Shown one piece after another: positions 1-64,000 of a stretch of DNA of 64,000 bases (its first letter is position 1; each line of letters begins with the position of its first letter). The notes under the pieces were generated by a model. That model had not been told where the DNA came from. It ran no database searches and worked only from the letters and a program-made list of their open reading frames with translations. The translations under genes and the position numbers were made by a program. This DNA comes from Arenicola marina (Eukaryota > Annelida > Polychaeta > Arenicolidae). The stretch lies in contig OZ025260.1 of the NCBI GenBank assembly GCA_964019135.1, positions 34,466,254 through 34,530,253 of the forward strand, in the 5' to 3' direction.

Positions 1-3000
1 AGATGCTGTTAGTCCCTGTGAGCCTTTGTCAGTCCTCGTCAGTACCCTTCAGACCCTGTTAGTCCTTGTGAGCCTTTGTCAGTCCTCGTCAGTACCCTTC
101 AGACGCTGTTAGTCCCTGTGAGCCTTTGTCAGTCCTCGTCAGTACCCTTCAGACCCCGTTAGTTCCCGTGAGCCTTTGTCAGTCCTCGTCAGTACCCTTC
201 AGACCCTGTTAGTCCCTGTGAGCCTTTGTCAGTCCTCGTCAGTACTCTTCAGACCCTGTTAGTCCCTGTGTGCCTTTGTCAGTCCTCGTCAGTACCCTTC
301 AGACCCTGTTAGTCCCTGTGTGCCTTTGTCAGTCCTCGTCAGTACCCTTCAGACCCTGTTAGTCCTTGTGAGCCTTTGTCAGTCCTCGTCAGTACCCTTC
401 AGACCCCGTTAGTTCCCGAGAGCCTTTGTCAGTCCTCGTCAGTACCCTTCAGATGCTGTTAGTCCCTGTGAGCCTTTGTCAGTCCTCGTCAGTACCCTTC
501 AGATGCCGTTAGTTCCCGAGAGCCTTTGTCAGTCCTCGTCAGTACCCTTCAGACCCTGTTAGTCCCTGTGTGCCTTTGTCAGTCCTCGTCAGTACCCTTC
601 AGACCCTGTTAGTCCCTGTGAGCCTTTGTCAGTCCTCGTCAGTACCCTTCAGACGCCGTTAGTCCCTGTGAGCCTTTGTCAGTCCTCGTCAGTACCCTTC
701 AGACCCCGTTAGTTCCCGTGAGCCTTGGTCAGTCCTCGTCAGTACCCTTCAGACGCCGTTAGTCCCTGTGAGCCTTTGTCAGTCCTCGTCAGTACCCTTC
801 AGACCCCGTTAGTTCCCGAGAGCCTTTGTCAGTCTTCGTCAGTACCCTTCAGACGCCGTTAGTCCCTGTGAGCCTTTGTCAGTCCTCGTCAGTACCCTTC
901 AGACCCCGTTAGTTCCCGTGAGCCTTTGTCAGTCCTCGTCAGTACCCTTCAGATGCCGTTAGTTCCCGAGAGCCTTTGTCAGTCCTCGTCAGTACCCTTC
1001 AGATGCTGTTAGTCCCTGTGAGCCTTTGTCAGTCCTCGTCAGAGTCCTTCAGACGCTGTTAGTCCCTGTGAGCCTTTGTCAGTCCTCGTCAGTACCCTTC
1101 AGACCCTGTTAGTCCTTGTGAGCCTTTGTCAGTCCTCGTCAGTACCCTTCAGACGCTGTTAGTCCCTGTGAGCCTTTGTCAGTCCTCGTCAGTACCCTTC
1201 AGACCCCGTTAGTTCCCGTGAGCCTTTGTCAGTCCTCGTCAGTACCCTTCAGATGCTGTTAGTCCCTGTGAGCCTTTGTCAGTCCTCGCCAGAGTCCTTC
1301 AGACGCTGTTAGTCCCTGTGAGCCTTTGTCAGTCCTCGTCAGTACCCTGCAGACCCTGTTAGTCCTTGTGAGCCTTTGTCAGTCCTCGTCAGTATACCCT
1401 TCAGACGCTGTTAGTCCCTGTGAGCCTTTGTCAGTCCTCGTCAGTACCCTTCAGACCCCGTTAGTTCCCGAGAGCCTTTGTCAGTCCTCGTCAGTACCCT
1501 TCAGACCCCGTTAGTTCCCGAGAGCCTTTGTCAGTCCTCGTCAGTACCCTTCAGATGCCGTTAGTTCCCGAGAGCCTTTGTCAGTCCTCGTCAGTACCCC
1601 TCAGACCCCGTTAGTTCCCGAGAGCCTTTGTCAGTCCTCGTCAGTACCCTTCAGACGCTGTTAGTCCCTGTGAGCCTTTGTCAGTCCTCGTCAGTACCCT
1701 TCAGACCCCGTTAGTTCCCGTGAGCCTTTGTCAGTCCTCGTCAGTACCCTTCAGACGCTGTTAGTCCCTGTGAGCCTTTGTCAGTCCTCGTCAGTACCCT
1801 TCAGACCCCGTTAGTTCCCGAGAGCCTTTGTCAGTCCTCGTCAGTACCCTTCAGACCCCGTTAGTTCCCGAGAGCCTTTGTCAGTCCTCGTCAGTACCCT
1901 TCAGACGCTGTTAGTCCCTGTGAGCCTTTGTCAGTCCTCGTCAGTACCCTTCAGACCCCGTTAGTTCCCATGAGCCTTTGTCATTCCTCGTCAGTACCCT
2001 TCAGACCCTGTTAGTCCCTGTGAGCCTTTGTCAGTCCTCGTCAGTACCCTTCAGACGCTGTTAGTCCTTGTGAGCCTTTGTCAGTCCTCGTCAGTACCCT
2101 TCAGATGCTGTTAGTCCCTGTGAGCCTTTGTCAGTCCTCGTCAGTACCCTTCAGATGCTGTTAGTCCCTGTGAGCCTTTGTCAGTCCTCGTCAGTACCCT
2201 TCAGACGCTGTTAGTCCCTGTGAGCCTTTGTCAGTCCTCTTCAGTACCCTTCAGATGCTGTTAGTCCCTGTGAGCCTTTGTCAGTCCTCGTCAGTACCCT
2301 TCAGACCCTGTTAGTCCTTGTGTGCCTTTTTCAGTCCTCGTCAGTACCCTTCAGACACCGTTAGTTCCCGAGAGCCTTTGTCAGTCCTCGTTAGTACCCT
2401 TCAGACCCTGTTAGTCCTTGTGTGCCTTTTTCAGTCCTCGTCAGTATACCCTTCAGACGCTGTTAGTCCCTGTGAGCCTTTGTCAGTCCTCGTCAGTACC
2501 CTTCAGACACCGTTAGTTCCCGAGAGCCTTTGTCAGTCCTCGTCAGTACCCTTCAGACGCTGTTAGTCCTTGTGAGCCTTTGTCAGTCCTCGTCAGTACC
2601 CTTCAGACGCTGTTAGTCCCCGTGAGCCTTTGTCAGTCCTCGTCAGTACCCTTCAGACCCTGTTAGTCCCTGTGAGCCTTTGTCAGTCCTCGTCAGTACT
2701 CTTCAGACGCTGTTAGTCCCTGTGAGCCTTTGTCAGTCCTCGTCAGTACCCTTCAGACCCCGTTAGTTCCCGTGAGCCTTTGTCAGTCCTCGTCAGAGTC
2801 CTTCAGACGCTGTTACTCCCTGTGAGCCTTTGTCAGTCCTCGTCAGTACCCTTCAGATGCTGTTAGTCCCTGTGAGCCTTTGTCAGTCCTCGCCAGAGTC
2901 CTTCAGACGCTGTTACTCCCTGTGAGCCTTTGTCAGTCCTCGTCAGAGTCCTTCAGACTCTGTTAGTCCCTGTGAGCCTTTGTCAGTCCTCGTCAGAGTC

Positions 3001-4415
3001 CTTCAGACTCTGTTAGTCCCTGTGAGCCTTTGTCAGTCCTCGTCAGAGTCCTTCAGACCCTGTTAGTCCCTGTGAGCCTTTGTCAGTCCTCGTCAGTACC
3101 CTTCAGACCCTGTTAGTCCCTGTGAGCCTTTGTCAGTCCTCGTCAGTACCCTTCAGACGCTGTTAGTCCCTGTGAGCCTTTGTCAGTCCTCGTCAGTACC
3201 CTTCAGACCCTGTTAGTCCCTGTGAGCCTTTGTCAGTCCTCGTCAGTACCCTTCAGACGCTGTTAGTCCCCGTGAGCCTTAGTCAGTCCTCGTCAGTACT
3301 CTTCAGACGCTGTTAGTCCTTGTGAGCCTTTGTCAGTCCTCGTCAGTACCCTTCAGACCCTGTTAGTCCCTGTGAGCCTTTGTCAGTCCTCGTCAGTACC
3401 CTTCAGACCCTGTTAGTCCCTGTGAGCCTTTGTCAGTCCTCGTCAGTACCCTTCAGACGCTGTTAGTCCCTGTGAGCCTTTGTCAGTCCTCGTCAGTACC
3501 CTTCAGACCCTGTTAGTCCCTGTGAGCCTTTGTCAGTCCTCGTCAGTACCCTTCAGACGCTGTTAGTCCCCGTGAGCCTTAGTCAGTCCTCGTCAGTACT
3601 CTTCAGACGCTGTTAGTCCTTGTGAGCCTTTGTCAGTCCTCGTCAGTACCCTTCAGACCCTGTTAGTCCCTGTGAGCCTTTGTCAGTCCTCGTCAGTACC
3701 CTTCAGACCCTGTTAGTCCCTGTGAGCCTTTGTCAGTCCTCGTCAGTACCCTTCAGACCCCGTTAGTTCCCGTGAGCCTTTGTCAGTCCTCGCCAGAGTC
3801 CTTCAGACGCTGTTACTCCCTGTGAGCCTTTGTCAGTCCTCGTCAGAGTCCTTCAGACTCTGTTAGTCCCTGTGAGCCTTTGTCAGTCCTCGTCAGAGTC
3901 CTTCAGACTCTGTTAGTCCCTGTGAGCCTTTGTCAGTCCTCGTCAGTACCCTTCAGACCCTGTTAGTCCCTGTGAGCCTTTGTCAGTCCTCGTCAGTACT
4001 CTTCAGACGCTGTTAGTCCCTGTGAGCCTTTGTCAGTCCTCGTCAGTACCCTTCAGACCCTGTTAGTCCCTGTGAGCCTTTGTCAGTCCTCGTCAGTACC
4101 CTTCAGACCCCGTTAGTTCCCGTGAGCCTTTGTCAGTCCTCGTCAGTACCCTTCAGACGCTGTTACTCCCTGTGAGCCTTTGTCAGTCCTCGTCAGAGTC
4201 TTTCAGACTCTGTTAATTCCTGTGAGCCTTTGTCAGTCCTCGTCAGAGTCCTTCAGACTCTGTTAGTCCATGTGAGCCTTTGTCAGTCCTCGTCAGAGTC
4301 CTTCAGGCGCCGTTAGTCCCTGTGAGCGTTTGTCAGTCCTCGTCAGTACCCTTCAGACCCCGTTAGTTCCCGTGAGCCTTTGTCAGTCATTGTCAGACTC
4401 CTTCAGACCCAGTTA
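1..4415. repeat. 50-bp minisatellite array
   Basis: About 88 head-to-tail copies of a 50-bp unit. Each contains the blocks GTTAGTCCCTGTGAGCC, TTTGTCAGTCCTCGTCAG and a variable 10-mer such as AGACCCTGTT or AGACGCTGTT. Copies differ mostly at a few shared positions (CCCTG/TCCCG, GTACCC/GAGTCC), so variants have spread by unequal exchange. Occasional 2-bp insertions (near 1393 and 2444) shift the register. Blocks of six units recur: 3241-3420 is repeated at 3541-3720. The array is already in progress at base 1. It probably lies in an intron of the CDKL5-like gene. The short ORFs it gives are by-products of the repeat and not genes. Confidence 0.95.
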
Positions 4416-4645
4416 GGGGGCTGGCCCAGTAGCTCAGTGGTTAGAGCGCTTGCCTTAAGTGCTCTGGCCACCTGAGAGTCTAGCGGCACGTGGGTCGGTG
4501 GTTCGAGCCCCGCTGTGGCCATTTCTGTGTGGTCGCAGGATAAAGATCCCATGTCCTTCTTCGCAACGAGTACGGGTTACCCCTGAGGGCATGGCTCCAT
4601 TCTCCCTTCTTTCTCTCATTGACGCGATCTGACCAAAATTGGTAA
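4416..4645 (+). mobile_element. tRNA-derived SINE (family A, copy 1)
   Basis: The head resembles a tRNA, with a Pol III A box (TAGCTCAGTGG, 4430-4440) and a B box (GGTTCGAGCCC, 4500-4510) about 60 bp apart. A non-tRNA body follows (GTGTGGTCGCAGGAT, then ATCCCATGTCCTTCTTCG, then a CATTGACGCGATCTGACC-type tail). A second, clearly homologous copy lies at 12716-12942, which shows a dispersed family. The element interrupts the 50-bp array: repeat units with the same CATTGTCAGACTCC variant occur on both sides. No convincing target-site duplication was found because the flanks are themselves repetitive. A functional tRNA gene is unlikely, since the cloverleaf is imperfect and the body continues past the tRNA part. 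Confidence 0.85.
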
Positions 4646-5876
4646 TGCATCCTGAATATGATCAGACTCTGTTAGTCCCTGTGAGCCTTTGTCAGTCATT
4701 GTCAGTAACCTTCAGACCTCTTTAGTCCCCGTGATCCTTTGTCAGTCATTGTCAGACTCCTTCAGACCCAGTCAGTCCCCTAAGAACCAGTCAGTCCACC
4801 TCAGATCCCGTCAGCCCCACTCAGACCCCGTCAGTCTCCATCAGACCCCGCCAGTCTCCCTCAGACCCCGTCAGCCCCCATCAGACCCCGTCAGTCTCCA
4901 TCAGACCCCGTCAGTCCCCCTCACACCCCGTCAGTCTCCGTCAGACCCCGTCAGTCCCCCTCAGACCCCGCCAGTCTCCATCAGACCACGTCAGTCTCCC
5001 TCAGACCCCGTCAGTCCCCCTCAGCCTCCGCCAGTATCCATCAGACCCCCTCAGACCCCGCCAGTCTCCATCAGACCCCATCAGTCCCTGTCAGCCCCCG
5101 CCAGTATCCATCAGACCCCCGTCAGTCCCCCTCAGACCCCGCCAGTCTCCATCAGACCCTGTCAGACCCCCGCCAGTATCCATCAGACCCCCGTCAGTCC
5201 CCCTCAGACCCCGCCATCCTCCATCAGACCCTGTCAGACCCCGCCAGTCTCCATCAGACCCTGTCAGACCCCGTCAGTCTCCATCAGACCCCGTCAGTCT
5301 CCGTCAGTCCCCCTCAGACCCCGTCAGTCTCCCTCAGACCCCGCCAGTCTCCATCAGACCCTGTCAGACCCCGTCAGTCCCCCTCAGACCCCGCCAGTCT
5401 CCATCAGACCCCGTCAGACCCCGTCAGTCTCCATCAGACCCCGTCAGTCCCCCTCAGACCCCGTCAGTCTCCATCAGACCCCGTCAGTCCCCGTCAGTCC
5501 CCCTCAGACCCCGCCAGTCTCCATCAGACCCCGCCAGTCTCCATCCGACCCCGCCAGTCCCCGTCAGTCCCTGTCAGCCCCCCCCCCTCCCAGACCCCGT
5601 CAGTCCCCCTCAGGCCCCGTCAGTTCCCCTCAGACCCTGTCAGTCCCCGTCAGTTCCCCTCAGACCCCGTCGGACCCCGTAAGACCCGGTGAGACCCCTT
5701 AGGACCCGGTGAGATACCGTAAGACCCGGTCAGACCCCTCACGCCCCATCAGTCCCCCTCAGACCCCATAAGACCCGGTCAGACCCCTCACGCCCCTTTA
5801 GTTCCCCTCAGACCCCGTAAGACCCGGTGAGACACCGTAAAACCCGGTCAGACCCCTCACGCCCCGTCAGTTCCAC
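4646..5876. repeat. Degenerate ~20-bp CAGACCCCGT repeat
   Basis: The first ~110 bp resume the 50-bp units (TGTTAGTCCCTGTGAGCC). The sequence then grades into a simpler array built from CAGACCCCGTCAGTCTCCAT and close variants, spaced 10-20 bp. From about 5660 it becomes a third variant with GTAAGACCCGGTGAGAC and CCCTCACGCCCC blocks of about 50-60 bp. This looks like a boundary where the 50-bp satellite decays into a shorter-period, C-rich derivative. One forward frame stays open for 337 codons (4689-5702), giving a Pro/Ser/Gln-rich repeat. I read that as an artefact of a repeat without stop codons: there is no proper start and no conserved domain. Confidence 0.85.
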
Positions 5877-6197
5877 ACTCCTGTGGCCGACATTCTCAGC
5901 CAGTTTTCGTCAGTTCTCGTGCGTGGTAGACACCAACAGAATGAATTGTTTTGGGCCAAAGAGAGTAAACTGCTAGCTCTCCCCTATCTATATTACTTCG
6001 TTAAAATGTTGACGCTGCTCAGACATCAAGAGATACGTACTTGAGTTTGACGTCCACAACTTTATGATATGACAAAGATGATGGATGGATGACATTCGAG
6101 TTTTAGGCCGCTTCGGAATACATGCTTTATACTGGCATCGTGTATTTACTATCGTTACTTAAACGCTGTGCAGACCTCCTAAGGGCTAAGTAGAACA
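5877..6197. other. Unannotated spacer up to LINE insertion
   Basis: Non-repetitive sequence with no convincing exon, RNA gene or repeat. Its last 10 bases (AAGTAGAACA, 6188-6197) form the left copy of the LINE target-site duplication. Confidence 0.5.
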
Positions 6198-8218
6198 CCT
6201 GTTTAACAAAAGCATGTGTGATTTTACATTTCCTGCTCAATGGAAAGATGCCAATGTTACGCCACTTTTTAAGAAAACGGATTCGAAGAAAAAGCAACGA
6301 ATAGAAAATTATCGCCCCATATCTCTGCTCTCATGCGTGGGTAAGGTTATGGAACGGGTAGTTTATAACGAGTTATATGAATTTTGCCTCAGTAATAATC
6401 TCCTGACATGGCGTAATGCCGGCTTTAAAAAGCTAGATTCCACTACAAATCAGCTGATATATATTACTCATAAAATTTACGAATCGTTAGAGCACAATCG
6501 CGATTCAGTTATGGTTTTTCTTGATGTGTCAAAAGCATTTGATAAGGTGTACCACGAGGGTTTATTGCATAAAGTCGAATCATTGGGTATTAAAGGAGAT
6601 CTGTTGAGGTGGCTCAAAAGTTACCTATATTGTAGGCGACAGAGAGTGGTCATAGAGGGTTGCACCTCGGAGTGGAAATATATAAATGCCGGAGTGCCTC
6701 AGGGCTCTATACTGGGGCCGCTCCTGTTTCTCATTTTCGTTAACGATACTGTCGAGGGCCTTGAATGCGAGGCTTATTTATTTGCAGATGACACGTCCCT
6801 ATTTTTTGTACTAGATTTTAATAACGATGTCAAAATCATTAATCGTGATCTAGAACGACTATCTCAGTGGGCCAAACAGTGGCGGGTAACGTTCAATCCT
6901 GATAAAACTGAATACATGGTATTTAGCAAAAAGTTATCGCGACCAAATGAGCTCGATCTATATCTGGACAATTCGAAACTCCGACAAGTAAGAAATCACT
7001 GTCACCTTGGTGTAACCCTATCAGACTCAATGTGCTGGGACCTGCACATAAATAACACTATTATTAAGGCCGAGAAATCTGTTTCTCTACTAAGGCGTCT
7101 TCCTAAACAGGTAGGACGCAGAACTAAATTAAATGTTTATAAAACATATGTTCGACCTAAAATGGAATACTGTACTGCTGTCTTTCATGGCAATCTTACC
7201 AAAACCCAATCAGAGAGGTTGGAAAGTGTACAGCGGCAAGCCCTTGTGTCTGTTACTGGGGCATACAAGAGTACGTCACATACCAAACTGCTGAAAGAAG
7301 TTGGCATTGAACCACTCGCTCTCAGACGTAAATACCTAAGTCTGTGCATTTTGTATAAAATGGTTAATAGTCTCTCTCCGATGTATATGTCTTCTCTATT
7401 ACCTGATTTGGTTTCCCAGTCATCAGTATACTCACATCGGAACTCGACTGACATAAGAATCCCGCATATAAGAAAAAACTATTACAAGAATTCATTCGTT
7501 TGGAACTTAATCAGAGAGTGGAACTCCTTGCCTCAGTGTGTTAAACTAGCAACGTCATTATCACTTTTTAAGTCACTGTATAGGAAGTCATTTTTTTACC
7601 CCGGCAACGAATTGTATAACTATTTTAACAATCCTGAGGCTGTTTACCACACCAGACTCCGCTTAGGCCTGAGCGCACTTAATGGACCTCGCAAAAGATA
7701 CGGTTTTATTAAGGATTCTACTTGTAGTAAATGTAACGGGAAATCTGAAGACGAACTTCACTATCTGTTAAAATGTTCAGAGTATGAGATGCATCGCGAA
7801 ATCCTAATGTCAGATCTATCGTTTTTAAAATTGTATGGTATCAATATATATCCAGAAAGCAGGCATGAATTTAATATCCTTTGTGAATTGTTGTTGTTTG
7901 GTAGCCCCGAGCTGTGTTTTGAAGACAACGTCGCTATATTTAGGGCAGTTCATTTATTTATCCGCAACTCAGCCAGGTTTTCTAGTTAAGGGTCATGGCA
8001 AACTCATTTAATTATGTATTTGGTATTTATCTGAGCTTATATTCATATTCATGCACTTCATTTGTTGACATTACTATATTTATAGTATTACTTATTACCG
8101 TCCTTTGCTGTACATCCAATTAAATTTTTCTTTTTTTATGTTGAGGTGAGCATTAATATGTGTATTCGCTATTGCAAACCTCCAGAAATAAATGATGTTT
8201 AAAAAGAAAAGAAAAAAA
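6198..8218 (+). mobile_element. 5'-truncated non-LTR retrotransposon (LINE)
   Basis: Insertion of about 2.0 kb bounded by a direct repeat, AAGTAGAACA, at 6188-6197 and 8219-8228. This is the target-site duplication expected of target-primed reverse transcription. The 3' end is an A-rich tail (from about 8200, after AATAAATGATG). The 5' end lies inside the reverse-transcriptase coding region: the reading frame is already open from the first bases of the insertion and there is no endonuclease domain, so the copy is dead on arrival. The RT frame has no internal stop, which suggests a fairly recent insertion. The C-terminal arrangement resembles Jockey/CR1/L2-type elements; I cannot assign a clade without a tree. 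Confidence 0.9.
6214..7989 (+). CDS. Reverse transcriptase fragment of LINE ORF2
   Basis: 591 codons from the first in-frame ATG, which is an internal methionine because the frame is open upstream to the insertion point. Visible RT motifs in order: YRPISLLS (residues 33-40), FLDVSKAFD with catalytic Asp104 (102-110), GVPQGSILGP (160-169), FADD with the catalytic Asp pair 192-193, and a primer-grip-like TFNPDKTEYM region. A thumb region follows, then a C-terminal Cys/His cluster (C504, C507, H516, C521) typical of LINE ORF2 C-termini. All catalytic aspartates are present, so the RT core looks intact, but the endonuclease and N-terminal fingers are missing through 5' truncation. It would have copied its own RNA at nicked DNA in the nucleus; this copy should be inactive. 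It is not part of the host gene. Confidence 0.92.
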   Translation: MCDFTFPAQWKDANVTPLFKKTDSKKKQRIENYRPISLLSCVGKVMERVVYNELYEFCLSNNLLTWRNAGFKKLDSTTNQLIYITHKIYESLEHNRDSVMVFLDVSKAFDKVYHEGLLHKVESLGIKGDLLRWLKSYLYCRRQRVVIEGCTSEWKYINAGVPQGSILGPLLFLIFVNDTVEGLECEAYLFADDTSLFFVLDFNNDVKIINRDLERLSQWAKQWRVTFNPDKTEYMVFSKKLSRPNELDLYLDNSKLRQVRNHCHLGVTLSDSMCWDLHINNTIIKAEKSVSLLRRLPKQVGRRTKLNVYKTYVRPKMEYCTAVFHGNLTKTQSERLESVQRQALVSVTGAYKSTSHTKLLKEVGIEPLALRRKYLSLCILYKMVNSLSPMYMSSLLPDLVSQSSVYSHRNSTDIRIPHIRKNYYKNSFVWNLIREWNSLPQCVKLATSLSLFKSLYRKSFFYPGNELYNYFNNPEAVYHTRLRLGLSALNGPRKRYGFIKDSTCSKCNGKSEDELHYLLKCSEYEMHREILMSDLSFLKLYGINIYPESRHEFNILCELLLFGSPELCFEDNVAIFRAVHLFIRNSARFSS

Positions 8219-8228
8219 AAGTAGAACA

Positions 8229-11200
8229 TTATTTGTAAAACACGGTTTTGCAGACGAAAAACGGAAACCATCCGATAAGCAAGGGCATGAATTTATAGAA
8301 ATGCGCGCAAATGGGACTAAAGTTGGGATTAAGGTTCCTGCCGCCTTGTGCCTCAGAGGCTATAAGATATTTCGATTTCACACTTTTACGACAGAAATCC
8401 TGTTGTTCATTTTCTTTTTTTGCACGGACTTGGCTGTGGCTAATTGTGACACCACATTCGAGATAAATTAACCCTCTTATTTCCGCGTTTCATCACTGCA
8501 TACTTGTACAAGAACGGGCGATTTGTCACGTCTCAGGGTGACCTTAACTGAGGTTCATGCGAGAAACTGTACATATATGTATACATGTATGTATGGCATT
8601 GATTCGCATGCGAGATGGGTTCATCTCAGCACAAATCTCCAACCCTACGCTCGCCTGAGACGTCTGACAGGATATGGGAATGTTGCGCCGAGATTGCAGA
8701 CGAGGACTGTTTTTATGTAGTTACGTTAAACGGAAAACCACGAATACTGTTTCGAAGCACAATCATGTTATGTTCTGCAACGCTTGTTAAGCAATTTATG
8801 TGGAACAATTATTGTTAAGATTCCCTGCATTCTCCGCGGGGTGGCGGCGCTAGTAAACTCCACTTAATTACACCTACCTTAGCCTGGAACAAAGATACCG
8901 ACATGTCTATTCATAATGATGGTTGAATTAAATATACCTGAGCGTGTTCGAACCCACTGATAACCCAAGCTGTAAAGGTGTGTGGGTCAGAAAGTACGCC
9001 ACCTTGCGACGGAGAATTGTGGAGCATTTTCAAGATATACATATACTTAGGTACATGTCATGTCTGTAACCTTATGCCCGAACGGTCTTGTTCAACGCTC
9101 CCGGACTTGTCGAGTGAGCCTGCCAAACCAACTGTCTTGAAATTAGGAGGTTCGCGTCCCACTTTACAAATATCTATATACGTCCAGGATAAAAATCGCC
9201 TGTTCTTCTGAAAAGAGTAAGGTTTTTGTTCATTGTTTCGGGAGGGTTTTGCTGGGTGTGCTCTAGCAATTCATTTTAATTAGCCACTGTGGCTAAACAG
9301 CTTCAATTTTCTTTAGCCGCACACAGATCCCAGTAGCCACATATGTGTTGTATTTCTCCCCCTCAAGAAACATTGTATTTTCGAACCAAATCAGACTTGC
9401 GTGTGCAATGCATCATAGGGATCCATTCAGGATAAACAATGCCACATGGACGAGTGAAGTGATGCCTGGGTGGCGCTATTATACCATGGTGGGGGCAGGG
9501 TCCCTGGGTTCCCCGTAGGCAGACATTTCTGATAAAACAGATTGACCTGACATTTGATGAGGGGAGGGGGGGGGGGTCTCCCTCCCAAAATTTGCATCCA
9601 AAGTGCGAGTTTGCTGTCTGTGAGTGGCGATATAGAACTATTCAATGGCAAAAAATATCCCTTCTGAGAGGATTTTGGAAAGCCAGCAGTGTAATAAACA
9701 TTGCCCCACCCCCTATTCACCGAATAATGATTCCACTTCAAGTAAGTGGATGTCCAGTAAGGGCAGGGATCGGCATTAACGCTTGTCGAGGACAAGTGAT
9801 TTTGCTTGTCGGAAAGTAAACAGTTCCCTGTACTTGTCCGGCAAGTGTCAGACAAGTATAAAGTTTTCCAAACTTTTGTACCCAGAGTTTTTTGGTTGGC
9901 TTTTTCTGGTTCATTGTCAACTAATTCATTTGTGGATGTGAATGCATGCATTTACAAGATGTACGTCAAAAATGATTGTGACACTTATTAGTCCTTTGTG
10001 TTTGTCTGCTTCTCTCAACCACATTGTTGCATCGTTCTTCATGGGGCGATATCTTGGGCATTATGGATTTCTGCGTAGACCGACGATAGAAACCAATGTA
10101 TTACACGCCATAGCATGGATCCATCTCCAGTCCCGCCTCACATAAATCCATGACGGACCCCCTCCCCATCATACACACCTAGGACGGACCCCCCACCACA
10201 TCCCCACCCTTGACACACACGCAGGGTGGACCCTCTCCCCCTCACACACACCCAGAACGGACTCTCTCCCTCTCACACACAACCAGGAAGGATCCCCCAC
10301 TCAACCGCCCGCTCACATACACCCAGAACAGATTCCCCTCCCTCACATCACCCGCGATAGATGCCCTCTCCCTCCTCCTCCCACACACACCCAGGAGGGA
10401 CCCCTGGGCCATTCACACACACCTAGGAGGGACCTCACACCCCAGCCACCCAATGTTTTTTGTTGGTTTTGTTTTTGGGTGGGAGGGGGAGAACAAGGTA
10501 ATCAGGTGAGACAAGTAAAAATTTAAAGTGCTTGTCCCACAGGACAAGTACATGTTAGGAGTTAGCGTCGAGTCCTGAAGGGCATGCAAAGACTCGAAAG
10601 TACAGTAGCGGACGCCTAATCTCAATAGTCGTAAATTTTTCGAAGATACCTAAAATCAATCTCCTCCCGTTTCTAAAATCCTGTATCCGCTCCTGGCCCG
10701 ATGATTGAGGAATTGAGGTCTCCGGGCGGAGAAATCACGACAATATGCGAGGAAAGTCTGACTTCAAAATCCTCTTTTTACCTGAATTCTGGATCCTTTC
10801 TATATACAATTCTGGTCCATTCCAATCTTGCCTCAGGCTCGGTTGAGGACTGGTGACTCTGAGGAGGGGTAGTTTAAATGGTGGGGAGCAGTCGTATGGC
10901 TCTTTTAGCCATTAATGCCACATATCTCTCCAACCCTACGTGGTCATTTACTGCCTGTTCCGGATTAGCCCCCTTCCCCTTTTTTCCGCTTGAAGAGGGA
11001 TCAACCTGTTTGCTATTGACCTGCCCTATATGCCACATTTCCATGCAATTCTGCTTGGCGTCTTCCGTCTTTTCCCAGTAAACCCGCACTACAGAGTTCT
11101 GTTGTGTGCCCCATGGATTACACAAGAAATTCTCAGTCATACAAATTTGGGGTTTCATATGAAGTACCAAACTAACACCAGATAGTTTGCCTTTACCCTG

Positions 11201-12715
11201 AACACTGTTACTGACGAACAACATGCCCACAGCCGAGAAAACTCCCCACAGGCTCGCACCGGAAATCAAATACGAGTGTGCGCATTGGAAAGGGTGATTT
11301 GGCTTATTGACGGCTGCGTAGCGTGTGCCCTTCGCCACCATTATTTTGTCACCATTTGCTTGGACAACGAGAGCGCCGAGTTCATTCCTTGTGGAAACGG
11401 AAATTAATTATTCAGAAAATAACTAGAAGTACGGTTCACTTTGGAAAATGTTAGACATGTGTTCACCTTTGGGGTTACCCTGTGCCAATGACAACGACAT
11501 CAAGGCGGGCAATCAGTTTTGCGAAATCGCGTATTGATCGTTGATCAAAACCAGGCCATTTGTTTTCGCGTCTGTGGCGACACGCATGGGCCAATCTTGC
11601 GCCACATACAGTTTGCTTTCGCCATTGGCGATGTGGCGAACGGCTAGCGCGCACCCAGGTTTTTGTACTCAATTCAGCCTTCGAAGGTATTTCATTTCAC
11701 TCCCCCTCTGCCCATACTTGTTCTCTCGGACACGATATATCGATAGGATCATCGTCTTCTGTTCCGAAGCTTAACCGAGATAACACGTATTGATCATAAC
11801 AGCTCCTAGTTACCTCAGCACGAGTCGAGCCACTTGGACAGCGGACGTTGAGGTATAACTACAAGAATAACATGCTGACAACACGGAGTTGGCGAGCACA
11901 CTACAACAGTGGCGCTCTTTGTTGAGAATACCGCAGGCCTGATATTTATAGGTATACGGACATTAATAAAAGATGCATAGACACGTATATCGTAAAAAAT
12001 CGTATCGTAAAAAAAAACATATATGCACATAGAGTATATAGATATATATGCATGTACCCTAAAACATATGTTTCCTGTCTCTGTATTGTACATGTTTAGC
12101 CGTCGCACCCGGCAAGCTATAATGGTGTTTTACGAGGTGTGGTGTCTACAGTGAGTGAAGCAATGCAGTCAGTGTGTCTTATATGGTGTGGTGCGGTGTG
12201 AGGTCTGAGGGCCGGGAGCTGACCAAGCACGTCGTGCCGTCCTTGCGGGGTCATCGACTGACTCGCCCGGTATCGACCGAGCAAACAGGACCCACACGGG
12301 AAATAAAAACACCCCTGTGTAGAGAGAGAAAGCGAGTGAGGCTTATATACCCTGCATGAATGATTGGAGGGCCCTTTGAACAGTCCCCTTCGCTGTTTGC
12401 TTGCCGAGGTATCCCTGTCGAGTTATCACAAACATATTTGTTGAGGCACGCAGGTCGTTGTGACACCGCCGCGTCCCTTGGCCGATTTCCGGTCCCGCTC
12501 GTCACATGGTTGGCCGCGACTCAAGTGTTCTGTTTAAATGTTATCCCTCGTTTTTCGCGCGATTGGGATTTGTGGGGAATGATTGAGAAGTAATAAATGG
12601 GTTTAGGTGTTGTGGCGAGATTCACAACCAGGGAATTAGTGGGAGCGAAATTTTGCACCTTTCGACTGACAAAGCCCCCCTCGTGACTGACAAAACATAC
12701 ACCCCCTCTTCCCCC
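8229..12715. other. Intronic non-coding region with repeat relics
   Basis: No supported exon. Contents seen: a weak tRNA-SINE relic around 9085-9225 (B-box-like GGTTCGCGTCCC, then a body with CCAGGATAAAAATCGCC resembling SINE tails elsewhere here); an 11-base G run at 9566-9576; CTTGTC/GACAAG palindrome clusters at 9782-9856 and 10510-10548; a degenerate C-rich repeat at 10137-10440 (separate entry); and AT-rich simple sequence around 11980-12060. A 155-codon minus-strand ORF (10874-11341) has no recognisable domain and is not called. Confidence 0.5.
10137..10440. repeat. Degenerate CACACACCC / GGACCCC tandem repeat
   Basis: Seven to nine poorly conserved units of about 35-40 bp, each roughly CTCACACACACCCAGGACGGACCC followed by a C/T-rich stretch (written here in parts: CTCACACACACCC then AGGACGGACCCC). 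Divergence between units is high, so this is an old array. A 99-codon ORF across it is an artefact. Confidence 0.7.
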
Positions 12716-12942
12716 AGGGGCCGGCGCGACAGCTCATTGGGCTAGAGCGCTCGCATCGAGTGCTCTGGTCACCTGAGACCCTAACGGCACGTGGGTCGGT
12801 GGTTCGAGCCCTGCTGTGGCCATGTCTGTGTGGTCGCAGGATACAGATCCCATGTCTTTCTTCGTAAAGAGTAGGGGGTTACCCCCGGGGACATGGCTTC
12901 ACTCTCCCTTCCTTCTCCCATTGAGGCGATATGACCAACAGT
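12716..12942 (+). mobile_element. tRNA-derived SINE (family A, copy 2)
   Basis: Homologous along its length to the SINE at 4416-4645. Both have an A-box region (CAGCTCATTGG here), GTGCTCTGG, CACCTGAGA, CGGCACGTGGGTCGG and a B box GGTTCGAGCCC (12801-12811), then GTGTGGTCGCAGGAT, CCCATGTC, CTTCGTAAAGAGTA and GAGGCGATATGACCAAC. The A box carries substitutions relative to copy 1 (ATTGG for AGTGG), so transcription may be weakened. It sits inside a CCCCTC/ACTGACAAA-rich degenerate repeat region. Confidence 0.85.
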
Positions 12943-13689
12943 GGTGTTTTTCGCCTGTTTTCTCATTTATCTTTGAGCAGAAACCTATATTTTCTCTCAA
13001 TGTACCCATCTGAGACTGAACGTTTCTCTCTGTCCTCAAGGAAAACAATCCCAGTGATTCCCGCGCCCGGCATCTCAAGCCTCTGGCCCCTTCCCCTATA
13101 AACGTTACATTACTGTTAGGGTATAATTTGGATGCCATTTTTTCACCAAGATATTGTCTCCATGACCACAAATTCGCGTTCTTTTCTCTCACTTCCTTGT
13201 GCCCTATATGGCATGGGCGGGACACCCCACTACTGCAGTAAGGTTGTGCCCCCCCCCCGCCCGCCCCTCCCGGACCTTACAGTAACCAAACACACTTTAC
13301 CCTTCAATACTGGCAGAACATATTTACACGACAGATAGAATACACCTTATCCATCATTATCTCGTTGACAGAACAACCCTTTTTCCACTGGACTGTAATA
13401 ACACAACCCCTCTCAACATACCTTACCCTCTGTTGAAAACACGTTACCCTTCTCGACTGAACATTTATCGGTGTAATGAGACTACACACATTGGAGCCCC
13501 CCTCCCGTTAGCTGATAGAACAAGCGCCCTGTTTCCTGACACAACACACGTGACCCCTCTCAGCTGACTAAACACATTTTAAAGGTGTCAAATGACCAAC
13601 ACGTTTGAGCCCCCCTCTTCTTGGCTGACAGAACAAACGCCCTCTTCACTGACACAACACCCGTTATCCTTCGTTACTGGCAAAGGACA
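12943..13689. repeat. Degenerate precursor of the 28-bp repeat
   Basis: Imperfect blocks such as CTGACAGAACAA, CCCCTCT and ACACACGTGACCCC recur irregularly, most clearly from about 13490. They look like diverged relatives of the regular 28-bp array that follows. Around 13246 is a run of C. No exon is visible. Confidence 0.5.
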
Positions 13690-13945
13690 CACGATCCCTC
13701 TTTACTGACAAGTGCATGTGACCCCACTTTACTGACAAAGCCTGCGTGACCCCACTTTACTGACAAGGCACACGTGACCCCTCTTTACTGACAAAGCACA
13801 CGTGACCTCTCTTTACTGACAAAGCCCACGTGACACCACTTTACTGACAAAGCACACGTGACCTCTCTTTACTGACAAAGCCCACGTGACCCCACTTTAC
13901 TGACAAAGCACACGTGACCTCTCTTTACCGTGATTGACAAGGCAG
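13690..13945. repeat. 28-bp minisatellite with CACGTGAC cores
   Basis: About nine units of 28 bp. Each reads CTTTACTGACAAAG, then C(A/C)CACGTGACC, then (C/T)CT or CCA. Six successive units contain the E-box CACGTG, always followed by AC; a seventh CACGTGAC lies outside at about 13550. The unit alternates between ACACGTGACCTCTC and CCACGTGACCCCAC forms, giving a 56-bp two-unit pattern. It lies about 1.8 kb upstream of the first visible kinase exon. Confidence 0.85.
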
Positions 13946-15757
13946 ACTAAACCCATCAATCTTGACTGACATATAACATGCATTATCAATCTCACTAGAG
14001 AACCCATGTTTCAATCTCAACTCCTAACTGCCACATTCGATGAACACCTACTCCATTGCAGTGTCAAACACTCAGAGGCGGTGCGTTGAGCTACCGTAAT
14101 TCTTAGAAATATTCTACAATAACTTGCCGCCATTCAAAGTCAAATCTACGAAGAATCTAGCAAAACCTAATATATGGTATATTAATATGTCTCTTAATGG
14201 TGCCGTTTTCGCTTGAAGATGTTTTCATATATATCTTATTTACCCTTAATCTTAAAATGTTTAACCTCATCATAATATTTGATTTGCACATTTGAGGGAA
14301 TTAACTCATTTACAGTTATAAATATACTGCTTTGTTAAATATATTGACCGAAAATAATGCGGTAAACGCGTGTGATCAGTTATGTTTTTTCCCTAACTAT
14401 ATATAAAGATCTGTTTTGTTCTATGTAGAGATACACACGTGGATACATATTTAGTTTATATATCTGTATACTTGTGGAAGTAATAAGCCGTTCATTGTAA
14501 GGGATTATGGCCCTGCGGTCAGATTAGTTAGTGGCTTATGTGGGGTTGAACTCAATCTGACGGGAGCGGCCCACATCTATGTACAGCAAGTGTTACGGGT
14601 TAATACATATTTTTTGCCACGTTATGCCGTCACACGCTACGGCAATACGAAACAGGGCGCTGATCGGCTCTGATTCTGCCGCGGCAGTGCGTGGGGGAGG
14701 TGGGTGAGGGTGGGATGGGGGGTAACGCGGGGTAGAGAAGAGGGGGGGGGGCGGGTAAGATGGGGTGGAAAGGGGGAGGTATGATGGGGTGGGATGGTGA
14801 AAGGGTGGGAGTTGGTGGCCAGGTCAGGTTAGGTACGTCTGACTGGTCGGCATGCATTGGGCCTCTCACGTGTTTAATTGACGCTGGTTGCCTGTTCTCC
14901 AGGTGATACATCACTCACTACTGCCTCATTGATTAAATAGAAGGGTAGTACAGTGGGGTGGCGGGGAGGAGGCGGGGTGGGGTGAGCAGTGACCGAGCGA
15001 AGGATTCCAGTCGGGGGGTAGCAGTGTGATGGTGAAGGCCGAGCGGTTAAGTTCTTCGGTCAGTCGATTGATCTGTGATCTGTGCCGGTCCCTGATTGGC
15101 TGGGTTGAGGCCTGGTTGTGGCAGTAAACTGCAGCCGTAATCTCGGTGGTGCAGGTCAAACATGACACGTTCTGTCGACTGTATAACGAATAGGATTCGT
15201 CCAAACGCCCTATGAATCCGCCGTTAATGTGTTTGTTATATTTGTAATTGTCAAACCGATCTTGAAATTAACATTTGACGGCGTGATTTTAATTATATAT
15301 TTAAATGGAATTGTCTTAACTTATCAGCACGTTGAAAAAGTATTCATGTTATAATTGTGATACATTGGCTATAGTTTTGTTTTGTTTTTATCGCCGAGAC
15401 TGCCATTATAGGATATGATATCACTTAATTTTTTAGTATCGCCATGTTGCAATAATGTTGCGATTTCCCGTCATCACATCGACAGAAATACAATTTTTAG
15501 ATCCACGTAGTTTTAATTGACTGCAAATTATACCGCTCGATACCACGACAACACCTGTACCTAGCAACCTGTATGGCAACGAAGATTATTATAAAAACAT
15601 TATGCTTTCATCGAAGTATGATGTGAAGATCAACTGTTTTGCAGAATGGATTCTACGTTTACATCTTTTCGCACGTACTTGTATGTGTGTTTGTGTATTG
15701 ATCAACTGTTTTGTCAATTCAGTTTCACGTGATTCATCTTTCTTCTTGTTTCCCCAG
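13946..15757. other. Intron sequence upstream of first visible exon
   Basis: No exon recognised before 15758. A G-rich block at about 14690-14820 (repeated GGTGGG, GGGATGGGG, GGGGGGG) could form G-quadruplexes on the + strand. The rest is ordinary AT-rich intron, ending in the pyrimidine-rich acceptor CTTCTTGTTTCCCCAG at 15742-15757. The N-terminal exon with the glycine-rich loop of the kinase was looked for and not found. Confidence 0.5.
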
Positions 15758-15803
15758 GACTCCGGAGAAATGGTTGCGATCAAGAAGTTCAAGGACAGTG
15801 AAG
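15758..15803 (+). CDS. CDKL5: CDKL5-like kinase, beta-3 lysine exon
   Basis: A 46-nt exon with acceptor TTTCCCCAG and donor GTACGG, starting in phase 0 and ending one base into a codon. It encodes DSGEMVAIKKFKDSE. The VAIK lysine (codon 15782-15784) is the ATP-anchoring beta-3 residue, equivalent to Lys42 of human CDKL5. Residue content and exon ends match the vertebrate gene, where the same short exon ends in KDSE. The upstream exon with the start codon and glycine loop is not in the window. This is a nucleocytoplasmic and ciliary CMGC-group serine/threonine kinase in vertebrates. The identification rests on all kinase exons taken together. Confidence 0.88.
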
Positions 15804-15870
15804 GTACGGCTTATAAATATCTTTATATTTGCACCTGTGCGTATGCCGGGCCCCTTGGTAACAGCTTTAT

Positions 15871-18800
15871 GCATACGTCGTGCCCTCTGTACCGGCTTTA
15901 CCCATACGCCCTGCCCTCTGTACCGGCTTTATCCATACGCCCTGCCCTCTGTACTGGCTTCACCCATACGTAGTGCCCTCTGTACCGGCTTTGTCCATAC
16001 GCCATGCCCTCTGTACCGGCTTTATCCATACGCCCTGCCCTCTGTACCGGCTTTATCCATACGCCCTGCCCTCTGTACTGGCTTCACCCATACGTAGTGC
16101 CCTCTGTACCGGCTTTGTCCATACGCCATGCCCTCTGTACCGGCTTTATGCATAGGTCGTGCCCTCTGTACCGGCTTTATCCATAGGTCGTGCCCTCTGT
16201 ACCGGGTTTATCCATACGTCGTGCCATCTGTACCGGCTTTATGCATAGGTCGGGCCCTCTGTACCGGCTTAATGCATAGGTCGTGCCCTCTGTACCGGCT
16301 TTATCCATACGTCGTGCCATCTGTACCGGGTTTATCCATACGTCGTGCCATCTGTACCGGCTTTATGCATAGGTCGGGCCCTCTGTACCGGCTTAATGCA
16401 TAGGTCGTGCCCTCTGTAGCGGCTTAATGCATAGGTCGTGCCATCTGTACCGGCTTTATGCATAGGTCGTGCCCTCTGTACCGGCTTTATCCATAGGTCG
16501 TGCCCTCTGTACCGGGTTTATCCATACGTCGTGCCATCTGTACCGGCTTTATGCATAGGTCGGGCCCTCTGTACCGGCTTAATGCATAGGTCGTGCCCTC
16601 TGTAGCGGCTTAATGCATAGGTCGTGCCATCTGTACCGGCTTTATGCATAGGTCGTGCCCTCTGTACCGGCTTTATCCATAGGTCGTGCCATCTGTACCG
16701 GCTTTATCCATAGGTCGTGCCCTCTGTACCGGGTTTATCCATACGTCGTGCCATCTGTACCGGCTTTATGCATAGGTCGGGCCCTCTGTACCGGCTTAAT
16801 GCATAGGTCGTGCCCTCTGTAGCGGCTTTATCCATACGTCCTACTCTCTGTACCGGCTTTACCCATACGTCGTGCCCTCTGTACCGGCTTTACCCATACG
16901 TCGTGCCCTATGTACCGGCTTTATCCATACGTCCTACTCTCTGTACCGGCTTTACCCATACGCCCTGCCCTCTGTACCGGTTTACCCATACGTCGTGCCC
17001 TCTGTACCGGCTTTACCCATACGTCGTGCCCTCTGTACCGGCTTTACCCATACGACGTGCCCTCTGTACCGGCTTTACCCATACGATGTGCCCTCTGTAC
17101 CGGCTTTACCCATACGCCCTGCCCTCTGTACCGGCTTTACCCATACGTCGGGCCCTCTGTACCGGTTTATCCATACGTCGTGCCCTCTGTACCGGTTTAT
17201 CCATACGTCGTGCCCTCTGTACCGGCTTTACCCATACGTCGGGCCCTATGTACCGGCTTTACCCATACGTCGGGCCCTCTGTACCGGTTTATCCATACGT
17301 CCTACTCTCTGTACCGGCTTTACCCATACGTCGTGCCCTCTGTACCGGCTTTACCCATACGTCGTGCCCTCTGTACTGGCTTCACCCATACGTCGTGCCC
17401 TCTGTACTGGCTTCACCCATACGTCGTGCCCTCTGTACCGGCTTTATCCATACGTCGTGCCCTATGTACCGGCTTTACCCATACGTCGTGCCCTCTGTAC
17501 CGGCTTTATCCATACGTCGTGCCCTCTGTACCGGCTTTATCCATACGTTGTGCCCTATGTACCGGCTTCACCCATACGTCGTGCCCTCTGTACCGGCTTT
17601 ACCCATACGTCGTGCCCTCTGTACCGGCTTTACCCATACGTCGGGCCCTATGTACCGGCTTTACCCATGCGTCGGGCCCTCTGTACCGGTTTATCCATAC
17701 GTCCTACTCTCTGTACCGGCTTTACCCATACGTCGTGCCCTCTGTACCGGCTTTACCCATACGTCGTGCCCTCTGTACTGGCTTCACCCATACGTCGTGC
17801 CCTCTGTACTGGCTTCACCCATACGTCGTGCCCTCTGTACCGGCTTTATCCATACGTCGTGCCCTATGTACCGGCTTTACCCATACGTCGTGCCCTCTGT
17901 ACCGGCTTTATCCATACGTCGTGCCCTCTGTACCGGCTTTATCCATACGTTGTGCCCTATGTACCGGCTTCACCCATACGTCGTGCCCTCTGTACCGGCT
18001 TTACCCATACGTCGTGCCCTCTGTACCGGTTTTACCCATACGTCGGGCCCTATGTACCGGCTTTACCCATACGTCGGGCCCTCTGTACCGGTTTATCCAT
18101 ACGTCCTACTCTCTGTACCGGCTTTACCCATACGTCCTGCCCTCTGTACCGGCTTTACCCATACGTCGTGCCCTCTGTACCGGCTTTACCCATACGTCGT
18201 GCCCTCTGTACTGGCTTCACCCATACGTCGTGCCCTCTGTACTGGCTTCACCCATACGTCGTGCCCTCTGTACCGGCTTTATCCATACGTCCTGCCCTCT
18301 GTACCGGCTTTACCCATACGTCGTGCCCTCTGTACCGGCTTTACCCATACGTCGTGCCCTCTGTACTGGCTTCACCCATACGTCGTGCCCTCTGTACCGG
18401 CTTTATCCATACGTCGTGCCCTATGTACCGGCTTTACCCATACGTCGTGCCCTCTGTACCGGCTTTATCCATACGTCGTGCCCTCTGTACCGGCTTTACC
18501 CATACGTCGGGCCCTATGTACCGGCTTTACCCATACGTCGGGCCCTCTGTACCGGTTTATCCATACGTCCTACTCTCTGTACCGGCTTTACCCATACGTC
18601 CTGCCCTCTGTACCGGCTTTACCCATACGTCGTGCCCTCTGTACCGGCTTTACCCATACGTCGTGCCCTCTGTACTGGCTTCACCCATACGTCGTGCCCT
18701 CTGTACTGGCTTCACCCATACGTCGTGCCCTCTGTACCGGCTTTATCCATACGTCGTGCCCTATGTACCGGCTTTACCCATACGTCGTGCCCTCTGTACC

Positions 18801-20955
18801 GGGTTATCCATACGTCGTGCCCTCTGTACCGGCTTCACCCATACGTCGTGCCCTCTGTACCGGCTTTACCCATACGTCGTGCCCTGTGTACCGGCTTTAT
18901 CCATACGTCGTGCCCTCTGTACTGGCTTCACCCATACGTCGTGCCCTCTGTACCGGCTTTACCCATACGTCGTGCCCTCTGTACCGGCTTTACCCATACG
19001 TCGTGCCCTCTGTACTGGCTTCACCCATACGTCATGCCCTCTGTACTGGCTTCACCCATACGTCGTGCCCTCTGTACCGGCTTTATCCATACGTCGTGCC
19101 CTCTGTACCGGCTTTATCCATACGTCGTGCCCTATGTACCGGCTTTATCCATACGTCGTGCCCTATGTACCGGCTTTACCCATACGTCGTGCCCTCTGTA
19201 CCGGCTTTATCCATACGTCGTGCCCTCTGTACCGGCTTTATCCATACGTCGGGCCCTCTGTACCGGCTTTATCCATACATCGTGCCCTATGTACCGGCTT
19301 TACCCATACGTCGTGCCCTCTGTACCGGCTTTATCCATACGTCGTGCCCTCTGTACCGGCTTTATCCATACGTCGTGCCCTATGTACCGGCTTCACCCAT
19401 ACGTCGTGCCCTCTGTACCGGCTTTACCCATACGTCGTGCCCTCTGTACCGGCTTTACCCATACGTCGGGCCCTATGTACCGGCTTTACCCATACGTCGG
19501 GCCCTCTGTACCGGTTTATCCATACGTCCTACTCTCTGTACCGGCTTTACCCATACGTCCTGCCCTCTGTACCGGCTTTACCCATACGTCGTGCCCTCTG
19601 TACCGGCTTCACTCATACGTCGTGCCCTCTGTACTGGCTTCACCCATACGTCGTGCCCTCTGTACTGGCTTCACCCATACGTCGTGCCCTCTGTACCGGC
19701 TTTACCCATACGTCGGGCCCTATGTACCGGCTTTACCCATACGACGTGCCCTCTGTACTGGCTTCACCCATACGTCGGGCCCTCTGTACCGGCTTTACCC
19801 ATACGTCGGGCCCTCTGTACCGGCTTCACCCATGCGTCGTGCCCTCTGTACCGGCTTTACCCATACGCCCTGCCCTCTGTACCGGCTTTATCCATACGTC
19901 GTGCCCTCTGTACCGGCTTCACCCATACGTCGTGCCCTCTGTACCGGATTTATCCATACGTCGTGCCCTCTGTACTGGCTTCACCCATACGTCGTGCCCT
20001 CTGTACCGGCTTTACCCATACGTCGGGCCCTATGTACCGGCTTTACCCATACGACGTGCCCTCTGTACTGGCTTCACCCATACGTCGTGCCCTCTGTACC
20101 GGCTTTACCCATACGTCGTGCCCTCTGTACTGGCTTCACCCATACGTCGTGCCCTCTGTACTGGCTTCACCCATACGTCGTGCCCTCTGTACCGGCTTTA
20201 TCCATACGTCGTGCCCTCTGTACCGGCTTTATCCATACGTCGTGCCCTCTGTACCGGCTTTATGCATAGGTCGGGCCCTCTGTACCGGCTTTATGCATAG
20301 GTCGGGCCCTCTGTACCGGCTTTATGCATACGTCGTGCCCTCTGTACCGGCTTTACCCATACGTCGTGTCCTCTGTACCGGCTTTACCCATACGTCGTGC
20401 CCTGTGTACCGGCTTTATCCATACGTCGTGCCCTCTGTACCGGCTTATCCATACGTCGTGCCCTCTGTACCGGCTTTACCCATACGTCGTGCCCTCTGTA
20501 CCGGCTTTACCCATACGCCCTGCCCTCTGTACTGGTTTACCCATACGTCGTGCCCTCTGTACCGGCTTTACCCATACGTCGTGCCCTCTGTACCGGCTTT
20601 ATCGATACGTCGTGCCCTCTGTACCGGCTTTACCCATACGCCCTGCCCTCTGTACCGGTTTACCCATACGTCGTGCCCTCTGTACCGGCTTTATCGATAC
20701 GTCGTGCCCTCTGTACCGGCTTTATCGATACGTCGTGCCCTCTGTACCGGCTTTATCTATACGTCGTGTCCTCTGTACCGGCTTTACCCATACGTCGTGC
20801 CCTCTGTACCGGTTTACCCATACGTCGTGTCCTCTGTACCGGCTTTACCCATACGTCGTGCCCTCTGTACCGGCCTTATCTATACGTCGTGTCCTCTGTA
20901 CCGGCTTTACCCATACGTCGTGTCCTCTGTACCGGCCTTATCTATACGTCGTACC
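15871..20955. repeat. 31-bp minisatellite array, ~164 copies
   Basis: Head-to-tail copies of a 31-bp unit made of CCATACGTCG, TGCCCTCTGT and ACCGGCTTTAC. Common variants: CGCCC for CGTCG, TACTGGCTTCAC, and at 16140-16830 and again at 20260-20310 a GCATAGGTCG form. Some units lose one base (ACCGGTTTA). A TCCTACTCTCT variant marks higher-order blocks; it recurs at 17301, 17703 and 18105 (402 bp apart), then at 18569 and 19528. The unit length is not a multiple of three and the unit has no stop in any forward frame, so all three forward frames stay open for more than 1,100 codons. These are repeat artefacts lying in an intron, not genes. Confidence 0.96.
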
Positions 20956-22733
20956 GCCTCACGATTAGTTCCGCTACCAGATCGGTAGATACCTGTTTTT
21001 GCTGGAGTATGTTTGCTCTCCCTCTTCAGTGTGAAAACATGATCAACATGTCTTATCACCTTATTCCTTTTATCTATGGTGCTCTCAGGTTGTATGATAT
21101 CATAGTGTAATCATAATTTGCGTTATTGCATGAATAATAATTTTGGGAACAATACTAAGAATTATTATTTTGTAGTTCTTATGTGTTACTCTACAGTCAC
21201 TTGTCAACTTTTCTCGTGAATAACTGATATAGTGCCAACCTGTTTATTTCTTTCACCTTTTGAAATCCGACCCTTAGTTTTACGGTGACGTTTACATCAT
21301 GTAATCTGGGATACCATTGTATGCGTGGGTCTGTCCGGTGTCGCTGTGTGGACTACCGCCTCTGGAGTTGTCTTGCGGGGGTAGTTTTGACGCGTACGTC
21401 CAGCGTCACGACCGCGGAAACAGGATATCTATATGTAGCAATGGCATGTCAGCCTGGTGCCAACAATGCCAAATCATATCGTAAATCACCATTGGGCGGC
21501 AGGGGGGGGGGGGGGGCTGGGTGCCACGTGTGGGTATATCGTCACAGTAACTGCACCCCGTGCATGCATACTACCTTGGTATCTAGGGCACTTTCGAACG
21601 GCGAAAGGAGCGGCGGTGTCTCACCGCAAGCTCCTTGGGGCCGTGTTATATCGATCGCTACCCCCACAGTGCTAGGTGCCTGAGCCGGTCCCCCTGAGCT
21701 TGGGCGTATCACTCCTGACCCTGAGAGGAAGCCCCACCGCATGTCTCACCCCGCCACCCTCATTCGCGGACCTCTTTTTGTGTTCAGAGTCAGCTTTGGT
21801 TGTTGCTAACGTCAACATAAACAGATCTCTGTCTCGCGCGCCCGGCCGCTATACGTTCTTCTTATTGTATTTCTGAGTGACCTTCACTTGTGACCTTGTT
21901 CGCGGTGGGCGCGGCACGCAATGGACGATGAATAATGTTATTAGTCAGAATGGACTTGATATTTATAGCACAGCGTCATGAATAATAATACATATATACA
22001 GTTTACTGATCAAAAGCAGAACAATGAAATACTGAGATATGTTATTGTGAGCTTCAGCACAGACACAATCAATTATCGTGTAATTTATGATACTTATATA
22101 TACTAAACATAATACGATGGAGATTTCTGCATTCTGTTATCTCAAACATAATCTTTCTTTTTTTGGCATCTAGACAATTGCATTGCACTTTCTCAGTATG
22201 CCCTGCCGAGCCGAGCGGCGGAAGTTGGGTCGCTGCCATACATTGTGTGTTGTAATTTTGAATATTAGGCCGGCATTTTCCCGTTATTCTAGGCCGATGC
22301 ATTCATTACCAAACTAATCTAGGTTTGCTTACGATGCGCGAGGTCTACTTTTCAATTTTGGTCTTTTCAAAATTGCTCGATTATTGTGAATTTCGGAACA
22401 GTTGTTGCGCGCCAAAATCATGCCAGAATCTAAAATTGTTGCTTTTTAAAGCCTGATTAGTGCGTGTATTGTTTATTCTCATCACTTAGTTATCACTAGA
22501 ATATATTGCCTCTAGCCTGCTCAGCATCCCTAAAATAGTGCAATAGACCGGTGAACTACACACAAATCTGTGACGTAGTTCACATAGCTATCGGTCAGCT
22601 GTCAAGCCAAAAATAGTTTTTCTGGCAGGTTTACCCATACATCTTTAAGCCTATGTTACAGTTTTGTTATATGGGAATGCTAATCCTGCATTTCAGTGTA
22701 CTATGCAGAAACTACTGTTCGAATAGCTTTATC

Positions 22734-24127
22734 GGTGTTTGACGGCCGGTATATACCTTCCCGTCGCTGCCATCTGTGCTCTGTCATTGTGAGATGTTAA
22801 CGGTGTTTGACGGCCGGTATATACCTTCCCGGCGCTGCCATTTGTGCTCTGTCATTGTGAGATGTTAACGGTGTTTGACGGCCGGTATATACCTTCCCGT
22901 CGCTGCCATTTGTGCTCTGTCATTGTGAGATGTTAACGGTGTTTGACGGCCGGTATATACCTTCCCGTCGCTGCCATCTGTGCTCTGTCATTGTGAGATG
23001 TTAACGGTGTTTGACGGCCGGTATATACCTTCCCGTCGCTGCCATCTGTGCTCTGTCATTGTGAGATGTTAACGGTGTTTGACGGCCGGTATATACCTTC
23101 CCGTCGCTGCCATCTGTGCTCTGTCATTGTGAGATGTTAACGGTGTTTGACGGCCGGTATATACCTTCCCGTCGCTGCCATTTGTGCTCTGTCATTGTGA
23201 GATATTAACGGTGTTTGACGGCCGGTATACACCTTCCCGTCGCTGCCATTTGTGCTCTGTCATTGTGAGATGTTAACGGTGTTTGACGGCCGGTATATAC
23301 CTTCCCGTCGCTGCCATTTGTGCTCTGTCATTGTGAGATGTTAACGGTGTTTGACGGCCGGTATATACCTTCCCGGCGCTGCCATTTGTGCTCTGTCATT
23401 GTGAGATGTTAGCGGTGTTTGACGGCCGGTATATACCTTCCCGTCGCTGCCATTTGTGCTCTGTCATTGTGAGATGTTAGCGGTGTTTGACGGCCGGTAT
23501 ATACCTTCCCGTCGCTGCCATTTGTGCTCTGTCATTGTGAGATGTTAACGGTGTTTGACGGCGGGTATATACCTTCCCGTCGCTGCCATTTGTGCTCTGT
23601 CATTGTGAGATGTTAACGGTGTTTGACGGCCGGTATATACCTTCCCGGCGCTGCCATTTGTGCTCTGTCATTGTGAGATGTTAGCGGTGTTTGACGGCCG
23701 GTATATACCTTCCCGTCGCTGCCATTTGTGCTCTGTCATTGTGAGATGTTAGCGGTGTTTGACGGCCGGTATATACCTTCCCGTCGCTGCCATTTGTGCT
23801 CTGTCATTGTGAGATGTTAACGGTGTTTGACGGCCGGTATATACCTTCCCGTCGCTGCCATTTGTGCTCTGTCATTGTGAGATGTTAACGGTGTTTGACG
23901 GCCGGTATATATACCTTCCCGGCGCTGCCATTTGTGCTCTGTCATTGTGAGATGTTAACGGTGTTTGACGGCCGGTATATACCTTCCCGTCGCTGCCATT
24001 TGTGCTCTGTCATTGTGAGATGTTAACGGTGTTTGACGGCCGGTATATACCTTCCCGTCGCTGCCATTTGTGCTCTGTCATTGTGAGATGTTAACGGTGT
24101 TTGACGGCCGGTATATACCTTCCCGGC
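22734..24127. repeat. 68-bp minisatellite array, ~20.5 copies
   Basis: Nearly identical 68-bp units: GGTGTTTGACGGCCGGTATA, TACCTTCCCG, (T/G)CGCTGCCAT, (C/T)TGTGCTCTG, TCATTGTGAG, ATGTTAAC. Differences are confined to a few shared positions, and one unit near 23908 has an extra TA, so the array is young or recently homogenised. It starts and ends abruptly; the last partial unit stops at CTTCCCGGCGCCGCC. No coding function is apparent. Confidence 0.95.
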
Positions 24128-27100
24128 GCCGCCTTTGATGGCACACGTGCTATGATCTAGTAATGGAATATTGCAATCAACTCCAATCGCCCGCAAATCA
24201 TTTCGGTATTTAGAAATCGCGACCTTTAACGCTGAGCGTCCTCGGGGAGTCGCTAACTTTCCTTTTTGCCAGCACTTTGGGCTGTGGTTCCTTGTCCTTT
24301 TTTTCGTTTGAAGAAACAGCGGCGCAGAGAGCGTGTTAGAAACAATAGAAGCTGTAATACCGCGAGATCCCGCTCCCGAGTTCCCACAGCTAAATACCGT
24401 GCGCAGACCTGACTCTATGGAGATCACGGGGTGGCCTGGCGATGTCAATACGCTGCTTAATCACCAAGCACCCTTTGCATTGATTACGTCTGTTATGGGT
24501 TAAGCCAAGTCCTAGCTGACGGACACTGCCGCCGTTCATTCAAAAGCTCTTTCTTTGTGGAACATCAGTTTTATTTTCTATTACATCGTTGAATGTTCGC
24601 TACTGTACAGAGACAAAGAATTTATGTTATTGCCATAATTTTGTTGTACATGTAGCCTTTCAAGTGCTGATTATTCTGTATTTTCGAACTTCCTATGTCT
24701 GTTTTTGTACTGGTCCAGTGAAAAGGGCGAAATGCGGGTTTATGTGGATTTTATGAGCCTGGGTAAAAGTTTGATGATTACGAGTAGTAGAAAACTTGGG
24801 TCGCGACTCAACAAAGCAGCAATTGTGAGACGATCGACTGGATATTGACTATGTGAAGCCTTTCGGCAGTCTTGATTAGTTCCGGTTGAAATGCATGGGC
24901 TTTCCACTTCCTGGTGAAGTGAGTGCGTTCTGAAGTGACTTCTCTGGTTTTCACACCACACCACTCCAACGATCGAGGGGACCACATGAAGCAGGATCGA
25001 CAGTTTTACAGAACTGGAATGCGTCACTGAGACTTTCGGGGTCATGCACCCAAAGTCGTTCTAGCATTGCGAGTGCTTCGTTTGTAATTGCGCAGTTAAA
25101 TATGACTTGGAATAGCTTTGTTGTGGGGTTTACAATGATGATGTGGCAGCTTCTGACATTCAACGAGGAAGTGTATTAAAACGGGAGACATTTGAGGAAC
25201 AGTTTCAGTTTGTGACCCTACAGGCCTTGCTAATTTAGTTGTACACACGGGGTTATGAACTGTCTTTGCACGATTAGAGGCATAGTTATGATCACATCGG
25301 GTCACACACTTGCTGCTCATTAAAATAGAATAGAATAGGTACCCATGAACAATGAGACAGACAGCCCTGTGTAATGCGGAAAAATGAAATAGATCGAAGG
25401 ATGAAACGGCTTGAGACCCAATTTGGGTTTGAACCCGCAAGTGGTTGTGGCGAATACGCTACCTGTCAAGCACAGTGACTTCACATCTTGACTGCGGCGT
25501 TAAAGTGTGAACGTTATATTGTTATTTTTATATTGCTTTCTTCCTCTGGGATGACACTTAGACCCCCCCCCCCCGTCACCCCCACCATCGGGCAATTTGA
25601 CATTATTATTGTTGGATCATCTACCTTGACTACATAAAACTTTTCCTCATCTGATCTCTTCAAAGCGAGAGAATATCACACAAATATATGCGACTTAAAC
25701 GTCTTATCCTTGAAACCGTTTATTAAAACCTAACGAGAGCCAACAAATTGTTAAAGTTAGTTAGTAGGACACTTTCTCGTCAAATATAGTCCATAATGTG
25801 TTTTATTGTTCAATTGGTTCAATGAATAACAAACTAGATATAACCAGTTGACCGCGAAGCCATTTCTGTCATCGTGCTTCCGGCTGAGCTGTCGGAGCGC
25901 CCTGTTTACGCCGCCGTTACTAAGCAACACCCGTGACGACCATCACCATGCATTGATAAACAGCTGATAGCCAAGTGTACAATATTCATGAATATGAATG
26001 GCAAACACGTGTGCGGGGAGGACCAGCAAACTAATATAAGGAGATCTCGGGGCGCGAACGGCGACAGCGTGGCTACTTCGGCTCTTATTGCAGACCTCCG
26101 TGGTCGCGTTTGATGGCGGGTGGGGGTGACGGGGGGAGAGAGAAGTGGTGATGAGGGTAGGGGTGATCGGGTAAGGGTGGTGTGTATATATGTAACTGCT
26201 AGCCATGGTGGTCCCGCTAGACACTTGGCCTGCGTAGCGTCATCCTTTAATAATGCAAGGCTTGAGGATGCCAGGTCCGGGCTCGGCCCGGCTCGTTAAC
26301 ATGTGCCTTAGTCTCGCACGGGTCTGTCGTTTGATGCCAGAATCCCTCTCCTGTGAAGCCCCCTCATGGCCTACAAGACACTCCGGTCACTGTAATGATG
26401 ACGACGCGGGCTCCTAACACTCTAGCACGGTCGGCCATTGACGAAAAATGCATATTCTTGGTTTGTTATATGACCCGTGCGTGCTGGCGTCCTAGGCTTC
26501 CAGTCCTCGGCAATTAATTACCCAGTGGGAGATTAAACTAGGATCATGGAAAATACGGTGGCTTATTAATTTACTGTTAATGCGGATTGGAACAAAAATA
26601 ATGTTATCCCCAGTTAAATCATGCATTGCGAATACAAAAGTGGTAAACACTTCAGATATCATATATTGGTGAAGACAATCAGATATCATATATGTATACA
26701 CGTATATGTATATATATTAATACTTGTTTACTTTATATTTATATAGCATGCAATGAGATATATATAGGCAGCAAAACACAGGGCGGTGAGAAAGATTAAG
26801 GGAATCGAAATTGTATGATGGGGAGGGGCGGGGGGGGGTGGGGCAGATTACCCGATATGAAACGCCAAATGTCGCCCAATTAACTTAACCGGAAGTGACG
26901 GAGCTGCGCTGCGGCAGGTGCGCTTTGAACCTTTCATCATTACGCAACAACTCCATCGCCATGACGCCCGCGGTTTCCAGTAATGAACAAAACATTCCCC
27001 TGCCCCTGCGATCCCTAATTGTCACGGAACGGCAGATGCGTTGGCCATTGATTCTCGGCCTGTTCGATTGTTAGCCCCCCTCCCCCCTCCCGCTCTGGCC

Positions 27101-27157
27101 GATGGCATGCGAACGCTTCTAGTTCCTTCCAATTCGCCTGCGTAGGAGTCGAGTAGG

Positions 27158-27377
27158 CCACGTGGGACATGGTGCCATACCACGTGGGACATGGTTCCAT
27201 ACCACGTGGGACATGGTACAATACCACGTGGGACATGGTACCATACCACGTGGGACATGGTACCATACCACGTGGGACATGGTACCATACCACGTGGGAC
27301 ATGGTTCCATACCACGTGGGACATGGTACCATACCACGTGGGACATGGTACCATACCACGTGGGACATGGTACCATA
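27158..27377. repeat. 22-bp minisatellite, 10 copies, CACGTG in each
   Basis: Ten exact-length units of 22 bp starting at 27158, 27180, 27202 and so on to 27356. Each unit contains CCACGTGG, a palindrome with the canonical E-box CACGTG, then GACATGG and usually the palindrome GGTACC. Only the base after ATGG and its neighbours vary (GGTGCC, GGTTCC, GGTACA). The fixed spacing equals about two helical turns, so all E-boxes face the same side of the DNA. Reading frames on both strands through it are artefacts. Confidence 0.95.
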
Positions 27378-28374
27378 CGCCTTAGGAGATCCACAGAGTA
27401 CACTTCATGCTCTTCCTCAGCAACCTACAACGTTGATTAATAATAAATATTTTGATATCTGCGTGTGATTAATCCGCGTCTCGACGGGGACCGCAATATA
27501 AGAAAGAACTCGTCCAATAAACTTATGTTATCAATCAAGGTATCTCAGTCATTATATATTTATTCCACTTCAGGGAAGATCTATTGCGATATATTAGTTT
27601 TGTTCCGATGTTGTGACCGTAGTTAGGTCGTCTTCCCTGTTGTTTCGTCTTGTGATTAATAACAATCGAGACACCCCGAATATCGCTCAGTGGAATCTGT
27701 TGTTTGCCGCTCGCATGTAAGACAAAAAATGCCCTGGAATCAGATATTTTCAGATGGGTGGAGAGAAACATGTCTGCCTGCGCGTCGTGATGCGGTTGGC
27801 ACGTAATGATCGCCTTTCCCATTAGGATGCCACTTGTGGGCCCCGTAAAACTGGCCTCGGCAAACACCGGTGGAGAGTGGTACTCGGTGTTTGCGTCGGA
27901 GTTTTAATACCTTTGTCTAAGGTGCCATGGAGCGGGAATCGATATGTTAAATAGATAAAGCAATGTGAACCGCCTCCTTGGACACACGTGGGAGGGGAGG
28001 ATGGAGAGTGGTGGGGGGGGGGGGGGTCGGAGGTGTGGGGGGGGGGCAAGCTTCTGAGCAACGAAACCATGGCCACTTGTAAAACGTCTTATGTTGTTCA
28101 GTGATGTTGAGGAGGTGGACTATTTTCTTTTGCGTTCTAGGTATCGCCTGTCTGTATTGTTGCCATGGGGATGGGCATTACGTGGTGGAAGTGTGATTCT
28201 AACGAGGCAATCTGTATGCTGGCGTCGTACAGTAAAACTGTCATAGCTAGCAATTGGCCTTGGCAACCACGCTAATGATGGGTGTACATTTCAGCTGTTG
28301 CTAGTACATCAGAGCAATCATCATCAAAGCTAGCGTACCTAATATTGCTAAACCATGGGAGTCGGCTAAGTCTT

Positions 28375-28505
28375 ATGTACCACTTGTGCAAATATCCATG
28401 TTTGTGCAGGATAAATAAATGTCTTTTTTGGCAAAGAGTGGAGAGTTACTTCCGGAGACATGCCTCCTATTTACCTTGACCCTTGCTATTGTAGTGCTAT
28501 GCCTT
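28375..28505 (+). mobile_element. SINE 3' fragment (family B)
   Basis: Contains TGCAAATATCCATG, TTTGTGCAGGATAAATAAATG, then TCTTTTTTGGCAAAGAGTGG and a CTATTTACCTTGACCC stretch (written in parts). The same order of blocks is found downstream of the 62-bp array at 49007-49140, so both are copies of one dispersed element. The tRNA-like head is not clear here. Confidence 0.6.
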
Positions 28506-28874
28506 TCAGGTTAAAGGTTATTAGCGTCGTTATTAAACGTCTTGCTTATTATAAACAAATCAATCCGTGTCCATATTTGACCTACGTTGACGTTCACCGC
28601 GGTAGCAACTTGTTCATGTTAACATTGACCTCTGTGTGAAAGTAGAGCTCAGTTAGCGTTCTAATGAATCACTCATTGACCTAGTGACACGGTGTTGGGC
28701 CGACCTGCATCAAAAGTGTTCTGTGTTGGTGTGGATCTCCACTGCGATCTTGACCTATAGTAGTGAGTTTAGCTCAGTTCAAATTTGTTATATGTGGGCC
28801 TTAACCTAAGGGACTGACTTTTAATCTTGACTGTCTGTGTTTTATCACGTATCAAACGCACCCCCTTCTTACAG

Positions 28875-29011
28875 ATAACGATGACGTCAAGAGAACGACC
28901 TTGAGGGAGGTCAGAGTCCTTCGCTCCTTAAAGCAAGAAAACATTGTCGATTTACGTGAAGCGTTCAGACGAAAGGGTCGATTGTACCTCGTTTTCGAAT
29001 ATGTCGATAGG
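28875..29011 (+). CDS. CDKL5: CDKL5-like kinase, helix-C exon
   Basis: A 137-nt exon with acceptor CTTCTTACAG and donor GTACGT. It completes the codon split after the previous exon (G|AT, Asp) and ends in phase 0. It encodes the helix-C segment [18 protein letters not shown], whose Glu pairs with the VAIK lysine, then [20 protein letters not shown] covering beta-4, beta-5 and the hinge. LKQENIV and LYLVFEYV match human CDKL5 closely, and the intron positions are the same. No frameshift. Confidence 0.93.
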
Positions 29012-29419
29012 GTACGTATCACTATGGAAACCTTTCGTCTTTGCTTGTCTTGTAAGAATAATTTTGTAAATGTATGAGTATTAAATTAGAATAGCATTTC
29101 CCTAACTTGGCAACGAGCACGCATGGGGTAGAGGCGCTTATGAGCCTTTGCTTTTTGCAGAAAATGGACTGTATACATTTAGATAAAATGCCACGGATTT
29201 CGTTTGCGATAATATCGCTCAGCGCGTTTTTTGTTTCAACTGGAAATTAATGTGAATATCGTACACCTTTTGGCATCACCAGATCATCCAGATTTTCTGT
29301 TTTTTGTTTTTTATTCGGGTTACGAAGCTTATAGATGCAGATAAAAAATGTACAAAAACATATTTCGTTAAAAGAAAATTCAGTTACTTCATTTTAATTA
29401 GTCTTGATAAACGTTTCAG
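29012..29419 (+). other. CDKL5: Intron, 408 nt
   Basis: Phase-0 intron, GTACGT to CGTTTCAG. AT-rich and non-repetitive; nothing else is visible in it. Confidence 0.85.
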
Positions 29420-29540
29420 AACATGCTGGAGGTCTTGGAGGAGTTTCCCAATGGAGTGCCGCTAGAGAATACTCGCAGCTATGTCTTCCAACTATGTCAG
29501 GCCATTCACTGGTGCCACTCAAATGACGTCATTCATAGAG
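29420..29540 (+). CDS. CDKL5: CDKL5-like kinase, helix-D/E exon
   Basis: A 121-nt exon after acceptor GTTTCAG, ending at donor GTCAGT with one base of the next codon. It starts [14 protein letters not shown], the segment that separates CDKL5 from other CDKL kinases, and ends [13 protein letters not shown], the start of the catalytic HRD loop. The catalytic Asp codon itself is split by the intron (G|AC). Open reading continues into the intron to 29725, but the downstream exon in the correct phase shows where it stops. Confidence 0.93.
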
Positions 29541-29816
29541 GTCAGTACATGGTCGCTTTCAACAAGCACGTGCTGAGCGACCACGTGACGACTCGAGGTT
29601 TAGTGATGCAGTTTACTGATGGGGACTGCTTATCTTTCTGGATGAGGGCAAGATTTGTTTACTTATATGATGATGTCACATTTGTCACGGTGCTGAACAT
29701 GCTTATGCCGCATGGCAGTGCTTAATTTGTAGTTAGTTTTTTGTTCGGATTTTTTGTTGTTATATATTAATATTTTGGTTTACACTCAATTATTTCTTTC
29801 TTCGATTTTTCTTCAG
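29541..29816 (+). other. CDKL5: Intron, 276 nt
   Basis: Phase-1 intron, GTCAGT to TTTCTTCAG, splitting the catalytic Asp codon. No other feature. Confidence 0.85.
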
Positions 29817-29876
29817 ACATCAAACCTGAAAATCTTCTTATTGGCAATGATGACAGGCTGAAAATTTGTGACTTCG
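29817..29876 (+). CDS. CDKL5: CDKL5-like kinase, catalytic-loop to DFG exon
   Basis: A 60-nt exon (acceptor TTTTTCTTCAG, donor GTAAGT) with both ends in phase 1. Translation after the split Asp is IKPENLLIGNDDRLKICDF; the Gly of DFG is again split (G|GG). HRD-IKPEN is the catalytic loop with the Mg-binding Asn, and DF(G) starts the activation segment. All catalytic residues are present, so an active kinase is predicted. Confidence 0.94.
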
Positions 29877-30200
29877 GTAAGTCATTAATTGAAGGCATGA
29901 ATATGTCAGTTTAAGTAAACTAATTGGTTTGAATTTGTTAATAAATTATACGTTTTACCAATACCGACCCGCTCTCTTTTTAATGTTTTCACTTGTTAAA
30001 AGTGTTAACGTTTAATTAGTGTTTCATATATTTAATCACTTTTAATTTGTACTCATAAAATACACCCAAGCTTAAATAGTTCATGATGATTCAAGGAATA
30101 CCGGCTGTTATTGTCCGATCGTGTCACCTATGATTCATGGATAGGTTGGTGTGTGGAGCCAAGTTGGAGAACACAACTTATAAATATTCTATATTTGCAG
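29877..30200 (+). other. CDKL5: Intron, 324 nt
   Basis: Phase-1 intron, GTAAGT to ATATTTGCAG. AT-rich, no repeats seen. Confidence 0.85.
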
Positions 30201-30294
30201 GGTTTGCACGAAATGTACCAAGCAGTGAGAACAGCGGTAAATACACGGACTACGTGGCCACGCGCTGGTACCGGTCACCGGAACTCCTCCTCGG
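30201..30294 (+). CDS. CDKL5: CDKL5-like kinase, activation-loop exon
   Basis: A 94-nt exon with acceptor ATTTGCAG and donor GTAGGT, ending two bases into the Gly codon of LLLG. It encodes [14 protein letters not shown] and [17 protein letters not shown]. The activation motif is Thr-Asp-Tyr at 30245-30253; human CDKL5 has Thr-Glu-Tyr and human CDKL1-4 have Thr-Asp-Tyr. SPE is the APE-type motif that closes the activation segment. An in-frame TAG begins two bases past the exon end, so splicing is required. The following intron contains the 48-bp acceptor repeat. Confidence 0.94.
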
Positions 30295-32253
30295 GTAGGT
30301 CCACCACCGCGCAGGCGCAGGCACATGCAGGCACACGCATGTGTGGCGCGTCGCCATGCTGACTCACGTGCCATCACCATATGTGTGGGTCAAATATGAC
30401 AAGAAAATCCGCGGATTATTCATTGCAGATTTAATGAACTCTGAGCGGGGTCGCCTAGAAGCGGATATTGCGGAATATAACGTTAAGCTTCTTTCTGGCA
30501 TCGCCCATGGTAAAGCTGTGGCTATGCATGTATTCCTTCGGTTTCCCTTTGCAGCATAGACGTATTTTTCTATCGGTGCCCCAAGAAAGCCCATAGGCGA
30601 CTATTCTGTCCGTCCTTGCAGCGCCCCCTATGGTAAAGCTGTAGACATATATTCTGTCGGTCCTTGCAGCGCCCCCTATTGTAAAGCTGTAGACATATAT
30701 TCTGTCGGTCCTTGCAGCGCCCCCTATTGTAAAGCTGCAGACATGTATTCTGTCGGTCCTTGCAGCGCCCCCTATTGTAAGGCTGTATATATATATTATG
30801 TCCGTCCTTGCAGCGCTCCATATTCTAAAGCTGTAGACATATATTCTGTCGGTCCTTACAGCGCCCCCTATTATAAAGCTGTAGACATATATTCTGTCGG
30901 TCCTTAGAGCGCCCCCTATTGTAAGGCTGTATATATATATTATGTCCGTCCTTGCAGCGCTCCATATTCTAAAGCTGTAGACATATATTCTGTCGGTCCT
31001 TCCAGCGCCCCCTATTGTAAAGTTGTAGACATATATTCTGTCGGTCCTTACAGCGCCCCCTATTGTAAAGCTGTAGACATATATTATGTCCGTCCTTGCA
31101 GCGCTCTATATTCTAAAGCTGTAGACATATATTCTGTCGGTCCTTACAGCGCCCCCTATTGTAAAGCTGTAGACATATATTCTGTCGGTCCTTACAGCGC
31201 CCCCTATTGTAAGGCTGTATATATATATTATGTCCGTCCTTGCAGCGCTCCATATTCTAAAGCTGTAGACATATATTCTGTCGGTCCTTACAGCGCCCCC
31301 TATTGTAAGGCTGTATATATATATTATGTCCGTCCTTGCAGCGCCCCCTATTGTAAGGCTGTAGACATATATTCTGTCGGTCCTTGCAGCGCCCCCTATT
31401 GTAAAGCTGTAGACATATATTCTGTCGGTCCTTGCAGCGCCCCCTATGGTAAGGCTGTCGACATATATTCTGTCGGTCCTTCCAGCGCCCCCTATTGTAA
31501 AGCTGTAGACATATATTATGTCCGTCCTTGCAGCGCTTCATATTCTAAAGCTGTAGACATATATTCTGTCGGTCCTTGCAGCGCCCCCTATTGTAAAGCT
31601 GTAGACATATATTCTGTCGGTCCTTGCAGCGCCCCCTATGGTAAGGCTGTCGACATATATTCTGTCGGTCCTTCCAGCGCCCCCTATTGTAAAGCTGTAG
31701 ACATATATTATGTCCGTCCTTGCAGCGCTTCATATTCTAAAGCTGTAGACATATATTCTGTCGGTCCTTGCAGCGCCCCCTATTGTAAAGCTGTAGACAT
31801 ATATTCTGTCGGTCCTTGCAGCGCCCCCTATGGTAAGGCTGTCGACATATATTCTGTCGGTCCTTCCAGCGCCCCCTATTGTAAAGCTGTAGACATATAT
31901 TATGTCCGTCCTTGCAGCGCTCCATATTCTAAAGCTGTAGACATATATTCTGTCGGTCCTTACAGCGCCCCCTATTGTAAAGCTGTAGACATATATTCTG
32001 TCGGTCCTTGCAGCGCCCCCTATTGTAAAGCTGTAGACATATATTCTGTCGGTCCTTGCAGCGCCCCCTATTGTAAAGCTGTAGACATATATTCTGTCGG
32101 TCCTTGCAGCGCCCCCTATGGTAAGGCTGTCGACATATATTCTGTCGGTCCTTGCAGCGCCCGCTATTGTAAAGCTGTAGACATATATTCTGTCGGTCCT
32201 TGCAGCGCCCCCTATTGTAAAGCTGTAGACATATATTCTGTCGGTCCTTGCAG
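30295..32253 (+). other. CDKL5: Intron dominated by acceptor-repeat array
   Basis: Phase-2 intron of 1,959 nt. Only the first ~300 nt (30295-30598) are unique. They include a diverged, probably ancestral repeat copy at about 30498-30555 (GCCCATGGTAAAGCTGTGG then CCCTTTGCAG). The rest is the 48-bp array, whose last unit runs through the true acceptor CCTTGCAG (32246-32253). Confidence 0.9.
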
Positions 32254-32278
32254 CGCCCCCTATGGTAAGGCTGTCGAC
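30599..32278 (+). repeat. 48-bp array of splice acceptor plus exon start
   Basis: Thirty-five units spaced exactly 48 bp with no slippage. The acceptor AG precedes positions 30622, 30670 and so on to the authentic exon start 32254 (34 x 48 = 1,632). Each unit holds ACATATATTCTGTCGG, TCCTTGCAG (variants TACAG, TCCAG, TAGAG) and CGCCCCCTATGGTAAGG or TATTGTAAAG-type copies of the first 25 nt of the exon, then CTGT(A/C)GAC. The last unit is the real intron-exon junction and merges into the exon. In the kinase frame the unit reads [16 protein letters not shown]. Four-unit (192-bp) blocks recur (31350-31541, 31542-31733, 31734-31925). The minus strand is also open (248 codons, 31730-32476), which I regard as a shadow. 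Confidence 0.96.
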
Positions 32279-32443
32279 GTGTGGTCCATCGGGTGCATTC
32301 TGGGAGAGCTCAGCGATGGGCAGGCGCTGTTCCCCGGAGAGAGCGAGATCGACCAGCTCTACACCATCCAAAAGGTGCTCGGCACTCTGCCTCCTTACCA
32401 GATGGAACTCTTCCACAACAACCCCAGATTTAACGGACTCAAG
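32254..32443 (+). CDS. CDKL5: CDKL5-like kinase, helix-F exon
   Basis: A 190-nt exon; its first base completes the LLLG glycine (GG|C) and it ends in phase 0 at donor GTATGG. It reads [19 protein letters not shown], then [20 protein letters not shown], then [26 protein letters not shown] is the helix-F anchor of kinase subdomain IX. [16 protein letters not shown] and NPRFxGL match CDKL5 better than other CDKLs. Its first 25 nt are the sequence duplicated in the upstream array, so its start is ambiguous to the splicing machinery; 32254 is chosen because it reproduces the family's LLLGAPYGK without insertion. Confidence 0.94.
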
Positions 32444-32882
32444 GTATGGCATCATACTCTTGATAGTGGCACCCATAAATTGGGCTATATATATATATTT
32501 TGTGGCAAAGCTTTGTCATTTCCTCTGTTGAACGTTAAAATACTGGTTACTCTTTTGCCTCATGAAATAGCTTACATGTATTGCATCAGGTGATCGAACA
32601 TGAAGAAATGAAATTAAAGATTATAATTCGAATCCCCGGTTATAAAACATTATAATAACAGCTTGGTCAGGATGTAGCAGGATGCTTATTTCATCGTGCA
32701 GTTTATCCTGGGATGAAAATTAAGGTCCCAGCGCCGATCAGTGCAGCAGACCAGCTGGTCCTGGGTTCGAGTCCTGTGAGCTGGCGCCTGCACCCGGCCT
32801 CGGCGTCATCCGACCCCATTTTGTTGGGGCCATTTCTGCCCGCTATGCACAAATGTGGCCTAAAACATGTAAATGGTTTCAG
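32444..32882 (+). other. CDKL5: Intron, 439 nt, with SINE-like relic
   Basis: Phase-0 intron, GTATGG to GGTTTCAG. Between about 32715 and 32870 there is a tRNA-like B box (GGTTCGAGTCC, 32764-32774) followed by GAGCTGGCGCCTGCACCC and a unique body, probably a relic of another Pol III SINE. Its coding potential is nil. Confidence 0.65.
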
Positions 32883-32963
32883 TTCCCGGCCGTCACTCGG
32901 CCAGTGACCCTAGAGAAGCGATACCAGGGCAAGCTCAGTGCCATCCTCATCGACTTCATGAAG
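32883..32963 (+). CDS. CDKL5: CDKL5-like kinase, C-lobe exon (FPAV)
   Basis: An 81-nt exon of 27 codons with both ends in phase 0, acceptor GGTTTCAG and donor GTTAGC. It reads FPAVTRPVTLEKRYQGKLSA then ILIDFMK. Human CDKL5 has FPAVNHPQSLERRY at the same place. It forms part of the kinase C-lobe between helix G and helix H. Confidence 0.92.
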
Positions 32964-33351
32964 GTTAGCTTTACAAAGTATTGCTCAATATTGATACATG
33001 TATGAATACGTGTATTAATAATTAGAAGCTTATTAATGCTGATGTTAGCGAGTAAAAGGCTTATTGTAAGTATACAACACTGCATACTCTCTTCGATTTC
33101 GTGAAGGTGCTACTAAACTTGTAACAAGCATGGCATATTCTCAGTAGATGCGCATCAATGTGAAAAACTTACTATTTATTATTAAGGCACAATCGCCCAT
33201 TGAGAGGATGCCTTAAGAGGAACGCAGATAACGAATATCTTAATATCGCATATGAAATTTTGGGAGTCTCTTCCCGCGCATTTAATTGGACCGAGTCGAT
33301 ATTAAAGGCCATTGAAGAGGCCCGCATGTTAACTTTTGGATTGTGTTCCAG
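32964..33351 (+). other. CDKL5: Intron, 388 nt
   Basis: Phase-0 intron, GTTAGC to TTGTGTTCCAG. No repeat or other gene seen. Confidence 0.85.
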
Positions 33352-33518
33352 AACACGATGTACCTGGATCCGCATGATAGGATAAGCATCGAGCAGTGCT
33401 TGGAACACGAGACGTTCACTACGGAGAAGTTACTGACGCGGAACAAACCGCCTCCACGGCGTGCAGTGGACAACAAAAAGAAAATCTCCAGCAGTATCAG
33501 CAAGTTTGTTAAAGAAAA
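33352..33518 (+). CDS. CDKL5: CDKL5-like kinase, last kinase-domain exon
   Basis: A 167-nt exon with acceptor TGTTCCAG. It reads NTMYLDPHDRISIEQCLEHE, then TFTTEKLLTRNKPPPRRAVD, then a basic NKKKISSSISKFVKE. DPHDR supplies the conserved subdomain-XI Arg, and TFxTxxLL matches human CDKL5. The exon ends at donor GTAAGA (33519) with two bases of a Lys codon. If the intron is not removed, the frame meets TAA at 33520-33522 directly after KFVKEK, so a kinase-only short form is possible. The phase-2 end is matched by the acceptor at 49780. Confidence 0.9.
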
Positions 33519-33579
33519 GTAAGACACGTCCCCACTATTATCCTAGGTCAGTCACCACGTGCCCTAGTAGGTTACACTC

Positions 33580-36500
33580 GATAATACTCGGGCGTGCCCT
33601 GCCAGGCCAGCCCAGCCCAAGCGACTAGTGCGAGGTTCGGGGATAATACTCGGGTGTGCTCTGCCAGGCCAGCCCAGCCCAAGCGACTAGTGCGGGGTTC
33701 GAGGATAATACTCGGGTGTGCTCTGCCAGGCCAGCCCAGCCCAAGCGACTAGTGCGGGGTTCGAGGATAATACTCGGGTGTGCTCTGCCAGCCCAGCCCA
33801 GCCCAAGCGACTAATGCGGGGTTCGGGGATAATACTCGGGCGTGCTCTGCCAGGCCAGCCCAGCCCAAGCGACTAGTGCGGGGTTCGAGGATAATACTCG
33901 GGCGTGCCCTGCCATGCCAGCCCAGCCCAAGCGACTAGTGCGGGGTTCGAGGATAATACTCGGGTGTGCTCTGCCAGGCCAGCCCAGCCCAAGCGACTAG
34001 TGCGGGGTTCGAGGATAATACTCGGGTGTGCTCTGCCAGCCCAGCCCAGCCCAAGCGACTAGTGCGGGGTTCGGGGATAATACTCGGGCGTGCTCTGCCA
34101 GGCCAGCCCAGCCCAAGCGACTAGTGCGGGGTTCGAGGATAATACTCGGGCGTGCCCTGCCATGCCAGCCCAGCCCAAGCGACTAGTGCGGGGTTCGGGG
34201 ATAATACTCGGGCGTGCCCTGCCATGCCAGCCCAGCCCAAGCGACTAGTGCGGGGTTCGGGGATAATACTCGGGTGTGCTCTGCCAGGCCAGCCCAGGCC
34301 AAGCGACTAGTGCGGGGTTTGGGGATAATACTCGGGCGTGCCCTGCCAGGCCAGGCCAGCCCAAGCGACTAGTGCGGGGTTCGAGGATAATACTCGGGCG
34401 TGCCCTGCCAGGCCAGCCCAGCCCAAGCGACTAGTGCGGGGTTCGAGGATAATACTCGGGCGTGCCCTGCTAGGCCCGCCCAACCCAAGCGACTAGTGCG
34501 GGGTTTGGGGATAATACTCGGGCGTGCCCTGCCAGGCCAGGCCAGCCCAAGCGACTAGTGCGGGGTTTGGGGATAATACTCGGGCGTGCCCTGCCAGGCC
34601 AGGCCAGCCGAAGCGACTAGTGTGGGGTTCGAGGATAATACTCGGGCGTGCCCTGCCAGGCCAGGCCAGCCCAAGCGACTAGTGCGGGGTTTGGGGATAA
34701 TACTCGGGCGTGCCCTGCCAGGCCAGGCCAGCCCAAGCGACTAGTGCGGGGTTCGGGGATAATACTCGGGTGTGCTCTGCCAGGCCAGCCCAGCCCAAGC
34801 GACTAGTGCGGGGTTCGAGGATAATACTCGGGCGTGCTCTGCCAGGCCAGCCCAGCCCAAGCGACTAGTGCGGGGTTCGAGGATTATACTCAGGTGCGCT
34901 CTGCCAGGCCAGCCCAGGCCAAGCGACTAGTGCGGGGTTCGGGGATAATACTGGGGCGTGCCCTGCCATGCCAGCCCAGCCCAAGCGACTAGTGCGGGGT
35001 TCGGGGATAATACTCGGGCGTGCCCTGCCAGGCCAGGCCAGCCCAAGCGACTAGTGCGGGGTTTGGGGAATATACTCGGGCGTGCCCTGCCCGGCCAGGC
35101 CAGCCCAAGCGACTAGTGCGGGGTTCGAGGATAATACTCGGGCGTGCTCTGCCAGGCCAGCCCAGCCCAAGCGACTAGTGCGGGGTTTGGGGAATATACT
35201 CGGGCGTGCCCTGCCCGGCCAGGCCAGCCCAAGCGACTAGTGCGGGGTTCGAGGATAATACTCGGGCGTGCTCTGCCAGGCCAGCCCAGCCCAAGCGACT
35301 AGTGCGGGGTTTGGGGATAATACTCGGGCGTGCCCTGCCAGGCCAGGCCAGCCCAAGCGACTAGTGCGGGGTTTGGGGATAATACTCGGGCGTGCCCTGC
35401 CAGGCCAGCTCAGCCCAAGCGACTAGTGCGGGGTTCGAGGATAATACTCGGGCGTGCCCTGCTAAGCCAGCCCAGCCCAAGCGACTAGTGCGGGGTTTGA
35501 GGATAATACTCGGGCGTGCCCTGCCAGGCCAGCCCAGCCCAAGCGACTAGTGCGGGGTTCGAGGATAATACTCGGGTGTGCGCTGCTAGGCCAGCCCAGG
35601 CCCAGCGACTAGTGCGGGGTTCGAGGATAATACTCGGGCGTGCTCTGCTAGGCCAGCCCAGCCCAAGCGACTAGTGCGGGGTTCGAGGATAATACTCGGG
35701 CGTGCCCTGCCATGCCTGCCCAGCCCAAGCGACTACTGCGGGGTTCGAGGATAATACTCGGGCGTGCTCTGCTAGGCCAGCCCAGCCCAAGCGACTAGTT
35801 CGGGGTTCGAGGATAATACTCGCGCGTGCCCTGCCAGGCCAGCCCAGCCCAAGCGACTAGTGCGGGGTACGAGGATAATACTCAGGCGTGCTCTGCTAGG
35901 CCAGCCCAGCCCAAGCGACTAGTGCGGGGTTCGAGGATAATACTCGGGCGTGCCCTGCCAGGCCAGCTCAGCCCAGCCCAAGCGACTAGTGCGGGGTTCG
36001 AGGATAATACTCGGGCGTGCTCTGCTAGGCCAGCCCAGCCCAAGCGACTAGTGCGGGGTTCGAGGATAATACTCGGGCGTGCCCTGCCAGGCCAGCCCAG
36101 CCCAGCCCAAGCGACTAGTACGGGGTTCGAGGATAATACTCGGGCGTGCTCTGCTAGGCCAGCCCAGCCCAAGCGACTAGTGCGGGGTTCGAGGATAATA
36201 CTCGGGTGTGCTCTGCCAGGCCAGCCCAGCCCAAGCGCCTAGTGCGGGGTTCGAGGATAATACTCGGGTGTGCTCTGCCAGGCCAGCCCAGCCCAAGCGA
36301 CTAGTGCGGGGTTCGAGGATAATACTCGGGCATGCTCTGCTAGGCCAGCCCAGCCCAAGCGACTAGTGCGGGGTTCGAGGATAATACTCGGGCGTGCTCT
36401 GCCAGGCCAGCCCAGCCCAAGCGACTAGTGCGGGGTTCGAGGATAATACTCGGGCGTGCTCTGCCAGGCCAGCCCAGCCCAAGCGACTAGTGCGGGGTTC

Positions 36501-39500
36501 GAGGATAATACTCGGGTGTGCTCTGCTAGGCCAGCCCAGCCCAAGCGACTAGTGCGGGGTTCGAGGATAATACTCGGGCGTGCCCTGCTAGGCCAGCCCA
36601 GCCCAAGCGACTAGTGCGGGGTTCGAGGATAATACTCGAGCGTGCTCTGCCAGGCCAGCCCAGCCCAAGCGACTAGTGCGGGGTTCGAGGATAATACTCG
36701 GGCATGCTCTGCTAGGCCAGCCCAGCCCAAGCGACTAGTGCGGGGTTCGAGGATAATACTCGGGCGTGCTCTGCCAGGCCAGCCCAGCCCAAGCGACTAG
36801 TGCGGGGTTCGAGGATAATACTCGGGCGTGCTCTGCCAGGCCAGCCCAGGCCAAGCGACTAGTGCGGGGTTCGAGGATAATACTCGGGCGTGCTCTGCCA
36901 GGCCAGCCCAGGCCAAGCGACTAGTGCGGGGTTCGAGGATAATACTCGGGCGTGCCCTGCCAGGCCAGCCCAGCCCAAGCGACTAGTGCGGGGTTCGGGG
37001 ATAATACTCGGGCGTGCCCTGCTAGGCCAGCCCAGCCCAAGCGACTAGTGCGGGGTTCGAGGATAATACTCGGGCGTGCTCTGCTAGGCCAGCCCAGCCC
37101 AAGCGACTAGTGCGGGGTTTGAGGATAATACTTGGGTGTGCTCTGCCAGGCCAGCCCAGCCCAAGCGACTAGTGCGGGGTTCGAGGATAATACTCGGGCG
37201 TGCTCTGCTAGGCCAGCCCAGCCCAAGCGACTAGTGCGGGGTTTGAGGATAATACTCGGGCATGCTCTGCTAGGCCAGCCCAGCCCAAGCGACTAGTGCG
37301 GGGTTCGAGGATAATACTCGGGCGTGCTCTGCTAGGCCAGCCCAGCCCAAGCGACTAGTGCGGGGTTCGAGGATAATACTCGGGCGTGCTCTGCTAGGCC
37401 AGCCCAGCCCAAGCGACTAGTGCGGGGTTTGAGGATAATACTCGGGCGTGCTCTGCCAGGCCAGCCCAGGCCAAGCGACTAGTGCGGGGTTCGAGGATAA
37501 TACTCGGGCGTGCCCTGCTAGGCCAGCCCAGCCCAGCCCAAGCGACTAGTGCGGGGTTCGGGGATAATACTCGGGCGTGCTCTGCCAGGCCAGCCCAGGC
37601 CAAGCGACTAGTGCGGGGTTCGGGGATAATACTCGGGCGTGCCCTGCTAGGCCAGCCCAGCCCAAGCGACTAGTGCGGGGTTCGAGGATAATACTCGGGC
37701 GTGCTCTGCTAGGCCAGCCCAGCCCAAGCGACTAGTGCGGGGTTTGAGGATAATACTCGGGCATGCTCTGCTAGGCCAGCCCAGCCCAAGCGACTAGTGC
37801 GGGGTTCGAGGATAATACTCGGGCGTGCTCTGCCAGGCCAGCCCAGCCCAAGCGACTAGTGCGGGGTTTGAGGATAATACTCGGGCGTGCTCTGCCAGGC
37901 CAGCCCAGGCCAAGCGACTAGTGCGGGGTTCGAGGATAATACTCGGGCGTGCCCTGCTAGGCCAGCCCAGCCCAGCCCAAGCGACTAGTGCGGGGTTCGA
38001 GGATAATACTCGGGCGTGCCCTGCCAGGCCAGCCCAGCCCAAGCGACTAGTGCGGGGTTCGAGGATAATACTCGGGCGTGCCCTGCTAGGCCAGCCCAGC
38101 CCAAGCGACTAGTGCGGGGTTCTAGGATAATACTCGGGCGTGCCCTGCCAGGCCAGCCCAGCCCAAGCGACTAGTGCGGGGTTCGAGGATAATACTCGGG
38201 CGTGCCCTGCTAGGCCAGCCCAGCCCAAGCGACTAGTGCGGGGTTCGAGGATAATACTCGGGCGGGCCCTGCCAGGCCAGCCCAGCCCAAGCGACTAGTG
38301 CGGGGTTCGGGGATAATACTCGGGCGTGCCCTGCTTGGCCAGCCCAGCCCAAGCGACTAGTGCGGGGTTCGAGGATAATACTCGGGCGTGCCCTGCTAGG
38401 CCAGCCCATCCCAGCCCAAGCGACTAGTGCGGGGTTCGAGGATAATACTCGGGCGTGCCCTGCCAGGCCAGCCCAGCCCAAGCGACTAGTGCGGGGTTCG
38501 AGGATAATACTCGGGCGTGCCCTGCTAAGCCAGCCCAGCCCAAGCGACTAGTGCGGGGTTCGAGGATAATACTCGGGCGTGCCCTGCCAGGCCAGCCCAG
38601 CCCAAGCGACTAGTGCGGGGTTCGGGGATAATACTCGGGCGTGCTCTGCTAGGCCAGCCCAGCCCAAGCGACTAGTGCGGGGTTCGGGGATAATACTCGG
38701 GCGTGCTCTGCCAGCCCAGCCCAGCCCAAGTGACTAGTGCGGGGTTCGAGGATAATACTCGGGCGTGCTCTGCCAGGCCAGCCCAGCCCAAGCGACTAGT
38801 GCGGGGTTCGAGGATAATACTCGGGCGTGCCCTGCTAGGCCAGCCCATCCCAGCCCAAGCGACTAGTGCGGGGTTCGAGGATAATACTCGGGCGTGCCCT
38901 GCCAGGCCAGCCCAGCCCAAGCGACTAGTGCGGGGTTCGGGGATAATACTCGGGCGTGCCCTGCTAAGCCAGCCCAGCCCAAGCGACTAGTGCGGGGTTC
39001 GAGGATAATACTCGGGCGTGCCCTGCCAGGCCAGCCCAGCCCAAGCGACTAGTGCGGGGTTCGGGGATAATACTCGGGCGTGCTCTGCTAGGCCAGCCCA
39101 GCCCAAGCGACTAGTGCGGGGTTCGGGGATAATACTCTGGCGTGCTCTGCCAGCCCAGCCCAGCCCAAGTGACTAGTGCGGGGTTCGAGGATAATACTCG
39201 GGCGTGCTCTGCCAGGCCAGCCCAGCCCAAGCGACTAGTGCGGGGTTCGAGGATAATACTCGGGCGTGCTCTGCCAGGCCAGCCCAGCCCAAGCGACTAG
39301 TGCGGGGTTCGGGGATAATACTCGGGCGTGCCCTGCCAGGCCAGCCCAGCCCAAGCGACTAGTGCGGGGTTCGAGGATAATACTCGGGCGTGCCCTGCTA
39401 GGCCAGCCCAGGCCAAGCGACTAGTGCGGGGTTCGAGGATAATACTCGGGCGTGCCCTGCTAGGCCAGCCCAGCCCAAGCGACTAGTGCGGGGTTCGAGG

Positions 39501-42500
39501 ATAATACTCGGGCGTGCCCTGCCAGGCCAGCCCAGCCCAAGCGACTAGTGCGGGGTTCGGGGATAATACTCGGGCGTGCCCTGCTAGGCCAGCCCCGCCC
39601 AGCCCAAGCGACTAGTGCGGGTTCGGGGATAATACTCGGGTGTGCTCTGCCAGGCCAGCCCAGCCCAAGCGACTAGTGCGGGGTTCGGGGATAATACTCG
39701 GGCGTGCCCTGCTAGGCTAGCCCAGCCCAAGCGACTAGTGCGGGGTTCGAGGATAATACTCGGGCGTGCCCTGCTAGGCCAGCCCAGCCCAGCCCAAGCG
39801 ACTAGTGCGGGGTTCGGGGATAATACTCGGGCGTGCTCTGCCAGGCCAGCCCAGGCCAAGCGACTAGTGCGGGGTTCGGGGATAATACTCGGGCGTGCTC
39901 TGCTAGGCCAGCCCAGCCCAAGCGACTAGTGCGGGGTTTGAGGATAATACTCGGGCATGCTCTGCTAGGCCAGCCCAGCCCAAGCGACTAGTGCGGGGTT
40001 CGAGGATAATACTCGGGCGTGCTCTGCCAGGCCAGCCCAGCCCAAGCGACTAGTGCGGGGTTTGAGGATAATACTCGGGCGTGCTCTGCCAGGCCAGCCC
40101 AGGCCAAGCGACTAGTGCGGGGTTCGAGGATAATACTCGGGCGTGCCCTGCTAGGCCAGCCCAGCCCAGCCCAAGCGACTAGTGCGGGGTTCGAGGATAA
40201 TACTCGGGCGTGCCCTGCCAGGCCAGCCCAGCCCAAGCGACTAGTGCGGGGTTCGAGGATAATACTCGGGCGTGCCCTGCTAGGCCAGCCCAGCCCAAGC
40301 GACTAGTGCGGGGTTCGAGGATAATACTCGGGCGTGCCCTGCCAGCCCAGCCCAAGCGACTAGTGCGGGGTTCGAGGATAATACTCGGGCGTGCCCTGCT
40401 AGGCCAGCCCAGCCCAAGCGACTAGTGCGGGGTTCGAGGATAATACTCGGGCGGGCCCTGCCAGGCCAGCCCAGCCCAAGCGACTAGTGCGGGGTTCGGG
40501 GATAATACTCGGGCGTGCCCTGCTTGGCCAGCCCAGCCCAAGCGACTAGTGCGGGGTTCGAGGATAATACTCGGGCGTGCCCTGCTAGGCCAGCCCATCC
40601 CAGCCCAAGCGACTAGTGCGGGGTTCGAGGATAATACTCGGGCGTGCCCTGCCAGGCCAGCCCAGCCCAAGCGACTAGTGCGGGGTTCGAGGATAATACT
40701 CGGGCGTGCCCTGCTAAGCCAGCCCAGCCCAAGCGACTAGTGCGGGGTTCGAGGATAATACTCGGGCGTGCCCTGCCAGGCCAGCCCAGCCCAAGCGACT
40801 AGTGCGGGGTTCGGGGATAATACTCGGGCGTGCTCTGCTAGGCCAGCCCAGCCCAAGCGACTAGTGCGGGGTTCGGGGATAATACTCGGGCGTGCTCTGC
40901 CAGCCCAGCCCAGCCCAAGTGACTAGTGCGGGGTTCGAGGATAATACTCGGGCGTGCTCTGCCAGGCCAGCCCAGCCCAAGCGACTAGTGCGGGGTTCGA
41001 GGATAATACTCGGGCGTGCCCTGCTAGGCCAGCCCATCCCAGCCCAAGCGACTAGTGCGGGGTTCGAGGATAATACTCGGGCGTGCCCTGCCAGGCCAGC
41101 CCAGCCCAAGCGACTAGTGCGGGGTTCGAGGATAATACTCGGGCGTGCCCTGCTAAGCCAGCCCAGCCCAAGCGACTAGTGCGGGGTTCGAGGATAATAC
41201 TCGGGCGTGCCCTGCCAGGCCAGCCCAGCCCAAGCGACTAGTGCGGGGTTCGGGGATAATACTCGGGCGTGCTCTGCTAGGCCAGCCCAGCCCAAGCGAC
41301 TAGTGCGGGGTTCGGGGATAATACTCGGGCGTGCTCTGCCAGCCCAGCCCAGCCCAAGTGACTAGTGCGGGGTTCGAGGATAATACTCGGGCGTGCTCTG
41401 CCAGGCCAGCCCAGCCCAAGCGACTAGTGCGGGGTTCGAGGATAATACTCGGGCGTGCTCTGCCAGGCCAGCCCAGCCCAAGCGACTAGTGCGGGGTTCG
41501 GGGATAATACTCGGGCGTGCCCTGCCAGGCCAGCCCAGCCCAAGCGACTAGTGCGGGGTTCGAGGATAATACTCGGGCGTGCCCTGCTAGGCCAGCCCAG
41601 GCCAAGCGACTAGTGCGGGGTTCGAGGATAATACTCGGGCGTGCCCTGCTAGGCCAGCCCAGCCCAAGCGACTAGTGCGGGGTTCGAGGATAATACTCGG
41701 GCGTGCCCTGCCAGGCCAGCCCAGCCCAAGCGACTAGTGCGGGGTTCGGGGATAATACTCGGGCGTGCCCTGCTAGGCCAGCCCCGCCCAGCCCAAGCGA
41801 CTAGTGCGGGTTCGGGGATAATACTCGGGTGTGCTCTGCCAGGCCAGCCCAGCCCAAGCGACTAGTGCGGGGTTCGGGGATAATACTCGGGCGTGCCCTG
41901 CTAGGCCAGCCCAGCCCAAGCGACTAGTGCGGGGTTCGAGGATAATACTCGGGCGTGCCCTGCTAGGCCAGCCCCGCCCAGCCCAAGCGACTAATGCGGG
42001 GTTCGGGGATAATACTCGGGCGTGCTCTGCTATGCCAGCCTAGCCCAAGCGACTAGTGCGGGGTTCGGGGATAATACTCGGGCGTGCCCTGCCGAGCCAG
42101 CCCAGCCCAAGCGACTAGTGCGGGGTTCGAGGATAATACTCGGGCGTGCTCTGCCAGGCCAGCCCAGCCCAAGCGACTAGTGCGGGGTTCGTTGATAATA
42201 CTCGGGCGTGCCCTGCTAGGCCAGCCTATCCCAAGCGACTAGTGCGGGGTTCGAGGATAATACTCGGGCGTGCCCTGCTAGGCCAGCCCAGCCCAAGCGA
42301 CTAGTGCGGGGTTCGGGGATAATACTCGGGCGTGCCCTGCTAGGCCAGCCCCGCCCAAGCGACTAGTGCGGGGTTCGAGGATAATACTCGGGCGTGCCCT
42401 GCTAGGCCAGTCCAGCCCAAGCGACTAGTGCGGGGTTGGAGGATAATACTCGGGCGTGCCCTGCCAGGCCAGCCCAGCCCAAGCGACTAGTGCGGGGTTC

Positions 42501-45500
42501 GAGGATAATACTCGGGCGTGCCCTGCCAGGCCAGCCCAGCCCAAGCGACTAGTGCGGGGTTCGAGGATAATACTCGGGCGTGCCCTGCTAGGCCAGCCCA
42601 GCCCAAGCGACTAGTGCGGGGTTCGAGGATAATACTCGGGCGTGCTCTGCCAGCCCAGCCCAGCCCAAGTGACTAGTGCGGGGTTCGAGGATAATACTCG
42701 GGCGTGCTCTGCCAGGCCAGCCCAGCCCAAGCGACTAGGGCGGGGTTCGAGGATAATACTCGGGCGTGCCCTGCTAGGCCAGCCCAGCCCAAGCGACTAG
42801 TGCGGGGTTCGAGGATAATACTCGGGCGTGCTCTGCCAGTCCAGCCCAGCCCAAGTGACTAGTGCGGGGTTCAAGGATAATACTCGGGCGTGCTCTGCCA
42901 GGCCAGCCCAGCCCAAGCGACTAGTGCGGGGTTCGAGGATAATACTCGGGCGTGCCCTGCTAGGCCAGCCCAGGCCAAGCGACTAGTGCGGGGTTCGAGG
43001 ATAATACTCGGGCGTGCCCTGCCAGGCCAGCCCAGCCCAAGCGACTAGTGCGGGGTTCGGGGATAATACTCGGGCGTGCCCTGCCGGGCCAGCCCAGCCC
43101 AAGCGACTAGTGCGGGGTTCGAGGATAATACTCGGGTGTGCTCTGCCAGGCCAGCCCAGCCCAAGCGACTAGTGTGGGGTTCGAGGATAATACTCGGGCG
43201 TGCTCTGCCAGGCCAGCCCAGCCCAAGCGACTAGTGCGGGGTTCGGGGATAATACTCGGGCGTGCTCTGCCAGGCCAGCCCAGCCCAAGCGACTAGTGCG
43301 GGGTTCGAGGATAATACTCGGGCGTGCCCTGCTAGGCCAGCCCCGCCCAGCCCAAGCGACTAGTGCGGGGTTCGGGGATAATACTCGGGCGTGCTCTGCT
43401 AGGCCAGCCCAGCCCAAGCGACTAGTGCGGGGTTCGGGGATAATACTCGGGCGTGCCCTGCTAGGCCAGCCCAGCCCAAGCGACTAGTGCGGGGTTCGAG
43501 GATAATACTCGGGCGTGCCCTGCCAGGCCAGCCCAGCCCAAGCGACTAGTGCGGGGTTCGGGGATAATACTCGGGCGTGCCCTGCTAGGCCAGCCCCGCC
43601 CAGCCCAAGCGACTAGTGCCGGGTTCGGGGAGAATACTCGGGTGTGCTCTGCCAGGCCAGCCCAGCCCAAGCGACTAGTGCGGGGTTCGGGGATAATACT
43701 CGGGCGTGCCCTGCTAGGCCAGCCCAGCCCAAGCGACTAGTGCGGGGTTCGAGGATAATACTCGGGCGTGCCCTGCTAGGCCAGCCCCGCCCAGCCCAAG
43801 CGACTAGTGCGGGGTTCGGGGATAATACTCGGGCGTGCTCTGCTAGGCCAGCCCAGCCCAAGCGACTAGTGCGGGGTTCGGGGATAATACTCGGGCGTGC
43901 CCTGCCGAGCCAGCCCAGCCCAAGCGACTAGTGCCGGGTTCGGGGATAATACTCGGGTGTGCTCTGCCAGGCCAGCCCAGCCCAAGCGACTAGTGCGGGG
44001 TTCGGGGATAATACTCGGGCGTGCCCTGCTAGGCCAGCCCAGCCCAAGCGACTAGTGCGGGGTTCGAGGATAATACTCGGGCGTGCCCTGCTAGGCCAGC
44101 CCCGCCCAGCCCAAGCGACTAGTGCGGGGTTCGGGGATAATACTCGGGCGTGCTCTGCTAGGCCAGCCCAGCCCAAGCGACTAGTGCGGGGTTCGGGGAT
44201 AATACTCGGGCGTGCTCTGCCAGGCCAGCCCAGCCCAAGCGACTAGTGCGGGGTTTGGGGATAATACTCGGGCGTGCCCTGCTAGGCCAGCCCAGCCCAA
44301 GCGACTAGTGCGGGGTTTGGGGATAATACTCGGGCGTGCTCTGCCAGCCCAGCCCAGCCCAAGCGACTAGTGCGGGGTTCGGGGATAATACTCGGGCGTG
44401 CTCTGCCAGGCCAGCCCAGCCCAAGCGACTAGTGCTGGGTTCGGGGATAATACTCGGGCGTGCCCTGCTAGGCCAGCCCAGCCCAAGCGACTAGTGCGGG
44501 GTTCGAGGATAATACTCGGATGTGCTCTGCTAGGCCAGCCCAGCCCAAGCGACTATTGCGGGGTTCGAGGATAATACTCGGGCGTGCCCTGCCAGGCCAG
44601 GCCAGCCCAAGCGACTAGTGCGGGGTTCGAGGATAATACTCGGGCGTGCCCTGCTAGGCCAGCCCAGCCCAAGCGACTAGTGCGGGGTTCGAGGATAATA
44701 CTCGGGCGTGCTCTGCCAGTCCAGCCCAGCCCAAGTGACTAGTGCGGGGTTCGAGGATAATACTCGGGCGTGCTCTGCCAGGCCAGCCCAGCCCAAGCGA
44801 CTAGTGCGGGGTTCGAGGATAATACTCGGGCGTGCCCTGCTAGGCCAGCCCAGGCCAAGCGACTAGTGCGGGGTTCGAGGATAATACTCGGGCGTGCCCT
44901 GCCAGGCCAGCCCAGCCCAAGCGACTAGTGCGGGGTTCGGGGATAATACTCGGGCGTGCCCTGCCGGGCCAGCCCAGCCCAAGCGACTAGTGCGGGGTTC
45001 GAGGATAATACTCGGGTGTGCTCTGCCAGGCCAGCCCAGCCCAAGCGACTAGTGTGGGGTTCGAGGATAATACTCGGGCGTGCTCTGCCAGGCCAGCCCA
45101 GCCCAAGCGACTAGTGCGGGGTTCGGGGATAATACTCGGGCGTGCTCTGCCAGGCCAGCCCAGCCCAAGCGACTAGTGCGGGGTTCGAGGATAATACTCG
45201 GGCGTGCCCTGCTAGGCCAGCCCCGCCCAGCCCAAGCGACTAGTGCGGGGTTCGGGGATAATACTCGGGCGTGCTCTGCTAGGCCAGCCCAGCCCAAGCG
45301 ACTAGTGCGGGGTTCGGGGATAATACTCGGGCGTGCCCTGCTAGGCGAGCCCAGCCCAAGCGACTAGTGCGGGGTTCGAGGATAATACTCGGGCGTGCCC
45401 TGCCAGGCCAGCCCAGCCCAAGCGACTAGTGCGGGGTTCGGGGATAATACTCGGGCGTGCCCTGCTAGGCCAGCCCCGCCCAGCCCAAGCGACTAGTGCC

Positions 45501-48500
45501 GGGTTCGGGGAGAATACTCGGGTGTGCTCTGCCAGGCCAGCCCAGCCCAAGCGACTAGTGCGGGGTTCGGGGATAATACTCGGGCGTGCCCTGCTAGGCC
45601 AGCCCAGCCCAAGCGACTAGTGCGGGGTTCGAGGATAATACTCGGGCGTGCCCTGCTAGGCCAGCCCCGCCCAGCCCAAGCGACTAGTGCGGGGTTCGGG
45701 GATAATACTCGGGCGTGCTCTGCTAGGCCAGCCCAGCCCAAGCGACTAGTGCGGGGTTCGGGGATAATACTCGGGCGTGCCCTGCCGAGCCAGCCCAGCC
45801 CAAGCGACTAGTGCCGGGTTCGGGGATAATACTCGGGTGTGCTCTGCCAGGCCAGCCCAGCCCAAGCGACTAGTGCGGGGTTCGGGGATAATACTCGGGC
45901 GTGCCCTGCTAGGCCAGCCCAGCCCAAGCGACTAGTGCGGGGTTCGAGGATAATACTCGGGCGTGCCCTGCTAGGCCAGCCCCGCCCAGCCCAAGCGACT
46001 AGTGCGGGGTTCGGGGATAATACTCGGGCGTGCTCTGCTAGGCCAGCCCAGCCCAAGCGACTAGTGCGGGGTTCGGGGATAATACTCGGGCGTGCTCTGC
46101 CAGGCCAGCCCAGCCCAAGCGACTAGTGCGGGGTTTGGGGATAATACTCGGGCGTGCCCTGCTAGGCCAGCCCAGCCCAAGCGACTAGTGCGGGGTTTGG
46201 GGATAATACTCGGGCGTGCTCTGCCAGCCCAGCCCAGCCCAAGCGACTAGTGCGGGGTTCGGGGATAATACTCGGGCGTGCTCTGCCAGGCCAGCCCAGC
46301 CAAAGCGACTAGTGCTGGGTTCGGGGATAATACTCGGGCGTGCCCTGCTAGGCCAGCCCAGCCCAAGCGACTAGTGCGGGGTTCGAGGATAATACTCGGA
46401 TGTGCTCTGCTAGGCCAGCCCAGCCCAAGCGACTATTGCGGGGTTCGAGGATAATACTCGGGCGTGCCCTGCCAGGCCAGGCCAGCCCAAGCGACTAGTG
46501 CGGGGTTCGAGGATATTACTCGGGCGTGCTCTGCTAGGCCAGCCCAGCCCAAGCGACTAGTGCGGGGTTCGAGGATAATACTCGGGCGTGCTCTGCCAGG
46601 CCAGCCCAGCCCAAGCGACTAGTGCGGGGTTCGAAGATAATACTCGGGCGTGCCCTGCTAGGCCAGCCCAGCCCAAGCGACTAGTGCGGGGTTCGAGGAT
46701 AATACTCGGGCGTGCTCTGCCAGGCCAGCCCAGCCCAAGCGACTAGTGCGGGGTTCGAAGATAATACTCGGGCGTGCCCTGCTAGGCCAGCCCCGCCCAG
46801 CCCAAGCGACTAGTGCGGGGTTCGGGGATAATACTCGGGCGTGCTCTGCTAGGCCAGCCCAGCCCAAGCGACTAGTGCGGGGTTTGGGGATAATACTCGG
46901 GTGTGCTCTGCCAGGCCAGCCCAGCCCAAGCGACTAGTGCGGGGTTCGGGGATAATACTCGGGCGTGCCCTGCTAGGCCAGTCCAGCCCAAGCGACTAGT
47001 GCGGGGTTCGAGGATAATACTCGGGCGTGCCCTGCCAGGCCAGCCCAGCCCAAGCGACTAGTGCGGGGTTCGAGGATAATACTCGGGCGTGCCCTGCTAG
47101 GCCAGCCCAGCCCAAGCGACTAGTGCGGGGTTCGAGGATAATACTCGGGCGTGCTCTGCCAGGCCAGCCCAGCCCAAGCGACTAGTGCGGGGTTCGAAGA
47201 TAATACTCGGGCGTGCCCTGCTAGGCCAGCCCCGCCCAGCCCAAGCGACTAGTGCGGGGTTCGGGGATAATACTCGGGCGTGCTCTGCTAGGCCAGCCCA
47301 GCCCAAGCGACTAGTGCGGGGTTCGAGGATAATACTCGGGCGTGCCCTGCTAGGCCAGCCCAGCCCAAGCGACTAGTGCGGGGTTCGAGGATAATACTCG
47401 GATGTGCTCTGCTAGGCCAGCCCAGCCCAAGCGACTATTGCGGGGTTCGAGGATAATACTCGGGCGTGCCCTGCCAGGCCAGGCCAGCCCAAGCGACTAG
47501 TGCGGGGTTCGAGGATAATACTCGGGCGTGCTCTGCTAGGCCAGCCCAGCCCAAGCGACTAGTGTGGGGTTCGAGGATAATACTCGGGCGTGCTCTGCCA
47601 GGCCAGCCCAGCCCAAGCGACTAGTGCGGGGTTCGAAGATAATACTCGGGCGTGCCCTGCTAGGCCAGCCCCGCCCAGCCCAAGTGACTAGTGCGGGGTT
47701 CGGGGATAATACTCGGGCGTGCTCTGCTAGGCCAGCCCAGCCCAAGCGACTAGTGCGGGGTTTGGGGATAATACTCGGGTGTGCTCTGCCAGGCCAGCCC
47801 AGCCCAAGCGACTAGTGCGGGGTTCGGGGATAATACTCGGGCGTGCCCTGCTAGGCCAGTCCAGCCCAAGCGACTAGTGCGGGGTTCGAGGATAATACTC
47901 GGGCGTGCCCTGCCAGGCCAGCCCAGCCCAAGCGACTAGTGCGGGGTTCGAGGATAATACTCGGGCGTGCCCTGCTAGGCCAGCCCAGCCCAAGCGACTA
48001 GTGCGGGGTTCGAGGATAATACTCGGGCGTGCTCTGCCAGGCCAGCCCAGCCCAAGCGACTAGTGCGGGGTTCGAGGATAATACTCGGGCGTGCCCTGCT
48101 AGGCCAGCCCAGCCCAAGCGACTAGTGCGGGGTTTGGGGATAATACTCGGGCGTGCCCTGCCGGGCCAGCCCAGCCCAAGCGACTAGTGCGGGGTTCGAG
48201 GATAATACTCGTGCGTGCTCTGCCAGGCCAGCCCAGCCCAAGCGACTAGTGCGGAGTTCGGGGATAATACTCGGGCGTGCCCTGCTAGGCCAGCCCAGCC
48301 CAAGCGACTAGTGCGGGGTTTGGGGATAATACTCGGGCGTGCCCTGCTAGGCCAGCCCAGCCCAAGCGACTAGTGCGGGGTTTGGGGATAATACTCGGGC
48401 GTGCCCTGCCGGGCCAGCCCAGCCCAAGCGACTAGTGCGGGGTTCGAGGATAATACTCGGGCGTGCCCTGCTAGGCCAGCCCAGCCCAAGCGACTAGTGC

Positions 48501-49006
48501 GGGGTTTGGGGATAATACTCGGGCGTGCTCTGCCAGGCCAGCCCAGCCCAAGCGACTAGTGCGGGGTTCGGGGATAATACTCGGGTGTGCCCTGCCGGGC
48601 CAGCCCAGCCCAAGCGACTAGTGCGGGGTTCGGGGATAATACTCGGGTGTGCCCTGCCGGGCCAGCCCAGCCCAAGCGACTAGTGCGGGGTTCGGGGATA
48701 ATACTCGGGTGTGCCCTGCCGGGCCAGCCCAGCCCAAGCGACTAGTGCGGGGTTCGGGGATAATACTCGGGTGTGCCCTGCCGGGCCAGCCCAGCCCAAG
48801 CGACTAGTGCGGGGTTCGAGGATAATACTCGGGCGTGCTCTGCCAGGCCAGCCCAGCCCAAGCGACTAGTGCGGGGTTCGGGGATAATACTCGGGCGTGC
48901 CCTGCTAGGCCAGCCCAGCCCAAGCGACTAGTGCGGGGTTCGAGGATAATACTCCGGCGTGCCCTGCTAGGCCAGCCCAGCCCAAGCGACTAGTGCGGGG
49001 TTCGAG
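33580..49006. repeat. 62-bp minisatellite, ~250 copies over 15.4 kb
   Basis: Head-to-tail 62-bp units: GATAATACTCGGGCGTGC, (C/T)CTGCC(A)GGCCAGCCC, AGCCCAAGCGACTAGTGC, GGGGTTCGAG. Variation is concentrated at a few sites (CCAGG/CTAGG, GAGG/GGGG, TTCG/TTTG); some units carry an extra AGCCC (67 bp). Higher-order blocks are clear. A seven-unit 439-bp block recurs (38233/38672, 46658/47097/47536). Segments near 37.8-39.6 kb recur 2,189-2,194 bp further on, and 43.17-44.25 kb recurs 1,880 bp further on. The final unit ends GGGGTTCGAGTCGCAC, passing directly into a SINE tail. All ORFs in it are artefacts. Confidence 0.97.
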
Positions 49007-49140
49007 TCGCACATGTACAAATGTCTTTGTTTGTGCAGGATAGAAGTCTCATGTCTTTCTTTGTAGAGAGTAGGGGAGAGAGGTAGTTTAAAATCTCTAC
49101 CTTGACCCTTCTCATTGTCACGATATGACCTACCAACGGG
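49007..49140 (+). mobile_element. SINE tail at the end of the 62-bp array
   Basis: Directly after the last GGGGTTCGAG comes TCGCACATGTACAAATG, TTTGTTTGTGCAGGATAGAA, CTCATGTCTTTCTTTG, AGAGAGTAGGGG, TACCTTGACCC and CACGATATGACC. These are the same blocks, in the same order, as the body of the family-A SINEs at 4416 and 12716 and the fragment at 28375. The tRNA-like 5' part is represented only by the terminal array unit with its B-box-like GGTTCGAG. Confidence 0.75.
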
Positions 49141-49780
49141 TTTAAGGACATTGTAGTTATTCGCATCTCCTGCTACAGTATTGAAGCATCCGAAATGAGA
49201 GAAACTAACGAAGAATATACGTTTATCGCCGGGTAGCTTAGTTTCTGTGTCTCATCTTTTATCGTGTATTTATTAATACAATGTCCAGCACTGGTGAGGA
49301 TATCCACATTGTGTCTTAAGGTACAGACAGATACTTTGCACTTTAGTTTAAATGAACGTGCCGTAATGTTGACTTTTTAAATGCATGATATTTGCTTCCT
49401 TCGTACCTTTCATTTGAGTCAACATTGAGTTAGACATCCGAATGCCTAGACAAATATCTGATCTCCATGAGCGATAGCAATTTGGTTGACTTAATACGTT
49501 ATGTCTCCAAACTAATTCTTCCCTACAGGAGAGTATTCCCCACCTACGTATGTCAGAACAGTTAACGTAGGGTTTTCACACATTGTGTAATGCTGTAGAC
49601 ATCTTTAAAGCTTCCTTGAAAACCGCGCAAAGAAATTTGAGTCTATTTTCATTTGCATCTATTATATCTTAGACATTTTCTTTATATTGTACATGTAATA
49701 TCTCGATACACACTTTACAATACATTTATTGTATAGAAATCCCGATCGGAAGTTTGATGTCTACCTATTCGCCTCGCCAG

Positions 49781-51197
49781 AAACATCGACAACCTCTCGC
49801 GGCACCGCCGTCGAGGGTCAGGCTCCCCGCCTGTCGAGGTGGGTGACAGAGAGAAGGCCCCCTCCCCGCCAGCCCCACCTGTCGAAGAACCGCGTATCCA
49901 TGACAACGAGAAGGACGATGGTGACGACGGCGGGGCGGCGAGCCCCCCGCCGGGACCACGTGGTCGGGACGACGTGCCCCCCCTGTGGCGGAAGCTCCCT
50001 GACAGCGACAACGACGACAGTGGCGATAACCACACTGACAGCCCCAGTGATAAGAGTGACGATAGCGATGGCGACAAGGAAACATCACGCAAGTCGCGGA
50101 GAAAGAATTTTTTACGGATAAAAACTAGAGACGCTTTTGGGCAAGTGAGAAATCCCGCGATAGGGAGCAAAACCCCGGATGAGGTACCGTTCGGGCCGTG
50201 CGGAAATTCGGATTTAGACAATGGTAATGTGGACGAAAACCCCGTCGAGCCCCGGGACATCGGGGTGAACCATCACGTGCCACACATGTCACCTAAAGTG
50301 GATATTCTTAACTCTGAAGTATCCAAGTCCTCGCGGTTTCTATCCACTCAGGATAGTGAATCTCGCGCCGAGTCCGAGGAAGACATGGACTTCCTCGATG
50401 AGTTGAAGAAAGAATTAGGCAGCGACACCGATCTGGACGAAAGCGAACCGCGCGAACATAGCCCAGGTGAGATCAAAGATGGTGGAGATGGGCCGAGTGA
50501 ACACGAGTCCAAGTTTATCAAGTCAAAACCAACGGTGCAGCAAATATCTGACGCTAGTTTAAAGGACATGCAGGATCTGTTTCGGGGAAGTCCTTTCTCC
50601 TGCTCGGACTACCACACAGCCCAGGATTATCACGCCATCCCTCACCCTAAGATCGACGTCCCCAACCCCAAGGACGCCAAGGGGTCCAGCGTGGCGGAGT
50701 CGGCTTGCGCTGTGCGGAGCAGCACACACACGGTCAACTTTAGCGTGACCGGTGTGGCGGACACTGGTCCGAGACAGCCGAGGACTATTGTGGGCCATCG
50801 GAAACTGCAGCAGCAGCAGCAGCAGCAGCAGTCGACGACGAGAACCCCCAGCGATGGTTCTCTGCAGAGCTTCCGCTCCGTGTCGACAGAGGATTCGACA
50901 GAACGACCCGTCCCCGTATCTCGGGGCAGCCCCAAGCACAGAGCCACGACCCAACAGCAGCCCCACCCTCACCACTCACACCAACATCATCCACAGCAAC
51001 AACACCACCAGCAGCTACAGCAGCTACAGCAGCTACAAGCCAAGAATGGCAGCCCCAGGGCGGAGAAAAAGGGGTCAAAGTTCATGAACCCGACCACTCA
51101 GGAGGAACTGCAGAGAATACGAGCGTCCGTCCGGAAGAAGAGTCGCGACGGCTCCGCACCTAATAAAACATTTTCTGCGAGACTAGCGGAAGCTAAG
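49781..51197 (+). CDS. CDKL5: CDKL5-like C-terminal tail, large exon
   Basis: A 1,417-nt exon (acceptor GCCTCGCCAG, donor GTAATG). The first base completes the split Lys; the following KNIDNLS resembles KDIQNLS just after the human CDKL5 kinase domain. The ~472-residue tail is disordered-looking. It has a Pro-rich and acidic start (EKDDGDDGG, DSDNDDSGDN), a basic KSRRKNFLRIK that could be a nuclear localisation signal, a Ser/Asp/Glu-rich middle (EEDMDFLDELKKELGSDTD), eight consecutive Gln (50808-50831), a His/Gln-rich block (about 50962-51039), and a basic EELQRIRASVRKK near the end. If the donor is skipped, the frame stops at TGA 51207-51209. Such tails set localisation and partners in this family; the function here is inferred. 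Confidence 0.82.
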
Positions 51198-52112
51198 GTA
51201 ATGCATTGAAAATACTACCCCACGACCTTTCAACGCTTTATTTTGGTCACGTCACGTTGGACGTTAATAATACGCCTTTTTTGTTATATTACTTGTGCAT
51301 ACGAGGGCTACTTTAAGCCACTCCGGGGGCAATGCATTATTTGGATGAATTATACCTGAGCTTAGATCGCCCAGACCGTGTTTCAAATCGGGGACCTGCA
51401 TCCATTGCTCGCGGTCCTGCGTACTGCCACTCGGCCGTGGAGACTCTTGTTGGTATCAGGCTTAGTTATTTCACGACGCGACAAGCGAATATCAAAATCA
51501 GGAACCTGTTTGTTGCAAAAGTGCCTAATCTGCGATTTGTAAACCATATTAATGGATAGAAAGATAGATGGATTGATGGCAAAGGCCACCGGTCATTTAC
51601 AATGTAACGTGACCCAACACTATACATCTACAAATATACAAAATATACAAATATACAAAAAAAAACCCATAAAATACAATTATCAATACAATTATTGCCA
51701 AGATGACTTTACCCCTTAAACATAGTACATAAAAAAATGCCTGATATTCTCTTCATTCCTTGTGGTCCTAATTCTTTGAAGTGTATATGGGGTCGTTACT
51801 TCTGGCTCCGTGAAGTACCGTATCTAAATGCAGTTCCCTCCGTGAGTTTCCTCAAGGACAGTGGAGCAAACATTTGCTATTGCAGTTACATCACAAAACT
51901 TACTTATTCGCTGATCAAGTAGGACATGTTACACCTATCAGTTTTTATTTCTAAAGAATGAATTGAGCATCGGCATCTTGTTAGCGCGGCTACATGTTTC
52001 CTGACTTGCATGCAGTTAAGAAGTAAGCCCGGTTCCAGTTTACGTCAAACACAATACAAGACGTTTTTAATTGAATATGTCACTAATATGGTGGTTTGAC
52101 ATCCATGAATAG
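51198..52112 (+). other. CDKL5: Intron, 915 nt
   Basis: Phase-0 intron, GTAATG to CCATGAATAG. The acceptor has a weak pyrimidine tract. It includes AAATATACAAATATAC simple sequence near 51630-51660. A possible tRNA-like relic at 51360-51430 is too weak to call. Confidence 0.55.
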
Positions 52113-52224
52113 CTCAGCGCCTATGCGTCATCGGAGAGCCACCACGCCGCCCAGCAGAACCACAAGAAGCACCTCCAGATGGTTGTGTATCACCGGGATC
52201 GGCGGCCTAGAGGACCAGTCTACG
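52113..52224 (+). CDS. CDKL5: CDKL5-like C-terminal exon (probable)
   Basis: A 112-nt open segment chosen because it accepts the phase-0 junction from the previous exon and ends at donor GTAATT one base into a codon, matching the next acceptor. Translation begins LSAYASSESHHAAQQNHKK and ends RDRRPRGPVY. The composition (His, Gln, Lys, Arg) fits the preceding tail. An alternative acceptor five bases downstream (CTCAG) would need a different phase. No family motif is recognised, so this rests on phase and composition only. Confidence 0.6.
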
Positions 52225-52829
52225 GTAATTATGGCTGACTATATCTGTACCCAGGGCGGACATCAACAAAACCTGCAGAAAGAAAGCGCATGTGCGGGAA
52301 TAATTAATAGTACCTCCAAGTGGAGAAATGTGTTAATAATGTGTTAAAGTGTTAGTAATGTTTAGGCCATGTTGTGAATGCGAGTGAAATCTATATATAT
52401 TGGGTCAAGAGACCAACCTGGAAAATGGGTTGGATAAACATGCCCAAGATGTAGGTGCCAGGGCGCGAACTCGCGACCTGTTGGTCTGCAGCTCAGCCTA
52501 CCGACCCACTGAGCTAGGTAGTCTCCCCCGCCATCGGCTATAGGAGTCTTTTTCCCAGATCACTGATTTCCTGTTCCTGTTTGTATTCAGTTTTTGTATG
52601 CAGTTCAACACATGCGTTATTTCTGTAGCATGCCTTCTTGTCCACCTTGTACATGTACAACCTACTTGACTTTAATACTTTGATGATTGCGAATTCCTCC
52701 TAAAGCCCTGGACATTATTATGATAAATTCGGTTAGAATAGATTCCACTGCTGCATGACATGCGCAATACTGCTGTTGTCATGGTAATTAAGCTGTGCTG
52801 ACTTGAGAATGATGCGTTTGTCCGAGCAG
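52225..52829 (+). other. CDKL5: Intron, 605 nt, with SINE-like element
   Basis: Phase-1 intron, GTAATT to CCGAGCAG. It contains the minus-strand tRNA-like SINE described separately. Confidence 0.55.
52395..52530 (-). mobile_element. tRNA-derived SINE (family C), minus strand
   Basis: Read on the minus strand it begins GGGAGACTACCTAGCTCAGT (A box TAGCTCAGTGG) and continues GGTCGGTAGGCTGAGCTGC. It has a B-box-like CGCGAGTTCGCGCCCTGG, then a body with CTTGGGCATG, ATCCAACCCATTTTCC and GGTTGGTCTCTTGACCC. The tRNA-like head with a non-tRNA tail indicates a SINE. The body differs from the other SINEs here, so it is a separate family. Confidence 0.65.
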
Positions 52830-52868
52830 ACGACTCCGGTGAAATACATAACAATGGCGACGAAAAAG
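52830..52868 (+). CDS. CDKL5: CDKL5-like C-terminal micro-exon (probable)
   Basis: A 39-nt segment between acceptor GTCCGAGCAG and donor GTAAAA with both ends in phase 1, so including or skipping it keeps the frame. It reads D-DSGEIHNNGDEK, acidic and polar like the rest of the tail. Support is splice sites and phase chaining only. Confidence 0.52.
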
Positions 52869-53483
52869 GTAAAACCTGTCTAACCACGTGTGGTGTGGCT
52901 ACACTAACTGTTGTTTATCATGCTATTTACTTGTCATGTTTAAGAAACACGTGCATGTTGTTCCCGTATTATTCACGACCCAATTTCATTAACAAAAGAA
53001 GCTTTGACTGGGATTTACATCTCAATGTTATGTTCATTATGATACCCTGAAAATTTCATGTTTTGTTCTTCTAACTGAATTATGTTATATATTGTATATA
53101 CAGTGTGTTTACCGTGATGTGTGTCGTTGCGTTAAAGAATGTCAAATACTGTCGTATTTGTCTGTTGCCCCTTTACACTTAAATATATAACTGTTAAAAT
53201 AATGACAGTGATGATTGGGGCCCGTAACTTTATACTTATCAATGCAAAAATTGTCTCAGATTGAAGCTTCAATGATCAAAGAATCCACAGTAGTGCACAA
53301 GCCACTTTACAACCACGGACATTTTCCATGTCGTCTTGACTAAGCTAAACAAATCGAAAACAAAAAGAGTTTGGAGACATAAAGCGGTAATTTGTTTTAC
53401 GTATAATTGTTACAATAAGTGTTGATTGTGCTATGCTAGGTGCTGCTGGTATCCTGTTAACTCCTCTCCCTTTCGGTCTTCAG
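52869..53483 (+). other. CDKL5: Intron, 615 nt
   Basis: Phase-1 intron, GTAAAA to TTTCGGTCTTCAG. AT-rich; nothing else recognised. Confidence 0.55.
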
Positions 53484-53571
53484 ACGGTCGGATCGGTGGC
53501 GACCTTAACACGGCCGTCAACGGCCGGATGTCTCGACTGCAGGTGTCCCAGACCGGAAACGATAAAACCTG
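53484..53571 (+). CDS. CDKL5: CDKL5-like C-terminal exon, last in window
   Basis: An 88-nt exon with a good acceptor (CCCTTTCGGTCTTCAG) and a consensus donor GTAAGT. It enters in phase 1 and leaves in phase 2. It reads DGRIGGDLNTAVNGRMSR then LQVSQTGNDKTW. The frame stays open and the gene must continue to the right of the window. The downstream intron turns into the 16-bp satellite within about 15 nt of this donor. Confidence 0.65.
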
Positions 53572-56500
53572 GTAAGTGGCTCAGCTGGCGTCTCCTTCCC
53601 CGTTCGTCTGCTTCCCTGTTCGTCTGCTTTCCCGGTCGTCGGCTTCCTCGGTCGTCTGCTTCCCTGATTCTCTCCTTCCCCGGTCGTCTGCTTCCCCGGT
53701 CGTCTGCTTCCCCGGTCGTCTACTTCCCCAGTCGTCTACTTCCCTGATCCTCTTCTTCTCCGGTCGTCTGCTTCTCCGGTGGTCTCCTTCCCCGGTCGTC
53801 TGCTTCCCTGATCCTTTCCTTCCCCGGTCGTCTGCTTCCCTGGTCATCTGCTTCCCCGGTCGTCTGCTTTCCCTGGTCGTCTGCTTCCCCCGTCGTCTGC
53901 TTCCCCGGTCATCTGCTTCCCCGGTCGTCTGCTTCCCTGGTCATCTGCTTCCCCGGTCGTCTGCTTTCCCTGGTCGTCTGCTTCCCCCGTCGTCTGCTTC
54001 CCCGGTCGTCTGCTTTCCCTGGTCGTCTGCTTCCCCGGTCATCTGCTTCTCCGGTCATCTGCTTCCCCGGTCATCTGCTTCCCTGGTCGTCTGCTTCCCC
54101 CGTCGTCTGCTTCCCCGGTCGTCTGCTTCCCTCGTAGTCTACTTCCCCGGTCGTCTGCTTTCCCTGGTCGTCTGCTTCCCCGGTCATCTGCTTCCCCGGT
54201 CATCTGCTTCCCTGGTCGTCTGCTTCCCCGGTCGTCTGCTTCCCCGGTCGTCTGCTTTCCCTGGTCGTCTGCTTCCCCGGTCATCTGCTTCCCCGGTCAT
54301 CTGCTTCCCTGGTCGTCTGCTTCCCCCGTCGTCTGCTTCCCCGGTCGTCTGCTTTCCCTGGTCGTCTGCTTCCCTGATCCTCTCGTTCCCCGGTCGTCTG
54401 TTTCCCTGGTCGTCGGCTTCCCCGGTCGTCTGTTTCCCTGATCCTCTCCTTCCCCGGTCGTCTGTTTCCCCGGTCGTCTGCTTCCCTGGTCGTCTGCTTC
54501 CCCCGTCGTCTGCTTCCCCGGTCGTCTGCTTCCCCCGTCGTCTGCTTCCCCGGTCGTCTGCTTCCCCCGTCGTCTGCTTCCCCGGTCGTCTGCTTTCCCC
54601 GGTCGTCTGCTTCCCCGGTCGTCTGCTTCCCCGGTCGTCTGCTTTCCCTGGTCGTCTGCTTCCCCGGTCATCTGCTTCCCCGGTCATCTGCTTCCCTGGT
54701 CGTCTGCTTCCCCCGTCGTCTGCTTCCCCGGTCGTCTGCTTTCCCTGGTCGTCTGCTTCCCTCGTAGTCTGCTTTCCCTGGTCGTCTGCTTCCCCGGTCA
54801 TCTGCTTCCCCGGTCATCTGCTTCCCTGGTCGTCTGCTTCCCCGGTCGTCTGCTTCCCCGGTCGTCTGCTTCCCCGGTCGTCTGCTTTCCCTGGTCGTCT
54901 GCTTCCCCGGTCATCTGCTTCCCCGGTCATCTGCTTCCCTGGTCGTCTGCTTCCCCCGTCGTCTGCTTCCCCGGTCGTCTGCTTTCCCTGGTCGTCTGCT
55001 TCCCTCGTAGTCTGCTTCCCCGGTCGTCTGCTTTCCCTGGTCGTCTGCTTCCCCGGTCATCTGCTTCCCCGGTCATCTGCTTCCCTGGTCGTCTGCTTCC
55101 CCCGTCGTCTGCTTCCCCGGTCGTCTGCTTCCCCGGTCGTCTGCTTCCCCCGTCGTCTGCTTCCCTGGTCGTCTGCTTCCCTGGTCGTCTGCTTTCCCTG
55201 GTCGTCTGCTTCCCCGGTCATCTGCTTCCCCGGTCATCTGCTTCCCTGGTCGTCTGCTTCCCCCGTCGTCTGCTTCCCTGGTCGTCTGCTTTCCCTGGTC
55301 GTCTGCTTCCCTGATCCTCTCCTTCCCCGGTCGTCTGCTTCCCCGGTCGTCTGCTTCCCCGGTCGTCTGTTTTCCTGATCCTCTCGTTCCCCGGTCGTCT
55401 GTTTCCCTGGTCGTCTGTTTCCCCGGTCGTCTGTTTCCCCGGTCGTCTGCTTTCCCGGTCGCCTGTTTCCCTGGTCCCCTCCTTCCCCGGTCGTCTGTTT
55501 CCCCGGTCGTCTGCTTTCCCGGTCGTCAGCTTCCCTGATCTTCTCCTTCCCCGGTCATCTGCTTCCCTGTTCGTCTGCTTTCCCGGTCGTCGGCTTCCCT
55601 GTTCGTCTCCTTCTCCGGTTGTCTCCTTCTCCGGTCGTCTGCTTCCCTGATCCTCTCCTTCCCCGGTCGTCTGCTTCCCTGTTCGTCTGGTTTCCCGGTC
55701 GCCTGCTACCCCGGTCGTCTGCTTCTCCTGTCGTCTGCTTCCCCGGTCGTCTGCTTTTCCGGTCGTCTGCTTTCCTGATCCTCTCCTTCCCCGGTCGTCG
55801 GCTTATCCGGTCGTCTGCTTCCCTGATCCTCTCCTTCCCCGGTCGTCTGCTTCCCCCCGTCGTCTGCTTCCCTGATCCTCTCCTTCCCCGGTCGTCGGCT
55901 TCTCCGGTCGTCTGCTTCCCTGATCCTCTGCTTCCCCGTTCGTCTGCTTTTCCGGTCGTCTGCGTCCCTGATCCTCTCCTTCCCCCGTCGTCGGCTTTTC
56001 CGGTCGTCTGCTTCACTGATCCTCTCCTTCCCTTGTCGTCTGCTTCCCCGGTCGTCTGCTTCCCCGGTCGTCTGCTTCCCCGGTCGTCTGCTTCCCTGAT
56101 CCTCCTTCCCCGGTCGTCTGCGCTTCCCCGGTCGTCTGCTTCCCTGATCCTCTCCTTCCCCGGTCGTCGGCTTCTCCGGTCGGGTGCTCTCCCGGTCGTC
56201 TGCTTTCCCCGTCGTCTGTTTCCCCGGTCGTCTACTTCTCCGGTCGTTTGCTTCCCTGGTCATCTGCTTCCCTGGTCGTCTGCTTCCCTGATCGTCTGCT
56301 TCCCTGATCCTCTCCTTCCCCGGTCGTCTGCTTCCCCGGTCGTCTGCTTCCCCGGGAAGCAGTGGTCCGCTTCTCCGGTCGTCTGCTTCCCTGATCCTCT
56401 CCTTTCCCGGTCGTCTGCTTCCCCGGTCGTCTGCTTGCCCCCGTCGTCTGCTTCCCCGGTCGTCTACTTCTCCGGTCGTCTGCTTCCCCGGTCATCTGCT

Positions 56501-59500
56501 TCCCTGGTCGTCTGCTTCCCCCGTCGTCTGCTTCCCCGGTCGTCTGCTTTCCCTGGTCGTCTGCTTCCCCCGTCGTCTGCTTCCCCGGTCATCTGCTTCC
56601 CTGGTCGTCTGCTTCCCCGGTCATCTGCTTCCCCGGTCATCTGCTTCCCCGGTCGTCTGCTTCCCCGGTCATCTGCTTCCCCGGTCATCTGCTTCCCTGG
56701 TCGTCTGCTTCCCCCGTCGTCTGCTTCCCCGGTCGTCTGCTTTCCCTGGTCGTCTGCTTCCCTGATCCTCTTCTTTCCCCGTCGTCTGCTTCCCCCGTCG
56801 TCTGCTTCCCTGATCCTCTCCTTCCCCGGTCGTCTGCTTGCCCGGTCGTCTGCTTGCCCGGTCGTCTGCTTGCCCGGTCGTCTGCTTGCCCGGTCGTCTG
56901 CTTGCCCGGTCGTCTGCTTTCCCCGGTCGTCTGCTTTCCCTGGTCGTCTGCTTCCCCCGTCGTCTGCTTGCCCGGTCGTCTGCTTGCCCGGTCGTCTGCT
57001 TGCCCGGTCGTCTGCTTCCCCGGTCGTCTGCTTTCCCTGGTCGTCTGCTTCCCCCGTCGTCTGCTTCCCCGGTCGTCTGCTTCCCCCGTCGTCTGTTTCC
57101 CCGGTCGTCTACTTCTCCGGTCGTCTGCTTCCCCGGTCATCTGCTTCCCTGGTCGTCTGCTTCCCCCGTCGTCTGCTTCCCCGGTCGTCTGCTTTCCCTG
57201 GTCGTCTGCTTCCCCCGTCGTCTGCTTCCCCGGTCGTCTGCTTTCCCTGGTCGTCTGCTTCCCCGGTCATCTGCTTCCCCGGTCATCTGCTTCCCTGGTC
57301 GTCTGCTTCCCCCGTCGTCTGCTTCCCCGGTCGTCTGCTTTCCCTGGTCGTCTGCTTCCGTGATCCTCTCCTTCCCCGGTCGTCTGCTTCCCCGGTCGTC
57401 TGCTTCCCCGGTCGTCTGTTTCCCTGGTCGTCGGCTTCCCCGGTCGTCTGTTTCCCTGGTCCTCTCCTTCCCCGGTCGTCTGTTTCCCCGGTCGTCTGCT
57501 TTCCCGGTCGTCAGCTTTCCTGATCCTCTCCTTCTCCGGTCGTTTGCTTCCCCAGTCGTCTGTTTCCCTGATCCTCTCCTTCCCCGGTCGTCTGCTTCTC
57601 CGGTCGTCTGATTCCCCCCGTCGTCTACTTCCCCAGTCGTCTACTGCCCCAGCCGTCTACTTCCCTGATCCTCTTCTTTCCCGGTCTTCTGCTTCTCCGG
57701 TCGTCTGCTTTCCCGGTCGTCTGCTTCTCCGGTCGTCTGCTTCCCTGATCCTCTCCTTCCCCGGTCGTCTGCTTCCCTGATCCTCTCCTTCCCCGGTCGT
57801 CTGCTTCCCTGTTCGTCTGCTTTCCCGGTCGTCGGCTTGCCCGGTCGTCTGCTTCCCTGTTCGTCTGGTTTCCCGGTCGCCTGCTACCCCGGTCGTCTGC
57901 TTCTCCTGTCGTCTGCTTCCCCGGTCGTCTGCTTTTCCGGTCGTCTGCTTTCCTGATCCTCTCCTTCCCCGGTCGTCGGCTTATCCGGTCGTCTGCTTCC
58001 CTGATCCTCTCCTTCCCCGGTCGTCTGCTTCCCCCCGTCGTCTGCTTCCCTGATCCTCTCCTTCCCCGGTCGTCGGCTTCTCCGGTCGTCTGCTTCCCTG
58101 ATCCTCTGCTTCCCCGTTCGTCTGCTTTTCCGGTCGTCTGCGTCCCTGATCCTCTCCTTCCCCCGTCGTCGGCTTTTCCGGTCGTCTGCTTCACTGATCC
58201 TCTCCTTCCCTTGTCGTCTGCTTCCCCGGTCGTCTGCTTCCCCGGTCGTCTGCTTCCCTGATCCTCCTTCCCCGGTCGTCTGCGCTTCCCCGGTCGTCTG
58301 CTTCCCTGATCCTCTCCTTCCCCGGTCGTCGGCTTCTCCGGTCGGGTGCTCTCCCGGTCGTCTGCTTTCCCCGTCGTCTGTTTCCCCGGTCGTCTACTTC
58401 TCCGGTCGTTTGCTTCCCTGGTCATCTGCTTCCCTGGTCGTCTGCTTCCCTGATCGTCTGCTTCCCTGATCCTCTCCTTCCCCGGTCGTCTGCTTCCCCT
58501 GGTCGTCTGCTTCCCCGGGAAGCAGTGGTCCGCTTCTCCGGTCGTCTGCTTCCCTGATCCTCTCCTTTCCCGGTCGTCTGCTTCCCCGGTCGTCTGCTTG
58601 CCCCCGTCGTCTGCTTCCCCGGTCGTCTACTTCTCCGGTCGTCTGCTTCCCCGGTCATCTGCTTCCCTGGTCGTCTGCTTCCCCCGTCGTCTGCTTCCCC
58701 GGTCGTCTGCTTTCCCTGGTCGTCTGCTTCCCCCGTCGTCTGCTTCCCCGGTCGTCTGCGTTCCCTGGTCGTCTGCTTCCCCGGTCATCTGCTTCCCCGG
58801 TCATCTGCTTCCCTGGTCGTCTGCTTCCCCCGTCGTCTGCTTCCCCGGTCGTCTGCTTTCCCTGGTCGTCTGCTTCCCTGATCCTCTTCTTTCCCCGTCG
58901 TCTGCTTCCCCCGTCGTCTGCTTCCCTGATCCTCTCCTTCCCCGGTCGTCTGCTTGCCCGGTCGTCTGCTTGCCCGGTCGTCTGCTTGCCCGGTCGTCTG
59001 CTTGCCCGGTCGTCTGCTTGCCCGGTCGTCTGCTTTCCCCGGTCGTCTGCTTTCCCTGGTCGTCTGCTTCCCCCGTCGTCTGCTTGCCCGGTCGTCTGCT
59101 TGCCCGGTCGTCTGCTTGCCCGGTCGTCTGCTTCCCCGGTCGTCTGCTTTCCCTGGTCGTCTGCTTCCCCCGTCGTCTGCTTCCCCGGTCGTCTGCTTCC
59201 CCCGTCGTCTGTTTCCCCGGTCGTCTACTTCTCCGGTCGTCTGCTTCCCCGGTCATCTGCTTCCCTGGTCGTCTGCTTCCCCCGTCGTCTGCTTCCCCGG
59301 TCGTCTGCTTTCCCTGGTCGTCTGCTTCCCCCGTCGTCTGCTTCCCCGGTCGTCTGCTTTCCCTGGTCGTCTGCTTCCCCGGTCATCTGCTTCCCCGGTC
59401 ATCTGCTTCCCTGGTCGTCTGCTTCCCCCGTCGTCTGCTTCCCCGGTCGTCTGCTTTCCCTGGTCGTCTGCTTCCGTGATCCTCTCCTTCCCCGGTCGTC

Positions 59501-62500
59501 TGCTTCCCCGGTCGTCTGCTTTCCCGGTCGTCTGTTTCCCTGGTCGTCGGCTTCCCCGGTCGTCTGTTTCCCTGGTCCTCTCCTTCCCCGGTCGTCTGTT
59601 TCCCCGGTCGTCTGCTTTCCCGGTCGTCAGCTTTCCTGATCCTCTCCTTCCCCGGTCGTCTGCTTCTCCGGTCGTCTGATTCCCCCCGTCGTCTACTTCC
59701 CCAGTCGTCTACTGCCCCAGCCGTCTACTTCCCTGATCCTCTTCTTTCCCGGTTTTCTGCTTCTCCGGTCGTCTGCTTTCCCGGTCGTCTGCTTCTCCGG
59801 TCGTCTGCTTCCCTGATCCTCTCCTTCCCCGGTCATCTGCTTCCCTGTTCGTCTGCTTTCCCGGTCGTCGGTTTCCCTGTTCGTCTCCTTCTCCGGTTGT
59901 CTCCTTCCCCGGTCGTCTGCTTCCCTGATCCTCTCCTTCCCCGGTCGTCTGCTTCCCTGTTCGTCTGCTTTCCCGGTCGTCGGCTTGCCCGGTCGTCTGC
60001 TTCCCTGTTCGTCTGCTTTCCCGGTCGCCTGCTACCCCGGTCGTCTGCTTCTCCTGTCGTGTGCTTCCCCGGTCGTCTGCTTTTCCGGTCGTCTGCTTTC
60101 CTGATCCTCTCCTTCCCCGGTCGTCGGCTTATCCGGTCGTCTGCTTCCCTGATCCTCTCCTTCCCCGGTCGTCGGCTTCCCCCCGTCGTCTGCTTCCCTG
60201 ATCCTGTCCTTCCCCGGTCGTCGGCTTCTCCGGTCGTCTGCTTCCCTGATCCTCTCCTTCCCCGGTCGTCTGCTTTTTCGGTCGTCTGCTTCCCTGATCC
60301 TCTCCTTCCCTCGTCGTCGGCTTCTCCGGTCGTCTGCTTCCCTGATCCTCTCCTTCCCCGGTCGTCGGCTTCTCCGGTCGGGTGCTCTCCCGGTCGTCTG
60401 CTTTCCCCGTCGTCTGTTTCCCCGGTCGTCTACTTCTCCGGTCGTTTGCTTCCCTGGTCATCTGCTTCCCTGGTCGTCTGCTTCCCTGATCGTCTGCTTC
60501 CCTGATCCTCTCCTTCCCCGGTCGTCTGCTTCCCCGGTCGTCTGCTTCCCCGGGAAGCAGTGGTCTGCTTCTCCGGTCGTCTGCTTCCCTGATCCTCTCC
60601 TTTCCCGGTCGTCTGCTTCCCCGGTCGTCTGCTTGCCCCCGTCGTCTGCTTCCCCGGTCGTTTGCTTCCCCGGTCGTCTGCTTCCCTGATCCTCTCCTTC
60701 CCCGGTCGTCTGCTTCCCCGGTCGTCTGCTTTCCCCCGTCTTCTGCTTCCCTGATCCTCTCCTTCCCCGGTCGTCTGCTTCCCTGATCCTCTCCTTCCCC
60801 GGTCGTCTGCTTTTCCGGTCGTCTGCTTCCCTGATCCTCTCCTTCCCCGGTCGTCGGCTTCCCCGGTCGTCTGCTTCCCCCGTCGTCGGCTTCTCCGGTC
60901 GGGTGCTTCCCCCCGTCGTCTGCTTCCCCGGTCGTCTGCTTCCCCGGTCGTCGGCTTCTCCGGTCGGGTGCTTCCCCCCGTCGTCTGCTTCCCCGGTCGT
61001 CTGCTTCCCTGATCCTCTCCTTCCCCGGTCGTCTGCTTCCCTGATCCTCTCCTTTCCCGGTCGTCGGCTTCTCCGGTCGGGTGCTTCCCCGGTCGTCTGC
61101 TTTCCCCGTCGTCTGTTTTCCCGGTCGCCTACTTCTCCGGTCGTCTGCTTCCCTGGTCGTCTGCTTCCCTGATCGTCTGCTTCCCTGATCCTCTCCTTAC
61201 CCGGTCGTCTGCTTCCCCGGTCGTCTGCTTGCCCCCGTCGTCTCCTTCCCCGGTCGTCGGCTTCTCCGTTCGTCTGCTTCCCTGATCCTCTCCTTCCCCG
61301 GTCGTCTGCTTCCCCGGTCGTCTGCTTCCCCCCGTCGTCTGCTTCCCCGGTCGTCGGCTTCTCCGGTCGTCTGCTTCCCTGATCATCTCCTTCCCCGGTC
61401 GTCTACTTCCCCGGTCGTCTGCTTCCCCACGTCGTCTGCTTCCCCGGTCATCGGCTTCTCCGGTCGTCTGCTTCCCTGATCATCTCCTTCCCCGGTCGTC
61501 TACTTCCCCGGTCGTCTGCTTCCCCGGTCATCGGCTTCCCCCGTCGTCTGCTTCCCTGATCCTCTCCTTCCCCGGTCGTCTGCTTGCCCGGTCGTCTGCT
61601 TGCCCGGTCGTCTGCTTGCCCGGTCGTCTGCTTGCCCGGTCGTCTGCTTGCCCGGTCGTCTGCTTTCCCCGGTCGTCTGCTTTCCCTGGTCGTCTGCTTC
61701 ACCCGTCGTCTGCTTGCCCGGTCGTCTGCTTGCCCGGTTGTCTGCTTCCCCGGTTGTCTGCTTCCCCGGTCCTCTCCTTCCCCGGTCGTCGGCTTCCCCC
61801 CGTCGTCTGCTTCCCTGATCCTCTCCTTCCCCGGTCGTCGGCTTCTCCGGTCGTCTGCTTCCCTGATCCTCTCCTTCCCCGGTCGTCTGCTTTTCCGGTC
61901 GTCTGCTTCTCTGATCCTCTCCTTCCCTCGTCGTCGGCTTCTCCGGTCGTCTGCTTCACTGATCCTCTCCTTCCCTTGTCGTCTGCTTCCCCGGTCGTCT
62001 GCTTCCCCGGTCGTCTGCTTCCCTGATCATCTCCTTCCCCGGTTGTCTGCTTCCCCGGTCGTCTGCTTCCCTGATCCTCTCCTTCCCCGGTCGTCGGCTT
62101 CTCCGGTCGGGTGCTCTCCCGGTCGTCTGCTTTCCCCGTCGTCTGTTTCCCCGGTCGTCTACTTCTCCGGTCGTTTGCTTCCCTGGTCATCTGCTTCCCT
62201 GGTCGTCTGCTTCCCTGATCGTCTGCTTCCCTGATCCTCTCCTTCCCCGGTCGTCTGCTTTCCCGGTCGTCTGCTTCCCCGGGAAGCAGTGGTCCGCTTC
62301 TCCGGTCGTCTGCTTCCCTTATCCTCTCCTTTCCCGGTCGTCTGCTTCCCCGGTCATCTGCTTGCCCCCGTCGTCTGCTTCCCCGGTCGTTTGCTTCCCC
62401 GGTCGTCTGCTTCCCTGATCCTCTCCTTCCCCGGTCGTCTGCTTCCCCGGTCGTCTGCTTCCCCCGTCGTCTGCTTCCCTGATCCTCTCCTTCCCCGGTC

Positions 62501-64000
62501 GCCTGCTTCCCTGATCCTCTCCTTCCCCGGTCGTCTGCTTTTCCGGTCGTCTGCTTCCCTGATCCTCTCCTTTCCCGGTCGTCGGCTTCTCCGGTCGTCT
62601 GCTTCACTGATCCTCTCCTTCCCTTGTCGTCTGCTTCCCCGGTCGTCTGCTTGCCTGATCCTCTCCTTCCCCGGTCGTCGGCTTCTCCGGTCGTCTGCTT
62701 CCCCAGTCGTCTGCTTCCCAGATCCTCTCCTTCCCCGGTCGTCGGCTTCTTCGGTCGGGTGCTTCCCCGGTCGTCTCCTTCCCCCCCGTCGTCTGCTTCC
62801 CCGGTCGTCTGCTTCCCCCGTCGTCTGCTTCCCTGATCCTCTCCTTCCCCGGTCGCCTGCTTCCCTGATCCTCTCCTTCCCGGGTCGTCTGCTTTTCCGG
62901 TCGTCTGCTTCCCTGATCCTCTCCTTTCCCGGTCGTCGGCTTCTCCGGTCGTCTGCTTCACTGATCCTCTCCTTCCCTTGTCGTCTGCTTCCCCGGTCGT
63001 CTGCTTGCCTGATCCTCTCCTTCCCCGGTCGTCGGCTTCTCCGGTCGTCTGCTTCCCCAGTCGTCTGCTTCCCAGATCCTCTCCTTCCCCGGTCGTCGGC
63101 TTCTTCGGTCGGGTGCTTCCCCGGTCGTCTCCTTCCCCCCCGTCGTCTGCTTCCCCGGTCGTCTGCTTCCCCGGTCGTCGGCTTCTTCGGTCGGGTGCTT
63201 CCGCCCCGTCGTCTGCTTCCCCGGTCGTCTGCTTCCCCGGTCGTCGGCTTCTCTGGTCGGGTGCTTCCCCCCGTCGTCTGCTTCCCCGGTCGTCTGCTTC
63301 CCCGGTCGTCTGCTTCCCTGGTCCTCTGCTTCCCGGGTCGTCTGCTTCCCTGATCGTCTGCTTCCCTGATCCTCTCCTTCTCCGGTCGTCTGCTTCCCCG
63401 GTCGTCTGCTTGCCCCCGTCGTCTGCTTCCCCGGTCGTTTGCTTCCCCGGTCGTCTGCTTCCCTGATCTTCTCCTTCCCCGGTCGTCTGCTTCCCCGGTC
63501 GTCTGCTTCCCCCCGTCGTCTGCTTCCCCGGTCGTCGGCTTCTCCGGTCGTCTGCTTCCCTGATCATCTCCTTCCCCGGTCGTCTACTTCCCCAGTCGTC
63601 TGCTTCGCCCCGTCGTCTGCTTCCCCGGTCATCGGCTTCTCCGGTCGTCTGCTTCCCTGATCCTCTCCTTCCCCGGTCGTCTGCTTGCCCCCGTCGTCTG
63701 CTTCCCCGGTCGTCTGCTTCCCCGGTCGTCGGCTTCTCCGGTCGTCTGCTTCCCTGATCCTCTCCTTCCCTGGTCGTCTGCTTCCCCCCGTCGTCTGCTT
63801 CCCAGGTCGTCGGCTTCTCCGGTCGTCTGCTTCCCTGATCCTCTCCTTCCCCGGTCGTCTGCTTCCCTGATCCTCTCCTTCCCCCGTCGTCTGCTTCCCC
63901 CGTCGTCTGCTTCCCCGGTCGTCTGCTTTCCCTGGTCGTCTGCTTCCCCCCGTCGTCTCCTTCCCTGATCCTCTCCTTCCCCGGTCGTCTGCTTGCCCGG
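53572..64000 (+). other. CDKL5: Intron (partial) made almost only of satellite
   Basis: Phase-2 intron starting GTAAGTGGCTCAGCTGG and entering the 16-bp repeat by about 53586. No acceptor or unique sequence is reached before the window ends, so the intron is at least 10.4 kb. Confidence 0.7.
53586..64000. repeat. 16-bp C/T-rich minisatellite, >10.4 kb
   Basis: Some 650 units of CTTCCCCGGTCGTCTG with variants CTTCCCTGGTCGTCTG, CTTCCCCCGTCGTCTG, CTTCCCTGATCCTCTC, CTTCTCCGGTCGTCGG and CTTGCCCGGTCGTCTG, which themselves occur in set orders. One landmark, CCCCGGGAAGCAGTGGTC, contains a short inverted unit (GCTTCCCCGGGAAGC). It occurs four times (CCCGGG at 56351, 58514, 60549, 62278), marking higher-order blocks of 2,163, 2,035 and 1,729 bp. 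A 354-bp block at about 62490-62830 is repeated directly after. Long ORFs on both strands (up to 634 codons) are artefacts: the unit lacks stop codons in most frames. The array continues past the right edge. Confidence 0.96.

Follow-up and report, generated by a model that had tools for sequence, protein, structure and literature searches.

The 35-copy, 48-bp array that precedes an exon of a CDKL5 gene in the lugworm Arenicola marina is most probably a junction minisatellite, or "mirage" (the term is said to have been coined in a 2002 paper): a nearly neutral tandem duplication, tolerated through exon-proximal splicing and produced by a process that recurs at other genes. Coordinates refer to the window, that is, the whole stretch of 64,000 nucleotides that was analysed, and are collected in Table 1 together with the junction arrays read at other loci.

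The host gene comprises eight exons between 28875 and 51197, which can be joined in one frame with 0 stops, and the exon adjoining the array finds its best PDB match in CDKL5 (4bgq, E 1.4e-30). The exon join and this match bear out the proposal of the preliminary description that the last unit of the array is the real junction of the exon starting at 32254. Homologous proteins from Ridgeia and Lineus (two animal proteins read, of 120 listed, both from other species) are without an insert at the array position. The COX1 on the mitochondrial contig of the assembly is closest to annelid sequences (Pilargis wolfi 92%, followed by other members of Phyllodocida), and amphioxus was rejected as the source on this ground. 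Elsewhere in the window, a 599-aa open frame at 6190-7986 (+) with an RVT_1 reverse-transcriptase domain (E 1.5e-35) marks a retroelement that precedes the kinase exons. Introns in the window also hold two arrays of great length (33580-49006, 62 bp x 247; 53589-64000, 16 bp x 645), of which the 16-bp array continues past the window end and begins, as judged by eye, a few nucleotides 3' of an apparent exon donor.

Tandem Repeats Finder (TRF) delineated the array at a period of 48 with 34.9 copies, 90% matches and 0% indels, and the unit spacing was exactly 48 bp in 34/34 intervals, which confirms the 35 copies described earlier. Each unit holds an acceptor and the first 25 nt of the exon, so that the junction itself has indeed been amplified. 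An AG occupies the acceptor position of 35/35 units, likewise as described (TGCAG 24, TACAG 6, TCCAG 4 and TAGAG 1, the last in the single unit with exon start 30910); since 29 of the 48 unit columns are invariant, as read from the unit table, this retention is not special. The units fall into 16 distinct types in an ordered pattern; only 5/35 are identical to the exon unit, the real one counted, and the most frequent unit has 3 differences from it. A four-unit block structure is evident, as unit pairs at lag 4 are identical in 8/31 cases. A search with the CDKL5 junction DNA across the 867-Mb genome, in a mode that ignores very common words, returned 34 matches, every one of them at the CDKL5 locus.

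Table 1. Features of the CDKL5 locus (window positions) and junction arrays read at other loci of the same genome.
Feature	Position	Strand	Unit	Copies	Basis or content
Upstream CDKL5 exon, donor GTAGGT	30201..30294	+			Exon join
Older, decayed copy with probable remains of another; site of the intron's top-scoring acceptor (exon side from 30555)	30480..30601	+			Local alignment, shuffles; acceptor matrix 10.6
Junction array, exon starts 30622 to 32254 every 48	30602..32278	+	48 bp	35	TRF, unit table, spacing, unit types
Open frame of the CDKL5 exon, extending over the closest 27 upstream acceptors; closed by TAG 30905-30907	30908..32593	+			Frame reading
Real CDKL5 exon	32254..32443	+			PDB 4bgq match and exon join; the terminal array unit takes in its first 25 nt
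Donor-like GTAAGG formed by Gly-Lys codons of the exon, 11 nt past its start	32265..32270	+			Donor matrix 9.46; the real donors on either side score 7.83 and 8.48
L072 (kinesin gene) acceptor array			45 bp	9	Copies exon start GVTEGYNGTIF
L072 donor array			60 bp	4	Copies GVYVQ and its donor
L072 donor array			~69 bp	30	Copies KLNLVDLAGSERQGKT and its donor
L074 acceptor array			~33 bp	47	Before the exon that also has the 61-bp donor array
L074 donor array			61 bp	30	After the exon that also has the ~33-bp acceptor array
L073 donor array			~93 bp	25	
L075 donor array			31 bp	52 counted; TRF 69.8	
L049 donor array			92 bp	3	
L067 acceptor array			61 bp	2-3	
L082 myosin donor array			62 bp	at least 4	
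L089 myosin donor array			37 bp	at least 5	

The 35-unit block stands as described, and the array as a whole proved longer and older. A degenerate copy lies within 30480-30600, its alignment score being matched by 0/500 shuffles while two control stretches were unremarkable, and the same segment probably holds remnants of a second older copy (30555-30600, where 8/1000 shuffles reach the score). Because these degenerate copies sit upstream, the CDKL5 array is not brand-new; it is homogenised inside and its edge units have diverged. Decaying edge copies around a homogenised centre are typical of older minisatellites.

The unit had been described as about 23 nt of intron end followed by the exon start. 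The 25 exon nucleotides are plain, whereas the 23-nt "intronic" part may be largely exon-derived, on evidence that is mixed. Read in the exon frame, the 15 nt beyond the exon part give IYSVG where the exon gives VWSIG (BLOSUM sum 18), a likeness spotted post hoc, after looking, with a shuffle p of 0.0002, and reached by 0/6368 intronic 15-mers of the CDKL5 gene; the nucleotide comparison of the same 15 nt with the exon gave 8/15 (shuffle p 0.013). Against this, the degenerate copies show no above-chance resemblance to the exon past +25 (their scores are equalled or exceeded in 524, 400 and 148 of 1000 shuffles). If the exon origin is true, the pyrimidine region of the real acceptor would be duplicated exon and the old intron would have contributed only ~8 nt. 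The 45-bp kinesin array (L072) is plainly exon-built, with about 31 to 34 exon nucleotides and a short acceptor end. Birth of the intron by exon duplication was considered and rejected: the unit is unlike the upstream exon end, and 30295-30480 seems unrepeated (by eye only).

The array is best explained by a tandem duplication that straddled the 3' splice site of this CDKL5 intron. Growth and homogenisation would then have followed by unequal exchange or gene conversion, as is commonly inferred from repeat patterns of this type, partly in four-unit blocks and with the real exon as the terminal unit, while copies at the upstream edge escaped homogenisation and decayed. Splicing presumably uses the acceptor that lies closest to the donor of the same exon (after 32443), as sites would pair across the exon; the remaining copies would for that reason be left within the intron, close to neutral. 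The same process affects donors and acceptors of further genes in this annelid genome, which is rich in minisatellites. For human alternative sites, one study reports that the site closest across the exon is preferred when introns are large (PMC9225289).

That the splicing machinery faces many upstream copies of its own target held up on scoring with acceptor and donor matrices: 33/34 upstream acceptor copies score at or above the real acceptor. The donor-like GTAAGG inside the exon start recurs as an exact copy in 4 upstream units (17, 13, 9 and 3 units before the exon) and is weakened or destroyed in the others. The changes, at donor positions -1, +1 and +5, are no more than suggestive of decoy donors having been disarmed in the array, as they represent few independent events.

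The preliminary description knew of no described gene with an acceptor array of this size. Similar junction arrays occur at other exon boundaries of the same genome, in kinesin and myosin genes, whose exons were located by HMM and whose arrays were then read at the flanks. Altogether 12 distinct junction arrays were read, CDKL5 included, 8 at donors and 4 at acceptors. The splice dinucleotide is intact in 35/35, 6/9, 3/4, 29/30, 25/25, 37/47, 30/30 and 51/52 copies of eight arrays, so that copied dinucleotides are mostly retained and not purged. Three further loci (L048, L068 and L077) carry purely intronic arrays that end near a splice site and abut the exon without copying it; these were left out of the count.

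Frequency was estimated at 90 match ends, from 25 kinesin and 20 myosin exon matches chosen by HMM score, kinase matches not included. Own-junction arrays of about four or more copies were found at 4 of these ends (L052, L058, L082 and L089), and a fifth end (L067) has only 2-3 copies. The kinesin set retained 25/30 loci, L042, L043, L045, L046 and L051 being left out as lying on contigs with in-frame TAG or TAA; because L061 and L071 may fall within a single long open frame, 50 kinesin ends is an upper count. The myosin set comprised ranks 2 to 21 of 77 matches with 200-bp flanks, which cut long arrays and make the copy numbers lower bounds. Ends are those of the HMM matches, and arrays wholly past them can escape; at L048 the apparent 12 copies come from a match running into an intronic array. 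Loci L072-L075, chosen for arrays already seen, are counted as cases and not in the frequency. In the kinase sample, mostly long single-exon matches, 0/20 had three or more junction copies (20/30 kept; L009, L010, L012, L015, L016, L017, L020, L024, L025 and L038 left out for in-frame TAG/TAA contigs).

Some side observations on the assembly emerged from these searches. At loci L020, L038, L046 and L051 and on the small contigs C443, C465, C504 and C536, the kinase or kinesin matches contain TAG and TAA in frame and CCCAAC/GGGGTT arrays occur, which on codon and telomere habits we take to be probable ciliate contamination. One chromosome (G000 C3, about 23.8-57 Mb) carries numerous short kinase matches in open frames of ~280-380 aa, an expanded family, and five equal-score kinase matches ~8.5 kb apart (L029-L033, G000 C5:5402476-5437356) form a recent tandem gene array. 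Among the myosin matches, including G000 C7:32810158-32814321, several exon matches lie inside one 1401-aa open frame.

Could duplications be drawn to junctions, say by breaks coupled to transcription or splicing, and arrays there thus exceed chance? The 4/90 match ends, with the fifth of 2-3 copies, would be in keeping with such attraction. Tandem arrays, however, make up 20-23% of bases in the 25 kinesin loci and 63% in the CDKL5 window, and randomly placed founding duplications would give 0.93 (arrays of 5+ copies) to 1.86 (2+) at the 50 kinesin ends, where 2-3 were seen. The probability of three or more under random placement is 0.07 to 0.28, in a small sample. Enrichment at junctions is thus not significant, and attraction is unsupported, since random placement in a repeat-rich genome predicts about as many; we regard it as unlikely. 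Minisatellite formation appears widespread in the genome, and the arrays at junctions may reflect no more than the concealment of the copies by splicing. On a tentative extrapolation, whose chance we put slightly short of even, about 1 in 20 exon boundaries lies within a minisatellite of its own junction, and probably thousands are spliced correctly among many equally good sites. If so, position across the exon would have to determine which splice site is chosen. The acceptor arrays, CDKL5 included, would then allow exon definition to be tested, in a natural setting and across the genome, against first-come or scanning choice.

A functional alternative is that occasional use of upstream acceptors yields CDKL5 isoforms with variable 16-aa repeats before helix F, selection keeping the 48-bp period and the frame. 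Such a generator would agree with 48 = 3 x 16, with a frame open across 27 upstream copies, with AG in 35/35 units and with 0 indels in 34 spacings. The frame is nevertheless interrupted by one in-frame stop (30905); among array units 5/20 distinct changes are synonymous against 33/144 possible, which is no synonymous skew, and 7/144 possible single changes would create a stop; and the invariance of 29/48 columns makes the AG unexceptional. Perfect periodicity, earlier offered as compatible with selection, does not carry that meaning, because other arrays in the window with periods of 50, 31, 68 and 22 bp, not divisible by 3, likewise have 0% indels; a 61-bp junction array elsewhere is equally regular, and others have indels. 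Selection on frame, suggested by the first arrays read (48, 45, 60, 69, 93 and 33 bp), lost ground once junction arrays of 61, 61, 31, 92, 62 and 37 bp were found, and is further weakened by indels in the arrays near 69, 93 and 33 bp, so that frame is not generally kept. No observation on the CDKL5 array demands selection, and the isoform generator appears improbable to us. An assembly artefact, conceivable insofar as tandem arrays are difficult to assemble, is scarcely credible given 16 unit types in an ordered pattern, a 42-Mb contig that carries arrays up to 15 kb and like structures at unrelated loci.

The nearly neutral junction minisatellite is favoured by the array with its real terminal unit, the lag-4 blocks, the decayed edges, the recurrence in 12 arrays and the near-random frequency. 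Counted against it are the frame open across 27 upstream copies and the AG in 35/35 units, which a functional reading also predicts, and the dependence of the frequency estimate on 4/90 match ends. Exon definition predicts use of the last acceptor and the first donor, and first-come choice the first acceptor; in CDKL5, splicing to that first copy would lead into the stop at 30905. Acceptor arrays are the telling cases because the two models differ there. With 35 near-identical acceptors ahead of one conserved exon, and donor arrays behind other exons, nature supplies a test of spliceosomal choice among equivalent sites. In such genomes, exon ends may be wrongly placed by gene predictors.

With regard to known systems, the lack of a comparable described gene suggested in the preliminary description does not hold, as amphioxus mirages and a human donor repeat are of the same kind in the available portions of the literature. 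Mirage minisatellites are described there in amphioxus Adh3, the globins BflGb6 and BflGb9, TnC and PGBD5, with regular mRNA reported (PMC3087553, PMC3902484). Their printed unit lengths range from 10 to about 160 bp (PMC3087553), and the CDKL5 array fits this class, with a unit that spans the exon-intron boundary and a length of 48 bp within the range. A homogenised interior and a diverged edge are common to both in the accessible text (PMC3087553, PMC3902484). The CDKL5 array differs in having 35 units, against 6 and 3 in the two amphioxus BflGb6 haplotypes described there, and in its host, an annelid as against a cephalochordate, a matter of where such arrays are seen and not of definition.

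The human ABCA7 intron-18 VNTR, with about 12 to 427 repeats of a 25-bp unit, resembles the CDKL5 array in that the unit includes the exon's splice site; it differs in lying on the donor side, at one human locus, with a unit that starts at the donor GT and no exon part described in the excerpted text (PMC5954066). In contrast to the regular mRNA of the amphioxus mirages, this VNTR alters splicing in a measurable, length-dependent manner, according to the same excerpt (PMC5954066). Human internal tandem repeats at exon-intron boundaries are reported to alter the structure of genes, with new introns or alternative transcripts as possible outcomes; they share the boundary location, and average ~4 copies of 30 bp in segmental duplications, with no large junction array in the portion available (PMC2812944). 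Earthworm metallothionein introns also hold large minisatellite arrays in an annelid, although these are described within the intron, with no junction-spanning unit in the available text (PMC12783039). Among the titles and abstract openings listed by searches of open-licence literature, none showed a junction array in an annelid. As far as those searches show, the phylum, the large copy numbers at several unrelated loci, the flanking of one exon by arrays on both sides and a first, rough estimate of frequency are new. Overall, the recurrence in one annelid genome shows that structures of this kind extend beyond cephalochordates and single human loci.
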